Assembly: GCF_029906345.1 (NCBI RefSeq)
Contig: NZ_JARYGY010000002.1
Location: forward strand, 587,901-651,900
Source of the DNA: Aquimarina mycalae
GTDB lineage: Bacteria > Bacteroidota > Bacteroidia > Flavobacteriales > Flavobacteriaceae
Direction: 5' to 3'
DNA: 64,000 nt
Of this stretch, positions 1-64,000 are shown piece by piece (position 1 is the stretch's first letter; every line of letters starts with the position of its first letter). Both the position numbers and the translations under genes were made by a program. The notes under the pieces are model-generated. The model was not told the DNA's origin and searched no databases. It saw only the letters and a program-made list of their open reading frames with translations.

Positions 1-129
1 ATGTTAGTCATTTAGTAAAATATTAACATGAAAATGAAATTTAGAAAGCCAAAACGATAAAAAAATATCAGATTATTGATCTATCTGAAAACCAATGGAT
101 CATACTTATAAAATAATATCAATTACCTG

Positions 130-160
130 TTTGCTATATAAATATATAATTGTACATTTG
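130..160 (+). promoter_or_regulatory. Promoter of rplM-rpsI
   Basis: TTTG at 130-133 and TACATTTG at 153-160 are separated by 19 bp, which matches the Bacteroidota housekeeping promoter (TTTG, about 19 bp, TAnnTTTG). Transcription should start near 167, giving a leader of about 45 nt before the GTG start. The 129 bases before it are AT-rich and show no gene. Confidence 0.7.
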
Positions 161-211
161 CACCCCTATTTTATATAGGAAAGGAATGTTTAATTAGTAA
201 AATTAGTTAGT

Positions 212-667
212 GTGGACACATTAAGTTACAAGACAGTATCTGCCAACAAGGCAACCGTTTCAAAAGAATGGTTACATATAGATGCTGAAGGACAGACTTT
301 AGGACGTCTATCTTCTGTAGTAGCAATACTACTTAGAGGAAAGCGTAAGCCTAACTTTACCCCACACGTTGATTGCGGTGACAATGTAATTATTACAAAT
401 GCCGAAAAAATCAACTTAACAGGAAAAAAGTGGACAGATAAATCGTATATCCGTCACACTGGATATCCTGGAGGGCAAAGAAGTCTTACTGCTCAGGAGT
501 TATTTGACAAAAACCCAGAGCGTTTAATCGAAAAAGCGGTAAAAGGAATGTTACCTAAAAACAAATTAGGAGCAGAATTATTCCGTAATTTAAAGGTTTA
601 TGCTGGAGCAGATCACAATCAAGATGCTCAGCAGCCAAAAACTATTAACTTAAAAGAATTTAAGTAA
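212..667 (+). CDS. rplM: 50S ribosomal protein L13
   Basis: Large-subunit ribosomal protein L13, 151 residues, normal length for the family. The signature region with GQTLGRLSS near residue 30 and the [15 protein letters not shown] block near 53-67 are clear. The start is GTG at 212, chosen because the sequence [16 protein letters not shown] is the usual flavobacterial N-terminus. The stop TAA overlaps the ATG of rpsI by one base, so the two are translationally coupled, as in the widespread rplM-rpsI operon. Confidence 0.97.
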
Positions 668-1053
668 TGGAAGTTATTCACAAAATTGGTCGTAGAAAAA
701 CGGCTGTAGCTCGAATATACCTTAAAGAAGGTTCTGGAAAAGTTACGATCAACAAGAAAGATCTTAACGATTACTTTACTACTGCTACTTTACAATACAA
801 AGTGAACCAACCTTTTGCTTTAACAAGCAACGAGGACAAATACGATGTAAATGTAAATGTATATGGTGGTGGAATTACAGGACAAGCTGAGGCGGTTCGT
901 TTAGCAATATCCAGAGCGGTATGTGAACTAGACGAAGAAAACAGAGCAATCCTTAAACCAGAAGGTTTATTGACCAGAGATCCTAGAATGGTTGAGCGTA
1001 AGAAATTCGGACAGAAGAAAGCTCGTAAGAAATTCCAGTTCTCTAAACGTTAA
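667..1053 (+). CDS. rpsI: 30S ribosomal protein S9
   Basis: Small-subunit protein S9, 128 residues. It begins with the typical IGRRKTAVARIYL block and ends in the lysine/arginine-rich tail (KKARKKFQFSKR) that reaches toward the P-site tRNA in the ribosome. It is the second gene of the rplM-rpsI operon and starts in the TAATG overlap. The gap to rpsB holds a strong RNA structure, annotated separately. Confidence 0.97.
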   Translation: MEVIHKIGRRKTAVARIYLKEGSGKVTINKKDLNDYFTTATLQYKVNQPFALTSNEDKYDVNVNVYGGGITGQAEAVRLAISRAVCELDEENRAILKPEGLLTRDPRMVERKKFGQKKARKKFQFSKR

Positions 1054-1080
1054 TTTATTAAAACAGTATTTGTTGTTATC

Positions 1081-1158
1081 CCCTATTATAGGGAGTTAGT
1101 TTAGCATCTAAATACTCAAGGCCATATCGCAAAACGATAGCCACTTGGGTATTGCTAA
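1081..1158 (+). promoter_or_regulatory. Structured leader upstream of rpsB
   Basis: Two hairpins lie between rpsI and rpsB. The first is CCCTA-TTA-TAGGG at 1081-1093. The second is long: TTAGC (1101-1105) pairs with GCTAA (1154-1158), then after a five-base bulge AATACTCAAG (1111-1120) pairs with CTTGGGTATT (1144-1153) through one G-U, and an inner ATCG/CGAT stem closes a CAAAA loop. No T-run follows, so it is not a terminator. A ribosomal-protein autoregulatory leader for S2 is the likeliest reading. Confidence 0.55.
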
Positions 1159-1185
1159 TTCAACAGAACGTAAACTATTACAAAA

Positions 1186-2046
1186 ATGGCAAACAATATC
1201 GAAGTAAAAGATTTACTTGATGCAGGTGTACATTTTGGTCACCTGACAAGAAGATGGGATCCTAATATGGCACCATATATTTATATGGAGCGTAACGGAA
1301 TCCACATCATTAACCTATATAAAACAGCTGCAAAAATTGATGAAGCTAGTGAAGCTTTAAAAAAAATAGCAGCTTCTGGTAGAAAAATACTTTTCGTTGC
1401 TACCAAAAAACAAGCAAAAGAAATCGTTGCTGAAAAAGCAGCAAAAGCAAATCAACCATACATCACAGAAAGATGGCCTGGTGGTATGCTTACCAACTTT
1501 GTTACTATTCGTAAAGCAGTAAAGAAAATGGCTGCTATCGATAGAATGAAGAAAGATGGTACTTTCAACACTTTATCTAAAAAAGAGCGTTTACAAGTAG
1601 ATCGTTTAAGAGCTAAATTAGAGAAAAACTTAGGTTCTATTTCTGATATGACTCGTCTACCTGGTGCGTTATTTGTTGTAGATATTACTCGTGAACACAT
1701 CGCAGTAAAAGAAGCTCAAAAATTAAACATTCCTATTTTTGCAATGGTAGATACTAATTCTGATCCACGTCAGGTACAGTATGTAATTCCTGCAAATGAT
1801 GATGCTTCAAAATCTATCGACAAAGTAATGACTTATGTTAGTGATGCTATTATCGAAGGATTAAGTGAAAGAAAAGCTTCTAAAGAAGCTCCTAAAGCGG
1901 AAGCAACTCCAGCTAAAAAGGAAGCTCCTGCTAAAGCTGCAAAAGCACCAGCTAAAACTGAAGCGCCTGCACCTGCTGCAGAAGCACCAGCTAAAGTTGA
2001 GGAAGCTCCAGCAGTAGTTGAAGCTGCTAAGCAAGAAGAAGAATAA
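1186..2046 (+). CDS. rpsB: 30S ribosomal protein S2
   Basis: Small-subunit protein S2, 286 residues. The core runs to about residue 230 with the VHFGHLTRRWDPNMAPYI start, the PGGMLTNF block and the DTNSDPRQVQYVIPAN segment. The last 55 or so residues are a low-complexity tail of alanine, lysine, glutamate and proline, which is common in Bacteroidota S2 and makes the protein longer than E. coli S2 (about 241). It precedes tsf, the usual gene order, but a strong terminator separates the two. Confidence 0.97.
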   Translation: MANNIEVKDLLDAGVHFGHLTRRWDPNMAPYIYMERNGIHIINLYKTAAKIDEASEALKKIAASGRKILFVATKKQAKEIVAEKAAKANQPYITERWPGGMLTNFVTIRKAVKKMAAIDRMKKDGTFNTLSKKERLQVDRLRAKLEKNLGSISDMTRLPGALFVVDITREHIAVKEAQKLNIPIFAMVDTNSDPRQVQYVIPANDDASKSIDKVMTYVSDAIIEGLSERKASKEAPKAEATPAKKEAPAKAAKAPAKTEAPAPAAEAPAKVEEAPAVVEAAKQEEE

Positions 2047-2054
2047 ACATTCAT

Positions 2055-2118
2055 TGATTGCTTTCAATCATTAAAAATTATAAACTAAAAGCTAAGACAC
2101 ATAACTTAGCTTTTAGTT
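2055..2118 (+). other. Two hairpins after rpsB
   Basis: TGATTG/CAATCA (2055-2070) and a perfect 14-bp stem AACTAAAAGCTAAG (2083-2096) with CTTAGCTTTTAGTT (2105-2118). Neither is followed by a T-run. They stand just before the terminator at 2125-2182 and may protect the rpsB 3' end or take part in attenuation of tsf. Confidence 0.5.
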
Positions 2119-2124
2119 AAAATT

Positions 2125-2182
2125 AATGAGTCGTTTAGTTCTTTACTTGATAAGTAATATTAACTAAACGACTTATTTTTTT
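2125..2182 (+). terminator. Intrinsic terminator or attenuator between rpsB and tsf
   Basis: A 16-bp stem with one G-U pair (2125-2140 with 2162-2177) encloses a smaller stem TTACTT/AAGTAA and is followed directly by a run of seven T. Only about 26 bases separate it from the tsf start, and no TAnnTTTG promoter is visible there, so tsf probably depends on readthrough. Confidence 0.75.
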
Positions 2183-2208
2183 CACAAACACATTAAATAT
2201 TTATAGAC

Positions 2209-3171
2209 ATGGCAAAGATTACAGCCGCAGAAGTAAGCAAACTACGTAAAGCTACAGGTGCTGGAATGATGGATTGTAAAAAAGCACTTGTTGAAGCCGA
2301 AGGAGATTTCGACAAAGCAATAAAAATCCTAAGAGAAAAAGGTCAAAAAATAGCAGATAAAAGAGCCGACAGAGAATCTTCTGAAGGTGCAGTTATTGCA
2401 ACCGTAAATGACGCAAAAAACAAAGGTGTAATTGTTTCTCTTAATTGTGAAACTGATTTTGTTGGAAAGAATGATTCTTTCGTTTCTTTAGCAAAAGAAT
2501 TAGCACAACTAGGCCTAAATAGCTCTTCTAAAGAAGAATTATTAGCTGCTGATTTTAATGGAATGACTGTTCAGGATAAGCTTATTGAGCAAACTGGAGT
2601 TATTGGAGAAAAAATAGAAATCGGAGATTTTAAAGTATTAGAAGCTCCTTTTGTTGGATCTTATATTCACGGTAACAAAATAGGTGCTCTTACTGGACTA
2701 TCCGCTACCATTGATACTGCTGAAACTCTTGCTAAAGATATCTCTATGCAAGTAGCCTCTATGGGAGCAACTACTTTATCATATAAAGATTTTGACCCAG
2801 AATACGTTGCTTCAGAAACTCAAGCAAGAATTGCTGCAATAGAGAAGGAAAACGAAGAACTAGTTAGATTAGGTAAAACTTTAAAGAACGTTCCTCAGTT
2901 CATCTCAAGATCTCAGTTAACCGATACTGTAATTGCTGAAGCTGAAGAAAGACTTAAAGCTGAACTTAAAGCCGAAGGTAAGCCAGAACAAATCTGGGAT
3001 AGAATTCTTCCTGGTAAATTAGAAAGATTCATTTCTGACAATACTACTCTTGATCAGGAACAATGTCTTCTTGACCAGAACTTTATTAAAGACGAAAAGA
3101 AAACTGTTGCTGATTATGTGAAAACATTAGGTGACATTTCTGTTGTAAATTTTGAGAGAATATCTCTATAA
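2209..3171 (+). CDS. tsf: Elongation factor Ts
   Basis: Guanine-nucleotide exchange factor for EF-Tu, 320 residues, similar to other Bacteroidota EF-Ts and longer than the E. coli protein. The N-terminal UBA-like part contains TGAGMMDCKKAL (residues 17-28). The core has the NCETDFVGKND block, where the usual CETDFVARN is slightly changed. The start ATG at 2209 fits the MAKITAAEVSKLR N-terminus. A GC-rich terminator follows at 3216-3246. Confidence 0.97.
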   Translation: MAKITAAEVSKLRKATGAGMMDCKKALVEAEGDFDKAIKILREKGQKIADKRADRESSEGAVIATVNDAKNKGVIVSLNCETDFVGKNDSFVSLAKELAQLGLNSSSKEELLAADFNGMTVQDKLIEQTGVIGEKIEIGDFKVLEAPFVGSYIHGNKIGALTGLSATIDTAETLAKDISMQVASMGATTLSYKDFDPEYVASETQARIAAIEKENEELVRLGKTLKNVPQFISRSQLTDTVIAEAEERLKAELKAEGKPEQIWDRILPGKLERFISDNTTLDQEQCLLDQNFIKDEKKTVADYVKTLGDISVVNFERISL

Positions 3172-3215
3172 TAAACTTTACAACGTAGAAAAAAATAGTT
3201 TTTATTTTTAAACAT

Positions 3216-3246
3216 CAAAAACCGCTTCGATTGAAGCGGTTTTTTT
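3216..3246 (+). terminator. Intrinsic terminator of tsf
   Basis: AACCGCTTC and GAAGCGGTT form a compact stem around a GATT loop, with A-run before and seven T after. It is a textbook rho-independent terminator. Confidence 0.9.
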
Positions 3247-3604
3247 CGTCATTCTTCAAAATACTTTTTTCCTAGTATCAAAAACATTTTTCTAAACATT
3301 TCGGACCCCTCCAAAATGCTACCCCAAAAAAGACTAACTCCCCAATTAGCCTAGAACATATATTACACTACTGTGAACATATGGATTCTAAAAAAACGAT
3401 TCATCACTATTTCAAAAATATTTCTCATCTCCCCTATTTTTGTTTTCCTTTGGCAAACGTATGACATAATTGTAAGTCAATCAATAGCTACATTAGGGGA
3501 AAAGAACCCTTTTTTAATACCATTCATCATATTTTAACATTTTAGCACCTTTTAGAAACCCATGTCTTTAGTTATTAAAGTATTTTCTAAATTAAGAATA
3601 TCGT
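3247..3604 (+). other. Gene-free stretch between tsf and pyrH
   Basis: I see no convincing ORF here. The stretch is AT-rich with C-runs near 3305-3325. TCCCCTA near 3431 and TAGGGGA near 3497 could pair across about 60 bases, but the link is long-range and unproven. Confidence 0.3.
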
Positions 3605-3612
3605 TATATTTG
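3605..3612 (+). promoter_or_regulatory. Promoter -7 element of pyrH-frr
   Basis: TATATTTG fits the TAnnTTTG -7 consensus and lies 18 bases before the pyrH start. The -33 element is weak (TTTT near 3583). Confidence 0.55.
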
Positions 3613-3629
3613 CACCACAGTACAAGCAA

Positions 3630-4340
3630 ATGATGAAATACAAAAGGATATTACTAAAATTATCAGGAGAAGCCCTGATGGGAGAGCGTCAATATGGTAT
3701 TGACCCAAAAAGATTAGCAGAATATGCTAATGAAATCAAACAAATAACCGACAAAGGGGTAGAAGTTGCCATAGTTATCGGTGGTGGTAATATTTTTAGA
3801 GGTGTTGCTGGTGCAAGTAAAGGCATGGACAGAGTACAAGCTGATCATATGGGTATGCTTGCTACCGTTATTAATGGATTAGCATTACAAAGTGCCTTAG
3901 AAGATGCTGAAATTCCAACACGACTCCAATCCGCAGTTAAAATTAATGAAGTAGCCGAACCTTTTATCAGAAGAAGAGCGATGCGACATTTAGAAAAAGG
4001 GCGAGTAGTAATTTTTGGAGGAGGAACTGGAAACCCATATTTCACTACAGATTCTGCTGCCGTACTAAGAGCAATAGAAATTAATGCCGATGTAATATTA
4101 AAAGGAACAAGAGTAGATGGAATCTATACAGCAGATCCTGAAAAAGATTCTCAAGCTACTAAATTTGATTTTATTACATTTGATGATGTCTTAAGCAAAG
4201 GACTTAAGGTTATGGATACTACTGCATTTACATTAAGTCAAGAAAATGAATTGCCAATTGTTGTGTTTGATATGAACAAAACTGGGAATTTACTAAAAGT
4301 AGTTTCCGGAGAATCAATAGGAACAAAAGTAAATCTCTAA
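3630..4340 (+). CDS. pyrH: UMP kinase
   Basis: Phosphorylates UMP to UDP in pyrimidine nucleotide synthesis; bacterial hexameric UMP kinase of the amino-acid-kinase fold. The 236 residues are full length. [15 protein letters not shown] gives the N-terminal lysine and glycine-rich loop, GGGNIFRG the nucleotide-site glycines, and [12 protein letters not shown] the later substrate region. Two adjacent ATG codons (3630 and 3633) could start it; most homologues begin [15 protein letters not shown], so 3633 is equally likely. Followed by frr 51 bases on, the usual pair. Confidence 0.96.
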
Positions 4341-4391
4341 CAATAGTGGCTCATTTTTTGATCTACTGAAAAGAAAAAGAACTATTATAAG

Positions 4392-4955
4392 ATGAACGAA
4401 GAAGTAAATTTTATTCTGGATTCAACTAAAGAATCTATGCAAGGTGCAATTGCTCATTTAGAAAAACAACTAATTGTTATTAGAGCAGGTAAGGCGTCTC
4501 CAGCAATGCTAAGCGGTGTTATGGTTGAGTATTACGGAAATCCTACACCTCTTAACCAGGTAGGAAATGTAAATACTCCTGATGCTAGAACAATTACAAT
4601 TCAACCTTTTGAGAAATCTCTTATTCAAGAAATCGAAAAATCGATTTTGATGGCCAATCTTGGATTTAACCCTATGAATAATGGGGAAAGTGTTATCATA
4701 AGTGTTCCACCTCTAACAGAAGAACGTCGTCGAGATTTAGTAAAACAAGCTAAAGCTGAGGCAGAAGATTCTAAAGTTGGCGTACGTAATGACCGTAAGA
4801 ATGCCAATAATGAAATAAAAAAATTAGAAAAAGATGGATTATCTGAGGATATGGCAAAAAATGCCGAATCAGACATTCAAGAATTAACAGATAGCTTCAT
4901 TAAAAAAATTGATGATATGTTAAGTGTTAAGGAAAAAGAAATCATGACAGTATAA
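4392..4955 (+). CDS. frr: Ribosome recycling factor
   Basis: Splits post-termination ribosomes together with EF-G. The 187 residues match the family (about 185). The IRAGKASPAML segment near 30-40, the VEYYGNPTPLNQV hinge region and the RRRDLVKQAKAEAEDSKVGVRNDR helix, which in homologues carries conserved arginines, are all present. Transcribed with pyrH; a long terminator hairpin begins 18 bases past the stop. Confidence 0.97.
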   Translation: MNEEVNFILDSTKESMQGAIAHLEKQLIVIRAGKASPAMLSGVMVEYYGNPTPLNQVGNVNTPDARTITIQPFEKSLIQEIEKSILMANLGFNPMNNGESVIISVPPLTEERRRDLVKQAKAEAEDSKVGVRNDRKNANNEIKKLEKDGLSEDMAKNAESDIQELTDSFIKKIDDMLSVKEKEIMTV

Positions 4956-4972
4956 TAACACCTTAAGAATCC

Positions 4973-5026
4973 TACACAAAAGTGTTTTCTTTCACAAAAC
5001 ACTTTTGTGTATTTTTATTTTTTTTT
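4973..5026 (+). terminator. Intrinsic terminator of pyrH-frr
   Basis: A perfect 16-bp stem (4973-4988 with 4996-5011) with a seven-base loop is followed by an almost unbroken T tract to 5026. It lies within the longest possible frame of the next gene, which argues that the real start of that gene is downstream of it. Confidence 0.9.
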
Positions 5027-5041
5027 GAACTAATTCGGATA

Positions 5042-7483
5042 ATGCAAAACAAACTATTCTGTTTATTATTATTTTTTCCATTTGTTTTAATATCCCAAAT
5101 TAGCATTACCGGAAAAGTAATCGATCAAAGCACTAACGCTCCCTTACCATTTGCTACGGTTAAAACAGATACCAATACTTATGCATTAACCTCTGCTACA
5201 GGAGAGTTTGTAATTAGATGTGATAGTTACCCAGTAAACCTTACTATAAGCTACATAGGGTATATTACTAAGAACTTCTCTATCAAATCTCAAGATGTTG
5301 TAAAAGTAGAAATACAACTCACCTCTAAACAAGAAGATTTAGATGCAGTAAAAATCGATATTCCAGGAAGTGTTGCTTCTAACATCATTAAACAAGCAAT
5401 TGATAATAAAAATAAAAACAACCCTAATAAGGTTCTAAAAAGTTATACTTACAAAAGCTATAACAAATTTAAAATCACAGAAGATAACCGAGCAAGATTC
5501 GAGACTCCCGATACTACAGGAGCAGATATGGAACGCATCTTTAATGATGCCCATTCTTTTCTCTCCGAAAAAGTAAGTGTACACGAATTCAGTAGAGGGC
5601 GCGATGAAAAAGAAACAGTACTAGCATCTAGAATGTCAGGTTTTAGTAAGCCTGTATACAATGTACTTGGCATCAAAATTCAATCAAATTCTTTATACAA
5701 AGAAAATTATGTAATCTTCAACAACAGATACGCAGGACCGTTATCTAATAGAGCACTTAAAAACTATTATTACAAGGTTCTAGACACCACTCAAGGCAAA
5801 AGACCAACGTATGTTATATTATTCCAACCAAGAAGGTCGAAAAGAATAGCCAGCTTAGAAGGTATTCTATATTTAGATATGGAAACGCTGGCTATACAAA
5901 AAGCTATTGCCGAAATAAGAGGAGAGCTTAATGTAATGGTTACTCATGATTTTGAATATTTCCCTGATGAAAAATCTTGGTTCCCATTAAACCAAGAAGT
6001 TACGATCCGACCAGGCATTGGCAAACAAAAAGTTACACTATTTGGAGGGCAAATATCAGTTGGTAGATTAGGTAATGACAAGAAGAGTTTTACAGGAAAT
6101 AATGATTTTCTGATTTCAAAAACTGATTATTTTGATTATGAAACTAAATCTGATAGCAAGATTAGACTCCAACAATCTGCTATAGAAATTGATCCACAAG
6201 CGACTTCGAGAAATGAAGAATACTGGAACAAGTATCGCACAAGTGCGATTACAGAAAAAGATCTTAATTCTTTCCCGATAGTTGACAGCATCGTTCAAGC
6301 ACAAAATATAGAACGAAGAATCGATGTAATACAAAGTTTTAATATTGGATATTATCCTGTTGGTTTTTTTGATTTCGACCTTACATACCCCATAAAGTAC
6401 AACAACTTTGAAGGCTTACGTTTAGGACTTGGAGGTTTAACCAATGATAAATTTTCAAAACGATTTAGAACAGAAGGCTATCTTGTATATGGCTTTAGAG
6501 ATGGAAGATTTAAATTCGGAATTGGTGGCGGTGTTTTACTAAATAAGAATGCAGGGTCTTGGTTAAATATTAATTATACTGATGACCTTAAGGAAGTTGG
6601 AAGTTTCTTTTATTTAACAGATAGACGAGTCTATTCCTTATTCGAACCAAGATTAGTAAATATAGATTTCTATTATAAACACAGAACCTGGAGTACTAGT
6701 TTACAACATAGAATTCTCCCTAAATTATTATCAGAAACCCAATTATCTATTAGCAACATTGATCAAACAGGAGGATACACCTATCTTAATGAAGGCACTG
6801 TATTCTCATCATACAAAACTGCCGAATCTACTATCGCGCTGCGATGGAGTCCTTTTAGTAAATTCCTAAAGACTCCTGATGGGTTTAAAGAAATCCAAGA
6901 CGGATATCCTAAAATAACTGCGCAATACACTCAAGGATATAAAGGGTTATTTGATAGCAATTTTAGCTATAGTAAAATAGGGATTAAAGCAGAATATATT
7001 ATTAATCGACTTAATCAATCCAGCACTAGTTTTTTATTAGAAGGAGATATTGCAAGTGGAGATGTCCCCTTAACACATCTATATCACGCATATCCCAATG
7101 CTCCAACAAAAGAAACAGTCTTTCAAAGGTTTTCTGTAGCAGGCCGAAGAAGTTTTGAAACCATGTATTTTAGTGAGTTCTTTAGTGATAGACTAGCAAC
7201 TTTACAGATCAGACATAGGTTAAGACCTTTTAAAATAGCAAGTTGGTTTAAACCCGAAATGGTACTAATCAGCAGGTATGCCATCGGGGATGTTAGCAAT
7301 AGAGATAAACATCAAGGAGTGAACTTCAATTCCCTTCAACAAGGTTATCAAGAATCAGGATTCGAAATAAATAAATTGTTTGCTGGTTTTGGATTAAGTT
7401 TTGCGTATCGATACGGTGCATATCATTTACCAAAATTAGAGGACAACATCGCATTTAAGTTCACTTTCTATTTAAAGCTTTAG
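5042..7483 (+). CDS. DUF5686 / carboxypeptidase-regulatory-like outer-membrane protein
   Basis: Predicted outer-membrane protein of 813 residues. After a signal peptide (MQNKLFCLLLFFPFVLISQ) comes a CarboxypepD_reg-like beta-sandwich at about residues 22-105 (ITGKVIDQSTNAPLPFATV), then the long DUF5686 region ending as a beta-barrel with a C-terminal aromatic strand (FKFTFYLKL). The frame is open to 4982, but that would place the frr terminator inside the coding region; ATG at 5042 gives a clean signal peptide. Function in this family is unknown; an envelope or transport role is inferred. Only 15 bases separate the terminator from the start. Confidence 0.85.
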   Translation: MQNKLFCLLLFFPFVLISQISITGKVIDQSTNAPLPFATVKTDTNTYALTSATGEFVIRCDSYPVNLTISYIGYITKNFSIKSQDVVKVEIQLTSKQEDLDAVKIDIPGSVASNIIKQAIDNKNKNNPNKVLKSYTYKSYNKFKITEDNRARFETPDTTGADMERIFNDAHSFLSEKVSVHEFSRGRDEKETVLASRMSGFSKPVYNVLGIKIQSNSLYKENYVIFNNRYAGPLSNRALKNYYYKVLDTTQGKRPTYVILFQPRRSKRIASLEGILYLDMETLAIQKAIAEIRGELNVMVTHDFEYFPDEKSWFPLNQEVTIRPGIGKQKVTLFGGQISVGRLGNDKKSFTGNNDFLISKTDYFDYETKSDSKIRLQQSAIEIDPQATSRNEEYWNKYRTSAITEKDLNSFPIVDSIVQAQNIERRIDVIQSFNIGYYPVGFFDFDLTYPIKYNNFEGLRLGLGGLTNDKFSKRFRTEGYLVYGFRDGRFKFGIGGGVLLNKNAGSWLNINYTDDLKEVGSFFYLTDRRVYSLFEPRLVNIDFYYKHRTWSTSLQHRILPKLLSETQLSISNIDQTGGYTYLNEGTVFSSYKTAESTIALRWSPFSKFLKTPDGFKEIQDGYPKITAQYTQGYKGLFDSNFSYSKIGIKAEYIINRLNQSSTSFLLEGDIASGDVPLTHLYHAYPNAPTKETVFQRFSVAGRRSFETMYFSEFFSDRLATLQIRHRLRPFKIASWFKPEMVLISRYAIGDVSNRDKHQGVNFNSLQQGYQESGFEINKLFAGFGLSFAYRYGAYHLPKLEDNIAFKFTFYLKL

Positions 7484-7543
7484 CGTATTGCTGCTTAATA
7501 ATTTTCTTTTAAGAATTTATTAAATAATAAACCTTCAAATTCT

Positions 7544-7551
7544 TACATTTG
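7544..7551 (+). promoter_or_regulatory. Promoter -7 element of the RND exporter gene
   Basis: TACATTTG matches TAnnTTTG, 18 bases before the ATG at 7570. No good TTTG is seen at the -33 spacing. Confidence 0.5.
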
Positions 7552-7569
7552 CACAAGGAAAAATAGAGA

Positions 7570-9972
7570 ATGGCAAAGTTATTAACTTTCGGATTTTGGA
7601 ATACATTAGCTGGAATTATACTCCGTAATAGAGCGGTAATATTTATACTTATAATCGGGATCACAGTTTTTCTTGGTTTTCAATGGAAAAATATGCGTTT
7701 CTCTTTTTCCGAAGCCAACCTCCTTCCTGATGATCACGAAGTAAATCTAAAATATCAGGAATTTCTTGAAAAATTTGGAGATGAAGGTAATCTCATTGTA
7801 ATGGCAGTGAGTGACAGTTCTCTTTTCACCCCAAAGAAACTAAAAGCCTGGAATGATTTTAATGATTCCTTTAAACAATATAGCGAGATTGATTTAGTCA
7901 TTTCGGTAAGTGACCTAAAAACGCTAAAAAAAGAAGAGAATCCTGCAAGATTTGAACTCGTACCTTTTATTAAAGACAGTGTATATACAGAGAAAAATGT
8001 CTCTAAATATGAATATGAGTTATTTAATAAACTTCCTTTTTACGAAGGATTAATTTACAGTAACAAATCCAAAACTATACAAAGTGCAATTTATCTAAAC
8101 AAAGATATTGTAAACACTATTGTAAGGAAAAAATTTATTGAAGAAGTCCTAAATCCGAAAATAGAGGAATTCGAAGAAAAATACGAAATGGATGTTAAGG
8201 TTTCTGGTATGCCATATATCAGAACTATGAATTCTCAAAATATAATGGATGAGATTCAAATATTTATTTTAGCTGCATTGTTAGTGACATCCTTTATTTT
8301 CTTTTTCTTTTTTAGATCTTTCAGAGCCACTTTTATTTCAATGACTGCGGTTATTATAGGTGTAATGTGGGCTTTTGGATTATTAGGCCTACTACAATAT
8401 GAAATAACCGTATTAACGGCTATTATTCCTCCTTTGGTGATTGTTATCGGAATCCCAAACTGTATTTTTCTTATTAATAAATATCAGCAAGAAATAAAAA
8501 AACACGGTAATAAAGCAAAATCTTTACAGCGTGTTATTACCAAGGTTGGAAATGCTACATTAATGACCAATGTAACTACTGCCGCGGGTTTTGCCACTTT
8601 TGCCCTTACTGAAAGTAAATTGTTAAAAGAGTTTGGTATAGTAGCAGCCTTAAATATAGTAGCTCTTTTTATACTTTGTCTTCTCGTTATAACCATCATT
8701 TATAGTTATATGCCTCAACCTAAAGAAAGGCATTTAAAACACTTAGGAAAACAATGGGTAGAAAGGCTTGTTAACTGGATGGAGCATGTAGTTAAGACAA
8801 GAAGAATAACGATATATTGTTCTTCTGTCGTTATACTTATTGCAAGCATTATTGGAATTTACACCATTAAAGTTTCTGGTAGTTTATTAGAAGACATGCC
8901 AAAATCAGCAGGATTCTTTCAAGACATCCAATTTTTTGAAGATGAGTTTGATGGCATCATGCCTTTAGAAATTCTTATAAACACAAAACGTAAACAAGGA
9001 GTTCTAAAACTACCTACATTACGTAGAATGGAACAATTAGAAGATTTATTAGAAGAAACCCCAGAATTATCAAAACCTATTTCTATTGTCAACTTAGTAA
9101 AATATGCTAAACAAGCTTATTATAAAGGGAATCCTAAATATTATCAATTACCTACAAGACAAGAACGAAATTTCATTTTACCATATGCCAAAAGTTTTGA
9201 ATCCGAAACTGCCGCTATGAATAGCTATGTCGATTCGACTGGACAATATGCTAGGATCACTACATTTATGAAAGATGTAGGTACAGAAGAAATGGAAAGA
9301 ATTGAAGCTAACTTAGCTCCAAAACTTGAGAAAATATTCCCAAAAGATCGATACGAAATATCTTTTACTGGAAAGGCACTTATTTTTCAGAAAGGAACAA
9401 ATTATCTAGTATGGAACCTTATATTTTCGCTTGGATTAGCCATTATATTAATCGCATTATTTATGGCTTGGATGTTCCGATCATTTAAAATGATCATTAT
9501 ATCATTAATTCCTAACCTGCTTCCGTTGTTGATGACTGCAGGCTTAATGGGGTTCTTAGGAGTTCCTATAAAACCTTCAACTATACTAGTATTTAGCATC
9601 GCATTTGGTATTTCTGTAGATGATACAATTCATTTTCTAGCAAAATATCGCCAAGAACTAAAGTCTAATCACTGGAGAATTCGCAAATCTGTTTTTGCAG
9701 CATTAAAAGAAACTGGAGTAAGTATGTTCTACACTTCTACTGTTTTATTCTTTGGTTTTTCTGTATTTATGATTTCAAGTTTTGGAGGTACCAAAGCGTT
9801 AGGTGGGCTAGTTTCTGCCACATTACTATTCGCAATGTTAGCTAATCTACTACTTTTACCTTCTCTTTTACTTTCTTTAGAAAGAAGTATTGCTAATAAA
9901 AAGACGCTAAAAGAACCAGCCTTAAAAATTATTGCAAGTGACGACGAACTTGCTGATGAAGAAGAGAAATAA
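7570..9972 (+). CDS. RND/MMPL-family transporter
   Basis: Inner-membrane proton-driven exporter of the RND superfamily, MMPL-like, 800 residues. It has the duplicated layout: one helix near residues 20-37, a periplasmic domain, then five or six helices (about 235-380, with a sterol-sensing-domain-like glycine-rich stretch), and the same again from about 415 to 780. GISVDDTIHFLAKYR near 678 carries the paired aspartates typical of the second half. Substrate is unknown; hydrophobic or lipid-like cargo is usual for the family. It appears monocistronic. Confidence 0.88.
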   Translation: MAKLLTFGFWNTLAGIILRNRAVIFILIIGITVFLGFQWKNMRFSFSEANLLPDDHEVNLKYQEFLEKFGDEGNLIVMAVSDSSLFTPKKLKAWNDFNDSFKQYSEIDLVISVSDLKTLKKEENPARFELVPFIKDSVYTEKNVSKYEYELFNKLPFYEGLIYSNKSKTIQSAIYLNKDIVNTIVRKKFIEEVLNPKIEEFEEKYEMDVKVSGMPYIRTMNSQNIMDEIQIFILAALLVTSFIFFFFFRSFRATFISMTAVIIGVMWAFGLLGLLQYEITVLTAIIPPLVIVIGIPNCIFLINKYQQEIKKHGNKAKSLQRVITKVGNATLMTNVTTAAGFATFALTESKLLKEFGIVAALNIVALFILCLLVITIIYSYMPQPKERHLKHLGKQWVERLVNWMEHVVKTRRITIYCSSVVILIASIIGIYTIKVSGSLLEDMPKSAGFFQDIQFFEDEFDGIMPLEILINTKRKQGVLKLPTLRRMEQLEDLLEETPELSKPISIVNLVKYAKQAYYKGNPKYYQLPTRQERNFILPYAKSFESETAAMNSYVDSTGQYARITTFMKDVGTEEMERIEANLAPKLEKIFPKDRYEISFTGKALIFQKGTNYLVWNLIFSLGLAIILIALFMAWMFRSFKMIIISLIPNLLPLLMTAGLMGFLGVPIKPSTILVFSIAFGISVDDTIHFLAKYRQELKSNHWRIRKSVFAALKETGVSMFYTSTVLFFGFSVFMISSFGGTKALGGLVSATLLFAMLANLLLLPSLLLSLERSIANKKTLKEPALKIIASDDELADEEEK

Positions 9973-10001
9973 TAACGGTTTTTCTAATTGTCAAATGTTA
10001 C

Positions 10002-10038
10002 AAAAAAAGAAGCCTCACCAGTAAACTAGCGAGGCTTC
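10002..10038 (-). terminator. Leftward intrinsic terminator
   Basis: GAAGCCTC (10009-10016) and GAGGCTTC (10031-10038) pair. On the minus strand the stem is followed by seven T, so it ends leftward transcription. No long leftward gene lies just upstream of it, but a tiny ORF at 10063-10119 does. Confidence 0.65.
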
Positions 10039-10062
10039 GTGTAAGATAGATTACCCCAAAAC

Positions 10063-10119
10063 CTATCGAACTAAACTTAACGTAAACACAATCGTCATAA
10101 TTGCATATGCAATATACAT
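10063..10119 (-). CDS. Possible 18-residue membrane peptide
   Basis: The leftward frame starting at ATG 10119 encodes MYIAYAIMTIVFTLSLVR, a single hydrophobic segment with a terminal arginine. Its stop is 24 bases before the minus-strand terminator, which makes a dedicated short transcript plausible. The same frame stays open upstream for 29 more codons (reading HGGIPPLEGVSKYKKG before the Met) without an ATG, so the true start may be non-standard or the peptide may be only 18 residues. I do not recognise it. Confidence 0.3.
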   Translation of the reverse strand: MYIAYAIMTIVFTLSLVR

Positions 10120-10470
10120 CCCCTTTTTGTATTTTGAAACACCTTCAAGGGGGGGAATTCCCCCATGCGCTAAAATAAATATACTTTTAACATTTTATTT
10201 GTAGTCTAAAAAATAATATAAAAAATTTAATTATCTAAATATCAGTTTACTATACTTTATTATTCTGTAGGAATATTTACTATAGTTTTAGTAAAAAAAT
10301 AGAAAAAAACTATTTTTTCCCCGAAAATACTTTATTTTACGGTTTTTACATCGAATCAACATTGTCAAAACCGTCAGATTTTATATTTTTTATTATAGAC
10401 TCATTTAATTCAATCAAAAAGAATACCAAAATATTAATTACTTAGTATTCTTTTTTTGAAGGATAAGATT
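10120..10470. other. Gene-poor structured stretch between the RND gene and asnS
   Basis: No ordinary gene. It holds a G/C-only palindrome GGGGGAATTCCCCC (10151-10164) in otherwise very AT-rich DNA, a stem ACGGTTTT/AAAACCGT (10339-10374), and an 11-bp stem 10416-10426 with 10445-10455 followed by T-run to 10457, which looks like a bidirectional terminator. Confidence 0.5.
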
Positions 10471-10493
10471 ATGTATCAATTCGATTAAAAAAT

Positions 10494-10501
10494 TATCTTT
10501 G
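10494..10501 (+). promoter_or_regulatory. Possible promoter -7 element of asnS
   Basis: TATCTTTG fits TAnnTTTG and lies downstream of the terminator at 10416-10457. It would give a leader of about 140 nt to the asnS ATG. The -33 element is not clear. Confidence 0.45.
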
Positions 10502-10647
10502 CTACCTTAAAATTTTGTATTTATTAATTTGGGAAAGAAAACTATAAAACAAGAAGATTAACCCAAATAAATGAAATAAGCAAACTATCTAAAAACCGTA
10601 GCTTGCTCATTCCATCTGACCGATGTAAAACAAATAAAACTAAATTG

Positions 10648-12090
10648 ATGAAACATACTAAGGTAATAGACGTATTAAAGAGTGAGAAACTATTACAGCC
10701 TGTCACGGTAAAAGGATGGGTTCGTTCTTTTCGTAATGATCGTTTTATAGCGATAAATGACGGATCTACAATTAAAAATATACAATGTGTTATCGAAGAC
10801 AACACTATTGATGCAAAGATTACTGATAAGATCAATGTAGGAGCAGCAATTTCCGTAACTGGTACTTTGGTAGAGAGTGAAGGAAAAGGTCAGCGTGTTG
10901 AGATTAAAGTTACCAACGTTGATATAGAAGGAGTAGCTGATCCTGAAGAACTAAAATTAACTATTCTATCACCTAAACGCCATAGTCTAGAAAAATTAAG
11001 AGAGCAAGCCCACTTAAGGGTGCGAACTAATACATTTGGAGCAATTATGCGAATGCGATCAAAATTATCCTTTGCTATCCATGAGTACTTCCAAAAAAAT
11101 GACTTTTACTATGTACATACTCCTGTGATTACAAGAAGTGATGCAGAAGGAGCAGGAGAAGCATTTAAAGTTACAAACCTTGACCTAAACAACATTCCAA
11201 AAGATGAAAACGGTGAGGTGGATTATAAACAAGATTTTTTTGGTAGTGAAACCAATCTTACAGTTTCTGGGCAATTAGAAGCCGAAACGTATGCTATGGG
11301 ATTAGGGCAAGTCTATACTTTTGGACCTACTTTTAGAGCAGAAAACTCTAACACTTCTCGTCATCTTGCAGAATTCTGGATGGTAGAGCCTGAAGTTGCT
11401 TTTTGTGACTTGGATGGAAATATGGATCTTGCAGAAGATTTTATAAAGTATGTAATCCAATATATGTTAGATAACTGTCAGGATGATTTAGAGTTTTTAG
11501 AAAATCGTCTGGTACAGGAAGACAAACAAAAACCTCAGGCAGAACGTGCAGAGATGTTATTAAGAGATAAACTGAAATTCGTTCTAGACAACAACTTTAA
11601 ACGAGTAAGTTATACTGAGGCAATTGAGATTCTCAAAAATTCTAAACCCAACAAAAAGAAGAAATTTAAGTTTCCTATTAATGATTGGGGAGCTGATTTA
11701 CAAAGTGAGCATGAACGTTTTTTAGTTGAAAAACATTTTAAATGTCCTGTAATATTATTCGATTACCCAGCAGATATTAAATCTTTTTACATGCGCTTAA
11801 ATGAAGATGGTAAGACAGTAAGAGCTATGGATATATTATTTCCTGGGATTGGAGAGATTGTTGGAGGTTCTCAGCGTGAAGAGCGCCTTGATGTGCTAAA
11901 AGAAAAAATGGCTGCTCTTAATATCCCTGAAGAAGAATTATGGTGGTATTTGGATACGCGTCGTTTTGGAACCTGTAAACACAGTGGTTTTGGATTAGGT
12001 TTCGAAAGACTTGTGTTATTTGTTACAGGAATGGGTAATATTCGTGATGTAATTCCATATCCAAGAACTCCATTAAATGCAGAGTTTTAA
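10648..12090 (+). CDS. asnS: Asparaginyl-tRNA synthetase
   Basis: Class IIb aminoacyl-tRNA synthetase charging tRNA-Asn, 480 residues. The N-terminal OB-fold anticodon-binding domain begins VKGWVRSFRNDRFIAINDG. Motif 2 contains TFRAENSNTSRHLAEFWM and motif 3 contains GFGLGFERLVLFVTG near the C-terminus. The frame is open to 10603, but ATG 10648 gives the usual MKHTKVIDVLKSE start, so the earlier start is rejected. A strong terminator follows 34 bases after the stop and lies inside the convergent gene. Confidence 0.96.
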   Translation: MKHTKVIDVLKSEKLLQPVTVKGWVRSFRNDRFIAINDGSTIKNIQCVIEDNTIDAKITDKINVGAAISVTGTLVESEGKGQRVEIKVTNVDIEGVADPEELKLTILSPKRHSLEKLREQAHLRVRTNTFGAIMRMRSKLSFAIHEYFQKNDFYYVHTPVITRSDAEGAGEAFKVTNLDLNNIPKDENGEVDYKQDFFGSETNLTVSGQLEAETYAMGLGQVYTFGPTFRAENSNTSRHLAEFWMVEPEVAFCDLDGNMDLAEDFIKYVIQYMLDNCQDDLEFLENRLVQEDKQKPQAERAEMLLRDKLKFVLDNNFKRVSYTEAIEILKNSKPNKKKKFKFPINDWGADLQSEHERFLVEKHFKCPVILFDYPADIKSFYMRLNEDGKTVRAMDILFPGIGEIVGGSQREERLDVLKEKMAALNIPEEELWWYLDTRRFGTCKHSGFGLGFERLVLFVTGMGNIRDVIPYPRTPLNAEF

Positions 12091-12100
12091 AAATCTTAGA

Positions 12101-12682
12101 TTAATTTCTATGTTTCTTTAATAGAATCTCAGAAATCAGATTATCAATCATTTTTTGATTAAGATCTGATTTCTGAGATTTATTTTTTTCATTTTGAATT
12201 TTTTCATAATGAGGAACCTTTCCTGTTTCCTTTAACAACTGCAATGTATCTTCAAAAAAGTTGTTTAATATGGGCATAACAAAACGACTATCTTCATTTA
12301 TATCTATAAGACGAATAAATTTCTTAGCATATGCCAAGAAAATTTGAGGGTATTGAGAAAAAGTAAAAAGCGCTTCGCAAAAACTTTGATGTACCTCTTC
12401 TCTTCTTAAATAACACTTAAACTTTAACTTAGCAGGATTAATATGCTTTAAAGTATATAGTATAACACTATCCTTAATAAATATGCTATAATCATTCGAA
12501 GAATAATAATAGACTTCCATGCCTATATTTGTATTTATTACGATCACTTCGTTTCCAATACTCTCTTTTAAGAAAGATTGAAAAATCTTTACCATGTTTG
12601 AAGACATTAACAGACGTCTTTTGATATCTGTAGATTTTATATTTACAGATTTTATACCTTCTATGTCATTAGTTATACTCAC
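12101..12682 (-). CDS. Hypothetical protein downstream of katG-ankyrin
   Basis: 193 residues, not recognised. It has no signal peptide or clear membrane helix; it is mixed, with a lysine-rich C-terminus, so probably cytoplasmic. The GTG start at 12682 overlaps the stop of the ankyrin gene (GTGA), indicating translational coupling; a later ATG at codon 26 is possible. Its last 20-30 codons are read from the palindrome that acts as the asnS terminator on the other strand, so the C-terminal residues may be constrained by that structure rather than by protein function. Confidence 0.65.
   Translation of the reverse strand: MSITNDIEGIKSVNIKSTDIKRRLLMSSNMVKIFQSFLKESIGNEVIVINTNIGMEVYYYSSNDYSIFIKDSVILYTLKHINPAKLKFKCYLRREEVHQSFCEALFTFSQYPQIFLAYAKKFIRLIDINEDSRFVMPILNNFFEDTLQLLKETGKVPHYEKIQNEKNKSQKSDLNQKMIDNLISEILLKKHRN
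12125..12189 (+). terminator. Intrinsic terminator of asnS inside the convergent CDS
   Basis: A perfect 17-bp stem (12125-12141 with 12164-12180) with an inner AATCA/TGATT stem is followed by TTATTTTTTT. It sits 34 bases past the asnS stop, and wholly inside the 3' coding end of the leftward gene. Confidence 0.85.
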
Positions 12683-13146
12683 TTAGTTTTATTCAAAAAT
12701 TCCGAAAAGTCGATTCCTTGGTTTTTCGCATGCATTTCGGCCGTATATCCTTTATTATCTTTTACTTGGATATCAGCTCCATTATTAATTAATAATTTAA
12801 TAATCTCCTTTTGACCAAAAGTAGCAGCAAATATTAAGGCTGTTGCTTCATTATAATTTTTTATCTCAACATCTGCGCCAGAAGAAATTAGCAATTCAGC
12901 AATATTAAAATACCCTTTAAAACACACTCCCATAAGTGCTGTATTACCCGAAGCATCCTGAGCATTGATATCAGGATTATATTTTAGCAGAAGTTCTGTA
13001 ATCTGTTCTAATCCATAATATGTAGCTAGCAATAAAGGAGTGGATCCTCTTTGATCTTTTGTATTAACAAGATCAGCATTGGTATCCAACAATTGTTTTA
13101 TGGTATCAAAATTTTCTGATCTTATAGCATTAAAAATAGTATCCAT
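12679..13146 (-). CDS. Ankyrin-repeat protein
   Basis: 155 residues consisting almost wholly of ankyrin repeats. About four repeats are visible, with TPLLLATYYGLEQITELLLKY, TALMGVCFKGYFNIAELLI and TALIFAATFGQKEIIKLLI as the helical cores. There is no signal peptide, so it should be cytoplasmic. It follows katG 175 bases downstream on the same strand. In Pseudomonas an ankyrin protein (AnkB) is encoded beside the catalase katB and supports catalase activity; a similar helper role here is inference from position. Confidence 0.85.
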   Translation of the reverse strand: MDTIFNAIRSENFDTIKQLLDTNADLVNTKDQRGSTPLLLATYYGLEQITELLLKYNPDINAQDASGNTALMGVCFKGYFNIAELLISSGADVEIKNYNEATALIFAATFGQKEIIKLLINNGADIQVKDNKGYTAEMHAKNQGIDFSEFLNKTK

Positions 13147-13267
13147 ATAGTAACTTGATGATTAAACAAAACTTCGATTAGAAAAGGTATTTTTTGAAGA
13201 TATCAAAAAAAATATCCACTCTATAAAAATTAGGAGAAATTTATAATTCTATTCATTAGTATATCAA

Positions 13268-13299
13268 TAACAGGTGACTTGAATTCAAATCACCTGTTA
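13268..13299 (-). terminator. 32-bp palindrome after katG
   Basis: The two arms TAACAGGTGA and TCACCTGTTA and the central TTGAATTCAA make a nearly perfect palindrome with one mismatch. It stands 22 bases past the katG stop. The T-run after it on the minus strand is poor, so it may be a weak terminator or an mRNA 3' stabiliser that lets some transcript continue into the ankyrin gene. Confidence 0.5.
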
Positions 13300-13321
13300 C
13301 AACATATAAAATCTAGGGAAA

Positions 13322-15559
<2,238 letters not shown>

Positions 15560-15711
15560 TTAAAAGAGTTTACGAATTTTAGATACCTAAAAATACAATA
15601 ACTTTTACTTATAAATTTAATATGTGTCATATATAATATCTATTCAATTATATGACGATTTTATCAACCATATTCTTAAAGTATTTTTTTTTGTTTATAA
15701 CTACTTATAGA

Positions 15712-16476
15712 TCATTGTTCTATCCATTTCCTAAAATCTGAAGTTGTTGAAGAACTAGTCATCACTTTTTCTTCTAATCCAATTAATTTTATTAGCAACC
15801 TATTTTTGAAATGATTTTCTATTGTCTCTATATATTCGATATGGATAATCTGACTTCGATTAATTCTAAAGAATTTTTTTGGATTTAGTAATTCAGTTAA
15901 TACTCCTATCTTCTCCAAAATCGGATGAGTTTTTCCTCGTAAATCTGTTGCCACACAAAAATCTCCAGAAGCATTTACAATACTTATATCTGCAACATTT
16001 AGAAGTTGAATTCCTTTTGTCCTTTTTATTACAAATCTTTTTTTATAGCTTATCTCGTCTTTTTTTATTGCAGATTTAAGTATATCAATGGTAGTATGAT
16101 CTAATACATTATAAAGACCTTGCTTAAATAAGGATTGATATTTCTCTATTGCCTTTTCAAAATCATTCTTTGAATATGGTTTTAAAATATACGCTATCCC
16201 ATTAGTGTTAAAAGCTTGAAATAAATATTCATCATGTGCAGAACAAAAAATTATTGGGCAGTCTACGGATATATTATTAAATAAATCAAATGAAGTACCA
16301 TCCAACAACTGAATATCAGACAAAATAACATCATAAATATTATTCTGTAAGAATACATTGCCGTTTTTTACCGAACGTGACCAATCATGAGAAAAATCTT
16401 CTCCAAAAAAACTATTAAGATGCATAATCAACTTTTGATATGCTGGAATTTCGTCTTCTAAAATTAATATCTTCAT
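15712..16476 (-). CDS. LytTR-family response regulator
   Basis: 254 residues. The receiver domain spans about 1-125 with acidic pocket Glu7-Asp8-Glu9, phospho-acceptor Asp54 in VILSDIQLLDG, and Lys99 in ILKPYS. The LytTR DNA-binding domain is at about 150-254, with the family signature FFRINRSQIIHIEYIE. It lies 4 bases after the LytS-type kinase and is its probable partner, the last gene of a four-gene leftward operon that includes a TonB-dependent receptor and a serine hydrolase. Confidence 0.93.
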   Translation of the reverse strand: MKILILEDEIPAYQKLIMHLNSFFGEDFSHDWSRSVKNGNVFLQNNIYDVILSDIQLLDGTSFDLFNNISVDCPIIFCSAHDEYLFQAFNTNGIAYILKPYSKNDFEKAIEKYQSLFKQGLYNVLDHTTIDILKSAIKKDEISYKKRFVIKRTKGIQLLNVADISIVNASGDFCVATDLRGKTHPILEKIGVLTELLNPKKFFRINRSQIIHIEYIETIENHFKNRLLIKLIGLEEKVMTSSSTTSDFRKWIEQ

Positions 16477-16480
16477 AATA

Positions 16481-17494
16481 TTAAGATTCGTAACTTAATT
16501 TGATAATCGGAATCGAGATTTTAAACTTTGATTCTGTATTGTGGATTTGTACCTGATCATCTGACAACAGTTTGTAACGTGCTTCTAAATTCTTTAAACC
16601 AGTTCCAAAAGATTCTTCTGTAGAATGAACTTTGGATTTAGTATTGGTTACTGTTAACCAATTATTCTCTATTACAATGCTCACTTTTATACTGTTATTA
16701 TTTTCTGTTTTATTATGCTTTACGACATTTTCCAATAATGTTTGTATAGATCCAGTAGGAATAAATTTATCCATTACTTCATCTTCTTTTTTGATTTCAA
16801 AATCATAATCCTTTCCAAATCTAGTTTCTATTAAAAAGATATAATTCTCTGCAAACGCAATTTCTTCAGAAAGTTCCATAACCTCAGCATCTTTAGTTCG
16901 AATCAAATAACGATAAATCAATGATAAACGATTAATATATTCTTTAGCCTTTGCTGTATTACTATCAATCAGTGCATCTAACGTATTCAGGTTATTAAAT
17001 AAAAAATGAGGATCAATCTGAGAACGTAATAGTTTTAATTCATTTTCTTTTTGCTGTTTTTGTACGTTAAAAAACTGAGCTTGACCTTCATAGAATTTTT
17101 TTGCTAGTAAAATACCAAAAACAAAACCAGCATCATCAGACAATCTAAAGAAACATTGAAGCAAAAAATCATACCATTTAGGGAACTTATTCCAATCACC
17201 GTTACCAGTCCAATATCCTGCTAAATAATCAATAGCTCCAAAAAAACAGAGTATAATGAGACCAAAAAATACAAATTGAACATATTTCTTTTCTTTGACT
17301 ATATAGCTAGGAATAAGCCAATACATAAAGATTAAAATTATTACAAAAGAAAGTATAGCAGCTAAAGGAATATCAATAAGATATTCTATGAGTACATTAC
17401 CAGACCTATAATAATCTATGCAATTAAAGAGAATGGTAACCGCATATACTATAATAATAACAATATAATCCGACTTATTTAATCTAGTATCCAT
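16481..17494 (-). CDS. LytS-type sensor histidine kinase
   Basis: 337 residues, inner membrane. Four hydrophobic helices at about 12-27, 42-64, 73-92 and 120-132 precede a cytoplasmic kinase of the His_kinase (LytS/YehU) family. The phosphorylated His163 lies in SQIDPHFLFNNLNTLDAL. The ATPase region has LLENVVKHN (N-box) and FGTGLKNLEARY. The gene starts 3 bases after the hydrolase C-terminal fragment and ends 4 bases before the LytTR gene. Confidence 0.92.
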   Translation of the reverse strand: MDTRLNKSDYIVIIIVYAVTILFNCIDYYRSGNVLIEYLIDIPLAAILSFVIILIFMYWLIPSYIVKEKKYVQFVFFGLIILCFFGAIDYLAGYWTGNGDWNKFPKWYDFLLQCFFRLSDDAGFVFGILLAKKFYEGQAQFFNVQKQQKENELKLLRSQIDPHFLFNNLNTLDALIDSNTAKAKEYINRLSLIYRYLIRTKDAEVMELSEEIAFAENYIFLIETRFGKDYDFEIKKEDEVMDKFIPTGSIQTLLENVVKHNKTENNNSIKVSIVIENNWLTVTNTKSKVHSTEESFGTGLKNLEARYKLLSDDQVQIHNTESKFKISIPIIKLSYES

Positions 17495-17497
17495 AGT

Positions 17498-18708
17498 TTA
17501 AATCTTCTTGTTCTTTGGTTTTCTAATTCTCCTAGCAATCCCTTTTATTAAAAATACTATCACAAGAATAAGAAAAATAGATAATACACCTAATGTAAAG
17601 TATAGTTTTGTATAGCCTGGATCTGCGATCAGATAAAAAAACATATCCTGCCCGAGTTGCTCACCATATTCTGAGTTGGTAAATAGCACATATCCCCAAT
17701 CTTTTTTAGTATCTAAAAGAAACCAACTAGTAAACCCTATGTTATTACCTCCATGACTATAAATATTAGTAAATGCACCTTTAAGTTTGCAAACCCCAGT
17801 GTATATCTAACATCAAAATCATCGTAAGGTACTTTAGAATGTGGTTTTAATAATTCTTCATAACTTTTTGGAGATAAAACATCCTCATTCATCACTCCAA
17901 TCATCCATTTAGAAAAATCTATTGATTCTGAATGAATTGAAGCTGGCGATGAAAATTTATTATCATCTTTTTTAAACCAATAGTCATTTTTCCAATCTAT
18001 CCAATTATTATTTTTATCGTAGGGCTCTGCTTTATTTTTTCTAGTGTAATCATTTTGTATATACACGGTATGATCCATTCCCATAGGTCTAGCAATTCGT
18101 TTTTGAAACTCTTCTTCTAACCCCTTATCATCTATTCTCAAAACATGTTTTAACACTTGGGTCAGATAATCATAACCTTCTCCAGAATACAAGTAATCTG
18201 TACCTGGATCAAATTGAATTTTCAACATATTATCTTTATCGTCCTCTCTCCAATTCTGAAAGCCAGATTGATGACTTAATACCATTCTTGCAGTAATTCT
18301 TTTATAACGTTCATCATGAGCAATATCAGGATATTCTAAATATTGATATAATGGTTTATCTAGATCAAGAATTCCTTCTTCTACAAAAGTCATTATAAAG
18401 AAACCAAATACTGGTTTTGAAATAGATGCACCTTCAAAAATAGTTTGCGCGGTTACAGCTTTTTTTTCTTCCACATTAGCATATCCTTCTATTTTGTGAT
18501 ACACCACTTCTCCATTATTAATAATTGCGATTGATGCTCCAGAGATTTTATATTCCTTCATTTTAGCATCAATAAACACATCTAACGAATCTTTAGGAAT
18601 ATCAAAACCTAAGTAACTATCGATTGAAGAATTCTCTCTCGAAGTACAACTCATACTAAAAGTGCCTAAGAATCCTAGTATTCCTAAATACAGCATAAAC
18701 TTTTTCAT
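17498..18708 (-). pseudogene. Beta-lactamase-family serine hydrolase, frameshifted
   Basis: Lipoprotein hydrolase of the class C beta-lactamase / penicillin-binding-protein-like family. ATG at 18708 gives a lipobox ending at Cys21 (FSMSC). The SxxK motif (SISK in GASISKPVF) and a YSGEGYDYL region are intact. The frame ends early after YTLGFANLK. In the next frame the protein continues as GAFTNIYSHGGNNIGFTSW, the family's HGG motif, and runs on to a C-terminal membrane helix (LYFTLGVLSIFLILVIVFL) ending at 17498. One A seems missing from the run at 17780-17782 (plus strand TTT). Either a true null allele or a sequencing error. An earlier frame start at 18795 would overlap the receptor gene and is rejected. 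Confidence 0.85.
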
Positions 18709-18715
18709 AATAATT

Positions 18716-21082
18716 CTAGTTTTTATCATCAATTCTATCCTGTTCTTCTTCAGAAACATTACCTCTTTTCTTATTTTTATTAAACTTAGAGCCAAAACTA
18801 TAGTTTAACTGTAAGAACACATTTTGCCTTGACCAGTCATTCACAATTGAAGCATTTACATTATCATAATTAATAGTTCCATAGAATTTTCTATTCAGAA
18901 TTTCCTCAAACTCTATACTTACTTTTAATCGATCACTTAAAAATTTCTTACTAAGCGAAACGTCAATACCAGCTATCCATTCATACTCGATTTGCCCTTC
19001 TAATCCGCCAGTACTATAATACCCTGAAATTTCAGAATTTATTCCCCAAGGCAGCTTATACTCTGCACTCGTAAACCAGGTTAAACTCCATTGTGACAAA
19101 TCTAAAGCTGGAGTTAATCTTTCTGATCGATATTCATTGTAATTTACAATAACTCCTGTATAACCATCCAACCCTTTTATAAAATCCAAGGGACCAAATA
19201 AACTAGCACTAATATTGTTGTTTTCAGCTAGATTAATAACAGAACGAGATGTTTCTGCGGATGCATCATTTTGTGTTATAATTTCGAAAAGTGCATCTGT
19301 TGTTCTTCCATAACTTACACTAAAAAATGGTTGATCTTCATAAGTAAGGTTAAGACGATAGCTATTTGTAAAAGCTGGTTTTAGGTTCGGATTTCCTTCT
19401 TCGAATGTAAAAGGGTCATAATAATATACAAATGAGTTTAAAGAACTATATGATGGTCGTTGTATTCTGTAGCTATATGCCAAATTTATTCCAATTTTTT
19501 CTGTAATTTCTCTACCAAGACTGGCACTAGGAAAAAACTTAGAAATAGTTCTCGTTCTTGTTTCATTCTGTGTAACTGATGTTCCTTCGGTATTACTTTC
19601 TTCCCAACGTAACCCTCCAGAGAAAGACCATTTATTATACTTAGCGTTAAACTTTGAGTAAATTGCCAAAATATTTTCATCAATTAAAAATCTATTACTT
19701 TGATTTACATTATTCACAAACTCGCCTTGATCATTCTCTACAAATGCTTGTAAATCACTATCAGAGTTTATCATTGAATACTTAGTTCCAAAACCCCAAC
19801 TAAAATTATCATTCTGTGTACGTTTATAATCGCCTTTATAAGTAAAAATTTCATAATCTGCATTCTGAAAATATCGTTGATTATCATAATCTACAATACT
19901 CTGTTCTACCTTAAATAAATTGTTTTCATTATCAAATGAATAATCTATATAATTAAAATCCAGAGTTATTTTATTTTTTTGATCATCATATTCATAATAA
20001 GGGTTTATCGTATAGGTCACTCGATCTCTATCAAAACTATTATCTGTCAACAATTCTGTCTCAGACACATCATCGATAATGATTGTACTATTTTCGGTAA
20101 TACGATCAGAAATTGACTGAATTCTATTTGCGTTTACTCCAAGAGTATTTTTATCATTTAAGTAATAATCCAAACCTGCACTTATTCTAAATGTTTCGGG
20201 ATCAAATGGAGAAATTGAAGTTTGATTATATGTTTCATCAAGTACTTGTCTGGATATAATTAAATCTTCTCTCCAAGATGACTTCATATATCCTGCGCTA
20301 GCTTGCCAATTCAACTTATTTTTATAGCTTGCTATAGAAGCACTAGTACCGTATACAAAATCCTCTACATAACCAGTAGTAGCTTTAATATTTCCGTGAG
20401 TTCCTAATTTTACATTTTTTTTCAGAATGATATTTATAATAGGACCCGAACCTTCTGCATCATACTCTGCTCCAGGCTGCTGAATCAGTTCTACTCTTGC
20501 TATATTATCCGCTGGCATCTCTCTTAGTAGAGAAGAAACATCCATATAATCTGTTGTTTTTCCATTAATCAGAATTCTAATATTTCCTTGACCTCCATAA
20601 CTTAAATTCCCATTAGTCACAATAACTCCTGGAACCTTTTTCATTACATCTTGTAAATTCGTATTAATCATTTCTGACTTTTCGATATCGACAATTAATT
20701 TTTCTGCAGTCTGCTTAATAATTGGTTTTTTATAAGTAATTAATACTTCATCTAATTGTTCTGATTGTAATACAAAATTTATAGTTAACTCTTTCCCTTC
20801 ATTACTCAAACTAAAAGCTTCTGAAGTTTTAGTATCATACCCTAACATTGACACTTCAATTCGATAACTGCCTGCTCCAATGTTTTCGAAAAAGTAAGCT
20901 CCTTTTTCACTGGTTGCCATTGCAGAAATTGCAGTATCTGTTTTCTCTTGATAAAGAATAACATTAGCAAAAACCAAAGATTCCTGATTTTGATCTGTAA
21001 CATTCCCTGTAATTGAGTTCTGTGCACTCATCGTTTTTATTGCTATAAGCAGAATACATACAAGTATTTTTTTGAATTCCAT
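18716..21082 (-). CDS. TonB-dependent receptor-like outer-membrane protein
   Basis: 788 residues. Signal peptide cleaved after MSA; carboxypeptidase-regulatory-like domain at about 22-105 (ITGNVTDQNQESLVFANVI); plug-like domain at about 125-220 (VMKKVPGVIV, GQGNIRILINGK, DAEGSGPIINIILKK); then a beta-barrel of the OMP_b-brl_3 type with aromatic C-terminal strands. It heads an operon with the serine hydrolase (7-base gap), kinase and regulator. The cargo is unknown. Association with a periplasmic or lipoprotein hydrolase and a two-component pair suggests sensing of an outside compound; that is inference. Confidence 0.9.
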   Translation of the reverse strand: MEFKKILVCILLIAIKTMSAQNSITGNVTDQNQESLVFANVILYQEKTDTAISAMATSEKGAYFFENIGAGSYRIEVSMLGYDTKTSEAFSLSNEGKELTINFVLQSEQLDEVLITYKKPIIKQTAEKLIVDIEKSEMINTNLQDVMKKVPGVIVTNGNLSYGGQGNIRILINGKTTDYMDVSSLLREMPADNIARVELIQQPGAEYDAEGSGPIINIILKKNVKLGTHGNIKATTGYVEDFVYGTSASIASYKNKLNWQASAGYMKSSWREDLIISRQVLDETYNQTSISPFDPETFRISAGLDYYLNDKNTLGVNANRIQSISDRITENSTIIIDDVSETELLTDNSFDRDRVTYTINPYYEYDDQKNKITLDFNYIDYSFDNENNLFKVEQSIVDYDNQRYFQNADYEIFTYKGDYKRTQNDNFSWGFGTKYSMINSDSDLQAFVENDQGEFVNNVNQSNRFLIDENILAIYSKFNAKYNKWSFSGGLRWEESNTEGTSVTQNETRTRTISKFFPSASLGREITEKIGINLAYSYRIQRPSYSSLNSFVYYYDPFTFEEGNPNLKPAFTNSYRLNLTYEDQPFFSVSYGRTTDALFEIITQNDASAETSRSVINLAENNNISASLFGPLDFIKGLDGYTGVIVNYNEYRSERLTPALDLSQWSLTWFTSAEYKLPWGINSEISGYYSTGGLEGQIEYEWIAGIDVSLSKKFLSDRLKVSIEFEEILNRKFYGTINYDNVNASIVNDWSRQNVFLQLNYSFGSKFNKNKKRGNVSEEEQDRIDDKN

Positions 21083-21111
21083 AACTTTTCGTTTCTTGAT
21101 TGATGATGAAA

Positions 21112-21142
21112 CAAATGTAGATTCGTATTATCCTATTATAAA
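21112..21142 (-). promoter_or_regulatory. Promoter of the receptor-hydrolase-kinase operon
   Basis: On the minus strand TACATTTG (21112-21119) matches the -7 consensus, with TTTA at the correct 19-bp distance for -33 (21139-21142). The start would be near 21105, giving a leader of about 23 nt. Confidence 0.6.
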
Positions 21143-21200
21143 GTAGATTCTGCCCAAATGGGTCAAAAAACAGTTTAATGGGTATCAATTTACTTTAAGA

Positions 21201-21237
21201 TTTAAAAACAAAAAAGAGGAGCAATTGCTCCTCTTTT
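21201..21237 (-). terminator. Terminator of the XRE regulator gene
   Basis: AAAAGAGGAGCAA and TTGCTCCTCTTTT (21212-21237) form a perfect 26-base palindrome, followed on the minus strand by TTTTTGTTTTT-like sequence. Confidence 0.8.
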
Positions 21238-21260
21238 AACCATTTCTTATACCATAAAAG

Positions 21261-22019
21261 TTACCTCATCTTTTCTTTCATTTTAAGCAACTCTTGTTCG
21301 ATCATTTGTAATTTACCTTCCATACCATCCGCAAATTCTGGGATACGTTTACAAAACACATAACGAACTCTCCACATTTCCTTAATTTTCGAAATCGGAT
21401 ATTCGTCATCTTCAATATTTTTATGATCAGCTCTTAGGACTACATTATTATTAGTAATATAAAGTCTTCTAAAAATCAATTTAGTATCTGTTAAGACAAT
21501 TACAAGCGTTCCGTTGTTTAGTTTTTTAATTACATCATTAGGAACTTTCTCTCCAACAACGATATCTTTTGGATAAAATCCCTGATCGTGATTGGTCATT
21601 TCTAAATTTAAGACTGTATAGGCTCTAAACTCTTTTGAAGGATTGACTGGCAATTGCACCGTAGGAAGTTCTTTTACAAAATTCTCCTTATCATATAAAG
21701 ATATATATTCATGAGAAGTACTTTCTGTAATACATGGAATCAATGCAAATTGTTCACGTTTGACATCTTCTGCATAAGTAGTAAGATCTCCTTTAAATTT
21801 TAAAAGTTCATTTACGGTAAGATCACCTGTTAATAGCTTGTCAATTTCAATGCTAAAATAATTAGCTATTTTTATGATCGTATCTATTTTTGGTTCACTT
21901 CTACCTTCCTCATAAGCCCCCAAAGTCCCTCTTTTCAGGTCAAAAAGCTCTGCAAATGCTTGTTGACTTAAACTTTTAACACTTCTAATTTTTTTAATAT
22001 TTTTTCCAAAAAATGACAT
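21261..22019 (-). CDS. XRE-family regulator with S24-like C-terminal region
   Basis: 252 residues from ATG 22019; an upstream TTG at 22040 is less likely. The N-terminal Cro/CI helix-turn-helix (about 5-62) shows LSQQAFAELFDLKRGTLGAYEEGRSEPK. The C-terminal half (about 115-215) resembles the LexA/CI S24 fold (FYPKDIVVGEK, NGTLVIVL, IFRRLYI) but I see no clear Ser-Lys protease pair. A short coiled coil ends it. It is divergent from the PspA-flotillin cluster, and the region between carries repeated TTGCTAATTTTA-like boxes, so it may regulate both itself and that cluster. Confidence 0.85.
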   Translation of the reverse strand: MSFFGKNIKKIRSVKSLSQQAFAELFDLKRGTLGAYEEGRSEPKIDTIIKIANYFSIEIDKLLTGDLTVNELLKFKGDLTTYAEDVKREQFALIPCITESTSHEYISLYDKENFVKELPTVQLPVNPSKEFRAYTVLNLEMTNHDQGFYPKDIVVGEKVPNDVIKKLNNGTLVIVLTDTKLIFRRLYITNNNVVLRADHKNIEDDEYPISKIKEMWRVRYVFCKRIPEFADGMEGKLQMIEQELLKMKEKMR

Positions 22020-22020
22020 T

Positions 22021-22245
22021 TTTGCTAATTTTATTTGCAATTATAAAAATTTATTGTACATTTACACTAACAATATTAGCTAATATATTTCAATAATGCT
22101 AATTTTAGTAGAAATACTTTTATAAGGTATACTGGTTTTGGGCAAAACTAGAGACATTACTAAAAATTTTAGCAAACAACTAATTCATTAACTTATAAAA
22201 ACAACATACCCATGATAGTCATCGTACAATATCTTGCTAATTTAG
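22021..22245. promoter_or_regulatory. Repeated boxes between the XRE gene and the PspA cluster
   Basis: A TTTGCTAATTTTA-like box occurs at 22021-22033 (+), 22096-22108 (+), 22167-22176 (-) and 22234-22245 (+), and a perfect 14-bp palindrome ATATTAGCTAATAT lies at 22073-22086. They share GCTAA. The spacing fits multiple operator sites for a dimeric helix-turn-helix protein. This 306-bp gap otherwise holds only a doubtful small ORF. Confidence 0.5.
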
Positions 22246-22283
22246 CCGTCGATATAATAGAAAAGTTATCTTACTTTTTGTAA
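22212..22283 (+). CDS. Possible 23-residue peptide
   Basis: ATG at 22212 opens a frame encoding MIVIVQYLANLAVDIIEKL followed by SYFL and a TAA. It lies in the leader of the PspA cluster and overlaps one of the repeated boxes. It could be a leader peptide or chance; no support beyond the open frame. Confidence 0.18.
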   Translation: MIVIVQYLANLAVDIIEKLSYFL

Positions 22284-22346
22284 TATTGATATAGTGTCAG
22301 CAACTAGAAATAAATTACTAATTATCAATCAAAAAACAACCATCAC

Positions 22347-22742
22347 ATGCAAGATCACTTCCAACTGGTGAAAGATTATTTACTGAAGCTTAATTTTAAT
22401 ATAGTTCATGAAAATGAAAGAGATGGAATTATAATGATCAGTAAAGAAAATGAAGGAATTAAAAACCTTATTCTTGGTGTAGCATTACCAATTTTGATTA
22501 TAGAACAGCACATATTCAATATCAAAAACAAAAATGAAATTGTATATCGCAGTTTACTTCAAAAAAACAGAGATATCGTTCACGGAGCATTTGTTCTAGA
22601 CGAAACTGGAGAGAAAGTAATCTTTAGAGATACGCTACAATTAGAAAATTTGGATCTCAACGAATTGGAAGGAACATTAAATTCATTAGGTCTATTATTG
22701 AGTGAATACTCGCAACAAATTATAAATTTTTCAAAATATTAA
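22347..22742 (+). CDS. YbjN-like domain protein
   Basis: 131 residues, soluble, alpha/beta. The pattern of an N-terminal helix (FQLVKDYLLKLNFNI), strands, a central NEIVYRSLLQKNRDIVHGAFVLDE segment and a C-terminal helix resembles the YbjN / type III chaperone-like fold, often called a sensory transduction regulator. No catalytic residues are expected. It is the first gene of the stress cluster, 4 bases before pspA, so it probably acts with it. Confidence 0.65.
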   Translation: MQDHFQLVKDYLLKLNFNIVHENERDGIIMISKENEGIKNLILGVALPILIIEQHIFNIKNKNEIVYRSLLQKNRDIVHGAFVLDETGEKVIFRDTLQLENLDLNELEGTLNSLGLLLSEYSQQIINFSKY

Positions 22743-22746
22743 TACT

Positions 22747-23460
22747 ATGAACTTTTTCAAAAGACTATTTAAAATAGGTGAAGCTGAAGCACATTCTGCT
22801 ATCGATAAAATGGAGGATCCTATAAAAATGACAGAGCAAGGGATTCGTGACATGAAAATTGATCTCGAGAAAAGTCTTGAAGCATTAGCGCAAGTAAAAG
22901 CGTTAGCGATTAGATCTAAAAACGACACTGAAGAGTTTGCTGCCAAAGCAGAGGATTACCAACAAAAAGCAATGCTTATACTTAAAAAAGCACAAAGCGG
23001 TGATCTTGAAACTGCAGAAGCAGATCGTCTTGCAAAAGAAGCTTTAATCAAAAAAGAAGAATCCTTACAACATGTAACACGTGGTAAAGGTGAAACAGAA
23101 AAATTTGATAATTCTGTCTCTCAACTTGAAAAAAATGTACAAGAGATCAAACAGAATATTAGCAAATGGGAAAACGAATTAAAAACCCTGAAAGCTCGTG
23201 TAAAAGTATCTGCTGCTACAAAAAATGTAAATAAGCAAATGGCAGAAATCGATAGCTCTAGTACAGTTTCTATGTTAGAGCGAATGAAAGACAAAGTAAA
23301 TCAAGAAGAAGCCTTAGCAGAAGCTTATGGAGATATTGCAAATGCTTCTAAATCGATTGATGATGAGCTAGACAAAGCTGCTGATGCTACAGAAACAACA
23401 GCCGAAGATGATTTAGCAAAATTAAAAGAACAATTAGGATTGAATGACAAAAAGAAATAA
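22747..23460 (+). CDS. pspA: PspA/IM30 family protein
   Basis: 237 residues, nearly all helical coiled coil. The N-terminus MNFFKRLFKIGEAEAHSAIDKMEDP includes the amphipathic helix and the DP that mark the PspA/Vipp1 family, which are ESCRT-III-like membrane-repair proteins. It sits within a set of PspA partner genes: YbjN, YbjQ, NfeD-like and flotillin, as in many membrane-stress clusters. Bacterial PspA binds stressed inner membrane and limits proton leak; the same role is assumed here. Confidence 0.9.
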   Translation: MNFFKRLFKIGEAEAHSAIDKMEDPIKMTEQGIRDMKIDLEKSLEALAQVKALAIRSKNDTEEFAAKAEDYQQKAMLILKKAQSGDLETAEADRLAKEALIKKEESLQHVTRGKGETEKFDNSVSQLEKNVQEIKQNISKWENELKTLKARVKVSAATKNVNKQMAEIDSSSTVSMLERMKDKVNQEEALAEAYGDIANASKSIDDELDKAADATETTAEDDLAKLKEQLGLNDKKK

Positions 23461-23519
23461 GTAAAAACTAAACACTTTTGGTCTATTCAGTTTACGTATA
23501 ACATATAAAACTAATAGCC

Positions 23520-23834
23520 ATGATAATTTCAACAACAGAGACAGTACCCAATAAAGAGATTACCCAAATTTTAGGAATTGCAAGAGGCAGTACCGTTAGA
23601 GCCAGAAATATTGGTAGAGATGTATTTGCTGGATTAAAAAATATTGTAGGAGGTGAAATCGAGGAGTACACCAAGCTACAAGCGCAATCCCGAGAACAAG
23701 CCATGCAAAGAATGGTGCGTGATGCACAAAATTTAGGTGCTGATGGGGTAATAAATGTGCGACTTACGACATCAATGGTTATGCAAGGTGCATCAGAGAT
23801 ACTTGCATACGGAACAGCAGTGAAATTTAAATAA
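23520..23834 (+). CDS. YbjQ/UPF0145 family protein
   Basis: 104 residues. It shows the YbjQ signature: a start MIISTTETVPNKEITQILGIARG, then a helix rich in R/E/Q and the end ADGVINVRLTTSMVMQGASEILAYGTAV. The family forms small pentameric-type assemblies and is sometimes labelled heavy-metal-binding, but its function is uncertain. It belongs to the PspA cluster, 59 bases after pspA. Confidence 0.9.
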   Translation: MIISTTETVPNKEITQILGIARGSTVRARNIGRDVFAGLKNIVGGEIEEYTKLQAQSREQAMQRMVRDAQNLGADGVINVRLTTSMVMQGASEILAYGTAVKFK

Positions 23835-23841
23835 CATCATT

Positions 23842-23958
23842 ATGGAAATATTATTTATAGCACTGTTCTGGATAATAATACTGATTCTCCTTGTCTATTT
23901 GATATTTAGGAGAATCAGAATCAAAGAAACTGAAGACTTTGAAAAAAGGGATAATTAA
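23842..23958 (+). CDS. 38-residue single-pass membrane protein
   Basis: ATG at 23842, seven bases after the YbjQ stop, encodes MEILFIALFWIIILILLVYL then a basic and acidic tail (FRRIRIKETEDFEKRDN). That is one membrane helix with a positive inside flank. It fits tightly between YbjQ and the NfeD-like gene on the same strand, which supports it as real. Small membrane proteins (PspD-like) are known in other PspA systems; a role as membrane partner is inference. Confidence 0.65.
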   Translation: MEILFIALFWIIILILLVYLIFRRIRIKETEDFEKRDN

Positions 23959-23990
23959 ACGACAAATTAACTAACTAAACAACTACAACT

Positions 23991-24689
23991 TTGAAGGAAT
24001 TAGTAGACATAGCCTTTTCGCCAGTTAACGCATTTTTCTCCATAATGTGTATTGCGCTAATATTATATTGGATTCTAACCATTCTAACTGGTCTGGATTT
24101 AGATTTTTTTGATGTAGAATTTGACGCTTCAACCGATATAGATTTAGATGTGGATATGGACGCGGATGTTGATAATTACAATCCAGATGTAGATTTACCA
24201 CAAAAAAACCTAAATACAGAAGTTCAATCAGAAAGTGTTGGTGTACAATTTTTAAGGTATTTCAATTTTGATGAATTACCACTAATGTTCATGTTAACCA
24301 TCTTATTTTTTTCGATCTGGTTTATTTCAATAAACATAACACATACTTTTGGTTGGCAATCTAACTGGTTAGGGTTTCTAATGTTGATTCCAAATTTAAT
24401 TATAAGTCTTTTCATTACTAAACTTCTAACCAAACCTATTGCAAAATTGTATCGAATGATAGATCATAAAGGCGAAGAAGAAATTGACTTTCTTGGACGA
24501 AGGTGTATCGTGAAATCTCCAGTATCTGGTGAAAAATTAGGTCAAATAGAAGTAATGGTAAAAGGTGACCCTATAAGAGTTCAAGCAAAAGGATTCAAAG
24601 GAGCATCTATTACTTCTGGAGAAGAAGCTTTGATCGTTAATGAATCTAAAGACAAAAAATATTACTTAATAGAAAAATTTCAATCATAA
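23991..24689 (+). CDS. NfeD-like/YqiJ membrane protein
   Basis: 232 residues. Start is TTG at 23991; the next in-frame ATG (codon 19) would cut the first membrane helix. Helix at about 13-33, then a strikingly Asp-rich stretch at about 36-68 (DLDLDVDMDADVDNYNPDVD-like), helices at about 95-112 and 124-145, and a C-terminal OB-like domain (about 160-232; RRCIVKSPVSGEKLGQIEV). This matches YqiJ/NfeD2-type proteins that pair with flotillins. It lies 25 bases before the flotillin gene. Confidence 0.82.
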   Translation: MKELVDIAFSPVNAFFSIMCIALILYWILTILTGLDLDFFDVEFDASTDIDLDVDMDADVDNYNPDVDLPQKNLNTEVQSESVGVQFLRYFNFDELPLMFMLTILFFSIWFISINITHTFGWQSNWLGFLMLIPNLIISLFITKLLTKPIAKLYRMIDHKGEEEIDFLGRRCIVKSPVSGEKLGQIEVMVKGDPIRVQAKGFKGASITSGEEALIVNESKDKKYYLIEKFQS

Positions 24690-24714
24690 TAACCAACAAA
24701 AAATTTAAATTAAT

Positions 24715-26772
24715 ATGTTAGAGAAATCATCATTAATAGTCTTGGTAGCTATAGTAATAGTTGCCTTTGGATTGATTGTATGGATAATATCAATGTACAA
24801 AAAAATTATCCAGGGGAAAGTTTTGGTACGAACTGGTGCAGGTGGAACAAAGGTCTATTTCAATGCTGGATTAGTAGTTCCAGTACTTCATAAAATGGAA
24901 ATAATGGACATTTCCGTAAAAAAACTTGAAATCGAAAGAAGCGGTGTAAATGGCCTTATCTGTAAAGATAATATTCGAGCAGATATCAAAGTAGCATTCT
25001 TTGTACGTGTAAATAAATCAAAAGCTGATATTATTAATGTCGCACAAACTATAGGTTGTGCAAGAGCTTCAGAAATTGAGGTTCTACGTAATTTATTTGA
25101 TGCTAAATTCTCGGAAGCGTTAAAAACCGTGGGGAAAAAATTCGAATTCGTAGAACTATATGAAGCTAGACGTGAATTTAGAGATGAGATTGTAAATATC
25201 ATTGGTACAGATCTTAATGGATACATTCTGGATGATTGTGCGATTGATGATTTAGAGCAAACATCATTAAGCGTTATGAATGCTGATAATATTCTTGATG
25301 CAGAAGGAATTAAAAAGATTACAGAATTAACTGCTGCCCAAAATGTAAAATCTAACCTTATCAAACGAGATGAGGAAAAAGTAATTCGCAAACAAGATGT
25401 AGAAGCACGTGAAGCAATTCTGGAATTAGATAAGCAGTTAGCTGAAAAAGAAGAACAACAAAGAAGAGAGATCGCAAATATTAAAGCTCGTGAAGAAGCT
25501 GAAATATTAAAAGTATCAGAAGAAGAACGCTTAAAATCCGAGTCTGCTCGTATATCTACAGAAGAAAAAGTCAAAGTAGCTGAAGAAAATATGCAGCGCC
25601 AGATTATTGTTGCAGAGAAAAACAAACAACGTACTGATGCGGTAGAAACCGAAAGAGTAGAAAAAGATAGAATGCTTGAAGCTACAGAACGTGAACGTAT
25701 TGTAACATTAGCCCAAATAGAAAAAGAGAAAGTAGTAGAGGTTGAGAAGAAAAACATTCAGGATGTAATTAGAGATCGAGTAATGTTAGAAAAAGGAGTG
25801 GTAGAAGAGCAAGAAAACATGAAAGACATCGAAGCTTTTAAAACTGCTGATCGTGAGAAACAAGTAAAAATTACAATTGCAGAAGCAAATGCAGAAGAAG
25901 CATTGATTTCTACAATCAAAGCAGCTGAAGCACAAAAAGAAGCTGCTAAACAACAAGCCGAAGAAATTAATATCGAAGCACAAGCACAGAAAGAGGCAAG
26001 TGAAAAAGAAGCAGAAGCTCGTAAGACATTAGCCGAAGCAAAAGCAAAAGAAGAAGCAACTATCGGTATGTCTGAAGCTCAAGTAATGCATGCAAAAGCA
26101 GATGCCAATGAACGTCAAGGATTGGTTGAAGCAACTATTATAGAGAAGAAAGCCAAAGCGGAAGCAGCTGGTATTCTTGCAAAAGCAGAGGCTATTAAAG
26201 AAGAAGGCTTAGCTGAAGCGGAAGTAATTAAAGAAAAAGCATTAGCTGATGCTGCCGGAATCGAAGAGAAAGCTGAAGCTATGAAAAAGCTAGACGGTGT
26301 TGGTAAAGAGCACGAAGAGTTTAAACTACGATTAGATAAAGAATTACAAGTTGACTTAGCTCAGATCAATATCCAAAAGGAAATTGCAGATGCACAGGCA
26401 GAAGTAATTGGTGAAGCATTAAAAGCAGCTAATATTGATATTGTTGGTGGAGAAACAATGTTCTTTGATCAAATCGTTGGTCAGATCACCAAAGCCAAAG
26501 GTATCGACAGATTGGTTCAACATTCTGATAATATCCAGGATGTAAAAGATGCAATCTTAGGTAGTGATGATGTAAAAGGTAATCTTTTAGAAAAAGTAAA
26601 AGAATTTGCAACTAAATATGGAGTCTCTTCAGAAGATATCAAGAATTTGACAATCGCCAATATTTTGATGGATCTAAAACAGAAATCAGCTAATGAAGAA
26701 GAGAACAATCTGTTTAGCAATCTTTTTAATCTAGCCAAAGGATTAGGATTATCAGATAAGAAATTGAAGTAG
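24715..26772 (+). CDS. Flotillin-family (SPFH) membrane protein
   Basis: 685 residues, YqiK/flotillin type. A membrane helix at about 4-27 is followed by an SPFH domain (about 28-205; GKVLVRTGAGGTKVYFNAG). Then comes a very long helical stretch (about 215-560) rich in Ala, Glu and Lys, typical of flotillin oligomer rods, and a C-terminal region (about 560-685). It is longer than usual for bacterial flotillins because the rod is extended. It should organise membrane microdomains with the NfeD-like partner just upstream. Confidence 0.92.
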   Translation: MLEKSSLIVLVAIVIVAFGLIVWIISMYKKIIQGKVLVRTGAGGTKVYFNAGLVVPVLHKMEIMDISVKKLEIERSGVNGLICKDNIRADIKVAFFVRVNKSKADIINVAQTIGCARASEIEVLRNLFDAKFSEALKTVGKKFEFVELYEARREFRDEIVNIIGTDLNGYILDDCAIDDLEQTSLSVMNADNILDAEGIKKITELTAAQNVKSNLIKRDEEKVIRKQDVEAREAILELDKQLAEKEEQQRREIANIKAREEAEILKVSEEERLKSESARISTEEKVKVAEENMQRQIIVAEKNKQRTDAVETERVEKDRMLEATERERIVTLAQIEKEKVVEVEKKNIQDVIRDRVMLEKGVVEEQENMKDIEAFKTADREKQVKITIAEANAEEALISTIKAAEAQKEAAKQQAEEINIEAQAQKEASEKEAEARKTLAEAKAKEEATIGMSEAQVMHAKADANERQGLVEATIIEKKAKAEAAGILAKAEAIKEEGLAEAEVIKEKALADAAGIEEKAEAMKKLDGVGKEHEEFKLRLDKELQVDLAQINIQKEIADAQAEVIGEALKAANIDIVGGETMFFDQIVGQITKAKGIDRLVQHSDNIQDVKDAILGSDDVKGNLLEKVKEFATKYGVSSEDIKNLTIANILMDLKQKSANEEENNLFSNLFNLAKGLGLSDKKLK

Positions 26773-26780
26773 TAGCTTAC

Positions 26781-26838
26781 TTCTGTCTTTCCAGAAAAAA
26801 CAGAAAGACAGAAACTCTCCTCCTTACCAAAGGAGGAG
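26781..26838 (+). other. Two hairpins after the flotillin gene
   Basis: TTCTGTCTTTC (26781-26791) pairs with GAAAGACAGAA (26803-26813), then CTCCTCCTT (26817-26825) pairs with AAGGAGGAG (26830-26838). No T-run follows, so an mRNA-processing or stability role is more likely than termination. The rest of the 240-base gap shows nothing. Confidence 0.5.
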
Positions 26839-27015
26839 AATACTTCTTAAGTTCTTCAAAAGATAGTAATGATAATACTCCACAATACTTTATGAATACA
26901 ATCATAAATACATTTTTAGACCCATAAAAGTCAATCCCAGATAGTCCTGAACTCTCTTTGGGGTAGTGAGTGATTGACCAGATGGGATTTGTTTAACTTT
27001 TTAATACGGTTTAAT

Positions 27016-27264
27016 ATGGGATTCGGAGGAGCTCAAGGAATGATTACTTCCTTGAAAAATAATAGTAGAAGAAATAAAAGAGATGCATATGATAGTTGGA
27101 CTAGTTCTGATAAAGAAAGTCAAGGCATCAAAACAGAGCCTGTTTCTGAAGAAATTTTAGAAGAAATTCGAACTAAAATTAAGAAACAAAATCGAATGAG
27201 TACAATTAAAGGTTTGGTAGTTATTGCGATTGGTATCATAATAGCAGCTTGGTTGTTATTCTAA
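27016..27264 (+). CDS. Small tail-anchored protein, copy 1
   Basis: 82 residues from ATG 27016 (the frame is open to 26974 but ATG 27016 gives the same start context as its paralogue). Basic N-terminal part (MITSLKNNSRRNKRDAYDSW), then ESQGIKTEPVSEEILEEIR and a C-terminal membrane helix (IKGLVVIAIGIIIAAWLLF). It is paralogous to the next gene: shared KNN.RR.K..A, ESQGIK.E.VSEE.L.EIR. Family not recognised; similar small proteins in Bacteroidota are unnamed. Confidence 0.7.
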   Translation: MGFGGAQGMITSLKNNSRRNKRDAYDSWTSSDKESQGIKTEPVSEEILEEIRTKIKKQNRMSTIKGLVVIAIGIIIAAWLLF

Positions 27265-27300
27265 AAGATCATTGAAATACAAATTATAAACGGAAAGCTT

Positions 27301-27564
27301 ATGAGTGCAATTTCGGGAATGAACATTTCGATGAAGAATAATAATCGAAGAACTAAAAAAGAAGCGTTTAGTCATATCAGCGGAACATCTGATAATGAAA
27401 GTCAAGGTATCAAAATAGAAGCAGTTTCAGAAGAAACGTTGATAGAGATTAGACAAAAAATGAAGCAACAACAAAAGAGTGCAAAAAAACGAAATATCCT
27501 TGTTGCTATCATAAGTCTATTTCTATTTGTTCTAATCGTATGGGCAACATTATCACAAATGTAA
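27301..27564 (+). CDS. Small tail-anchored protein, copy 2
   Basis: 87 residues, tandem paralogue of the gene before it, 36 bases downstream. Same layout: basic start (MNISMKNNNRRTKKEAFSH), ESQGIKIEAVSEETLIEIR core, and one membrane helix at the C-terminus (ILVAIISLFLFVLIVWATL). Gene duplication inside the stress cluster is the simplest explanation. No function is known to me. Confidence 0.72.
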   Translation: MSAISGMNISMKNNNRRTKKEAFSHISGTSDNESQGIKIEAVSEETLIEIRQKMKQQQKSAKKRNILVAIISLFLFVLIVWATLSQM

Positions 27565-27624
27565 AATGATTCTGATATAAGTTGAGTACCTTTTTCAATC
27601 TTAACATAATATAACCACTACAAA

Positions 27625-27975
27625 ATGAATAAAAAATTTATAGGATTAATCGCAGTTTTATTGTTATGTATCGGAGCTTTGGCATATAACACATATACCA
27701 AGAGAGAAAACCTTATCAAAAATGGTGAACTCACAAAAGCAGTTATAGAAAAAATAACAACCAACAAATATGATAATGAATTATCTCCCACAGTAGAGAA
27801 CATACATATCAAATATAAATACATCGTAAATACTAAAGAATTTATACAAACACAAGAGATTTCAAGACATGAACATGACTTGTATTTTGCAACAACAGGT
27901 AAGGTAGGAGACTCCGTTACTATAACATATGACACTAAGAACCCTACAAATTCTAAGATTGAAAAAACCAAATAA
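27625..27975 (+). CDS. DUF3592-like membrane-anchored protein
   Basis: 116 residues. An N-terminal membrane helix or uncleaved signal (FIGLIAVLLLCIGALAY) precedes a small beta domain. The pattern NGELTKAVIEKI, IKYKYIVNTKEF, GKVGDSVTITYDTKNP is like the DUF3592 fold, in which a short beta barrel follows one helix. It is the fifth small gene in a row between flotillin and the AAA ATPase. No function is assigned. Confidence 0.65.
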   Translation: MNKKFIGLIAVLLLCIGALAYNTYTKRENLIKNGELTKAVIEKITTNKYDNELSPTVENIHIKYKYIVNTKEFIQTQEISRHEHDLYFATTGKVGDSVTITYDTKNPTNSKIEKTK

Positions 27976-28033
27976 TTATGATATGGTATAAACAAAGGCC
28001 ATAAATATTATACGTATTAAAAAAACTACAAAT

Positions 28034-28291
28034 ATGAACACTATATGCACTAATTGTAAATCTGATAAAATAGTATCTGGAGTTAGAGTCACTGATTTAG
28101 GTGAAGGAAATGCAAAATTTGATCTTTCTCTTGAAACTTATAAAAAACCAAAAGCTTTCCTTTTTAAAGGAGCTAAAAGATATACTATTAAGGCAAATGT
28201 TTGTTGTTCTTGCGGCAAAGTAGAAACATATATAGAAAACCCTGAAGAATTGTGGGCAGAAAATCAAAAAAACAAACTGAGGCTACAATAA
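28034..28291 (+). CDS. Small two-CxxC (zinc-ribbon-like) protein
   Basis: 85 residues. CTNC at 5-8 and CCSC near 57-60 give two Cys-x-x-Cys knuckles on either side of a beta-rich segment, the arrangement of a zinc ribbon. No signal peptide. Same strand and close spacing as the neighbours in the PspA cluster. Family not recognised. Confidence 0.65.
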   Translation: MNTICTNCKSDKIVSGVRVTDLGEGNAKFDLSLETYKKPKAFLFKGAKRYTIKANVCCSCGKVETYIENPEELWAENQKNKLRLQ

Positions 28292-28311
28292 TTTAAATTA
28301 AAAACCTTAAT

Positions 28312-28333
28312 TGTCAGACTGAGCTTGTCGAAG
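28312..28333 (+). repeat. REP-like repeat, copy 1
   Basis: TGTCAGACTGAGCTTGTCGA plus AG. The inverse of this sequence occurs at 28618 and 39159 and a forward copy at 39118. Such GAGCTTGTCGAAG repeats are abundant in flavobacterial genomes. Confidence 0.8.
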
Positions 28334-28352
28334 TCCTTATGAAAACGAAATA

Positions 28353-28637
28353 ATGAAATTATATTATGTATACATAGTTCAATGCAAAGACAATTCCTTT
28401 TACATAGGAATTACTAATAATCTGAAAAGAAGACCTGTAAATTTGAAGTGGTTTGAAACTTTTACTAATGCAAATGAAGCAATTAAAATTGAAAAAAAAT
28501 TAAAAGGTTGGAGTAGAAGGAAGAAAACCGCACTTATTGAAGAAAACTGGTGCAAATTAATTGAGTATTCTAAAAATTATACTCAGTTTGGGAACGACAT
28601 TGACAACATTAGAGAGTCTTCGACAAGCTCAGACTGA
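28353..28637 (+). CDS. GIY-YIG nuclease-like protein, internally shortened
   Basis: 94 residues. It begins with the usual MKLYYVYIVQCKDNSFYIG and keeps the conserved downstream LKWFETFTNANEAIKIEKKL, KGWSRRKK and the Lys/Glu region. Between NLKRR and PVNLKWFE about 20 residues usually present in this family (the LxEHN...TxxR segment with catalytic residues) are missing, so it is probably inactive. The C-terminal residues SSTSSD are read from the REP copy that overlaps the stop. REP copies flank it on both sides, so the gene plus repeats may have arrived as a unit. Confidence 0.75.
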   Translation: MKLYYVYIVQCKDNSFYIGITNNLKRRPVNLKWFETFTNANEAIKIEKKLKGWSRRKKTALIEENWCKLIEYSKNYTQFGNDIDNIRESSTSSD

Positions 28638-28639
28638 CA
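28618..28639 (-). repeat. REP-like repeat, copy 2 (inverted)
   Basis: CTTCGACAAGCTCAGACTGA then CA: the inverse of copy 1 with one difference. It overlaps the 3' end of the GIY-YIG gene and codes for its last residues. Confidence 0.8.
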
Positions 28640-28664
28640 TCAGAACTAACAACTAAAAATTAAT

Positions 28665-28701
28665 TGTCAGACTGAGTTCGCTGAAATCACTATGAAACGG
28701 A
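28665..28701 (+). repeat. REP-like repeat, copy 3 (diverged)
   Basis: TGTCAGACTGAG followed by TTCGCTGAAATCAC and TATGAAACG. Copy 1 has the same order around 28308-28348 (AATTGTCAGACTGAG, GAA, TC, ATGAAAACG), so copies 1 and 3 form imperfect direct repeats of about 40 bp around the GIY-YIG gene. Confidence 0.65.
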
Positions 28702-28725
28702 TAAGATATTCGATTGCAAATAACT

Positions 28726-31700
28726 ATGGAAGAAACCAACACGAATAACATACAGCTAGACGGAGGAACCTACGAGATCATTCAAAATCGTTTGCAAAAA
28801 CAAAAGAACGAACTCCAAAACCGTCTTACTCAATTAAATGATGCTAGAAAAGAGGTTTTTGGTAGTGTAGAAACGAAGCTCATTGCCAATAATCGAATAA
28901 ATACAGAAAACAACTGTATCGCAAGAGATATCGTAACTATAGGTAATTTTTGTCTTTTTGGATATAATGTTCACTTTGGGTTACGAACAGAAATAAAACT
29001 AGAAGATGTATTTAGTATATATACATACACTGAAGATCATTTTGCCAATAAAAAACTTGATTTAATTAGTGACCCCATATTTATAGATGACTTTACCAAT
29101 CTCTATAAATACTATCGCAATACCATCTTTTCTAAATTTGCCATAGTTGGAAATTACCTGCATATGGTATTTCAGCTAAGTGAAAGTGTTTCTGACATTA
29201 AAACCTTTAAATGGTTAATTAATGAAGGTGCGCTTACCTATGTTGATAACCGTAGTGAACACGAGTTTAAGTTTCCCAAACAATACGATTTTGATTGGAT
29301 AGAAGTCACACGTGACATGCATCGTTATGGAACACATCCACATATATCTATACTAGACAAAGTTTTTGTAGAAACTGTAGGAGGTGATCTAACTATCAAA
29401 ATCGAGGATAATACCGATGATGGGAAAGGAATTTATAATGAAACGGTGGCACAGGTTGATCAAACCTTGGATGATGGCCAATATCGATATGCGGATCTAG
29501 GGAATCTAATCGCGTTAGAGATAAAACCTTTTCAAGAATCTCCGCGTTACTTTGTATACAATCACAAGGTTCAGGAAGTCAAAAAAATCGAATGCATAAA
29601 AGATGCTTGTGTATTACTACCAGATGATCAAGGGATCATCTATCCTAATGGATATTATTTGCAATCTGGAGAAGTAAAACTATTCAGTAATGAGATTTCT
29701 GATGTAAAGTTTCAAGAAAAAATAAGTTCTCCTAATGGAGAAGATTTCTTGTACGTCTTTTATGAAAGTGAAAAAGGACTCTATACTTTGATGTCTTACA
29801 ATGTTATTGAGCAAGAAGTAAAAACACCAATTATTTGTAATGGATTTACCATTTTAGAACAAGGAGAATTGTGTTATTTCAAAACAGAGGATGAACAAAC
29901 AAAACATCATGTTATTCAGATTTGGCAAACACCTTTTCTAACTGGAAATGAAATTCCATCAGAATACACGGATACGTTATTATATAAAATCGGAAATAAA
30001 GACATTGTAAAAGCAATGGCCGAATGTCACGCACTCATAACACTACTTAACAAAGAGGATAATTATGATGGATTATACGATGATCTGGCAGCGTCTTCTA
30101 ATGACATTGTGGACAGTTATTATTGGATACGAGAAGAAGATACTTGTAGGTTAGACATTCCTTTAGGCGAAATTAATAATGCTGCCAATGCTGCTATCGA
30201 TGAATTCGAAAAAGTAGTACAGCTTCGCAGAAATGCTACGAATATTACTAAAGATACCAAGGATAAGGCAGAAGCTATTTTTGGAAAAATAAAAAGTAGT
30301 TCTTTTCGCTCTATTGATGACTTTGTACAGGTTTTATCTCAATTAAGAACATTGCGTGGCGAAGTTATTGGTTTGCATGACATTAGATATGTAGACACTC
30401 AATTTATTACCGATCTCGAAACTGAAATAGCAACCCAAACGGACAAAATCTCTCAACAATGTGTTCAATTTCTGTTAGATGACAAAGCGCTTCTTCCCTA
30501 TCATAATCGTGTAGGCGAAAAACAAGAAGAACTTGATACTATTAAGAAAGTAATTGAAGCAAAAACACTAGAAGATGAAGTCAATCAAATTGCTAAAGAT
30601 TTAGAAATGTTAATCGACATTGTTTCTAATCTTCAGATTGAAGATACTTCTCATTCTACCAAAATTATTGATGATATCTCTTTAATTTTTGCTACGATTA
30701 ATCAGTTGAAAGCTGGTATCAAAAATAAAATTAAATCCTTAGGCAGTAAAGAAGCTACTGCAGAGTTTGCAGCGCAATTAAAATTAGTAGATCAAAGCAT
30801 TATCAACTACCTTGATATTGCCCATACTCCCGAAAAAACAGATGAACTACTAAATAAAGTATCTGTTCAATTAGAAGATTTAGAAGGGCGTTTTGCCGAT
30901 TTCGAAGAATTCATTTCACAAATCATTGAAAAACGTGAAGAAGTCTACAATGCGTTTGAAGCAAGAAAAAACAGTTTAATTGAAACCAGAAACAAAAAGG
31001 CTGTCGCTCTAGAAAATGCTGCAAAACGAATATTAAAAGGTGTCACTAAAAAAGCCTTGAGTTTTGATGCTGTAGCAGATATCAATGGATATTTTGCATC
31101 AGATCTAATGATCAATAAACTTAGAGACATCATAAATGACTTGATGGACTTGGATGATGCTGGTAAAGCAGAGACTATAGAAACCGCGTTAAAAGTCGCT
31201 AAAGAGGATGCTACACGCAAGCTAAAGGATAAACAAGATCTATATGAAGATGGAGAGAATATTATAAAACTTGGAAAACATAAGTTTGGTGTAAATAAGC
31301 AACCGCTGGATCTTACAATTGTATACAAAGATCATACATTACAATACCATCTTACAGGAACCGATTTTTATCAGGAAATTGAAAATGAAGTTCTACTACA
31401 ATCAAAAAAATACTGGGATCAGGAATTAATCTCTGAAAACAATCTGGTATATCGTGCTGCGTATTTAGCATATAAATTATTTGGTAACAAAAAAGAGAAT
31501 TTACTACACCTAGGAGAAAGTGAGTTATTAGACCTAGTGAAATCTGAAAGTAGTAAAAATTATGCAGAAGGATATATAAAGGGAGTTCATGATGTAGATG
31601 CAGCCAAAATCTTAAAAGTATTAATACACAAAGATCATGATCTTGGATTATTACGCTATAGCTCAGCATCGAGATCTTATGCTCAATACTTTTGGCAAAG

Positions 31701-33642
31701 TTTAAATCCTGAAAAGAAATCCTATTGGAACGCTGCCATTAAAGCTTCTGGTCAAGTGTTAGAAACATTTCCAGACACTACTGCGTATCAAACTGTACTT
31801 TCTGATTTAGAAAAGGAAGTTTCAAACTCTGAAATTATAATAGCATTATCTGAAGAAAAAAGACTTCAGCAGAATAAGCACGAGACTAATCCTACTGATA
31901 TCACGCTAAACGTATCGAGACAAATATCGAACTATCTTTTCGCAGAACTACAAACCGATGATACATTTTGTATTAGTCAAACAGCTCATGAATTACACGA
32001 AGCTTTTATTTCAGAATTAAAAAAGAAGAAGGTATTAAGTAAATTCAAAAAATCTATTGATTTACAAAATATTGATCACCTCAAAGACGTAGTACGCTTA
32101 GCGATACAATGGGTTACTTCTTTTCTAAATGCTTATCACCCTTTGCATATAGCATATGCACATGAGATTGTATGTATTGTGTTGTTTAAAAAAGAATCTG
32201 TTTCAGAAGTAATACATGTCAATCCTTCACAAACCATAGAAGGACTAAAAGGCAGTCATTCAGAAATCATTGAAGGAAATTTAGAATTTAATTATCATCA
32301 TTTTGTTTCAACATTATCTGAGTTTGCCGCTAAAGAGGTTCCTGCTTTTGAAGCATATCGTGAAGCAAAACATATGGTAACTGAAACCTTAAAAGAAGAT
32401 CTGAAGTTACAAGAGTTTAAGCCAAGAGTATTATCTTCTTTTGTTCGTAACAAATTAATTGATCAGGTATATCTACCACTGTTTGGAGATAATTTATCTA
32501 AGCAATTAGGAAGTGTTGGAGACAATAAACGAACAGATAGAATGGGGATGCTACTACTAATTTCGCCTCCAGGATATGGTAAAACAACGTTGATGGAATA
32601 TATGGCCAATCGTTTAGGCTTGGTGTTTATGAAAATTAATGGTCCAGCAATTGGTCACGAAGTTACTTCAGTAGATCCTATGGCTGCAAATAATGCTGCC
32701 GCCAGAGAAGAGCTCAAAAAACTGAATCTAGCTTTCGAAATGGGTAATAATGTAATGTTATACCTGGATGATATTCAACATTGTAATCCAGAGTTTTTAC
32801 AGAAATTTATTTCGTTAGCAGATGGCACTCGTAAGATTGAGGGTATCTATAACGGAAAACCCAAAACCTATGATTTACGTAGTAAAAAATTCTGCGTGAT
32901 TATGGCAGGGAACCCATATACAGAAAGTGGTGAAAAATTTCAGATTCCTGATATGTTAGCCAACAGAGCGGATATTTATAATCTGGGAGATATCATTGGT
33001 GATACAGCAGACTTGTTTAAGCTGAGTTTGATTGAAAATGCATTGACTTCTAATCCTGTACTACATCAATTAAGTAGTAAGTATTTTGAAGATATCTATG
33101 GATTGATAGAGATGGTAGAAACTGGTACTCAAGAAGGTGTCGAACTAAAAGGTAATCATACGAAGCAAGAAATTCAGGATTATCTTGCAGTATTAGAAAA
33201 AGTAGTGATCATACGTAATACAGTAATGCAAGTAAATGCTACATACATACAATCCGCTGCTATGGAAGATTCTTATCGTACAGAACCGTCATTTAAATTA
33301 CAAGGGTCTTATCGTGATATGAGTAAATTGGTTGCTAAAGTGGTTCCGATTATGAATTCGACAGAATTAGAGACCTTACTTCTATCTCACTATGAAAATG
33401 AGTCGCAAACACTTACAAGTGCTGCCGAGGCAAACCTTCTTAAATACAAAGAATTGACCAACACTATTTCGAAAACAGAAACTACTCGTTGGGAAACAAT
33501 CAAGGACACTTTTGTAAAGAATAATAAATTAAAAGGTTTCGGAGATAAAAATGAAATGGCACAAGTATTAGCACAAATGATGCAATTTAGCGAGCATCTA
33601 TCGGGAATTCAGGACGTTCTAAAAAAAGGATTAGAGAAGTAA
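28726..33642 (+). CDS. Giant AAA ATPase, DUF3686 / DNA repair ATPase type
   Basis: 1638 residues from ATG 28726 (an upstream TTG at 28714 is less likely). The N-terminal half resembles the DUF3686 region of proteins annotated DNA repair ATPase; residues about 490-870 are coiled-coil rich. The C-terminal AAA module has Walker A SPPGYGKTTL (Lys1286) and Walker B MLYLDDIQ (Asp1348, Asp1349), then GNPYTESGEKF and NRADIYNLGD as sensor regions. No signal peptide, so cytoplasmic. In stress clusters such ATPases accompany PspA and flotillin; I infer a remodelling role at the membrane. Direct DNA repair activity is not shown. Confidence 0.82.
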   Translation: MEETNTNNIQLDGGTYEIIQNRLQKQKNELQNRLTQLNDARKEVFGSVETKLIANNRINTENNCIARDIVTIGNFCLFGYNVHFGLRTEIKLEDVFSIYTYTEDHFANKKLDLISDPIFIDDFTNLYKYYRNTIFSKFAIVGNYLHMVFQLSESVSDIKTFKWLINEGALTYVDNRSEHEFKFPKQYDFDWIEVTRDMHRYGTHPHISILDKVFVETVGGDLTIKIEDNTDDGKGIYNETVAQVDQTLDDGQYRYADLGNLIALEIKPFQESPRYFVYNHKVQEVKKIECIKDACVLLPDDQGIIYPNGYYLQSGEVKLFSNEISDVKFQEKISSPNGEDFLYVFYESEKGLYTLMSYNVIEQEVKTPIICNGFTILEQGELCYFKTEDEQTKHHVIQIWQTPFLTGNEIPSEYTDTLLYKIGNKDIVKAMAECHALITLLNKEDNYDGLYDDLAASSNDIVDSYYWIREEDTCRLDIPLGEINNAANAAIDEFEKVVQLRRNATNITKDTKDKAEAIFGKIKSSSFRSIDDFVQVLSQLRTLRGEVIGLHDIRYVDTQFITDLETEIATQTDKISQQCVQFLLDDKALLPYHNRVGEKQEELDTIKKVIEAKTLEDEVNQIAKDLEMLIDIVSNLQIEDTSHSTKIIDDISLIFATINQLKAGIKNKIKSLGSKEATAEFAAQLKLVDQSIINYLDIAHTPEKTDELLNKVSVQLEDLEGRFADFEEFISQIIEKREEVYNAFEARKNSLIETRNKKAVALENAAKRILKGVTKKALSFDAVADINGYFASDLMINKLRDIINDLMDLDDAGKAETIETALKVAKEDATRKLKDKQDLYEDGENIIKLGKHKFGVNKQPLDLTIVYKDHTLQYHLTGTDFYQEIENEVLLQSKKYWDQELISENNLVYRAAYLAYKLFGNKKENLLHLGESELLDLVKSESSKNYAEGYIKGVHDVDAAKILKVLIHKDHDLGLLRYSSASRSYAQYFWQSLNPEKKSYWNAAIKASGQVLETFPDTTAYQTVLSDLEKEVSNSEIIIALSEEKRLQQNKHETNPTDITLNVSRQISNYLFAELQTDDTFCISQTAHELHEAFISELKKKKVLSKFKKSIDLQNIDHLKDVVRLAIQWVTSFLNAYHPLHIAYAHEIVCIVLFKKESVSEVIHVNPSQTIEGLKGSHSEIIEGNLEFNYHHFVSTLSEFAAKEVPAFEAYREAKHMVTETLKEDLKLQEFKPRVLSSFVRNKLIDQVYLPLFGDNLSKQLGSVGDNKRTDRMGMLLLISPPGYGKTTLMEYMANRLGLVFMKINGPAIGHEVTSVDPMAANNAAAREELKKLNLAFEMGNNVMLYLDDIQHCNPEFLQKFISLADGTRKIEGIYNGKPKTYDLRSKKFCVIMAGNPYTESGEKFQIPDMLANRADIYNLGDIIGDTADLFKLSLIENALTSNPVLHQLSSKYFEDIYGLIEMVETGTQEGVELKGNHTKQEIQDYLAVLEKVVIIRNTVMQVNATYIQSAAMEDSYRTEPSFKLQGSYRDMSKLVAKVVPIMNSTELETLLLSHYENESQTLTSAAEANLLKYKELTNTISKTETTRWETIKDTFVKNNKLKGFGDKNEMAQVLAQMMQFSEHLSGIQDVLKKGLEK

Positions 33643-33650
33643 TTGGTTTT

Positions 33651-34211
33651 ATGCTTAGAAATGTAAAGATATTATTTTATATAATCGCATTATTATTATA
33701 CACCTCTAACTATGCGCAAAAAGGAAAAGAGTGGAATACTGACTTATTAAAAGACAACCCCAAAATCCTTAAAAAAATCAAAAAAGATGGGATAAAATTT
33801 ATCTCTTCTTTAAAAAATGGAAAAATTGAATACTTTAAGGGCCAAAAACCTCCACAAAATACTTGGCGTTATGAAAAATTGGCGCAATATAGAGATAGTC
33901 TACATTCAGACAGGTTTATTGCTTATGGGGATCTAATAATGCCATCAAACAAAAAAAATTCTTTCTCTTATAATTTTTTTGCAATTGCTAATAAAGACAA
34001 ATACAGTTATTATTATTTTGTTGCAATTGTTTCCTTTGATGTCACCAATAATCTCGAAGTGAAGAAGTCTACCTCCTTTCTCTTAACAGAAAAAAAATCA
34101 TTGATGAGTTGGTGGAATTCTATTTTCTATTTTTACCAAAGTGGACTTGCGGATAAGTTACCTGAAGAATATGTATTTAAGATTTGTCCGCCTCCACCAA
34201 GCAATTTATAA
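33651..34211 (+). CDS. Exported hypothetical protein
   Basis: 186 residues with a signal peptide (NVKILFYIIALLLYTSNYAQ). The mature part is rich in Tyr, Phe, Lys and Asn and ends CPPPPSNL. Not recognised. It starts 8 bases after the AAA gene, so it may be the last gene of that transcript. A weak stem (ACAAT/ATTGT) lies 15-30 bases past the stop without a T-run. Confidence 0.65.
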   Translation: MLRNVKILFYIIALLLYTSNYAQKGKEWNTDLLKDNPKILKKIKKDGIKFISSLKNGKIEYFKGQKPPQNTWRYEKLAQYRDSLHSDRFIAYGDLIMPSNKKNSFSYNFFAIANKDKYSYYYFVAIVSFDVTNNLEVKKSTSFLLTEKKSLMSWWNSIFYFYQSGLADKLPEEYVFKICPPPPSNL

Positions 34212-34276
34212 GATTAGAGAGATCGATAACAATTCAATATTGTTGTCTATTTCCTTAAAATAAAATTTTTTAATAT

Positions 34277-34300
34277 ATTTACATAAGCGCTTATATAAAT
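34277..34300 (+). promoter_or_regulatory. Probable operator of the MarR gene
   Basis: The 12-bp perfect palindrome ATAAGCGCTTAT (34283-34294) extends to a 24-bp inverted repeat with one mismatch, ending 4 bases before the MarR ATG. TATATTTA (34274-34281), a -7-like element, overlaps its left end, so binding there should block transcription: a typical autorepression layout. Confidence 0.6.
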
Positions 34301-34304
34301 ACTT

Positions 34305-34784
34305 ATGAAATATACATTACAACAACTTGGAGAATTAGGTCTAGGATCCAGGCTAAATAGATTAAGTGAATATTTGATGAAAGAAACTCAAGTTATATAC
34401 AATACATTAGGTATTGATTTTGATCCGTACCTCTTTCCTATCTTTAAAATTATAGCTGATCAAAACAACACTACCACTTCTACAATACAAGAACAACTAC
34501 AATACACACAACCCGCTATTACGCAAGCCATAAAAAAATTACTCACCAAAGGATTGATCAAATTTCGGATAGACAAAACAGATAAAAGAAAGAAGCTTTT
34601 TAGATTATCTCAAAAAGGAAAAGAAACACATTTGCAATTGGTTCCTGTATGGTCCGTGATTGACACACATGTAAAATGGCTAACAGAAGGAAGCTCTAAT
34701 AGCCTTACACGTCATCTAACCCATTTCGAAAACCAACTAAAAGAAAAAGCACTAAGTCAAAGAATATTAGAAAACCTAAAATAA
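34305..34784 (+). CDS. MarR-family transcriptional regulator
   Basis: 159 residues. Winged helix at about 45-105: TTTSTIQEQLQYTQPAITQAIKKLLTKGLIKF, then the wing DKTDKRKKLFRLSQKGKE. The start is set by the palindrome directly upstream. It forms a two-gene operon with the GNAT acetyltransferase, 6 bases on, which is a common MarR-GNAT pairing. The ligand is not predictable. Confidence 0.88.
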   Translation: MKYTLQQLGELGLGSRLNRLSEYLMKETQVIYNTLGIDFDPYLFPIFKIIADQNNTTTSTIQEQLQYTQPAITQAIKKLLTKGLIKFRIDKTDKRKKLFRLSQKGKETHLQLVPVWSVIDTHVKWLTEGSSNSLTRHLTHFENQLKEKALSQRILENLK

Positions 34785-34790
34785 TACCAA

Positions 34791-35264
34791 ATGGAAACAA
34801 CACAAAACATTACGATTATACCATTTGACCCTAAATACGCAAAGAATTTTGCAGACCTTAATGTAGCATGGTTAGAAAAGTACTTTGTTGTAGAACCTCA
34901 TGACGTCGATCTATTAGAACGATGTGAAGAAACAATCATCAATAAAGGCGGTTACATTTTCTTTGCAAAATCTGGAGAAGAAATTGCAGGGACATTCTCT
35001 CTGATCAACGTACGAAAAGGAGTTTATGAACTCGGAAAAATGGCCGTTTCTCCAAAATATCAAGGACTTCGTATTGGTCAGCAATTAATGACTTTCTGTC
35101 TAAATTTTGCAAGAGAACAACATTGGTCTAGTCTTATTCTTTACTCTAATACAATACTTGAAAACGCCATCCATATTTATAGAAAATATGGTTTTGTAGA
35201 AATTGATCTTGAAGAAAATTCACCATATCAACGAAGTAATATTAAAATGGAATGCATATTATAA
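34791..35264 (+). CDS. GNAT-family N-acetyltransferase
   Basis: 157 residues. GNAT fold with the acetyl-CoA binding motif A at about 80-95 (LGKMAVSPKYQGLRIGQQLM, with QGLRIGQ as the pyrophosphate loop) and the later IYRKYGFVEI region. It follows a MarR regulator by 6 bases. Substrate unknown. A strong terminator begins 12 bases after the stop. Confidence 0.9.
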   Translation: METTQNITIIPFDPKYAKNFADLNVAWLEKYFVVEPHDVDLLERCEETIINKGGYIFFAKSGEEIAGTFSLINVRKGVYELGKMAVSPKYQGLRIGQQLMTFCLNFAREQHWSSLILYSNTILENAIHIYRKYGFVEIDLEENSPYQRSNIKMECIL

Positions 35265-35275
35265 TACTATCATTT

Positions 35276-35323
35276 ACCCGACAGATTCTAACCTATTGCT
35301 ATTGTAAAATCTGTCGGGTTTTT
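35276..35323 (+). terminator. Terminator of the MarR-GNAT operon
   Basis: ACCCGACAGATT (35276-35287) pairs with AATCTGTCGGGT (35308-35319), followed by five T. Confidence 0.85.
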
Positions 35324-35364
35324 GAAACTTCAACTCTTTTTTAAGAGTTAAAACTTATGAATTT

Positions 35365-36204
35365 TTATGGTTTACGAACTGTATAGTTTTTTCCATAATT
35401 ATTATCCCAATATGTTTCTCCATTTACTTTATATACTACTGCATATACTATTTCAGTAATATCTGCGGGAACATCATATACATATCCCGACCAACGCTCA
35501 AGATTATTCACATTAGGGCTTACAATCGCTTGTTGATATCCACTATACCAATATGGATTATAGTCCAATGAGAAGTTGAATTTAGTCTGCCATCCATCGT
35601 ATGTATATACTACAGATACGTCTTTATCTGGCGCTATATTTCTTACATCCACTACCACATTAAATTGACTTTGATCTGTTCCATATCTCGGGAACAAAGC
35701 ACTATAATTATCATCTGCGCTTACATTTAAATCTTCAATAGCAAAAAATGCACCTTCATGCCTAGACATACTATAATTAATTCCATTGTTATTATCCCAA
35801 TAGACATTCCCATTTACTTCATATCTAATTACAAATTCATCGTCATAAATACGACTTCCTGTATTTTGATAATCCAAGGTCCATATTTCGTCTGTGCCAA
35901 TGCTATAATTATATGACATTGGGATTTCTTCCCAGTTACCATCTACTTTTTGATGGTAGACACTTACTTTTTTTTCAAAAGCTAGATTAGCAACCTTTAC
36001 AGTAAACCTTCTAACATATGTATCAAACCCTCTATAATAACTATAGGATGAAAAAGATTTAACTAAATCAACTGGATTCGAACTTTTGATGGATTGATCT
36101 ACTGTAATTTCATGATTCTCGATACTTTGGTCTTCTAATAAGTCATTATCTGTAGTACAGGAAAAAGAGATCAGACAAACTAGGAAATAAATATATTTTC
36201 TCAT
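35365..36204 (-). CDS. Lipoprotein with two CBM21-like domains
   Basis: 279 residues. Signal peptide with lipobox ending LISFSC (Cys16). Two similar domains, about 60-150 and 175-275, each end in the CBM21 (starch/glycogen-binding type 21) signature: VYWDNNNGINY and TYWDNNYGKNY, with the preceding FEKKVSVYHQKVDGNW and PDKDVSVVYTYDGWQ strands. It should bind an alpha-glucan at the cell surface or in the periplasm. No glycoside hydrolase or SusCD genes are adjacent, so its partner is unknown. Confidence 0.8.
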   Translation of the reverse strand: MRKYIYFLVCLISFSCTTDNDLLEDQSIENHEITVDQSIKSSNPVDLVKSFSSYSYYRGFDTYVRRFTVKVANLAFEKKVSVYHQKVDGNWEEIPMSYNYSIGTDEIWTLDYQNTGSRIYDDEFVIRYEVNGNVYWDNNNGINYSMSRHEGAFFAIEDLNVSADDNYSALFPRYGTDQSQFNVVVDVRNIAPDKDVSVVYTYDGWQTKFNFSLDYNPYWYSGYQQAIVSPNVNNLERWSGYVYDVPADITEIVYAVVYKVNGETYWDNNYGKNYTVRKP

Positions 36205-36929
36205 TTTTTAAGTGGTTTTAAACGGTTTTAATTAGTAATTGTTTGATTTTGGTTATAATATTTGTTGTTGACTACTTTTCGAAAAGTTTAGGTCTTGCTT
36301 TAAAAGCTGTAATGAAGTAATGAAAGGAAGGAAACCTAGTCAACATTTCTTATGTTTTTTAACACATTGATAACGAAAAACGTTTTCGGAAAGAGAAGGA
36401 TTTAACACTTTATTAAATGCAAAAAATTGTTTTTACAAAGTATTCTAATTTTGACGGCATACATTAAAAATATGATTTTCAGGGTCGAAAAAATTTCGCC
36501 TTCTACTTCGAAATATTTAGTGCTACATATAGAGAAAATCACCGCTTATACGCAAAACTTTGAACCAATTATAGTAACTACAAATTATTTAATCCCAGTA
36601 AGAGTTATGGTTAGCATCTAGTCTTTTATGAAACACCTATTTATATAGGTATAAAACTCATCATAGAGATCTCACAGTTGTTTCCCTTTTTACAAAAGGG
36701 GTGTTTCCCCCTTTTTATAAAAGTAAGCTAAAGTAAAACCTATATGTTTAAAATGCTGTTTATCAGCGCCTTAAGCACGTTCTGATGTAATTACACCAAT
36801 TGCTAATTTTTTTAAACTATATAAAATGGTATTTTTAATTCTTAAAACTCAACAAAAGTTGAGTTTTGCTAACAATCACTTCGACCATCGTCGAAATCAC
36901 ACAAATATCTTAATAAACCTATATCAAAA
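36205..36929. other. 725-bp gap with several hairpins
   Basis: No credible gene: a 64-codon frame at 36427 depends on a TTG start and has no protein-like features. Structures seen: CCCTTTT-TAC-AAAAGGG (36684-36700) competing with AAAAGGGG-TGTTTC-CCCCTTTT (36694-36715); a perfect 10-bp stem AAAACTCAAC/GTTGAGTTTT with AAAA loop (36844-36867); TTCGAC/GTCGAA (36880-36895). The first pair could switch between two forms. Confidence 0.5.
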
Positions 36930-37658
36930 ATGAAACAACAAACTAACCCTATCAAAAAGTCTGTAATGGTTGCGTTAGCATTAGTGCTAATTACATCATG
37001 TAAAGAAGGAGATCAATCTAGCAATGCAGAATTAAAAAAATGCAAAAAAAAGATTGAAACGTTAGAAAAAGAAAACAGAGCACTAAAGGAGCAACTGGGT
37101 TCTATAAATGATAAAAGACCAGATAATATTATTCAATCTGATTTTGCTAAAGACATTTATCATCTATATGATAAAAGAGAAGAATTAATCAATGAAGTTG
37201 TTGGTACAGATGGAGAGGACAATGATTTTAAAGCCACAAGATCTTTATTTTATGATCTTGATGATTTAAACAACTATCTCGCATATGTAAAAAAACAATC
37301 TCGAAAAGCAAAGGTAAAACCTACTGGACTTAGGTTCTATTTTGCATTATATCCTGATGATTATTTACGCGGAGAAAAAGATAAGAAATACGCAAAACGA
37401 CAAACCATTTTTATTGCTCCTACCAAAGAGGTAAAAGATGCAGCAGGTAATACCGAACAACTAGGATACACTCTGGATAATAACTATGGAGTTCAATTGC
37501 TAAGAGAAAAGCTAGATTTTGATAGCAGAGCCACTGATAAAAAAGGCAAATCGTACCAAAAAGCTAGTTTTTTAAATTTTAGCAATAATACTCAAGAGAT
37601 AGAAGAAAATAGTTTGATAGCCGATGAAGTAGCAGGAACACCTCCAATGGGCAAATAA
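36930..37658 (+). CDS. Lipoprotein with coiled coil
   Basis: 242 residues. Signal peptide with lipobox LITSC (Cys24). A short coiled coil (AELKKCKKKIETLEKENRALKEQL) is followed by a globular region containing GLRFYFALYPDD and KRQTIFIAPTKE, with Tyr and Asp in pairs. Not recognised by name; similar lipoproteins occur in Bacteroidota. Nine bases before the membrane-protein gene and two genes before a histidine kinase, so it may be the sensor-side component of that system. Confidence 0.7.
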   Translation: MKQQTNPIKKSVMVALALVLITSCKEGDQSSNAELKKCKKKIETLEKENRALKEQLGSINDKRPDNIIQSDFAKDIYHLYDKREELINEVVGTDGEDNDFKATRSLFYDLDDLNNYLAYVKKQSRKAKVKPTGLRFYFALYPDDYLRGEKDKKYAKRQTIFIAPTKEVKDAAGNTEQLGYTLDNNYGVQLLREKLDFDSRATDKKGKSYQKASFLNFSNNTQEIEENSLIADEVAGTPPMGK

Positions 37659-37666
37659 TAAAGCTA

Positions 37667-38329
37667 ATGAGTCTAAGTAATGAATTTATAAATACCTTAA
37701 TAAAAATTTGTATTGGTTTTGAAGTTTTTACTGCAATCGTAGGAACTATATTCTTTTACAAATATAAAGACGCTAAGTTTTTGAGGTATTTCATATTTTT
37801 CATTTGGTATGTGGCGACTAATGAGCTTGTCGGACTATATATAAAACTTGATTCTGGTGTTAATGCAATCATTTATAACATTTATAATGCAGTAAATTTC
37901 ACTTTCTTCTTATTATTATATCGATATTATTTTAAAAATGAGAAAAATAAGAAGTTAGCACTTTACTTCAGTATTATTTATCTAAGTTCTTTTGTTATAA
38001 ATGGCTTTTTTGAAAACTACCTGTCAGAGTATCAAAGATTTCCGTACATATTAGGAGCTTTATTTTTAGTCATTACCATTCTACTTTACTTTTTTGAAAT
38101 ATTAAATTCAGAGAAGGTTCTTAATGCCAAAAAGAACCTTCTCATTTGGATCAGCGTAGGATTACTGATGTATTTTGTAGGTAACCTTCCTTTTAGAATC
38201 CTACGCAACTATTATCAAGAACTAACCGATGCCACGGTTTTGTTTTTAGTTAATATCACCTTAACAGTAATCATGAATACCTGTTTTATCATAGGATTTA
38301 TATGGAGCGACAAGAAACAGCAATATTAA
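37667..38329 (+). CDS. Multi-pass membrane protein
   Basis: 220 residues with about seven hydrophobic helices (near 10-28, 38-54, 66-84, 98-115, 122-143, 157-175, 188-210), reminiscent of a 7TM sensor input module. The last 28 bases overlap the start of the kinase gene, so the two are translationally coupled and probably work together as a split receptor. No enzyme motif is seen. Confidence 0.7.
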   Translation: MSLSNEFINTLIKICIGFEVFTAIVGTIFFYKYKDAKFLRYFIFFIWYVATNELVGLYIKLDSGVNAIIYNIYNAVNFTFFLLLYRYYFKNEKNKKLALYFSIIYLSSFVINGFFENYLSEYQRFPYILGALFLVITILLYFFEILNSEKVLNAKKNLLIWISVGLLMYFVGNLPFRILRNYYQELTDATVLFLVNITLTVIMNTCFIIGFIWSDKKQQY

Positions 38330-39084
38330 TAGCAACCATCGTACTTATTATATTAGTAATACTAATGGTTACACTTTTTTTGGTGTTCCAAAGAAGGAAG
38401 AATAGTCTTTTGCTTCAACAAAAAGAGGCAGAGAAAAAATTTGAGCGTGCCATAGCCGAAACACAAATTGAAATACGAGAAGAAACGCTGCGCAATATTA
38501 GTTGGGAATTACACGATAATATTGGTCAATTACTTACGCTCGCCAAAATACAGGTTGATGTTGCGCAAGGGGATCCAGAAAGGCTTCCAGAAGTTACAGA
38601 AACCATTACTAAAAGTCTAACAGAACTAAGAGCATTATCAAAGTTAATTAATCCAGATGCAATTAAGAGTTTGAGTCTTACAGAAGCAATTGCCTTAGAA
38701 GTGGAACGTTTTAATCGATTACAATTTATTGAAGCCACTTTAAGCACCAACACCGAAGTAAGAGCATTAGATGACAAAGCAGAGATTATTATTTTTAGAA
38801 TCTTACAAGAATTTTTTAGTAATACAATCAAACATTCTAAGGCTTCAAAATTAACTGTGAATGTTAAATATGACAGACATAAAATAGTCATTAACGCAAA
38901 AGATGATGGTGTAGGGTTTAATATCAAAGATCTTACCTCGAGAAAAGGCATTGGATTGTGCAATATGCAAAATAGAGGAAAGTTAATAAATGCAGAAGTT
39001 GGCCTTCATTCAGAAAAAGGTAAGGGTACAGAGATTATGCTAACATATCATTATAAAAAAATAACATTAGAAGAAGTTGACTAA
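38302..39084 (+). CDS. HisKA_3-type sensor histidine kinase
   Basis: 260 residues, NarX/DegS subfamily. One membrane helix (about 7-30), then a coiled linker, then the dimerisation/phosphoacceptor helix with His71 in SWELHDNIGQLLTLAKIQ. The ATPase domain has EFFSNTIKHSKA (N-box), DDGVGF and GIGLCNMQNRG. It is small and lacks its own sensory domain, so the coupled membrane protein upstream is the likely sensor. The cognate LuxR-type regulator lies 163 bases downstream, beyond a REP-pair hairpin. Confidence 0.92.
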   Translation: MERQETAILIATIVLIILVILMVTLFLVFQRRKNSLLLQQKEAEKKFERAIAETQIEIREETLRNISWELHDNIGQLLTLAKIQVDVAQGDPERLPEVTETITKSLTELRALSKLINPDAIKSLSLTEAIALEVERFNRLQFIEATLSTNTEVRALDDKAEIIIFRILQEFFSNTIKHSKASKLTVNVKYDRHKIVINAKDDGVGFNIKDLTSRKGIGLCNMQNRGKLINAEVGLHSEKGKGTEIMLTYHYKKITLEEVD

Positions 39085-39117
39085 TTTAGTACCGTATAGT
39101 AGTAAACAATGTTTCTA

Positions 39118-39180
39118 TGTCACACTGAGCTTGTCGAAGTGTATAGAAAACAAATAGTCTTCGACAAGCTCAGACTGACA
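39118..39180 (+). repeat. REP-like inverted pair between kinase and regulator
   Basis: A forward copy (39118-39139) and an inverted copy (39159-39180) of the TGTCA..CTGAGCTTGTCGAAG repeat face each other over 19 bases and can fold into a 22-bp stem with two mismatches. It may lower or stop transcription between the kinase and regulator genes. Confidence 0.8.
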
Positions 39181-39247
39181 CATTAGGTTTTATTACATAA
39201 ACTTTTAAAGAAGGTCTGTTCACACAAAAAACAACAAACATAAAAAG

Positions 39248-39886
39248 ATGAAATATTCAGTAGTAATTGTAGAAGATCATATTCTATTGTCGCAGGCATT
39301 AGCAGGATTGGTAAATGGATTTTCCAAATTCAAAATATTATACCTCTGCAAAAATGGGAGAGAATTGCTGACTCGTCTTAAGGATCCTAAAAACATCCCA
39401 GATGTCGTTCTTATGGATATTAATATGCCAATCATGAACGGAATAGAAACCACTATTGCACTTAAAGAAGAATATCCACAAGTAAACGTACTAGCACTTT
39501 CTGTAGAGGAAGATGAGAAAACTATTCTTAAAATGCTAAGAGCAGGAGCTAAAGGATACCTATTAAAAGATACCGAAAAAAGCATCTTAGAAAATGCACT
39601 CATCGAAGTTCAGGAAACAGGTTTTTACCATACCAAAGATGTTACTAATTTATTATTAGGCTCCTTGAATCCTAAAAAAGAAAACAAAGTCATTTTAAAG
39701 GATAGAGAAATGGAATTTATAAAACATGCTTGTACCGAAAAAACATATAAAGAAATTGCAAGTGACATGTTTTTAAGCCCCAAAACAATTGAAGGGTATC
39801 GTGATTCAATATTCGAAAAATTAAACCTTAAAAACAGAACTGGACTCGTTATTTATGCGATAAAAAACAAAATATTTATCCCTTAA
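39248..39886 (+). CDS. LuxR/NarL-family response regulator
   Basis: 212 residues. Receiver domain about 1-125 with Glu9-Asp10, phospho-acceptor Asp57 in VVLMDINMPIMNG and the conserved Lys in GAKGYLLKDTEKS. C-terminal LuxR helix-turn-helix (about 148-210) shows LKDREMEFIKHACTEKTYKEIASDMFLSPKTIEGYRDSI-like pattern. It is the partner of the HisKA_3 kinase upstream. Target genes are not visible. Confidence 0.93.
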   Translation: MKYSVVIVEDHILLSQALAGLVNGFSKFKILYLCKNGRELLTRLKDPKNIPDVVLMDINMPIMNGIETTIALKEEYPQVNVLALSVEEDEKTILKMLRAGAKGYLLKDTEKSILENALIEVQETGFYHTKDVTNLLLGSLNPKKENKVILKDREMEFIKHACTEKTYKEIASDMFLSPKTIEGYRDSIFEKLNLKNRTGLVIYAIKNKIFIP

Positions 39887-40076
39887 GTTTTATTAGTTTT
39901 TGGCTATTAATAAAATTAAAACTTCTACTTTTTTAGTTTAAAAATCATTTTTGGCGTGTTTTTTGATCAAATCGAAAAAACAGTTTTAGATACTTTTAAG
40001 AAATACTTATAAAACTAAAGCTATTTTTAAGACAAACTAACCATCGATTACCTACAGAAATACGCCGTATTTTGTT

Positions 40077-40084
40077 TATTTTTG
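40077..40084 (+). promoter_or_regulatory. Possible promoter -7 element of rpoN
   Basis: TATTTTTG fits TAnnTTTG, 25 bases before the rpoN ATG. No good -33. Confidence 0.4.
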
Positions 40085-40109
40085 TGAGTATAAGAACATT
40101 GATATTTTT

Positions 40110-41570
40110 ATGCTTAAGCAACAATTAAATTTTAAACTTTCTCAAAAACTTTCTCCTCAGCAAATTCAGCTAATGAAATTGATTCAACTGCCTACTCAGG
40201 CTTTTGAACAGCGTTTGAAACAAGAAATGGAGGAAAACCCTGCGCTTGATAGTGGTAAAGAGAAATCTGAAGAATATGAAGATACCTTTAGCAATGAAAA
40301 TTCAAACGAAGAAGATTACGGAACAGAGAAGATTGATACTGAAATTAATGTAGATGAATATCTCAGTGATGATGAAATCCCTAGCTATCGCTTAAGCTCT
40401 AATAATTATAGCGCAGATGATGAAGATAAGAATGTTCCCTATGCCTCTGGAACATCATTCCATCAACATTTGGTAAATCAATTGAACACCTACAGATTTG
40501 ATGGTGAAGAAAGGGAAATTGCAGAATTTCTTGTGGGTAGTATTGATGAAAGCGGTTATATAAGAAGAGCTGTTTCTGACATTCTTGATGATCTTGCTTT
40601 TACTCAAAATGTATATACCTCTGAAGATAAAATTGAAAGTGTTCTAAAAATAGTCCATCAACTGGATCCTGCGGGTGTTGGTGCCAGAAATCTTCAGGAA
40701 TGCCTGTTAATTCAATTAGACAGAAAAGAAACTACCATACCCATAAAACTAGCATCACTGATCTTAGAAAAATCTTTTGATCACTTTAGTAAAAAGCACT
40801 ACGATAAGCTTTTGACAAAATTTGACATCACAGAAGATCTTTTAAAAGAAGCTATTGAGGAAATCGAAAACCTCAATCCTAAACCAGGTGGTGCCTATGC
40901 AGGAAACAATAAAATGATAGAACATGTGGTTCCTGATTTTACCATACGAATTACTGAAGGCGAACTAGAGCTTACATTAAATGGTCGTAATGCTCCAGAA
41001 TTACACGTTTCCAGAGAATATAATAACATGCTTCAAGGCTATAAAGCCAGCAAAGAAAAATCCAGATCCCAAAAGGATGCTGTGATGTTTATCAAACAAA
41101 AATTAGATGCCGCTAAATGGTTTATTGAAGCTGTTAAACAGAGACAACAAACACTTTTTTTAACTATGAGTGCAATAATGCACTATCAAAAAAGTTATTT
41201 CTTAAGTGGAGACGAACGTAATTTGAAACCCATGATCCTAAAGGATATTGCAGATGAGATCGATATGGATGTTAGTACTGTTTCTAGAGTAGCCAATAGT
41301 AAATATGTGGACACTCCCTATGGAACAAAACTAATCAAAGAATTTTTCTCAGAGTCTATGACCAATGATCAGGGCGAAGAAGTTTCTACACGAGAGATTA
41401 AAAAAATATTAGAAATAACAATAGGAGAAGAGGATAAGAAAAAACCGCTTACCGATGAAAAGTTGGCGAAAATTTTAAAAGAGAAAGGATATCCTATTGC
41501 TAGAAGAACAGTCGCCAAATACAGAGAACAATTAGATATCCCTGTTGCCAGACTACGAAAAAAGATTTAA
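40110..41570 (+). CDS. rpoN: RNA polymerase sigma-54 factor
   Basis: 486 residues. Region I is the Gln/Leu-rich start (LKQQLNFKLSQKLSPQQIQLMKL), an acidic region II follows (about 50-110), then the core-binding domain (about 125-300), the helix-turn-helix (DIADEIDMDVSTVSRVANSKY) and the RpoN box ARRTVAKYR (464-472). All hallmark parts are intact. It requires enhancer-binding activators; none is encoded in this window. The stop overlaps the start of the next gene by one base. Confidence 0.97.
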   Translation: MLKQQLNFKLSQKLSPQQIQLMKLIQLPTQAFEQRLKQEMEENPALDSGKEKSEEYEDTFSNENSNEEDYGTEKIDTEINVDEYLSDDEIPSYRLSSNNYSADDEDKNVPYASGTSFHQHLVNQLNTYRFDGEEREIAEFLVGSIDESGYIRRAVSDILDDLAFTQNVYTSEDKIESVLKIVHQLDPAGVGARNLQECLLIQLDRKETTIPIKLASLILEKSFDHFSKKHYDKLLTKFDITEDLLKEAIEEIENLNPKPGGAYAGNNKMIEHVVPDFTIRITEGELELTLNGRNAPELHVSREYNNMLQGYKASKEKSRSQKDAVMFIKQKLDAAKWFIEAVKQRQQTLFLTMSAIMHYQKSYFLSGDERNLKPMILKDIADEIDMDVSTVSRVANSKYVDTPYGTKLIKEFFSESMTNDQGEEVSTREIKKILEITIGEEDKKKPLTDEKLAKILKEKGYPIARRTVAKYREQLDIPVARLRKKI

Positions 41571-42175
41571 TGAACTTTTTACTGAAAAGCATTTCATATA
41601 TTTTTCACCCACTATTGATGCCTATAGCGGCTTCGTTAATTTATTTTACTACCGCACCTAGGTTTATCCCTGAAAATATTATTAAAGCCAAGATTTTTGG
41701 ATTATTAGTAGTCACTGTACTTATTCCTATTGTACTTTATTTTTTTCTTAAAACGATAGGCGTTATTACGTCAATTCATCTGGAAGAAGCTAAACAACGT
41801 AAAATACCGCTGTTACTGCAATCGTTATTGCTACTTTTGGTAATTAAGATGATTATAGATGTATATAATTATCCAGAGCTATACTTTTTCTTCCTTGGAC
41901 TTCTATTATCATCGTTAAGCGCAATTTTTATTGTGTTTTTCAACATCAAGGCAAGTCTTCATATGATTGGATCAGGAGCTGTAACTATGTTCACTATAGC
42001 AATAAGTATACATTTTGGTATTAATCTTACACTTCTTATTGCCGGAATGATGATTATAAACGGTCTTGTAGCTACTTCTAGATTACATTATGAAGCTCAT
42101 AGTAATCTGGAGCTTATTTTAGGTTTTTTAGTAGGTGTTATTCCACAACTCACATTGGTTAATTTCTGGTTATAG
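41570..42175 (+). CDS. Multi-pass membrane protein coupled to rpoN
   Basis: 201 residues, about six membrane helices. It starts inside the rpoN stop (TAATG), so it is coupled. The family is common after rpoN in flavobacteria but unnamed as far as I know. LHYEAHSNLELILGFLVG near the C-terminus has the spaced Arg/His seen in PAP2-like phosphatases, but the full PAP2 motif is not present, so I leave the function open. Convergent with the porin-family gene, overlapping it by six bases. Confidence 0.75.
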   Translation: MNFLLKSISYIFHPLLMPIAASLIYFTTAPRFIPENIIKAKIFGLLVVTVLIPIVLYFFLKTIGVITSIHLEEAKQRKIPLLLQSLLLLLVIKMIIDVYNYPELYFFFLGLLLSSLSAIFIVFFNIKASLHMIGSGAVTMFTIAISIHFGINLTLLIAGMMIINGLVATSRLHYEAHSNLELILGFLVGVIPQLTLVNFWL

Positions 42176-42883
42176 GATATAAAACATCAAACCAATTTTA
42201 GCAACATTAAGTCCAACTTCTTCATTACCTATTCTAGCATCACTATTAAACAAGGGATTCAAACTATAATAAAAATGAAAATTAAATGTATTCCATCCAA
42301 AAGTGAACGTTGCTCCTACTCTCCATCTATTTAATTCATCAATTTTAGTTTGTCCTACCTGATTTCCAGGTTGTTCAAAATTAGAATCAAAATAATACAA
42401 ATAACCTATTCTTAAACCAGTATAAATTCTCCAGAACTTATGTGTATCTGGCACCGAAGTTCGCCATCTAAACTCTAAAGGAGATTCTATTAAGTGTGTG
42501 GTAAATCTATTTTTATCAAAATCTACACCATCTAAACTACTAAAAATACTCTGTTCGGTTTGCTCTTCTTCACCGATAAACAAGTTTTGACCATATGTAT
42601 TAATAGAATATCCTAGTCCCAACCCAATTGCTATATTTCGTTTTTTATTAATTGGCATATCTCTGGTATATCCAATATGAAATCCACCAGAAAAACCAGA
42701 TTGTCCAACTCCCGATGGAGTATTCCAAAGAAGATTAAATGTAAAACCAGTATAGAACTGATCCTCACGATATAACGAATCCAAGACTTTTTCCGATTCT
42801 GTATTGACCGTATTAATATCTTGCGCAAAATTAGGACAAACACTTAGGAAGAATAGCCCAACAAAAACCAACAACTGCTTCAC
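42170..42883 (-). CDS. Outer-membrane beta-barrel (PorT-like) protein
   Basis: 237 residues. GTG start at 42883, justified by the complete signal peptide (KQLLVFVGLFFLSVCPNFAQ). The mature protein consists of amphipathic strands (FTFNLLWNTPSG, GFHIGYTRDMPIN, IGLGLGYSINTYGQ) and ends VAKIGLMFYIL with aromatic periodicity, like PorT/OmpW-type small barrels. It is downstream of two ExbD pairs on the same strand, separated by a terminator. Confidence 0.78.
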   Translation of the reverse strand: MKQLLVFVGLFFLSVCPNFAQDINTVNTESEKVLDSLYREDQFYTGFTFNLLWNTPSGVGQSGFSGGFHIGYTRDMPINKKRNIAIGLGLGYSINTYGQNLFIGEEEQTEQSIFSSLDGVDFDKNRFTTHLIESPLEFRWRTSVPDTHKFWRIYTGLRIGYLYYFDSNFEQPGNQVGQTKIDELNRWRVGATFTFGWNTFNFHFYYSLNPLFNSDARIGNEEVGLNVAKIGLMFYIL

Positions 42884-43010
42884 CTGATAAAATTTCTTAA
42901 TACATATTCCATATAAGGTTACTAAAATAAATCTATTTCTTTAGAAAAGAGAGCTACTTTATAAAAAACATGTTTCTGTATATGAATTGATTAACTTATG
43001 TTAAAATAGC

Positions 43011-43053
43011 AATGATTAAGAATCGCTACGTAAACATAGGATTCTTAATCATT
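43011..43053 (-). terminator. Terminator downstream of the ExbD genes
   Basis: A perfect 14-bp stem AATGATTAAGAATC (43011-43024) with GATTCTTAATCATT (43040-43053). On the minus strand it is followed by GCTATTTTAAC, a modest T-run. It lies 13 bases after the ExbD stop. Confidence 0.65.
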
Positions 43054-43066
43054 ACATTATCATTTT

Positions 43067-43546
43067 CTACTGTTCATTAAGCACAGCTTCTCCTGTTCTA
43101 GTGGTATAATTAATCTTAAGCATATTGATTGCTCTCAACTCCTTTTTAATATCACCTACAAGTCCCATTTTTGTGTCCTTATCAACTTTTAAAGCCGTAG
43201 TTAAGAACGGTCTTAATTCTTTTAGTTTTGACTTCATTTCTTCCAGCACATAAGGTTTTACTTCTCTTATATCTGCAAATTTATCATTGAGTTGAATTTT
43301 AGAAGCTGTACCAACATTTTTATATCTGGAACTGGGTTTTCCAGCGTATATATGTATCACCATGTTTTTTTTATCCAATTTTTCAATTTGATCCGCATAT
43401 GGCAGCTCATTTTCCACTACTAATGTATGCTCTCTCATCACTGTAGCTACCATAAAGAAAAATAATAACATAAAAACGATGTCTGGTAAAGATGCTGTTG
43501 AAATCGCAGGCAACTCAGCCTTTTGTTTCTTTTTAAATATTGACAT
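43067..43546 (-). CDS. ExbD/TolR-family protein, pair 2
   Basis: 159 residues. ExbD subunit of a TonB or Tol motor: one membrane helix (ISTASLPDIVFMLLFFFMVATVM) with the proton-path Asp in SLPDIVF, then a periplasmic domain with the repeated DKNMVIHIYAGKPSSRYKNV and ALKVDKDTKMGLVGDIKKEL. Its closest relative here is the protein at 44585-45064; the two pairs are a tandem duplication. Confidence 0.9.
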   Translation of the reverse strand: MSIFKKKQKAELPAISTASLPDIVFMLLFFFMVATVMREHTLVVENELPYADQIEKLDKKNMVIHIYAGKPSSRYKNVGTASKIQLNDKFADIREVKPYVLEEMKSKLKELRPFLTTALKVDKDTKMGLVGDIKKELRAINMLKINYTTRTGEAVLNEQ

Positions 43547-43566
43547 AATTAAGCGTATTTAAATGA

Positions 43567-44193
43567 TTATAATTTTTGAGATTTTGATTCTTTAGGTTCG
43601 GCTTCTGATAGTTTTTCTGGATACATTAATTTAATCTCGGTAATCCGTTGTTTTAACCTTTCTTTATCTCCTGAATGATTGATATCCTTTAGATTCTCTT
43701 TCATTTGAGTAAATGACACCCCATATAATCTCAGTGCTTCCCGATTTCTTAATTCAGTGTAAGCACTCACAAGCTCATTCTGAACCGCTATATATGTCTC
43801 GTAATTAGTCTCACGATTGTTAATAAGAGATATTACTGCCCTATTTGGATTATCTGATGACTTAGGATCTCTTAAACCTTTGCAATAATGACAGGTTTCC
43901 TTTGCTTCTCCTCCTCCATTATCTAAAAAAGCTATCGCTGCATCTTTAAGATTCGCAAGCTTCATAGGCTTCTTTTCTACAAAAAGTGCATTAACCTGAT
44001 TCAACTCCACTCTAAATAGATTTTTCTCCTTAACAATCATTTCTGATATCAAATCATCTGGAGGTGGAGGTAACTTTCTACTAATTCCATAGTCCGTTTC
44101 GATGGTAGTACTTACTAAAAAAAAGATAAGTAATAAAAAAGCAATATCCGCCATGGATCCTGCATTCACTTCTGGTGCTAATCTTCTAGCCAT
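43567..44193 (-). CDS. ExbD/TolR-family protein with CxxC, pair 2
   Basis: 208 residues. ExbD family start (LAPEVNAGSMADIAFLLLIFFLVSTTI; Asp in MADIAF). The periplasmic domain has an unusual CHYCKG motif that could form a disulfide or bind metal. Paralogue of 45086-45694 (same motif CSYCKG and end MYPEKLSEAEPK). The next gene is 20 bases downstream. This second pair lacks its own ExbB gene. Confidence 0.88.
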   Translation of the reverse strand: MARRLAPEVNAGSMADIAFLLLIFFLVSTTIETDYGISRKLPPPPDDLISEMIVKEKNLFRVELNQVNALFVEKKPMKLANLKDAAIAFLDNGGGEAKETCHYCKGLRDPKSSDNPNRAVISLINNRETNYETYIAVQNELVSAYTELRNREALRLYGVSFTQMKENLKDINHSGDKERLKQRITEIKLMYPEKLSEAEPKESKSQKL

Positions 44194-44217
44194 AATTAAT
44201 TTATATTTAGTTAATAA

Positions 44218-44334
44218 TTACTTACAGATCAATACACTGTGAATCAGAAAAGTGATATTGGAAACTAAAAAGAATAGCAGCATCCCAAAAAATACAGTTA
44301 GTACAATTTTCAGAAATAAAATTGCCAAAAACAT
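44218..44334 (-). CDS. 38-residue hydrophobic peptide
   Basis: Leftward ATG at 44334 opens MFLAILFLKIVLTVFFGMLL, followed by FFLVSNITFLIHSVLICK and a TAA at 44218. It is almost wholly hydrophobic, with a stop 24 bases before the ExbD start. In the other pair this place is taken by a 164-residue membrane protein, so it could be a reduced counterpart, or chance. A 13-bp inverted repeat, AAAAGTGATATTG at 44248 and its complement at 44376, overlaps and flanks it. Confidence 0.35.
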   Translation of the reverse strand: MFLAILFLKIVLTVFFGMLLFFLVSNITFLIHSVLICK

Positions 44335-44520
44335 TAAAATAGTATTTGGATAATAACTATGGTATTCTATTATTTCAATATCACTTTTTTGGAAGGTTAG
44401 ATATTGATCGTATTAACAGATCACAGTTATATAAAAATTGACACAATTGTTATGCCATTTTGCAGAATAACACCACAGAAAAGGGAAGAGCACATCAATT
44501 CTATGGTCATTAGGTAAACT

Positions 44521-44557
44521 TAATTAAATAAAAAAGTCCCGCCAATGGCGGGACTTT
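44521..44557 (-). terminator. Terminator between the two ExbD pairs
   Basis: AAAGTCCCGCC (44533-44543) and GGCGGGACTTT (44547-44557) with a three-base loop; on the minus strand a T-rich tract follows. It ends transcription of the upstream ExbB-ExbD operon 27 bases past the stop, so the second ExbD pair needs its own promoter or readthrough. Confidence 0.9.
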
Positions 44558-44584
44558 AAAGGTATATAAATCTTTAACCTCTAC

Positions 44585-45064
44585 TTATAGGTTATCGGTT
44601 GCTTCACCTTGTCTTGTGGTATAATTTATTTTTAGCGCTTGAACTTCTCTAAGTTCTTTCTTAATATCGCCTACAAGACCCATATTAGTATCACCATCAA
44701 CTTTTAAAGCTGTGATAAGAAATGGTACTTCTTCTTCCCTTTTAGCTGCTCTTTCAGCTAAAACAAAAGGTTTGATATCACTAACTTCAGCAAATTTATC
44801 ATTCAACTGAATTCTAGCTTGTGTACCTGCACTTGCAGCATATCTAGAGCTAGGCTTTCCAGCATAGATATACATTACCAAGTTTTTCTTATCAAGTTTT
44901 TCTGTTTGATCAGCAACAGGGAGTCTATTTTCTATTTTCAAGTTATTCTCCCTCATTACAGTTGCCACCATAAAGAAAAACAGTAACATAAATACGATAT
45001 CAGGCAAAGACGCTGTAGAAATAGCTGGTAATTCACCACTTTTTTTCTTTTTAAACTTAGACAT
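44585..45064 (-). CDS. ExbD/TolR-family protein, pair 1
   Basis: 159 residues. Same layout as its duplicate at 43067-43546: ISTASLPDIVFMLLFFFMVATVM helix with the Asp of the proton path, KNLVMYIYAGKPSSRY, TALKVDGDTNMGLVGDIKKEL. The ATG lies 21 bases after the stop of the other ExbD. It belongs to the ExbB-membrane protein-ExbD-ExbD operon, which powers TonB-dependent transport or gliding-type motors. Confidence 0.92.
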   Translation of the reverse strand: MSKFKKKKSGELPAISTASLPDIVFMLLFFFMVATVMRENNLKIENRLPVADQTEKLDKKNLVMYIYAGKPSSRYAASAGTQARIQLNDKFAEVSDIKPFVLAERAAKREEEVPFLITALKVDGDTNMGLVGDIKKELREVQALKINYTTRQGEATDNL

Positions 45065-45085
45065 AATTACGTTTTTATGTTATAC

Positions 45086-45694
45086 TTATTTCTTTGGTTC
45101 AGCTTCAGAAAGTTTTTCTGGATACATTAATTGTATCTGCTTGATCTGATCTTTCAATCTATCCTTACTCCCTGAATAATTTACGTCCTTCAATTCAGAT
45201 TCCATTTGCGTAAATTTCTTTCCATACAAACGTTCTGATTCTCTATCACGTAGTTCAGTATACGCAGCAACCAGTTCATTCTGTACAGCTATATACGTAG
45301 CATAACTAGTTTCACGATTGTTACGTAAAGATATTACTGCTTTTTCTGGATTATCCGAAGAGCTAGGATCTCTTTCTCCTTTACAATAGCTACAAGCTTC
45401 ATCACCATTTCCTCCTCCATTATCTAAGAATGCAACTGCTGCAGCACGTAAATCTTTTAACTCCATAGGAGCTTCCTCAACCAAAAGGTCATTATTTTTG
45501 TTCAATTCTACCACAAAAATATTTTTTTGTTTAAGAATTGGAGGCTCTACCGTTTCATCTAACGGCGGTGGTAATTTACGACTAATACCTCTATCTGTAT
45601 CAATGGTTGTTGTAACCAGAAAGAATATAAGAAGTAAAAATGCAATATCCGCCATAGATCCTGCGTTCACCTCAGGTGCTGATCTTCTTGCCAT
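45086..45694 (-). CDS. ExbD/TolR-family protein with CxxC, pair 1
   Basis: 202 residues. ExbD start (SAPEVNAGSMADIAFLLLIFFLVTTTI) and a long periplasmic domain containing CSYCKG (near 92-97), repeated in the duplicate gene. The conserved Asp of MADIAF is present. Only 2 bases separate it from the membrane protein gene upstream, so it is transcribed with it and with the ExbB/TolQ gene. Confidence 0.9.
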   Translation of the reverse strand: MARRSAPEVNAGSMADIAFLLLIFFLVTTTIDTDRGISRKLPPPLDETVEPPILKQKNIFVVELNKNNDLLVEEAPMELKDLRAAAVAFLDNGGGNGDEACSYCKGERDPSSSDNPEKAVISLRNNRETSYATYIAVQNELVAAYTELRDRESERLYGKKFTQMESELKDVNYSGSKDRLKDQIKQIQLMYPEKLSEAEPKK

Positions 45695-45696
45695 AA

Positions 45697-46191
45697 TTAT
45701 TTACCTATTAATTTTTTAACTCCAGATGCTACCATAAGACCTACTGCCGCCGCTGCCAAAATGTAGAACGCATAAAGACCTGTTCCTACTAATTTGGATC
45801 CACCAGCAGATAGTACTTCACCATCTTTCATTTCAGTTTCCACACCGTTTGCCAATGCATAACCTATTCCTAGTACAACTAAAAAGGCAACGATACCAAT
45901 ACCTGCTTTCTTAAGACCTGCAGGGTTCTTGGCTAAGGCAGAAAATACTGCAAATAACGTAGCTATTATAATAACAACTAATATTATTAATGTCAGAGTA
46001 TACATCGGACTAACTAAAGAGGTAGCTTCAGCAAATGCTGATCCAGCTTCATCTTTAACCAAATCCTTTGCCTCAGTAATACCATAAGTATCCATAAGTG
46101 TATCAAAATTGTTACCCATCAAGAATAACATGATAGCACCTATTGCTCCTACCGCTAGTATCACATATGATAAAATTTTTGAAATTTTCAT
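45697..46191 (-). CDS. Four-helix membrane protein of the ExbB-ExbD operon
   Basis: 164 residues, about four membrane helices (near 7-25, 62-84, 94-112, 138-156). Helix 2 and 3 flank ALAKNPAGLKKAGIGI. Not homologous to ExbB by motif. It is placed between the ExbB/TolQ and ExbD genes, so it may be an accessory subunit of the motor. I know this type only as a hypothetical protein of flavobacteria. Confidence 0.7.
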   Translation of the reverse strand: MKISKILSYVILAVGAIGAIMLFLMGNNFDTLMDTYGITEAKDLVKDEAGSAFAEATSLVSPMYTLTLIILVVIIIATLFAVFSALAKNPAGLKKAGIGIVAFLVVLGIGYALANGVETEMKDGEVLSAGGSKLVGTGLYAFYILAAAAVGLMVASGVKKLIGK

Positions 46192-46299
46192 TTGACTAAT
46201 GTTTTATTTGAACCGCTATAGCGATTCCTATATTAAATAATAAATTGAATCGAAGAACATCTATATCCATATAGTTGTCCTAATAAAATCGAAACTTTA

Positions 46300-47091
46300 T
46301 TATTTCTTGTTTTTGTAAGCTACTAACATATCGATTAAAGTAATCGATGCATCTTCCATATCATTTACTATACTATCAATTTTAGCGATAATATAGTTAT
46401 AAAATACCTGAAGTATAATAGCTACAATAAGTCCAAATACTGTAGTAAGAAGTGCTACTTTAATACCACCTGCTACTAAAGAAGGTTGCATATCACCTGC
46501 AGCTTCAATTTTATCAAATGCATCAATCATACCGATTACAGTACCCATAAACCCAAGCATTGGAGCAAGAGCGATAAATAAAGATACCCAAGATACATTT
46601 TTCTCTAATTGTCCCATTTGAACACCACCATAAGCTACGACAGCTTTCTCTGCAGCGTCGATACTTTCGTCAGCCCTGTCAAGACCTTGGTAATAAATAG
46701 AAGCAACTGGTCCTTTTGTATTTCTACAAACTTCTTTTGCTGCTTCAACACCACCACTATTAAGAGCATCTTCAACATTTTGTTGTAGTTTCTTAGTATT
46801 AGTAGTAGACAGGTTTAAAAAGATAATTCTTTCAATTGCTATCGCAAGACCAAGAATCAAACATAAAAGAACGATCCCCATAAAGCTTGGACCTCCTTCT
46901 ATAAAACGTTTTTTAAGATTTTGGTGAAAGGATTCCTCCACTGCTGCAGGCTCTTCCGCCTGAATAGTTGTTGTTATTGGAGCAATTAATAATTGCACGT
47001 TTGCCGTTAACTGGGCTGGAGCAGTGGCTGCTTGCATATTTCCAAAAGCCATTACTGTTGCGATTGCCAGAATAGAAAATAGTCTTTTCAT
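46300..47091 (-). CDS. exbB: MotA/TolQ/ExbB proton channel protein
   Basis: 263 residues. Signal-like start, a periplasmic stretch, then the three-helix proton-channel core: GPSFMGIVLLCLILGLAIAIERII, LFIALAPMLGFMGTVIGMIDAFD and VALLTTVFGLIVAIILQVFYNYI. The family Thr/Pro/Gly pattern of the last two helices is intact. The long N-terminus is typical for Bacteroidota ExbB-like proteins. It starts the leftward operon with the four-helix protein and the ExbD pair. Confidence 0.93.
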   Translation of the reverse strand: MKRLFSILAIATVMAFGNMQAATAPAQLTANVQLLIAPITTTIQAEEPAAVEESFHQNLKKRFIEGGPSFMGIVLLCLILGLAIAIERIIFLNLSTTNTKKLQQNVEDALNSGGVEAAKEVCRNTKGPVASIYYQGLDRADESIDAAEKAVVAYGGVQMGQLEKNVSWVSLFIALAPMLGFMGTVIGMIDAFDKIEAAGDMQPSLVAGGIKVALLTTVFGLIVAIILQVFYNYIIAKIDSIVNDMEDASITLIDMLVAYKNKK

Positions 47092-47173
47092 TGCGCTGAT
47101 TCTTAATTTTAATTAGTTAAAGGGTTAAAGATAAAAAAATATTACAAAATCTATTAAAATTTTAATAATAATG

Positions 47174-47261
47174 CAGAGAGGAAGGGATTCGAACCCTCGA
47201 TACGCTTTTGACGTATACACACTTTCCAGGCGTGCGCCTTCGACCACTCGGCCACCTCTCT
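47174..47261 (-). tRNA. tRNA-Ser(GGA)
   Basis: 88-nt class II tRNA. The acceptor stem AGAGAGG/CCTCTCT pairs fully with G73; the D-arm, anticodon loop CTGGAAA with anticodon GGA, a long variable arm built on GTATACG/CGTATC, and the T-loop GGTTCGAATCC are all visible. CCA is not encoded. Confidence 0.95.
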
Positions 47262-47329
47262 ATCAATAAATTGCCAAAAATTGGTTGAGCAAATAACAAA
47301 AAAAATGTTAGCTACTAAAATTTAGGGCG

Positions 47330-48364
47330 TTAATTTTCTGACATTTCACCTCGTAAAGAAGTTTCGTATATGGTTTTGAGCACTTTAAGTGGTAAATTTT
47401 CTCCTAACAAATACATTAACTTAGCCAATGCGGCCTCTGTTGTGATATCTTTTCCTGATATAACACCTGCTTTTTTCAATGCTACACTGGTATCATATTT
47501 ACCCATTTCGACACTACCTCCTGCACATTGTGTTACATTAATAATAGGAATACCTTTTTTTATTTGCTCAGAAATTATGCTTAAAAACCATTTTTTAGTT
47601 GTCGTATTACCCGATCCATAGGTCTCAATAATTATACCTTTTATTTCATTTGAAGAGAAAATACTTCTTAAAATCACCTCATTAATACCAGGAAACATTT
47701 TAATAATGACAATATTATTATCAAAATGGGTATGATATACCATTTTTTTCCTTCGATTTATATTCCTTAAAAAAGAAGTATTTACTTTAAGATGCACTCC
47801 TGATTCTACAAGTGCTGGGTAATTAAGAGATTGGAACGCTTTAAAATGTTCTGCGTTAATCTTAGTGGTTCTATTAGCTCTCAATAGTTTATATTCGAAA
47901 TACAGTCCTACTTCTGTGATCACTGGCTTTCCTTTTTTTTGTAGTGCAGCAATTTGTACGGCTGTTATTAAATTTTCTTTAGCATCAGTTCTTAGATCTC
48001 CTATAGGTAATTGAGATCCTGTGAAAATGATCGGTTTACCTAAATTTTCAAACATAAAACTAATTGCAGAAGCAGTATAAGACATGGTATCACTTCCATG
48101 TAATATGACAAAACCATCATATTTTTCGTAATTATCATTGATAATATCTCCTAATTCTTTCCATCGCTCTACATCCATATCAGAAGAATCTATAGGTTCT
48201 GCAAAACTTATGGTTTCTATATTACAATCTAACTGTGTGAGCTCAGGAATTCTTAGCAACAATTCGTCAAAATCAAAAGCGATTAAAGCTCCTGTTTCAA
48301 AATTCTTGACCATACCAATGGTACCACCAGTATAAATCAATACTATGTTTGGTGAAGTATTCAT
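47330..48364 (-). CDS. ansA: Type I L-asparaginase
   Basis: 344 residues. Hydrolyses asparagine to aspartate and ammonia. Catalytic Thr in the N-terminal IVLIYTGGTIGM (Thr12) and the second active-site motif LHGSDTMSYTASAISF near 89-100, with the GSQLPIGDLRTDAKEN block. No signal peptide, so cytoplasmic. Leftward, between tRNA-Ser and tatD, separated from tatD by 59 bases. Confidence 0.95.
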   Translation of the reverse strand: MNTSPNIVLIYTGGTIGMVKNFETGALIAFDFDELLLRIPELTQLDCNIETISFAEPIDSSDMDVERWKELGDIINDNYEKYDGFVILHGSDTMSYTASAISFMFENLGKPIIFTGSQLPIGDLRTDAKENLITAVQIAALQKKGKPVITEVGLYFEYKLLRANRTTKINAEHFKAFQSLNYPALVESGVHLKVNTSFLRNINRRKKMVYHTHFDNNIVIIKMFPGINEVILRSIFSSNEIKGIIIETYGSGNTTTKKWFLSIISEQIKKGIPIINVTQCAGGSVEMGKYDTSVALKKAGVISGKDITTEAALAKLMYLLGENLPLKVLKTIYETSLRGEMSEN

Positions 48365-48423
48365 TTCAAAACATATATTTATTTGTCTCGCAAATGAACA
48401 AAATTTAAATTACATTCTGCAAT

Positions 48424-49212
48424 CTATATACCGAATATCTCTTTAGAGTTCTTAGTCGTGATTTCGGCAATTTCTTCAGGTGTTTTTTGATATATTTCTG
48501 ACAACTTTTCTACAACACGTATTAAATAAGAGCTTTCATTGCGTTTTCCTCTATATGGTGTAGGCGCTAAATAAGGAGCATCAGTTTCTAAAACGATATG
48601 ATCTAAGGAAAATTGATTCAAAAAAGTGTCTATTTTACCATTTTTAAAAGTAACTACTCCTCCAATACCTAGTTTCATATTATATCCTATTGCTCGATGT
48701 GCATCCTCTATAGTACCCGTAAAACAATGAAAAATCCCAAACAAATCTTCTCCTTTTTCGGATTCTAGTACTTCAAAAACTTCTTCAAAAGCATCTCTAC
48801 AATGAATAACTATAGGAAGTTTATACTTTTTAGCTAGTTTAATTTGATACCTAAACGCTTCTTGTTGTTGTTTTAGAAAAGTTTTATCCCAATATAAATC
48901 CACACCTATCTCTCCTACTGCATAGAATTTTTTATCAGAGGTTTTATCTAAACGTTTCTCCAGTTCTTCTTGCACATGTTGTAATTCTTCTTTGTAATTT
49001 TCTTTTACATGAGTAGGATGCAATCCCATCATCAGGAATACATGGTCAGGAAATTTTTTTTCGATGTCATACATTGATTTTGTATAAGCAGAATCAATTG
49101 CAGGAACGAAGAAACGTTCTACACCAACTGAAATTGCCCTTTGCATCATTTCGTCTTGATCCTCTGAAAAAGACTCACTATATATATGTGTATGCGTATC
49201 TGTAAGTATCAT
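48424..49212 (-). CDS. tatD: TatD-family metal-dependent hydrolase
   Basis: 262 residues from ATG 49212. The TatD DNase/hydrolase metal ligands are seen in order: DTHTHIYS (His-x-His), GLHPTH, GEIGVDLYW (Glu), IHCRDAFEE (His), FHCFTG (His) and ETDAPYLAP (Asp). A GTG nine codons earlier is possible but unnecessary. TATTTTTG on the minus strand at 49217-49224 is a -7-like element just 4 bases before the ATG, so a leaderless transcript is possible. Confidence 0.94.
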   Translation of the reverse strand: MILTDTHTHIYSESFSEDQDEMMQRAISVGVERFFVPAIDSAYTKSMYDIEKKFPDHVFLMMGLHPTHVKENYKEELQHVQEELEKRLDKTSDKKFYAVGEIGVDLYWDKTFLKQQQEAFRYQIKLAKKYKLPIVIHCRDAFEEVFEVLESEKGEDLFGIFHCFTGTIEDAHRAIGYNMKLGIGGVVTFKNGKIDTFLNQFSLDHIVLETDAPYLAPTPYRGKRNESSYLIRVVEKLSEIYQKTPEEIAEITTKNSKEIFGI

Positions 49213-49295
49213 GCGGCAAAAATAACCAAATTTCACTCACACAATTTATACTAAGAAGAAATATTATTTCTTAAAAATTAAATATCTCGAAATAC

Positions 49296-49595
49296 CTAAT
49301 TCACACTGATAATCCGTTCTAGAGGAATGATTGTAGATTGCTTAAGGATCACCGACTTATCAGTTATTCCCCAAATTGTAGTCTCTACTTTTTTGGATCC
49401 TTCATCATCAGCAAAAATGATTTTAACTTTAAGGTGTTCTAGGTTCCCTAAACTTAATCCTCTAACTAACTTACGATACCTATCTCGTTTATCTCTTTTG
49501 TTATTCAAAACTTCTTGATGCGGAAAGTGAAGAAATTTTATTTGCTCTTTTTCTATAACCTGTATATGATCATTAATCCCCATAACATATTTCAT
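49296..49595 (-). CDS. Conserved hypothetical small protein
   Basis: 99 residues. Basic, no signal or membrane helix; FLHFPHQEVLNNKRDKRDRYRKLVRGLSLGNLEHLKVKI is followed by a small beta region (EGSKKVETTIWGITDKSVILKQSTIIPLERIISV). The end looks like a compact Sm/SH3-like barrel, but I could not assign it. It lies beside tatD on the same strand. Confidence 0.65.
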   Translation of the reverse strand: MKYVMGINDHIQVIEKEQIKFLHFPHQEVLNNKRDKRDRYRKLVRGLSLGNLEHLKVKIIFADDEGSKKVETTIWGITDKSVILKQSTIIPLERIISVN

Positions 49596-49709
49596 TTAAA
49601 TTATTCAAAAGTTTAGTATAAGTAACTACCTAAAAATTACATAATACAACGCTTTTATTAAAGAAAATATTGTTAATTAACACATTAAGAATCAACACAT
49701 TCTAGGTAA

Positions 49710-50447
49710 TTATAGTTTTTTCATCAATTTTTGAGCCTGTTGATAATCTTCTGCTTCTTCAGGAAGTGTTTTCAGTATTTCAATACATCGTTCTTTATTA
49801 TTTTGTTTCAATTGATTTAATGCCTCAAACCAAATTGCCTTGTACTTATATCCGGAATTCCCTAACTGCAGTTTGCTAAAAGCCTGTGACGCTTGCTCAT
49901 ATTTATTTTGTTCTACTAATGTGATTCCATAGTAAAAAAGATATGTTGAGTTAGCATTATCGTTTTCTAACAATTTAAAAAGATATTGCTCTGCATCAGT
50001 ATAATTTTGAGAATTAAATGTTTCCTCCGCTTTTTTTACAAGTTCGGCTTCACCACTTCTCTCTGTAATAGACAATGCTGGTATAGAAACAAAATCATTA
50101 TAGGTTGCACTACTTTTAGTAAAGGTATATACTCCCAAAATAATCGCAATACTCGCCGCAACAGCATATCCCCAAGAAGGCATTCTAATAACTTTTGTTT
50201 GAGGTTTATCGGGTTTTTGTTCAAAAAACGTATCTCCAATCTCTTTTAAATTATTCTCTAAATCATATTGCGCTTGAGCTGAACTAAGATTAGAATCCAG
50301 ATAAGAATTCCATTCTTCATAAGCTTTAAACTCTTGTGCAGCATTTGTATCCTCACTCATCAATAGTGATAATGTTTCTTCTTCCTTTACCGAAAGTTCG
50401 CCGCTTATTTTTCTTTCAAAAAGCTCGTATTTTTCTTCTGGGGTCAT
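49710..50447 (-). CDS. Membrane-anchored TPR protein, anti-sigma-like
   Basis: 245 residues. N-terminal soluble part (FERKISGELSVKEEETLSLLMSED, zinc-less anti-sigma-like), membrane helix at about 89-108 (GYAVAASIAIILGVYTF), then TPR repeats in the C-terminal half (AEETFNSQNYTDAEQYLFKLLEND; QASQAFSKLQ). The gene starts inside the last codons of the sigma factor (ATGA overlap). The layout fits a regulator that holds an ECF sigma at the membrane; this is inference from position and topology. Confidence 0.78.
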   Translation of the reverse strand: MTPEEKYELFERKISGELSVKEEETLSLLMSEDTNAAQEFKAYEEWNSYLDSNLSSAQAQYDLENNLKEIGDTFFEQKPDKPQTKVIRMPSWGYAVAASIAIILGVYTFTKSSATYNDFVSIPALSITERSGEAELVKKAEETFNSQNYTDAEQYLFKLLENDNANSTYLFYYGITLVEQNKYEQASQAFSKLQLGNSGYKYKAIWFEALNQLKQNNKERCIEILKTLPEEAEDYQQAQKLMKKL

Positions 50448-51031
50448 AACAAGTTTTTTATTTGATTATACTTAGGAGAGCTTTGAACCATTTCGGTCAA
50501 TTGACCTATGCATAACGATTTTTTCTTCCGGACATAGCCATAAGACTGCCCTAATTTTGATGCTACTTCTTCCATAGATTTTATGGTAAAAGTTGCTTTT
50601 AACAATTCTTTACAAGCCTTACCTAATTGATCAAATATTTCAGCAAAAAGCTTATTTCTAGCTTCAAAAACCAAGGTTTCATCTGCATATCGTTCACTCT
50701 CATCATCAATAGATACGATTGCTTCATTAATTGTTACCTCTTTTGTAGCTGTTTTTTTTAATTCGTTAAGCCATTTACGTTTACACAGCAAAAAGAAATA
50801 TGCATCAAAAGGACAGGTAAGTGTTAGTTTTTTTTCTTTTGCTTGCTTATATATCGTAATTAATGTTTCCTGAATAATATCCTGAGCTCTAGATTCGTCT
50901 CCATTATTCTTCTTTATATACCCCACAACTTTGGGGGCAAATTTTTCATATACCTCTTTAAGAACAATAGTATCATTGGTTAGAAGTGCCTCAATATATT
51001 TCTGATCAGCATGCATTTTGGTATTTCCCAT
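50444..51031 (-). CDS. ECF-type sigma factor
   Basis: 195 residues. Sigma region 2 (about 20-95: EVYEKFAPKVVGYIKKNNGDESRAQDIIQETLITIYKQ) and region 4 (about 135-180: LLKATFTIKSMEEVASKLGQSYGYVRKKKSLCIGQL). No regions 1 or 3, so it is extracytoplasmic-function type. It overlaps the TPR anti-sigma-like gene downstream by 4 bases. A divergent operon with a lipoprotein, PKD, CHAT and retropepsin genes starts 132 bases away and is a likely target. Confidence 0.88.
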   Translation of the reverse strand: MGNTKMHADQKYIEALLTNDTIVLKEVYEKFAPKVVGYIKKNNGDESRAQDIIQETLITIYKQAKEKKLTLTCPFDAYFFLLCKRKWLNELKKTATKEVTINEAIVSIDDESERYADETLVFEARNKLFAEIFDQLGKACKELLKATFTIKSMEEVASKLGQSYGYVRKKKSLCIGQLTEMVQSSPKYNQIKNLL

Positions 51032-51162
51032 AAATAATTGGTCTGAGCAACTAAATTAAAAAAGTTTTAAGAAAAAGGGTAACAAAAAATTAGTGTTGTT
51101 GATATGAAGATGTAAACATTAAAAAATAGAAAGTCCACAACGGGCTATTAAAATTAAAAAAT

Positions 51163-52200
51163 ATGAAAACAAATAGTACAACAATTACATTACTGAATAA
51201 TAGTAGGAATGTAAAACAAACAATCACAAACTTTTTACTTTTAGGGTTAACCATACTGTTTTTAGGAAGCTGTAGCAGTAATGATGACAATGACATTATT
51301 ATTCAACAAATTCTGGATGGACTTGAATTAGAAGCTGAAATTACCGCTAATCGCGAAGAAGCTTTACAAACTTTTACATTAAATGGCGGAACAGGAGAAA
51401 TATATGGAGAAGATGGTACTATATTATATTTTCCTCCAGGAAGTATTGTAGATCAAAATGGAGATCCTGTTACAGGTGTTGTTACCATAGAATTAATTGA
51501 AATCTACAATAAAGCTAAAATGTTATTAACTAAGATGCCTACTAATGGGAAACGTCCTAATGGAGATATTGAAACACTAGTATCTGCAGGAGAGTTTTTT
51601 ATCAATGCAACGCAAAATGGTGAACAATTAGCAGTAGCAAATGGTTTCCAAATTTTTGCTCCTGCAGAAGAATTTGATGAAGATATGACAATTTTTAATG
51701 GTCAGGATAATGATTGTGATGGAGATGAAATGCAATGTGACATCGTATGGGAAGAAGACGAGCAAGGAGGCTTAGAACCTATGCAAAGAGAAGGTCCTAA
51801 TGGACAAGGAGTTAGTGGATATGGAGGTTTTTTAAGCAATTTTGGATGGACAAATTTAGATAGATGGTATAATTACGAAGGTCCAAAAACAATTGTATAT
51901 GCAGATGTTCCTGAAGGTTTTGACAATACGAACAGTAATGTATACATATCCTATGATGGAGAACCTACAGCTCTAGCCTTATTAGACATCTACAATCCTG
52001 ATACAGGTTTATTCTCAGAACACTATGGTTTAATTCCAATCGGACTAGAGGTACATTTCATTTTTGTATCCGTACAAGATGATCAGTATGTATATGCTAT
52101 TCAAGGAGCTACAATAGGTTTAGATCACACAGAGATAATTGGTGCTACTACCACAGGAACAGAAGCAGAATTAGTTGCATTGATCAACGGTCTCCCTTAA
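51163..52200 (+). CDS. Secreted lipoprotein beside the CHAT cassette
   Basis: 345 residues. Signal peptide with lipobox LFLGSC (Cys37). The mature part begins with an acidic SSNDDND linker and then beta-rich sequence (FTLNGGTGEIYGEDGTILYFPPGSIVDQNGDPVTGVVTIELIEIY) resembling carboxypeptidase-regulatory or Ig-like modules. No catalytic motif. It is divergent from the sigma/anti-sigma pair and followed by a strong terminator, so it may be transcribed apart from the PKD gene. Confidence 0.75.
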   Translation: MKTNSTTITLLNNSRNVKQTITNFLLLGLTILFLGSCSSNDDNDIIIQQILDGLELEAEITANREEALQTFTLNGGTGEIYGEDGTILYFPPGSIVDQNGDPVTGVVTIELIEIYNKAKMLLTKMPTNGKRPNGDIETLVSAGEFFINATQNGEQLAVANGFQIFAPAEEFDEDMTIFNGQDNDCDGDEMQCDIVWEEDEQGGLEPMQREGPNGQGVSGYGGFLSNFGWTNLDRWYNYEGPKTIVYADVPEGFDNTNSNVYISYDGEPTALALLDIYNPDTGLFSEHYGLIPIGLEVHFIFVSVQDDQYVYAIQGATIGLDHTEIIGATTTGTEAELVALINGLP

Positions 52201-52257
52201 AAAAATCTCACACTGGAGTATGCTTATTAAGTAATGGGGGTTACGGCAAATTTCAGA

Positions 52258-52290
52258 AAAATTCCGGAAGGGTTAACCTTCCGGAATTTT
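52258..52290 (+). terminator. Terminator of the lipoprotein gene
   Basis: AAAATTCCGGAAGG (52258-52271) and CCTTCCGGAATTTT (52277-52290) form a perfect 14-bp stem around GTTAA. T's after the stem are within the stem end (TTTT), so the terminator is moderately strong. Confidence 0.8.
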
Positions 52291-52360
52291 AATACATTAA
52301 AAGATGTAATTCTATCTGATTTAACTTTTTGTTTATCTTTATTAACACTAACAACAAATC

Positions 52361-54340
52361 ATGAACAGGTCTTCGGCTATTTTTATACTTATATGTTTTC
52401 CTTTTTTCTGCATTGGACAAATATTAACCAATGATACTATTCCAAGAATAGCACCAATATCATATGAAATTCAAGGCAATCGGGTAACATACGGAGCAGA
52501 AATGCCTCCTCTCAATCAAGTTGCAGGTGCTCCCAAAGCATTCTACACATACTATTGGGAACTTGGAGATGGAACCTATAGTTTTAAAGAAAAACCAACT
52601 CATACATATAAAAAAAATGGAACATTTGATGCTAAGTTATGGGCAACAAATAATTATGACAATGGAAAACCTCCCACAAGTAGACCTAAATCTGTTACCA
52701 TTAGCAATACAATAGACGAAGCATCTATACAATATAACTCTCCTTTTATTGAAGATGAGGATCTAATCCTAAAACGAAATCGTGAACCCATTCCAGATCA
52801 AGAAATGGTCTTTATTACAAGTTACAAAAACACTCACAACTATGTATCTAGTGGTAAATTGTATCTATTCTATAATGATCGTCAATTTAAGAATGATAAT
52901 TTCATCATTGAGGATACCCGACTCCATCACAATGAACGCATTGTTCCTTTGGATGACATTTCTTCAATACTTCCAGAAAATGATGATCATACATTGTTAG
53001 CTTCTGACAATCCTTCTTTTCTAAACAACAAAGTATTGTTTGTACAAGATACTACCAAACGAAAAAACTTTCCGCTAACACTTGAAGAATCAAAAGCACT
53101 ATACAGAAGTTATCAGATCATAGAATTCGACGACATGCAACCTGGTGAAGAACGTAATATATTCAGAACATTAAAGACTACTCCAGAAATGATTAAAGAC
53201 ACAAGTGCAATCGTCACTCTACGAAGTGTATATGTTCCTGATAATAATTATGATAATCATACCGTAAAAGATACTGAGATGGAAATTGTAACTTCTCATG
53301 ATCCTAATAAAATGTCTTCTAATGGATGGTTAATGAATTATAGATTGGTTAGATTTAAACGATTAAAATTTAAAGTTCGTTTTCAAAATAACGGAGAAGG
53401 TCCTGCTAATACTATTAAATTAGAAGTAGATACCCCAGAAATGTTTGATAAATCCACTTTAAAAATAGATGGTATGTATCCAGAATGTCCAATCTGTCCT
53501 AAAGAGAGAGAAGTAAACTATAGTTGCCTGGACACTATACTTCAAAAAGATAAAATCATCTTTCAATTCAATAGAATTTACCTTCCAGGAAGTGAACAGA
53601 AAAATGTTGAAGAGATTGACTCCACCAAAGGTTTTGTAAAATATTCTATGAAATTTGGTAGAAAATTTCACAAAAAAAAGACGCGAAGCAAGACTGCTAT
53701 TTATTTTGATAAAAACGACCCTATTATCACCAACTATGCCACTACGAGATTCCTGCCTGGAATTTCTATTGGAGCCAAGGCTGGATATATTTCGGCCCCA
53801 GAATTAGACAATCAAAAAGAATATTTTATAGGAGCTACCCTATCACCTTTTAAGTCGTATCGAGGATATTATCAGGCAGAACTATTTTTCTCTTCTTCTT
53901 CATTTGATGAAGTAAGAAATTTTGAAACACGCGTTATAGGTCCTAATGGAGCAGAAGATTTGACACGTTTTTCTGAAGTAAACCAATATGATAATATAAC
54001 GATATATGCTGTTCCTGGATCATTTAGATATAATTTCAATAATTATGTAGCTTTTGGCGCTGGATTGCAAGTAAAGTTAGATCTAACCAGCACAAACAAT
54101 CAGGAAACTACAGGGCAAGGTTTTTTTGTAGATATTAATGGAGAAGAAATCCCCAATCCAGATAGAAATACTTTTTCGAATCAAGAAATAGACGATAGTT
54201 TTACAAATTTGCAAACTGGAGTTTTTGTCGGAATGAATATAGGAGCTGTTAGGATCGGACCAAGTATTGGTGTGAGATATGTGTACAATTTTGATGCTCC
54301 CAATTCTCAAATTCAGTTCTATGGGATTTGGAAATTTTAG
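52361..54340 (+). CDS. PKD-domain protein with C-terminal barrel-like region
   Basis: 659 residues. Signal peptide (MNRSSAIFILICFPFFCIGQ), then a PKD domain (about 50-110) with WELGDGTYSFKEKPTHTYKKNGTF. A large middle region is unassigned, and the last 200 or so residues (GISIGAKAGYIS..., GAGLQVKLDL, GMNIGAVRIGPSIGVRYVY) alternate like outer-membrane strands. The next gene starts inside its 3' end. It probably exposes a PKD adhesion module from the outer membrane. Confidence 0.78.
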   Translation: MNRSSAIFILICFPFFCIGQILTNDTIPRIAPISYEIQGNRVTYGAEMPPLNQVAGAPKAFYTYYWELGDGTYSFKEKPTHTYKKNGTFDAKLWATNNYDNGKPPTSRPKSVTISNTIDEASIQYNSPFIEDEDLILKRNREPIPDQEMVFITSYKNTHNYVSSGKLYLFYNDRQFKNDNFIIEDTRLHHNERIVPLDDISSILPENDDHTLLASDNPSFLNNKVLFVQDTTKRKNFPLTLEESKALYRSYQIIEFDDMQPGEERNIFRTLKTTPEMIKDTSAIVTLRSVYVPDNNYDNHTVKDTEMEIVTSHDPNKMSSNGWLMNYRLVRFKRLKFKVRFQNNGEGPANTIKLEVDTPEMFDKSTLKIDGMYPECPICPKEREVNYSCLDTILQKDKIIFQFNRIYLPGSEQKNVEEIDSTKGFVKYSMKFGRKFHKKKTRSKTAIYFDKNDPIITNYATTRFLPGISIGAKAGYISAPELDNQKEYFIGATLSPFKSYRGYYQAELFFSSSSFDEVRNFETRVIGPNGAEDLTRFSEVNQYDNITIYAVPGSFRYNFNNYVAFGAGLQVKLDLTSTNNQETTGQGFFVDINGEEIPNPDRNTFSNQEIDDSFTNLQTGVFVGMNIGAVRIGPSIGVRYVYNFDAPNSQIQFYGIWKF

Positions 54341-56930
54341 GATACTATTTTTGGTTTTTCTATTTCTCTGTATAGGGAATAAGCCTCTTCAAGGGCAGCA
54401 AAAAGTTAACACCGCAAAACTCATATACAATCAATTAGATACTTTCTTAGAAAAACCCTCAAAACCTAAATTACATCAACTAAGCAACATAATAGCATCT
54501 GAAGAAAAACATCTTCTAACCAAAGAAGATCAATTAGCCTTTGTTATTGCACAGGCTAATATGGGATATTACTACAATTTTTTTGGAAACGTTTCTAACG
54601 CGATTTTACATTATGAGAACGCATGGAAAACTTTTAATAATAATGCACTAGACAACTACGATATTATTGAAAATTGTCTACAACCTCTTGGTAATCTATA
54701 CCTAAAAATTGGAGATCTTCAGAGAGCAACAATTACCATCACCAATTACTTATATCAAGCAGAACAATCACAAAACACAACTAAAATACTTTCAGCTGTA
54801 ACTAATCTATCCATCGTATACAACAATCAAAGTAACTATCAAAAAGCAATTGAAATTCTGAAAAAAGGAGAAGTTATAGCTCCTAAAAACATAAACATAT
54901 TAACAAACTTAGCGACAAACTATTTAGATGCTAAAGACATCAAAAAAGCTGAGATCTATGCTCTTAAAGTAACTTCAATAGATTCAACTCAGGTAAATGT
55001 ATATCAAATCTTAGCTGCAATTGCATTAGAACAAGAAAACTTACCAAAAGCCCAGAATTATTTTCTGAAATCAAAATCTAAATTACTTGAAAAACAGCAT
55101 ACCTCAGTTAGAGATCTTGCTAAACTACAATTAGCATACCTTGACATTCTTCTTTATAAAAGAGCATTTTTCGAAGCATTAAATCATCTAAAAGAAATTT
55201 ATACAATTCTTATTCCAGAATACACTTTAGAAAAAGACGTTCCAAAAAAAGAAACCCTTATCGCAGACAGAATAGTGCTTAAAGCGTTAGATATTCAAGC
55301 ATATATCTATCAACAAATAGATAAACCTACTATAGCTATTGAGGCATATGAAGCAGCTTTTGAGGTTAATTCAAAATTAAATCTAGCGTATCCATTGCAG
55401 GATACTAAGATTATTCAACATAGTCAAAACCGAAATCGTACTGAGACGTTTATTGACCTATTGTACTCTTTATATAAGACAACAAAACATCAAGAGTATG
55501 TTGTAAAAGCATTCCAAGCTGCAGAAAATTCTAAAGCGCCATTTGTTAATGAAGCCTTAGTATCAAAGCACCTACTATCACAATACAAAAACGACTCATT
55601 AGTATCTAAAATCAATATCCTAAACAACTCACTTGCCCAGTACGACACCTATATTCTAAAAGAAAAACAAAAAGGCGAGCAAGCCAATATTCCTCAAATT
55701 CAAAAATGGAACTCCTCTAGAAGCACACAAGCCATCGAACACTCAGAGGTCACTAAACAGCTTCAGAAAAAATATCCAAATCTTCTTTTTAAACAAGGAA
55801 AAATTTCGATTGTATCGCTTCAAAAAAAGCTAAGACAAGATGGTCTTACATTGATTGAATATTTTTTCGGAAAAGAAACGATTTATCAATTTAAAATCGA
55901 TGCTGATTCAATAGAAATAACAGACATAAACAACACTACAGATTTTAAAAATACTATTCAAGGTTATATACGTTATTTTGACAACGCTTCTATGATCATT
56001 AATAATGTTGAAGATTTTTCTAACAGTAGTTTCGAGCTTTATAACGCATTAAATATTCCTGCAACAAAAAGCATACTAATCATCCCTGATGGACTTCTTA
56101 ATTTTATCCCTTTTGAAACATTACTCACTAAAAAAAGCAATTCTTTACGTTTCCAAAATATGCCTTTCTTACTTACATCTACTATCACCAGCTATGAAAT
56201 TTCTGCAAGTAAGTATCTCCGATCAGTGAATACGAATACAGACAGTGCAACAAGAACTATTTTGGGTGTCTTTCCAGTTTTTGAAAATACAGCCTTGGCA
56301 CTTCCATTCTCTTTAGATGAACAAAACTTACTACAACAAAAGTTTGATGGTAGATTCTTAGAAAAAGAAAAAGCTACCTATATACAATTCATAGATGAAG
56401 TAGAAAACCACGACATTCTGCATCTATCTACACATGCAGAGGCTGGTGGATTTTCAAGGCCAGCTTCTATTAAATTTAGAGATCAGGATGTTTTGGTAAA
56501 TCAATTATACGGACTACAATTAGAAGCGGATCTAGTTGTCCTAAGTGCATGTGAAACGGGTATTGGCACTATAGCAAAAGGAGAAGGCCCATTAAGCATT
56601 GCAAGAGGTTTTCAATACGCTGGAGTTCCTAATGTACTATTTTCATTATGGAAAGTAAATGATAAAACTACTTCTGAATTAATGCAATACTTTTATAAAA
56701 ATCTTCATCTTTCTAATTCAAAAGCACACGCATTATATCAAGGAAAACTAAATTATCTCGCTTCCGAAAAAATTTCTAATACCCAAAAATCCCCTTATTA
56801 TTGGGCAGCATTCGTATATTATGGTTCTTATCAAACTCCATCAGTATCTAATTATAACTGGATCCTTATTATCGGTATTTTCTTATTAATTATACTATTT
56901 TTGTTTGTGATTCGACAAAAAACAAAATGA
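54321..56930 (+). CDS. TPR-CHAT protease
   Basis: 869 residues from ATG 54321 (a GTG at 54279 is less likely). Signal peptide or anchor at 1-26, TPR-like repeats at about 60-330, then a CHAT caspase-like domain at about 560-840 with catalytic His705 in HLSTHAEAGG and Cys744 in VVLSACETGIG, and a C-terminal membrane helix (NWILIIGIFLLIILFLFVI). The CHAT domain should therefore face the periplasm. Its first 20 bases overlap the PKD gene and its last 4 the retropepsin gene, so the three are coupled. Confidence 0.88.
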   Translation: MGFGNFRILFLVFLFLCIGNKPLQGQQKVNTAKLIYNQLDTFLEKPSKPKLHQLSNIIASEEKHLLTKEDQLAFVIAQANMGYYYNFFGNVSNAILHYENAWKTFNNNALDNYDIIENCLQPLGNLYLKIGDLQRATITITNYLYQAEQSQNTTKILSAVTNLSIVYNNQSNYQKAIEILKKGEVIAPKNINILTNLATNYLDAKDIKKAEIYALKVTSIDSTQVNVYQILAAIALEQENLPKAQNYFLKSKSKLLEKQHTSVRDLAKLQLAYLDILLYKRAFFEALNHLKEIYTILIPEYTLEKDVPKKETLIADRIVLKALDIQAYIYQQIDKPTIAIEAYEAAFEVNSKLNLAYPLQDTKIIQHSQNRNRTETFIDLLYSLYKTTKHQEYVVKAFQAAENSKAPFVNEALVSKHLLSQYKNDSLVSKINILNNSLAQYDTYILKEKQKGEQANIPQIQKWNSSRSTQAIEHSEVTKQLQKKYPNLLFKQGKISIVSLQKKLRQDGLTLIEYFFGKETIYQFKIDADSIEITDINNTTDFKNTIQGYIRYFDNASMIINNVEDFSNSSFELYNALNIPATKSILIIPDGLLNFIPFETLLTKKSNSLRFQNMPFLLTSTITSYEISASKYLRSVNTNTDSATRTILGVFPVFENTALALPFSLDEQNLLQQKFDGRFLEKEKATYIQFIDEVENHDILHLSTHAEAGGFSRPASIKFRDQDVLVNQLYGLQLEADLVVLSACETGIGTIAKGEGPLSIARGFQYAGVPNVLFSLWKVNDKTTSELMQYFYKNLHLSNSKAHALYQGKLNYLASEKISNTQKSPYYWAAFVYYGSYQTPSVSNYNWILIIGIFLLIILFLFVIRQKTK

Positions 56931-57364
56931 CAACACTTCGCCAGTTCCTTATCAGTAAAGAATACCATCGTATTAGACTTATTTATACAAAAACAAACCA
57001 TTTTGAAGTAAAGGCAATACTTAATGGTGTAACGGGTAATTTTATTGTAGATACAGGAGCATCCAATTCATGCGTTGGTTTTGATGCTGTAGAAAAATTT
57101 CACCTTTTTGCACAAGATAGTGATGTAAAAGCTGCTGGAGCTGGAGCAACCGATATGCTTACTCAACTTTCTAAAAAAAATATGTTACAATTAGGCAAAT
57201 GGTCAAAAAATAATATCTCGCTCATTTTATTTGATCTTACTCATGTAAATACTGCCTTAATTGCACATCAAGCCGAACCCGTAGACGGGATTATTGGTGC
57301 TGATGTATTGAAAAAAGGAAAAGCTGTTATTGATTATGAACGAAAATGTCTTTATCTTAAATAA
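56927..57364 (+). CDS. Retropepsin-like aspartic protease
   Basis: 145 residues, one aspartic-protease lobe. The active-site motif is DTGASNSCVG (Asp42-Thr43-Gly44), with the hydrophobic-hydrophobic-Gly at GIIGADVLKKG near 120-130. Such single-lobe retropepsins work as dimers. It overlaps the CHAT gene by 4 bases (ATGA), a tight coupling of two different protease types. No signal peptide is seen, so the sites of the two enzymes may differ. Confidence 0.88.
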   Translation: MTTLRQFLISKEYHRIRLIYTKTNHFEVKAILNGVTGNFIVDTGASNSCVGFDAVEKFHLFAQDSDVKAAGAGATDMLTQLSKKNMLQLGKWSKNNISLILFDLTHVNTALIAHQAEPVDGIIGADVLKKGKAVIDYERKCLYLK

Positions 57365-57627
57365 CTGATTTTAAAAATCACATTTCTACACCGCAATAAA
57401 TCTACCTCTAAACAGGAAACATCCCCAATCATCACAATAGTTCCCAAAACACATAGCGGGGAATTTACACTGTAAATCAACGAATTAACTTACGTTTTAT
57501 CTGTAAAAAACAAGAAGAAAAACCATAAATATTAAAAATAATTCTTAGTTTTAAGGAAATATTAAGATTTTAAAATAACCTCTTATAAACCTAATAAGCC
57601 TATTGTAAAACTCTACATACCCTTTTT

Positions 57628-58212
57628 ATGAATCGAAGAAATTTTCTAACATCAGGAACTTTAACTGCTGGTGCACTATCTTTAGTCCCTACCTCAATTT
57701 TTGCAAATAACAACACTATTTCAATTTTTTCCATAGGTAAAGGATTTAACAGCATATCCGATCAGATCCAACATCTTTCAGTAAAATTCTTATCGAAAAA
57801 TGTATTAAAAGCGCATACAAAACTCCTCATAAAACTTGATGAGAAAGGATATAACTATAGCAATTCTGATATCGTTCAATTAAGCAATAATTGTTATGCC
57901 ATTCCTTTAAGCAAAAAACCATTAATCGGATTTGATTCTAAAGAACTTGCTCTATTAATAGAACAAAACGGAGTATATAAACACTACATTCTTAATGAAC
58001 CCACATCCATAGCATTTAATTCTTTGATTGAGAATTTTAGCAGAAACTCTGAAGCTCAAAGTTTAAATTTAGATACACTTAACTTCATTTCCCCAAACGA
58101 AGTGATTGGAACCTCTTTTGGAAAAGAAAACACATTTACATATAAAAATGTAAGCGGGAATACTATAACACTAAAAGGTTCTTCAAAGAAACAGGTAGCT
58201 ATTATTAGCTAA
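57628..58212 (+). CDS. Tat-like exported hypothetical protein
   Basis: 194 residues. The N-terminus MNRRNFLTSGTLTAGALSL resembles a twin-arginine signal (RRNFL) followed by a hydrophobic segment ending ANN. The mature part is small and beta-rich. Not recognised. It is the first gene of a rightward group with the formyltransferase and the two tail-collar genes, and could be co-expressed with them. Confidence 0.65.
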   Translation: MNRRNFLTSGTLTAGALSLVPTSIFANNNTISIFSIGKGFNSISDQIQHLSVKFLSKNVLKAHTKLLIKLDEKGYNYSNSDIVQLSNNCYAIPLSKKPLIGFDSKELALLIEQNGVYKHYILNEPTSIAFNSLIENFSRNSEAQSLNLDTLNFISPNEVIGTSFGKENTFTYKNVSGNTITLKGSSKKQVAIIS

Positions 58213-58361
58213 CATTTTGGTCAAAATTCAGGTAGTTATACGTATTGATTTATTTTAATACTCTGTTTAGTTTTGATACATAGGGATATCAGAAAAATCA
58301 TCTGAATACTTTAATCAAGAAAACTAGATACATCTCTAGTGTATTATAAAACCGTGAATTC

Positions 58362-59321
58362 ATGAAAATAATACTTATTGGAAGCTTTCCTGTCTGTCTT
58401 TCTGTATACAATAGCTTATCGAAAGATAATCATCTTGATGCCGTATGTTTTCAGGAATCCGAAGTCCCTAATCCAAAAAAAAACTTCTGGTTAACTTCTA
58501 TCCAGAAAGAAGGTTTAGATACTTTTCTGATAAATAAACAAAATATCTATACAGAATTCAAAACTTGGTTAGAAGATAAAGCTCCTGATTTAGTGTTGGT
58601 TTGTGGTTTTTCCATTAAAATCCCCAAAGCAGTATTAGGGATACCAACACATGGTTTTCTAAACGTTCATTTTGGAAAATTACCAGAAAACAGAGGTCCA
58701 GACCCTTTATTTTGGTCCATTAAACAAGGGAAAAAACAAAGTGCTATTACTATTCATCAAATGGATGAAAATTGGGATACTGGTAACATTTTAATAGAAC
58801 AACCAGTTCCTATTATACCAGGAGAAACACTTGGAATGGCTAATTCTAAGATGAGCTATATGCTTGGCGGATTAACTCAAAAAGCATTAGAATTAATAGT
58901 AAATCCTGAAAACCTAAAACCTCAATCAGACAAAAACACCCATTATAATCAAAAACCAACAGAAAAGGACACAATTATACATTGGGAAACACAAACCGCT
59001 GATGAAATAGAACAGTTAATTAACGCTTGTAATCCTAAATACGGCGGAGCCACCACCTATTACCAAGGATCACCTATTAAAATAATTGAAGTTTCGCCAG
59101 TAGACACTCAACCTCTATTGGGCAAAACTGCTGGAGAGATCATACATGCACATCCACAAGAAGGATTATATGTGTATTGCAAATACGGTAAATTATTAAA
59201 AATAAATACAATCAGTTCTGACGCCGGTGTTTTATCTGGAATCAAATATGTACATCTGGGTGTAAGACAAGGACATTGTTTTACCACAAGCTTACAAAAG
59301 AAACAACGCGCAGCCATATAA
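58362..59321 (+). CDS. Formyltransferase-family protein
   Basis: 319 residues. The fold of methionyl-tRNA or sugar formyltransferases: N98 and H100 in FLNVHFGKLPENRG, and Asp of the active site in DENWDTGNIL near 145-153. The C-terminal part (about 200-315; KDTIIHWETQTADEIEQLINACNP) resembles the OB-like C-terminal domain of Fmt. It is not the housekeeping fmt by context, since it sits with tail-collar and T9SS genes; a modification of a surface compound is inferred. Confidence 0.78.
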   Translation: MKIILIGSFPVCLSVYNSLSKDNHLDAVCFQESEVPNPKKNFWLTSIQKEGLDTFLINKQNIYTEFKTWLEDKAPDLVLVCGFSIKIPKAVLGIPTHGFLNVHFGKLPENRGPDPLFWSIKQGKKQSAITIHQMDENWDTGNILIEQPVPIIPGETLGMANSKMSYMLGGLTQKALELIVNPENLKPQSDKNTHYNQKPTEKDTIIHWETQTADEIEQLINACNPKYGGATTYYQGSPIKIIEVSPVDTQPLLGKTAGEIIHAHPQEGLYVYCKYGKLLKINTISSDAGVLSGIKYVHLGVRQGHCFTTSLQKKQRAAI

Positions 59322-59372
59322 ATGGCTGCAATTACTAAATAACTAATTTATTAATCTTAAAATCAATTCAAT

Positions 59373-59897
59373 ATGGAAGGAACATTGGCAGAAATCAGAC
59401 TGTTTGGAGGCAATTTTGCTCCTAGAAATTGGGCCCTTTGTGAAGGACAATTATTAGCAATTAATTCCAATCAAGCTTTATTTTCTTTGTTAGGGACTAT
59501 TTATGGAGGAGATGGTAGAACTACGTTTGCTTTACCAGATCTAAGAGGTCGTGTACCTATTGGTCCTGGACATGGACCTGGATTATCCTCTTATAAACAA
59601 GGACAAAGAGGAGGAGTAGAAACTGTTATTCTTAATACAACTCAGATTCCTAATCACACTCATACTGTACAAGCAAATTCAGCTTCTCCTGTTGGGAGAG
59701 GCGAAGGTTCTTCTACCGCTGCTGGAACATATTGGGGAGATGGAGACAGTTATGCTTCGGCAAAAAACAACACTATGGCAGCAGATGCAATTACGGTAGG
59801 TAATACAGGAGGTAATTTAAGTCATGAAAACAGACAACCTTATTTATCTACATATTACATCATTTGCTTACAAGGTGTTTTCCCTTCTAGAAGCTAA
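59373..59897 (+). CDS. Phage tail-collar domain protein, copy 1
   Basis: 174 residues. Tail-collar (MdpB-like) fold: LAEIRLFGGNFAPRNWALCEGQLLAI, then GGDGRTTFALPDLRGRVPIGPG, and a C-terminal YIICLQGVFPSRS. Such proteins often form secreted or cell-surface trimers, or are phage tail leftovers; no other phage genes are here. Its second half is nearly identical to that of the next gene (from KQGQRGGVETV), while the first half differs more. Confidence 0.88.
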   Translation: MEGTLAEIRLFGGNFAPRNWALCEGQLLAINSNQALFSLLGTIYGGDGRTTFALPDLRGRVPIGPGHGPGLSSYKQGQRGGVETVILNTTQIPNHTHTVQANSASPVGRGEGSSTAAGTYWGDGDSYASAKNNTMAADAITVGNTGGNLSHENRQPYLSTYYIICLQGVFPSRS

Positions 59898-59940
59898 AAG
59901 ATTTCTATTTTAATTATTCATCTAAAATTCAAAAAATATT

Positions 59941-60465
59941 ATGGAACCAACTATAGGAGAAATTAGAATGTTCGCTGGTAATTTTGCCCCAAGAGCATGG
60001 GCATTATGCGAAGGTCAATTATTACCAATTAATCAAAATGATGCATTATTCTCAATACTAGGAACTACATATGGCGGGGATGGCAGAACCACTTTTGCCT
60101 TACCTGATTTAAGAGGTCGCGTTCCAGTAAGCCCAGGAAATGGTCCAGGATTATCTACTTATAAACAAGGACAAAGAGGAGGAGTAGAAACTGTTACTCT
60201 TAATACAACTCAAATTCCAAGTCATACCCATGTTGTACAAGCAAATTCAGCTTCTCCTGTTGGAAGAGGTGAAGGTTCTTCTACAGCTGCGGGAACATAT
60301 TGGGGTGATGGTGATAGTTACGCCTCAGCAAAAAACAACACTATGGCTGCGGACGCAATTGCGATAGGAAATACAGGAGGTAATTTAAGTCACGAAAATA
60401 GACAACCTTTTCTATCCATTTATTATATAATATGCTTACAAGGAGTATACCCTTCTAGAAGTTAA
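59941..60465 (+). CDS. Phage tail-collar domain protein, copy 2
   Basis: 174 residues, tandem paralogue of the gene before it, 43 bases downstream. Same motifs: IGEIRMFAGNFAPRAWALCEGQLLPI, GGDGRTTFALPDLRGRVPVSPG and the shared C-terminal half with ANSASPVGRGEGSSTAAGTY. The near-identity of the 3' halves against the divergence of the 5' halves suggests gene conversion. Probably cell-surface proteins rather than phage parts. Confidence 0.88.
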   Translation: MEPTIGEIRMFAGNFAPRAWALCEGQLLPINQNDALFSILGTTYGGDGRTTFALPDLRGRVPVSPGNGPGLSTYKQGQRGGVETVTLNTTQIPSHTHVVQANSASPVGRGEGSSTAAGTYWGDGDSYASAKNNTMAADAIAIGNTGGNLSHENRQPFLSIYYIICLQGVYPSRS

Positions 60466-60518
60466 CAATTTTAAAAAAGTTCTATACAGAACACCTTTAT
60501 TCAAAATAAAGTTATAAC

Positions 60519-60571
60519 CATATAAATTTAGGTAATTTGGAGTGTTCAACTTTTTTACCTAGATTTATATG
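60519..60571 (+). other. Long hairpin before the T9SS gene
   Basis: CATATAAATtTAGGTAA (60519-60535) pairs with TTACCTAgATTTATATG (60555-60571) over 17 bp with one U-G pair. Short stems GTTCT/AGAAC (60479-60492) precede it. No T-run follows, so it may act as a leader structure of the next gene or a bidirectional 3' end. Confidence 0.5.
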
Positions 60572-60627
60572 AATAAGGGTTGTAATAACAAAAACTTATC
60601 AAATATATTGATAGCAATTCTTTAATT

Positions 60628-63249
60628 ATGAAAATAAATTACTCATTTTTTTTAGTTTGTTTATTCCTTTTTTTTACAGGATATAGTCAAACTACTTTGA
60701 ACTTTACTATAGATGCAGCAACAGATAATGGGACTACCATCACTGAAACAATAGTAGACGGCGGTGACACATATGTCTTGACTGCTGCTTCCTCTAATGA
60801 CGCGCAATTATTCGATTTAGGAGGAGGAGATCAAATATTTTTTACAGCTGTTGATGGTAGTTTACCACCTTGGGTTGTTTCTATTACTAGAAATGGTTCT
60901 CCTGTTTCTTTTACATTAAACGGTCTAGATTATGATACAGTAGCTGCAGGGAACATTTCTGTAGAAAATCAAGATGATAATACTATAGCAGCATCTGCGA
61001 ATTATAGTGGTTCTGGAGCAATTACGATTACTAACACGTCCAATGCAACTAATATTTCAAGTTTTAAGATTACTCCTGGGGATTCTGATGATTTAAATGA
61101 TTTTGGTTTTCATAACATCAATGTAACATTCCCTGCTGCAGACACAACTCAACCAGAAATAACATCTGTAGATAGACAAAATCCAACAGCATCAACTACC
61201 AACGCTGATGTATTAGTTTTTGCCATAGAATTCTCTGAGCCTGTTGTAAATGTAGATACCTCTGATTTTGTTATAGGAGGTGGTTCTACGGCAACAGTAA
61301 CTAATGTTGCAGATCAAGGAAGTAATATTTGGAATTTAACAGTATCGGGTGGAGATTTGGCTAGTTTTAATGGCAATGTAATTCTTGGATTAATTGCTAG
61401 TCAAAATATACAAGATGCAGCTGGAAATGCTTTATCTGGCATTACAGATCCGACTCCAGAAAGTTTTGCTGTTGATAATATGGCACCAACAGGATACTCT
61501 GTATCCATAGATCAAAGTCCAATCAATGCTGGAAATGACGATGCAGTAAGTTATACCTTTGCGGGTGCTGAAGTTGGAGCTACCTACAACTATACTTTTA
61601 CAACTTCTGGTGGTGCAGGATCTGTTACTGGTTCTGGAGTTATCGCTACAGCTACTGATCAAATTACAGGAATTGATCTAAGTGGATTAGCTGATGGTAC
61701 TATAACCCTTAGCGTTACACTTACGGATACTATTGGAAATACTGGTGTTGCAGCAACCGATACAGAAACTAAAGAAACTATTGCACCAACAGGATACTCA
61801 GTATCCATAGATCAAAGCCCAATCAATGCTGGAAATGACGATGCAGTAAGCTTTACCTTTGCAGGTGCTGAAGTTGGAGCTACCTATAACTATACTTTTA
61901 CCACTTCTGGTGGGGCAGGATCCGTTACTGGTTCTGGAGTTATCGCTACAGCAACTGATCAAATTACAGGAATTGATCTAAGTGGATTAGCTGATGGTAC
62001 TATAACCCTTAGCGTTACACTTACAGATGTTAATGGAAATACTGGTGTCGCAGCAACCGATACAGAAACTAAAGAAACTATTGCACCAACAGGATACTCA
62101 GTATCCATAGATCAAAGCCCAATCAATGCTGGTAATGACGATGCAGTAAGTTATACCTTTGCGGGTGCTGAAGTTGGAGCTACCTACAACTATACTTTTA
62201 CAACTTCTGGTGGTGCAGGATCTGTTACTGGTTCTGGAGTTATTGCAACAGCTACTGATCAAATTACAGGAATTGATCTAAGTGGATTAGCTGATGGTAC
62301 TATAACCCTTAGCGTTACACTTACGGATGTTAATGGAAATACTGGTGTTGCAGCAACCGATACAGAAACTAAAGATACTGAAGCGCCAACAGGATACTCA
62401 GTATCCATAGATCAAAGTCCAATCAATGCTGGTAATGACGATGCAGTAAGTTATACCTTTGCAGGTGCTGAAGTTGGAGCTACCTACAACTATACTTTTA
62501 CCACTTCTGGTGGTGCAGGATCCGTTACTGGTTCTGGAGTTATCGCTACAGCTACTGATCAAATTACAGGAATTGATCTAAGTGGATTAGCTGATGGCAC
62601 TATAACCCTTAGCGTTACACTTACGGATGTTAATGGAAATACTGGTGTTGCAGCCACAGATACAGAAACTAAAGATACAGCAAGACCTAGTGTAGCTATA
62701 ACCTCAACTGAAAGTCCTGGACCTACTGGATCCAATCCAATTCCAGTAACCATTACCTTTTCTGAAAGTGTATCAGGTTTTACTGAAGGAGAAATCACTG
62801 TCGTTAATGGTAGTACAGGAAACTTCTCTGGAGGAACAGGAACTACATATACAGTAGACATTACACCTTCTGGAGCTGGACCACTAACAATAACTGTAGA
62901 TGTAGCTGCAGATGTAGCTACTAATATGTCAGGAAATGGAAACACAGCTGCTCCTCAGTTTAGTATTGGTTATGATAACGTATTAAGTATTAATGATGAA
63001 ATCCTAGAAAATGGGCTTACTGTTTATCCAATTCCATCTAGCAATACAATCAATATCTCTGGAGCAATTAATCTAGCAATAGAACGTGCTGAAATTTTTG
63101 ATATACAAGGTAAACTGATTCTTTCTCAAAAACTGAATGCTAGTAGTATTACCAATACGATTGATATCTCTTCTATTCGTTCTGGATTATACCTAATGAC
63201 AGTTTATTCTGAAACTGGTTCAGCCACCAAAAGAATAATTAAACAATAA
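60628..63249 (+). CDS. T9SS-secreted repeat protein
   Basis: 873 residues. Signal peptide (YSFFLVCLFLFFTGYSQ), a beta-rich N-terminal region (about 25-180), a SbsA_Ig-like domain (about 183-280; TTNADVLVFAIEFSEPV), then four nearly identical 100-residue Ig-like repeats (about 286-685; APTGYSVSIDQSPINAGND), another Ig-like domain (ITFSESVSGFTEGEITV) and a type A C-terminal sorting domain (VYPIPSSNTINISG..., RSGLYLMTVYSETGSATKRIIKQ) for type IX secretion. It should be exported to the cell surface as an adhesin-like protein. Confidence 0.93.
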   Translation: MKINYSFFLVCLFLFFTGYSQTTLNFTIDAATDNGTTITETIVDGGDTYVLTAASSNDAQLFDLGGGDQIFFTAVDGSLPPWVVSITRNGSPVSFTLNGLDYDTVAAGNISVENQDDNTIAASANYSGSGAITITNTSNATNISSFKITPGDSDDLNDFGFHNINVTFPAADTTQPEITSVDRQNPTASTTNADVLVFAIEFSEPVVNVDTSDFVIGGGSTATVTNVADQGSNIWNLTVSGGDLASFNGNVILGLIASQNIQDAAGNALSGITDPTPESFAVDNMAPTGYSVSIDQSPINAGNDDAVSYTFAGAEVGATYNYTFTTSGGAGSVTGSGVIATATDQITGIDLSGLADGTITLSVTLTDTIGNTGVAATDTETKETIAPTGYSVSIDQSPINAGNDDAVSFTFAGAEVGATYNYTFTTSGGAGSVTGSGVIATATDQITGIDLSGLADGTITLSVTLTDVNGNTGVAATDTETKETIAPTGYSVSIDQSPINAGNDDAVSYTFAGAEVGATYNYTFTTSGGAGSVTGSGVIATATDQITGIDLSGLADGTITLSVTLTDVNGNTGVAATDTETKDTEAPTGYSVSIDQSPINAGNDDAVSYTFAGAEVGATYNYTFTTSGGAGSVTGSGVIATATDQITGIDLSGLADGTITLSVTLTDVNGNTGVAATDTETKDTARPSVAITSTESPGPTGSNPIPVTITFSESVSGFTEGEITVVNGSTGNFSGGTGTTYTVDITPSGAGPLTITVDVAADVATNMSGNGNTAAPQFSIGYDNVLSINDEILENGLTVYPIPSSNTINISGAINLAIERAEIFDIQGKLILSQKLNASSITNTIDISSIRSGLYLMTVYSETGSATKRIIKQ
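61483..62682 (+). repeat. Four tandem 300-bp repeats inside the T9SS gene
   Basis: Units begin at 61483, 61783, 62083 and 62383, each exactly 300 bp (100 codons), starting GCACCAACAGGATACTC or the close variant GCGCCAACAGGATACTC. They differ at only scattered positions, so copy number can change by recombination. Confidence 0.95.
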
Positions 63250-63265
63250 AAAATCTTATTGTCAT

Positions 63266-63299
63266 AAAAAAAGCCGAGATTAAAATCTCGGCTTTTTTT
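63266..63299 (+). terminator. Terminator of the T9SS gene
   Basis: AAAAAAAGCCGAGAT pairs with ATCTCGGCTTTTTTT around TAAA; the stem ends in seven T and A, so it works in both directions. Confidence 0.9.
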
Positions 63300-63432
63300 A
63301 TGCTCTAAAATATCTCTAGAATCCTAAGTTCTTTAAACAATTCTTTCTAAAATAACTTAAGATTACCTGCAAAACTATAAACAAGTATTTCTACCTATTT
63401 CGTTATACTCTCATTCACAGTATCTTTACCGT

Positions 63433-63561
63433 ATGATTATAGAAGGAATGTCCCAAAATAAAAAAAGAAATATAATGATGAAAGTAATTCCCGTTGCCGT
63501 ATTGGTTATCATATTGATTGCACTAGCTATGAACATATACCTATTATCTAGGTTTGTATAA
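63433..63561 (+). CDS. 42-residue single-pass membrane protein
   Basis: ATG at 63433 opens MIIEGMSQNKKRNIMMKVIP followed by the membrane helix VAVLVIILIALAMNIYLLS and RFV. It lies between the terminator and the convergent permease gene in a 330-base gap. Charge layout (basic before the helix) is right for an inner-membrane protein. No homology known to me. A start at the internal ATG (codon 6, 15 or 16) is also possible. Confidence 0.5.
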   Translation: MIIEGMSQNKKRNIMMKVIPVAVLVIILIALAMNIYLLSRFV

Positions 63562-63581
63562 AAAATAGTAGTTTTTTAGTA

Positions 63582-64000
63582 CTACATTCCAGTTCTAATG
63601 GCTTCTACAGGATCCAATCTGGCAGCCATCCAGGCAGGAAAAATACCAGCAATTAACCCTATCAATGTAGACCAAAACATACCCCAAAACATATTGGAAG
63701 AAGATAATATAAATTCGAAATCTCCTGTAAGTTGCGAGGCTCCCTTAGAAATCAACCAGACAAAAAACAATCCTATTAACCCTCCGAAAATAGCCAGAAT
63801 AACCGCTTCAAATAAAAACTGAAGTAAAATAAACTTCTTTTTAGCTCCCAAAGCTTTTTGAATACCAATTAAGTTTGTACGTTCTTTTACACTTACAAAC
63901 ATAATATTTGCTATTCCAAAACCTCCTACTAATAGCGCAAAGCCTCCAATGAACCCTCCAATTTTGGACATGGTTCCTGTAATATTATCTATAAAATCTG
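63582..64000 (-). CDS. ABC transporter permease (MacB/FtsX type), partial
   Basis: C-terminal 139 codons; the frame is open to the right window edge, so the start lies outside. Membrane helices at the ends of FIGGFALLVGGFGIANIMFVS, FLFEAVILAIFGGLIGLFFVWLI and FWGMFWSTLIGLIAGIFPAWMAA, with the MacB-type ERTNLIGIQKALGAKK cytoplasmic loop and the end RLDPVEAIRTGM. Leftward, convergent with the gene before it. Probably one permease of a MacAB- or LolCDE-like exporter. Confidence 0.9.
   Translation of the reverse strand, partial: DFIDNITGTMSKIGGFIGGFALLVGGFGIANIMFVSVKERTNLIGIQKALGAKKKFILLQFLFEAVILAIFGGLIGLFFVWLISKGASQLTGDFEFILSSSNMFWGMFWSTLIGLIAGIFPAWMAARLDPVEAIRTGM

Follow-up and report, generated by a model that had tools for sequence, protein, structure and literature searches.

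The membrane switch protein, the CHAT protease and the transcription factor described here have evolved together in Bacteroidota, and the protease may therefore help to turn the transcription factor on. The locus lies in a 64,000-nucleotide stretch of Aquimarina mycalae DNA (the window); the same Aquimarina genome has nine such paralogous sigma-switch cassettes, this one included, and many Bacteroidota carry the gene set, at times in several copies. Our proposal, whose prospects of being right and wrong we consider evenly balanced, is that a CRISPR-free, probably periplasmic TPR-CHAT protease controls its own ECF sigma factor by cutting the anti-sigma factor, the cut itself being what we infer.

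Organization of the locus

The genes in the window match those described in an earlier sequence-only reading, and the gene set is confirmed as real. According to the open reading frames, the genes for an ECF sigma factor and a transmembrane (TM) TPR anti-sigma factor point away from four others, which encode in order a lipoprotein, the PKD/DUF7619/DUF7849 protein, a TPR-CHAT protease and a retropepsin. The sigma factor gene (50444..51031, minus strand) matches Sigma70_r2 in Pfam (E 2.9e-7) and TIGR02937 in NCBIfam (7.4e-15), and overlaps by 4 nt the anti-sigma gene (49710..50447, minus strand), whose product, assigned from its position beside sigma, a TPR match and an AF2 model, has an N-terminal helical domain, one TM helix and a predicted periplasmic TPR domain. 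The first gene of the CHAT operon (51163..52200, plus strand) encodes a lipoprotein with a lipobox-like LFLGSC behind a hydrophobic segment; it has no Pfam or NCBIfam match at E 0.01, and homologues occur in 41 of the 46 long barrel-type loci and in 24 of 27 Aquimarina cassettes. After a gap of 160 nt comes the PKD, DUF7619 and DUF7849 protein (52361..54340, plus strand; DUF7849 E 2.5e-65 in Pfam), with a signal-like hydrophobic segment at residues 5-23 and a C-terminal sequence that makes it a probable outer-membrane beta-barrel. The TPR-CHAT caspase-like protease (54321..56930, plus strand, in an ORF of 54279-56930) is identified by its CHAT domain (E 2.6e-44) and TPRs in Pfam and by its AF2 model, and is followed by a retropepsin-like protein (56927..57364, plus strand; Asp_protease_2 in Pfam, E 7e-11), which we regard as a neighbour outside the system. 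The ATG at 54321 is the likelier start of the CHAT gene, giving a protein that retains a hydrophobic signal at its N-terminus; with this start the barrel and CHAT genes overlap by 20 nt and the CHAT and retropepsin genes by 4 nt, bearing out the overlaps of 4-20 bases noted previously.

Association and co-diversification

The idea of an ECF sigma switch coupled to the CHAT protease, proposed from the single locus, is supported by the association, co-occurrence and co-diversification of the protease, the sigma factor and the anti-sigma factor, and this link is stronger than the sequence-only reading could see. Of the 11 CHAT genes in the window's genome, 10 have an ECF sigma (sigma70_r2) gene no more than 7 kb away (binomial p 1e-8 if placement were uniform, or 8e-8 when the tally is 9 of 10 loci), and every one of the nine full-length anti-sigma family members is found at a CHAT locus, the next match falling from E 1e-70 to 5e-8; one CHAT gene (L119) has neither sigma nor anti-sigma. 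Across 91 genomes, 47 have both CHAT and a strong anti-sigma match, 2 have CHAT only, 1 has the anti-sigma only and 41 have neither (Fisher 2.7e-22, the genomes not being independent of each other). At most 30 anti-sigma candidates were scored per genome, so the two CHAT-only genomes may contain a strong anti-sigma that went unnoticed. The same picture is found at the 43 retropepsin loci of Aquimarina: 27 carry a cassette, with sigma, anti-sigma, barrel and CHAT together in 26 and the last one ending at a contig end, and the remaining 16 have none of these four genes.

Random samples gave a less tidy picture: both sigma and anti-sigma were present in 12 of 20 stretches from the genus (from 130 listed best matches, leaving out own-genome and some tandem or near-identical entries), in 12 of 20 from the class (two of which overlap) and in 2 of 20 from the phylum (the last two samples drawn from 38 and 104 best matches listed). 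Among 60 long named loci, the pair is missing from 11, eight of which belong to the 14 loci without a barrel gene. Pairwise protein distances are correlated among the eight single-CHAT cassettes of the window's genome (CHAT/anti-sigma 0.89, CHAT/sigma 0.83, sigma/anti-sigma 0.75) and among 76 cassettes overall (0.95, 0.92 and 0.92, respectively).

The CHAT protease

The codons for His705 (56433..56435, plus strand) and Cys744 (56550..56552, plus strand), catalytic by homology, encode a dyad whose loss in relatives would have told against the earlier reading; the pair is kept in all 11 CHAT proteins of the genome, and an alignment of barrel-type proteins shows it in 39 of 39. The AF2 model of the protein (pLDDT 89.1, pTM 0.86) includes a C-terminal TM helix at residues 845-868 (56853..56924, plus strand; hydropathy 3.07), and a C-terminal TM segment is present in 11 of 11 own-genome CHAT proteins; an N-terminal hydrophobic segment was detected in only 3 of the 11, by a simple test and with uncertain start codons. 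From its signal-like N-terminus and C-terminal anchor, the window's protease is predicted probably to face the periplasm, in agreement with what had been suspected before.

Among the matches listed, the nearest solved fold is that of Csx29 (Foldseek E 4e-18; VIA Z 30.6, 570 residues, rmsd 7.8); DdvA was also matched (Foldseek E 4.8e-11; VIA Z 20.5 across 561 residues, rmsd 12.1). A CHAT-domain profile compared with PDB sequences found, at E <= 1, only Csx29 (best 2.8e-6) and DdvA (0.0015, or 4e-4 with a CHAT-core profile), and the aligned His and Cys are retained in DdvA. PDB searches with one CHAT domain as a single sequence matched Csx29 no better than E 0.16, and the SAVED-CHAT structure 8tl0 was absent among the matches listed in the fold and profile comparisons with the PDB.

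The anti-sigma factor

The pair has an ECF sigma domain and a co-directional, overlapping partner with an N-terminal helical domain and one TM segment. In the AF2 model (pLDDT 89.8), the partner has a predicted TM helix at residues 91-110 (50118..50177, minus strand), a coil at 120-133 and TPR helices at 134-244, the last consistent with a TPR_19 match in Pfam; a 19-residue hydropathy test was passed by 10 of 11 members of the family (set A1), the window's own protein being the sole failure. By sequence the assignment as anti-sigma is weak, since an NCBIfam anti-sigma model was reached by 2 of the 11 members (best 4.9e-6), and the searches to name the N-terminal domain gave TPR matches, weak matches to anti-sigma models and nothing else; inhibition of sigma by this protein is putative.

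Arg130 (codon 50058..50060, minus strand) sits in the coil that joins TM and TPR in the model, the predicted outer linker, and is our candidate P1 residue of a first cut: Arg occupies this position in 83 of 89 anti-sigmas from CHAT-containing stretches, and two of the six that lack it have Lys. It is important to note that this conservation could be structural. The 58 genomes without a CHAT match yielded three strong anti-sigma matches, a small number: an orphan (L341) without the Arg and two cassette remnants that still have it, consisting of the anti-sigma alone or of a truncated sigma fused to the anti-sigma.

The divergent promoter region

A GGTAAC, resembling a -35 element and facing the CHAT operon, lies in the divergent region (51078..51083, plus strand) and is found in 27 of 28 orthologous regions. 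As a promoter element common to the cassettes it is strong in the own genome, where 6 of 8 divergent regions contain it (7 copies, versus 0.24 in shuffled sequences), and weak in the random samples, being present in 4 of 12 regions at genus level, 3 of 12 at class level and 0 of 1 at phylum level (random 150-mers: 113 of 1540). We picked the motif by eye after looking at the regions; for this reason and its weakness out of sample, we rejected it as proof. A longer pattern had only six sites in the genome, and no regulon was obtained with it.

Proposed mechanism and alternatives

Each cassette combines an ECF sigma factor, a single-pass TM anti-sigma with its TPR domain predicted outside, and a membrane-anchored, probably periplasmic TPR-CHAT protease. 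We propose that an envelope signal, which in the window's copy the lipoprotein and the PKD/DUF7849 protein perhaps relay, would reach the CHAT protein at its TPR domain, and that the protease would then cut the anti-sigma in the TM-TPR linker, possibly at Arg130, playing the part that DegS plays toward RseA. Later proteolysis would release sigma, and GGTAAC-type promoters might then let it transcribe both the CHAT operon and the sigma gene itself. The suggestion that the anti-sigma is a CHAT substrate, already made from sequence alone, is in this way supported as a guess.

In a second explanation, possible and in our judgement rather unlikely, the CHAT protease is an output of the switch: the anti-sigma would sense the envelope through its TPR domain, a general protease would cut it, and sigma would switch on the divergent operon, whose CHAT enzyme would cleave the PKD/barrel protein, RHS-like proteins or toxins as an executioner or quality-control protease. 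The divergent layout agrees with this, as do the -35-like GTAAC pointing to CHAT in 7 of 8 own-genome regions, the accessory genes, which differ among the paralogous cassettes, and three loci (L253, L258 and L264) that keep barrel and CHAT without sigma or anti-sigma. However, distances among the own-genome paralogues track better between CHAT and anti-sigma than between sigma and anti-sigma (a nominal difference), the linker Arg is conserved, the two genomes with cassette remnants have either no sigma or a truncated one, and Csx29 and DdvA are precedents. Less probable still is that CHAT acts by binding, the TPR-CHAT sensor docking on the anti-sigma and altering its hold on sigma like a split DdvA; in DdvA the TPR-CHAT part does lie inside the anti-sigma itself, and the window's CHAT enzyme has no known substrate, but pure docking would not require the His and Cys that are invariant in both protein sets.

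Extending cleavage of the anti-sigma by CHAT to the whole family, we tentatively suggest, with somewhat less confidence than in the proposal itself, that Bacteroidota have CRISPR-free, periplasmic, caspase-like site-1 proteases, each serving a TM-TPR anti-sigma and ECF sigma of its own, with nine parallel, co-diversified circuits in one cell here, and that one old partnership of TPR-CHAT and ECF sigma gave rise to the sigma arms of Craspase and DdvA, the former as a cytoplasmic offshoot and the latter as a fused one. If true, the types of protease that initiate envelope-stress signalling would come to include a caspase-like enzyme, an origin would be suggested for the sigma-controlling arm of Craspase, and the Aquimarina genomes with up to 16 CHAT genes among the matches listed might be explained in part. 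To our knowledge, few substrates are known for CHAT proteases outside CRISPR; here a substrate can be proposed and one experiment would suffice to test it, because anti-sigma, protease and promoter are neighbours at nine loci of one genome.

Comparison with known systems

The statement that the locus could not be matched to a described system was partly right, with two close functional parallels. The first is Csx29-Csx30-CASP-sigma of type III-E CRISPR (Craspase/CASP), whose locus likewise brings together a TPR-CHAT protease, a sigma inhibitor and an ECF sigma. The window shares its TPR-CHAT protein with catalytic His and Cys and the ECF sigma, but its protease begins with a signal-like segment and is anchored by a TM helix, and its inhibitor is a TM-TPR protein. 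The cut made by Csx29 in Csx30 is at M427-K428, not after Arg. No Cas7-11 (gRAMP) was seen by eye among the 21 ORFs of at least 80 aa in window positions 44000-62000, and in a PADLOC-DB scan of 16 proteins there, CRISPR matches were no better than E 0.0095. The second parallel is DdvA/DdvS of Myxococcus xanthus (PDB 8rot, 8rw5), an ECF sigma with a transmembrane anti-sigma whose TPR-CHAT part resembles the window's protein in fold; there it is one fused protein, whereas anti-sigma and TPR-CHAT are separate genes at the nine loci here, and no fusion of the two was found among 167 CHAT and 90 anti-sigma ORFs from five locus sets.

As in RseA-DegS-RseP, the window has a single-pass TM anti-sigma overlapping its ECF sigma, with a predicted first-cut site just outside the membrane; DegS is a serine protease, whereas the candidate here is a caspase-like CHAT enzyme. 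Both DegS and the cleavage of a sigma inhibitor by Csx29 appear in the available portion of PMC10028731. ECF54 sigma factors have CHAT-domain proteins in their genetic context and, according to the accessible text of PMC8999054, act without an anti-sigma; in contrast, judged on gene context, an anti-sigma adjoins the window's sigma and accompanies such sigma factors at all nine own loci and most others. In the CalpL/CalpT/CalpS system of type III CRISPR a dedicated protease also cuts an anti-sigma holding an ECF sigma, but that protease is Lon-type and responds, through a SAVED sensor, to a CRISPR second messenger (PMC11417357, partial text). The dual membrane-spanning anti-sigmas Dma/Das of Bacteroidota similarly involve an ECF sigma, an outer-membrane barrel and control that spans the envelope; the part of PMC13088901 available, where CHAT is not mentioned, places that barrel at the C-terminus of the anti-sigma, whereas the window's anti-sigma ends in TPRs (Pfam, AF2) and a gene of its own encodes the DUF7849 protein. 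The available part of a Flavobacterium psychrophilum transcriptome paper gave no link to CHAT, and a conflict-systems paper, searched by term, mentions neither CHAT nor sigma factors. Membership in a known anti-phage defence system was rejected with PADLOC 2.0.0, where sigma, anti-sigma, lipoprotein, barrel and CHAT gave two weak matches (E 0.0095 and 0.0073).

The neighbouring retropepsin

The locus had been read as a two-protease cassette, and this part did not hold. The retropepsin is a core gene of the family, an ordinary resident whose site the cassette often shares: it is present in 141 of 149 family genomes, versus 20 of 149 for the DUF7849/barrel gene, and lies 75-1235 nt from tatD in all 16 cassette-less Aquimarina loci. 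It is not gained and lost together with the CHAT cassette: G011 and G067 carry a cassette elsewhere without it, 8 of the 46 long barrel-type loci lack it, and it persists in two cassette remnants; we rejected it as part of the system. The set, whose conservation the earlier reading had made decisive, is conserved without the retropepsin, which in turn occurs without the set. Since a simple test found neither a hydrophobic signal nor a TM segment, the retropepsin is probably cytoplasmic. A cascade of CHAT and retropepsin in series is thus highly improbable, being already contradicted by gene distribution, and the probably different compartments of the two enzymes also tell against it, despite their 4-nt overlap in the window, the presence of the retropepsin in 38 of the 46 long barrel-type loci and its adjacency in 16 of the 20 barrel-bearing family genomes. 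In most Flavobacterium-type loci it lies 3' of CHAT. The retropepsin also matches the candidate PADLOC model PDC-M08B (6.6e-11).

Conservation of the sigma/anti-sigma/TPR-CHAT unit

In the window, the sigma gene (50444-51031) and the anti-sigma-like gene (49710-50447) are read leftward with a 4-nt overlap, and the lipoprotein (51163-52200), the PKD/DUF7619/DUF7849 protein (52361-54340), the TPR-CHAT protease (54321-56930) and the retropepsin (56927-57364) are read rightward. These ORF coordinates bear out the gene order of the sequence-only reading and its overlaps of 4-20 bases among the last three genes (20 nt before TPR-CHAT, 4 nt after it). Our study identified 11 CHAT proteins and 47 sigma70_r2 matches in the source genome; ten of the 11 CHAT genes lie less than 7 kb from a sigma gene, at nine loci. 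At all nine, the sigma gene is followed by a protein of a single anti-sigma family, and a search of the genome for this family returned nine full-length members, every one of them at a locus of this set; the match that ranks after them (E 5e-8) covers the first part only. The sigma/anti-sigma pair points away from CHAT at eight loci and towards it at L118. At another of the genome's cassettes, L120, CHAT appears as two ORFs in different frames (5406-6398 and 6503-8809) and may be split or a pseudogene.

Random stretches, 20 each, were drawn from the genus-, class- and phylum-level lists of best CHAT matches, the genus-level sample comprising 19 Aquimarina and one other genus. Among these listed matches, both sigma and anti-sigma were present in 12 of 20 stretches at genus level, 12 of 20 at class level (11 of 19 places, as L184 and L187 overlap) and two of 20 at phylum level, one of these as an adjacent pair; in three more listed phylum-level stretches only the anti-sigma was matched and in one more only sigma, contig ends cutting some of these short. 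Most named loci are orthologous to the window cassette, so that they do not make a random sample; both genes occur in 52 of 79, and in 49 of the 60 that span at least 19 kb (43/46 of the barrel-type loci, which carry the gene for the probable outer-membrane beta-barrel, and 6/14 of the others). Barrel and CHAT stand with neither sigma nor anti-sigma in L253 (uncultured Flavobacteriaceae) and in L258 and L264 (two Lutibacter). In genome G026 (C1:4218837-4220814), in-frame stops break the DUF7849 gene, and sigma, anti-sigma and CHAT are kept. A Tenacibaculum contig (L295, 1283-15618) has six consecutive CHAT-domain matches, with neither sigma nor anti-sigma in the stretch.

Over 91 genomes, CHAT (E <= 1e-10) and a strong anti-sigma match (best E <= 1e-20) occur together in 47, CHAT alone in two (G035, G036), the anti-sigma alone in one (G085) and neither in 41 (Fisher 2.7e-22, a value inflated by the common descent of the genomes). 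Of 58 genomes that lack a CHAT match, just three show a strong match to the anti-sigma. In two of these three, G371 and G309, it lies at the retropepsin-tatD site, once as an anti-sigma that has no sigma and once as a fusion of a truncated sigma with an anti-sigma; we read these loci as remnants of a cassette deletion that left the retropepsin behind.

Across 76 cassettes in which each gene is single-copy, the correlation of pairwise protein distances is 0.95 for CHAT/anti-sigma and 0.92 for both CHAT/sigma and sigma/anti-sigma. Among eight single-copy cassettes of the source genome, the values are 0.89 (p 0.0002), 0.83 and 0.75 (p 0.0006 each), which species history cannot explain because all eight sit in one genome. 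CHAT/anti-sigma is the tightest of the three by nominal ranking of r. Sigma, anti-sigma and TPR-CHAT are thus co-inherited and co-diversified, with nine loci in this genome, and we consider it very probable that they form a functional circuit.

The retropepsin is a resident of the site

The sequence-only reading had coupled CHAT and the retropepsin in a two-protease cassette; co-inheritance held for sigma, anti-sigma and CHAT, and the retropepsin also occurs where the cassette does not. In 43 stretches from 43 genomes of the genus Aquimarina, one each, the cassette stands at the retropepsin locus in 27 and is missing in 16 (stretch L108 ends at a contig end). In the 16, the distance between tatD and the retropepsin is 75-1235 nt. 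One of the 16 genomes, G011, carries the cassette elsewhere, with no retropepsin in that stretch, and G067, from another family, has it without retropepsin within the stretch examined. With one genome per genus, the retropepsin is found in 141 of 149 genomes of the family Flavobacteriaceae and the DUF7849 gene in 20; the listed coordinates place the two side by side in 16 of these 20 and on separate contigs in G437, G453, G468 and G473, with contig ends in G437 and G468. Among long barrel-type loci of named genomes, 38 of 46 have the retropepsin; the eight that lack it include Sinomicrobium, Ulvibacter, Psychroflexus, Parachryseolinea, one Saprospiraceae genome and Paradesertivirga. Being widespread, present without the cassette and absent from some cassettes, the retropepsin is an ordinary resident core gene, whose site the cassette often shares; we reject it as a part of the cassette. 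A simple test found no hydrophobic segment in it. Although a core gene, it hits PDC-M08B, a PADLOC candidate model, at 6.6e-11, and its TatD-like neighbour (48424-49236) matches QatD at 7e-18; both look like ordinary genes picked up by defence models.

Fold, linker and the putative cleavage of the anti-sigma

All 11 CHAT proteins of the source genome have a C-terminal TM segment, and three, including that of the window, have an N-terminal hydrophobic segment by a simple test. The TPR-CHAT model (pLDDT 89.1, pTM 0.86) is nearest in fold to Csx29 (E 4e-18 with 8eey_B in Foldseek; Z 30.6 and rmsd 7.8 for 570 aligned residues with 7y83_D in VIA-align), followed by separase, and also matches DdvA (8rot_A; E 4.8e-11 in Foldseek; Z 20.5 and rmsd 12.1 for 561 aligned residues in VIA). 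It is important to consider that TPR repeats can by themselves produce a high Z (up to 21 for Rap proteins) and dominate whole-protein sequence searches; the CHAT domain was therefore tested separately. Searched with its profile, 177,635 distinct PDB sequences gave matches at E <= 1 to Csx29 sequences (2.8e-6) and to DdvA (0.0015) only. A shorter CHAT-core profile placed DdvA at the top (4.1e-4), where both His and Cys align, and gave three further matches at E 0.46-0.95.

DdvA is the transmembrane anti-sigma of M. xanthus for the ECF sigma DdvS (PMC4374960), resembling the window protein in its TPR-CHAT part, which is naturally fused to the anti-sigma, and Csx29, likewise a TPR-CHAT enzyme, has a sigma inhibitor as its substrate (PMC10028731). 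The DdvA fusion and the Csx29 substrate are the two strongest arguments for direct contact between CHAT and anti-sigma in the Aquimarina cassette. Searches of the open-licence PMC literature turned up no account of this Bacteroidota sigma/anti-sigma/CHAT unit, and the ECF classification of 2021 may already list a group covering its sigmas; the nearest statement they yielded is that ECF54 loci hold CHAT proteins (PMC8999054).

In the anti-sigma model (mean pLDDT 89.8), four N-terminal helices precede a TM helix at 91-110 and a coil at 120-133, and the TPR helices start at 134. Across 89 anti-sigmas from CHAT-bearing stretches, the Arg130 position in this coil holds 83 Arg, 2 Lys and 4 other residues or gaps, and it ranks among the most conserved columns, in third place. 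This conservation within the TM-TPR coil makes Arg130 a candidate cut site, and a structural role would fit the data too. That CHAT cuts the anti-sigma directly has, in our judgement, an even chance of being correct.

Divergent promoter element

The divergent region of the window carries GGGTAACAAAA. Its GGTAAC motif is found in 27 of 28 orthologous divergent regions, in 6/8 of those in the source genome (7 copies vs 0.24 expected in shuffles) and in 9/101 other intergenic segments with a length of 70 bp or more. Outside the sequences that prompted the motif, it occurs at 42 of the 52 named loci, most of which are orthologues and so not independent, and in the random-sample regions at 4/12 (genus), 3/12 (class) and 0/1 (phylum), vs 113 of 1540 random 150-mers. 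These counts lend modest support to autoregulation.

Neighbouring genes

At four of the nine sigma-CHAT loci of the source genome, a YD/RHS-like protein (1055-1744 aa) lies within about 4 kb of CHAT, which may be chance (L121 2299-5841(-), L122 1454-6688(-), L123 12549-15716(+), L125 11792-15160(+)); in Pfam searches of three of them, the sole match was RHS_repeat (E 0.008), in one. Small lipoproteins (131-193 aa) directly precede TPR-CHAT genes in stretches L121 (8826-9377, 12259-12840), L122 (10711-11106), L124 (5444-5995), L125 (5649-6131) and L126 (10680-11102); they are weakly similar, share the lipobox Cys and a loose 'IR' plus 'E.W' pattern, and are possible dedicated signal or inhibitor proteins. 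Elsewhere in the window, two ExbD-like pairs adjoin an ExbB-like gene (43567-47091; labels from ORF reading) that matches ZorA/ExbB models. Two nearly identical tandem proteins of 174 aa (59373-59897, 59941-60465) look like phage tail-collar/microcystin-dependent proteins, and an 873 aa secreted protein (60628-63249) shows, by eye, four near-identical repeats, each some 100 aa long, and ends in a C-terminus that is presumably type-IX-sorting-like.
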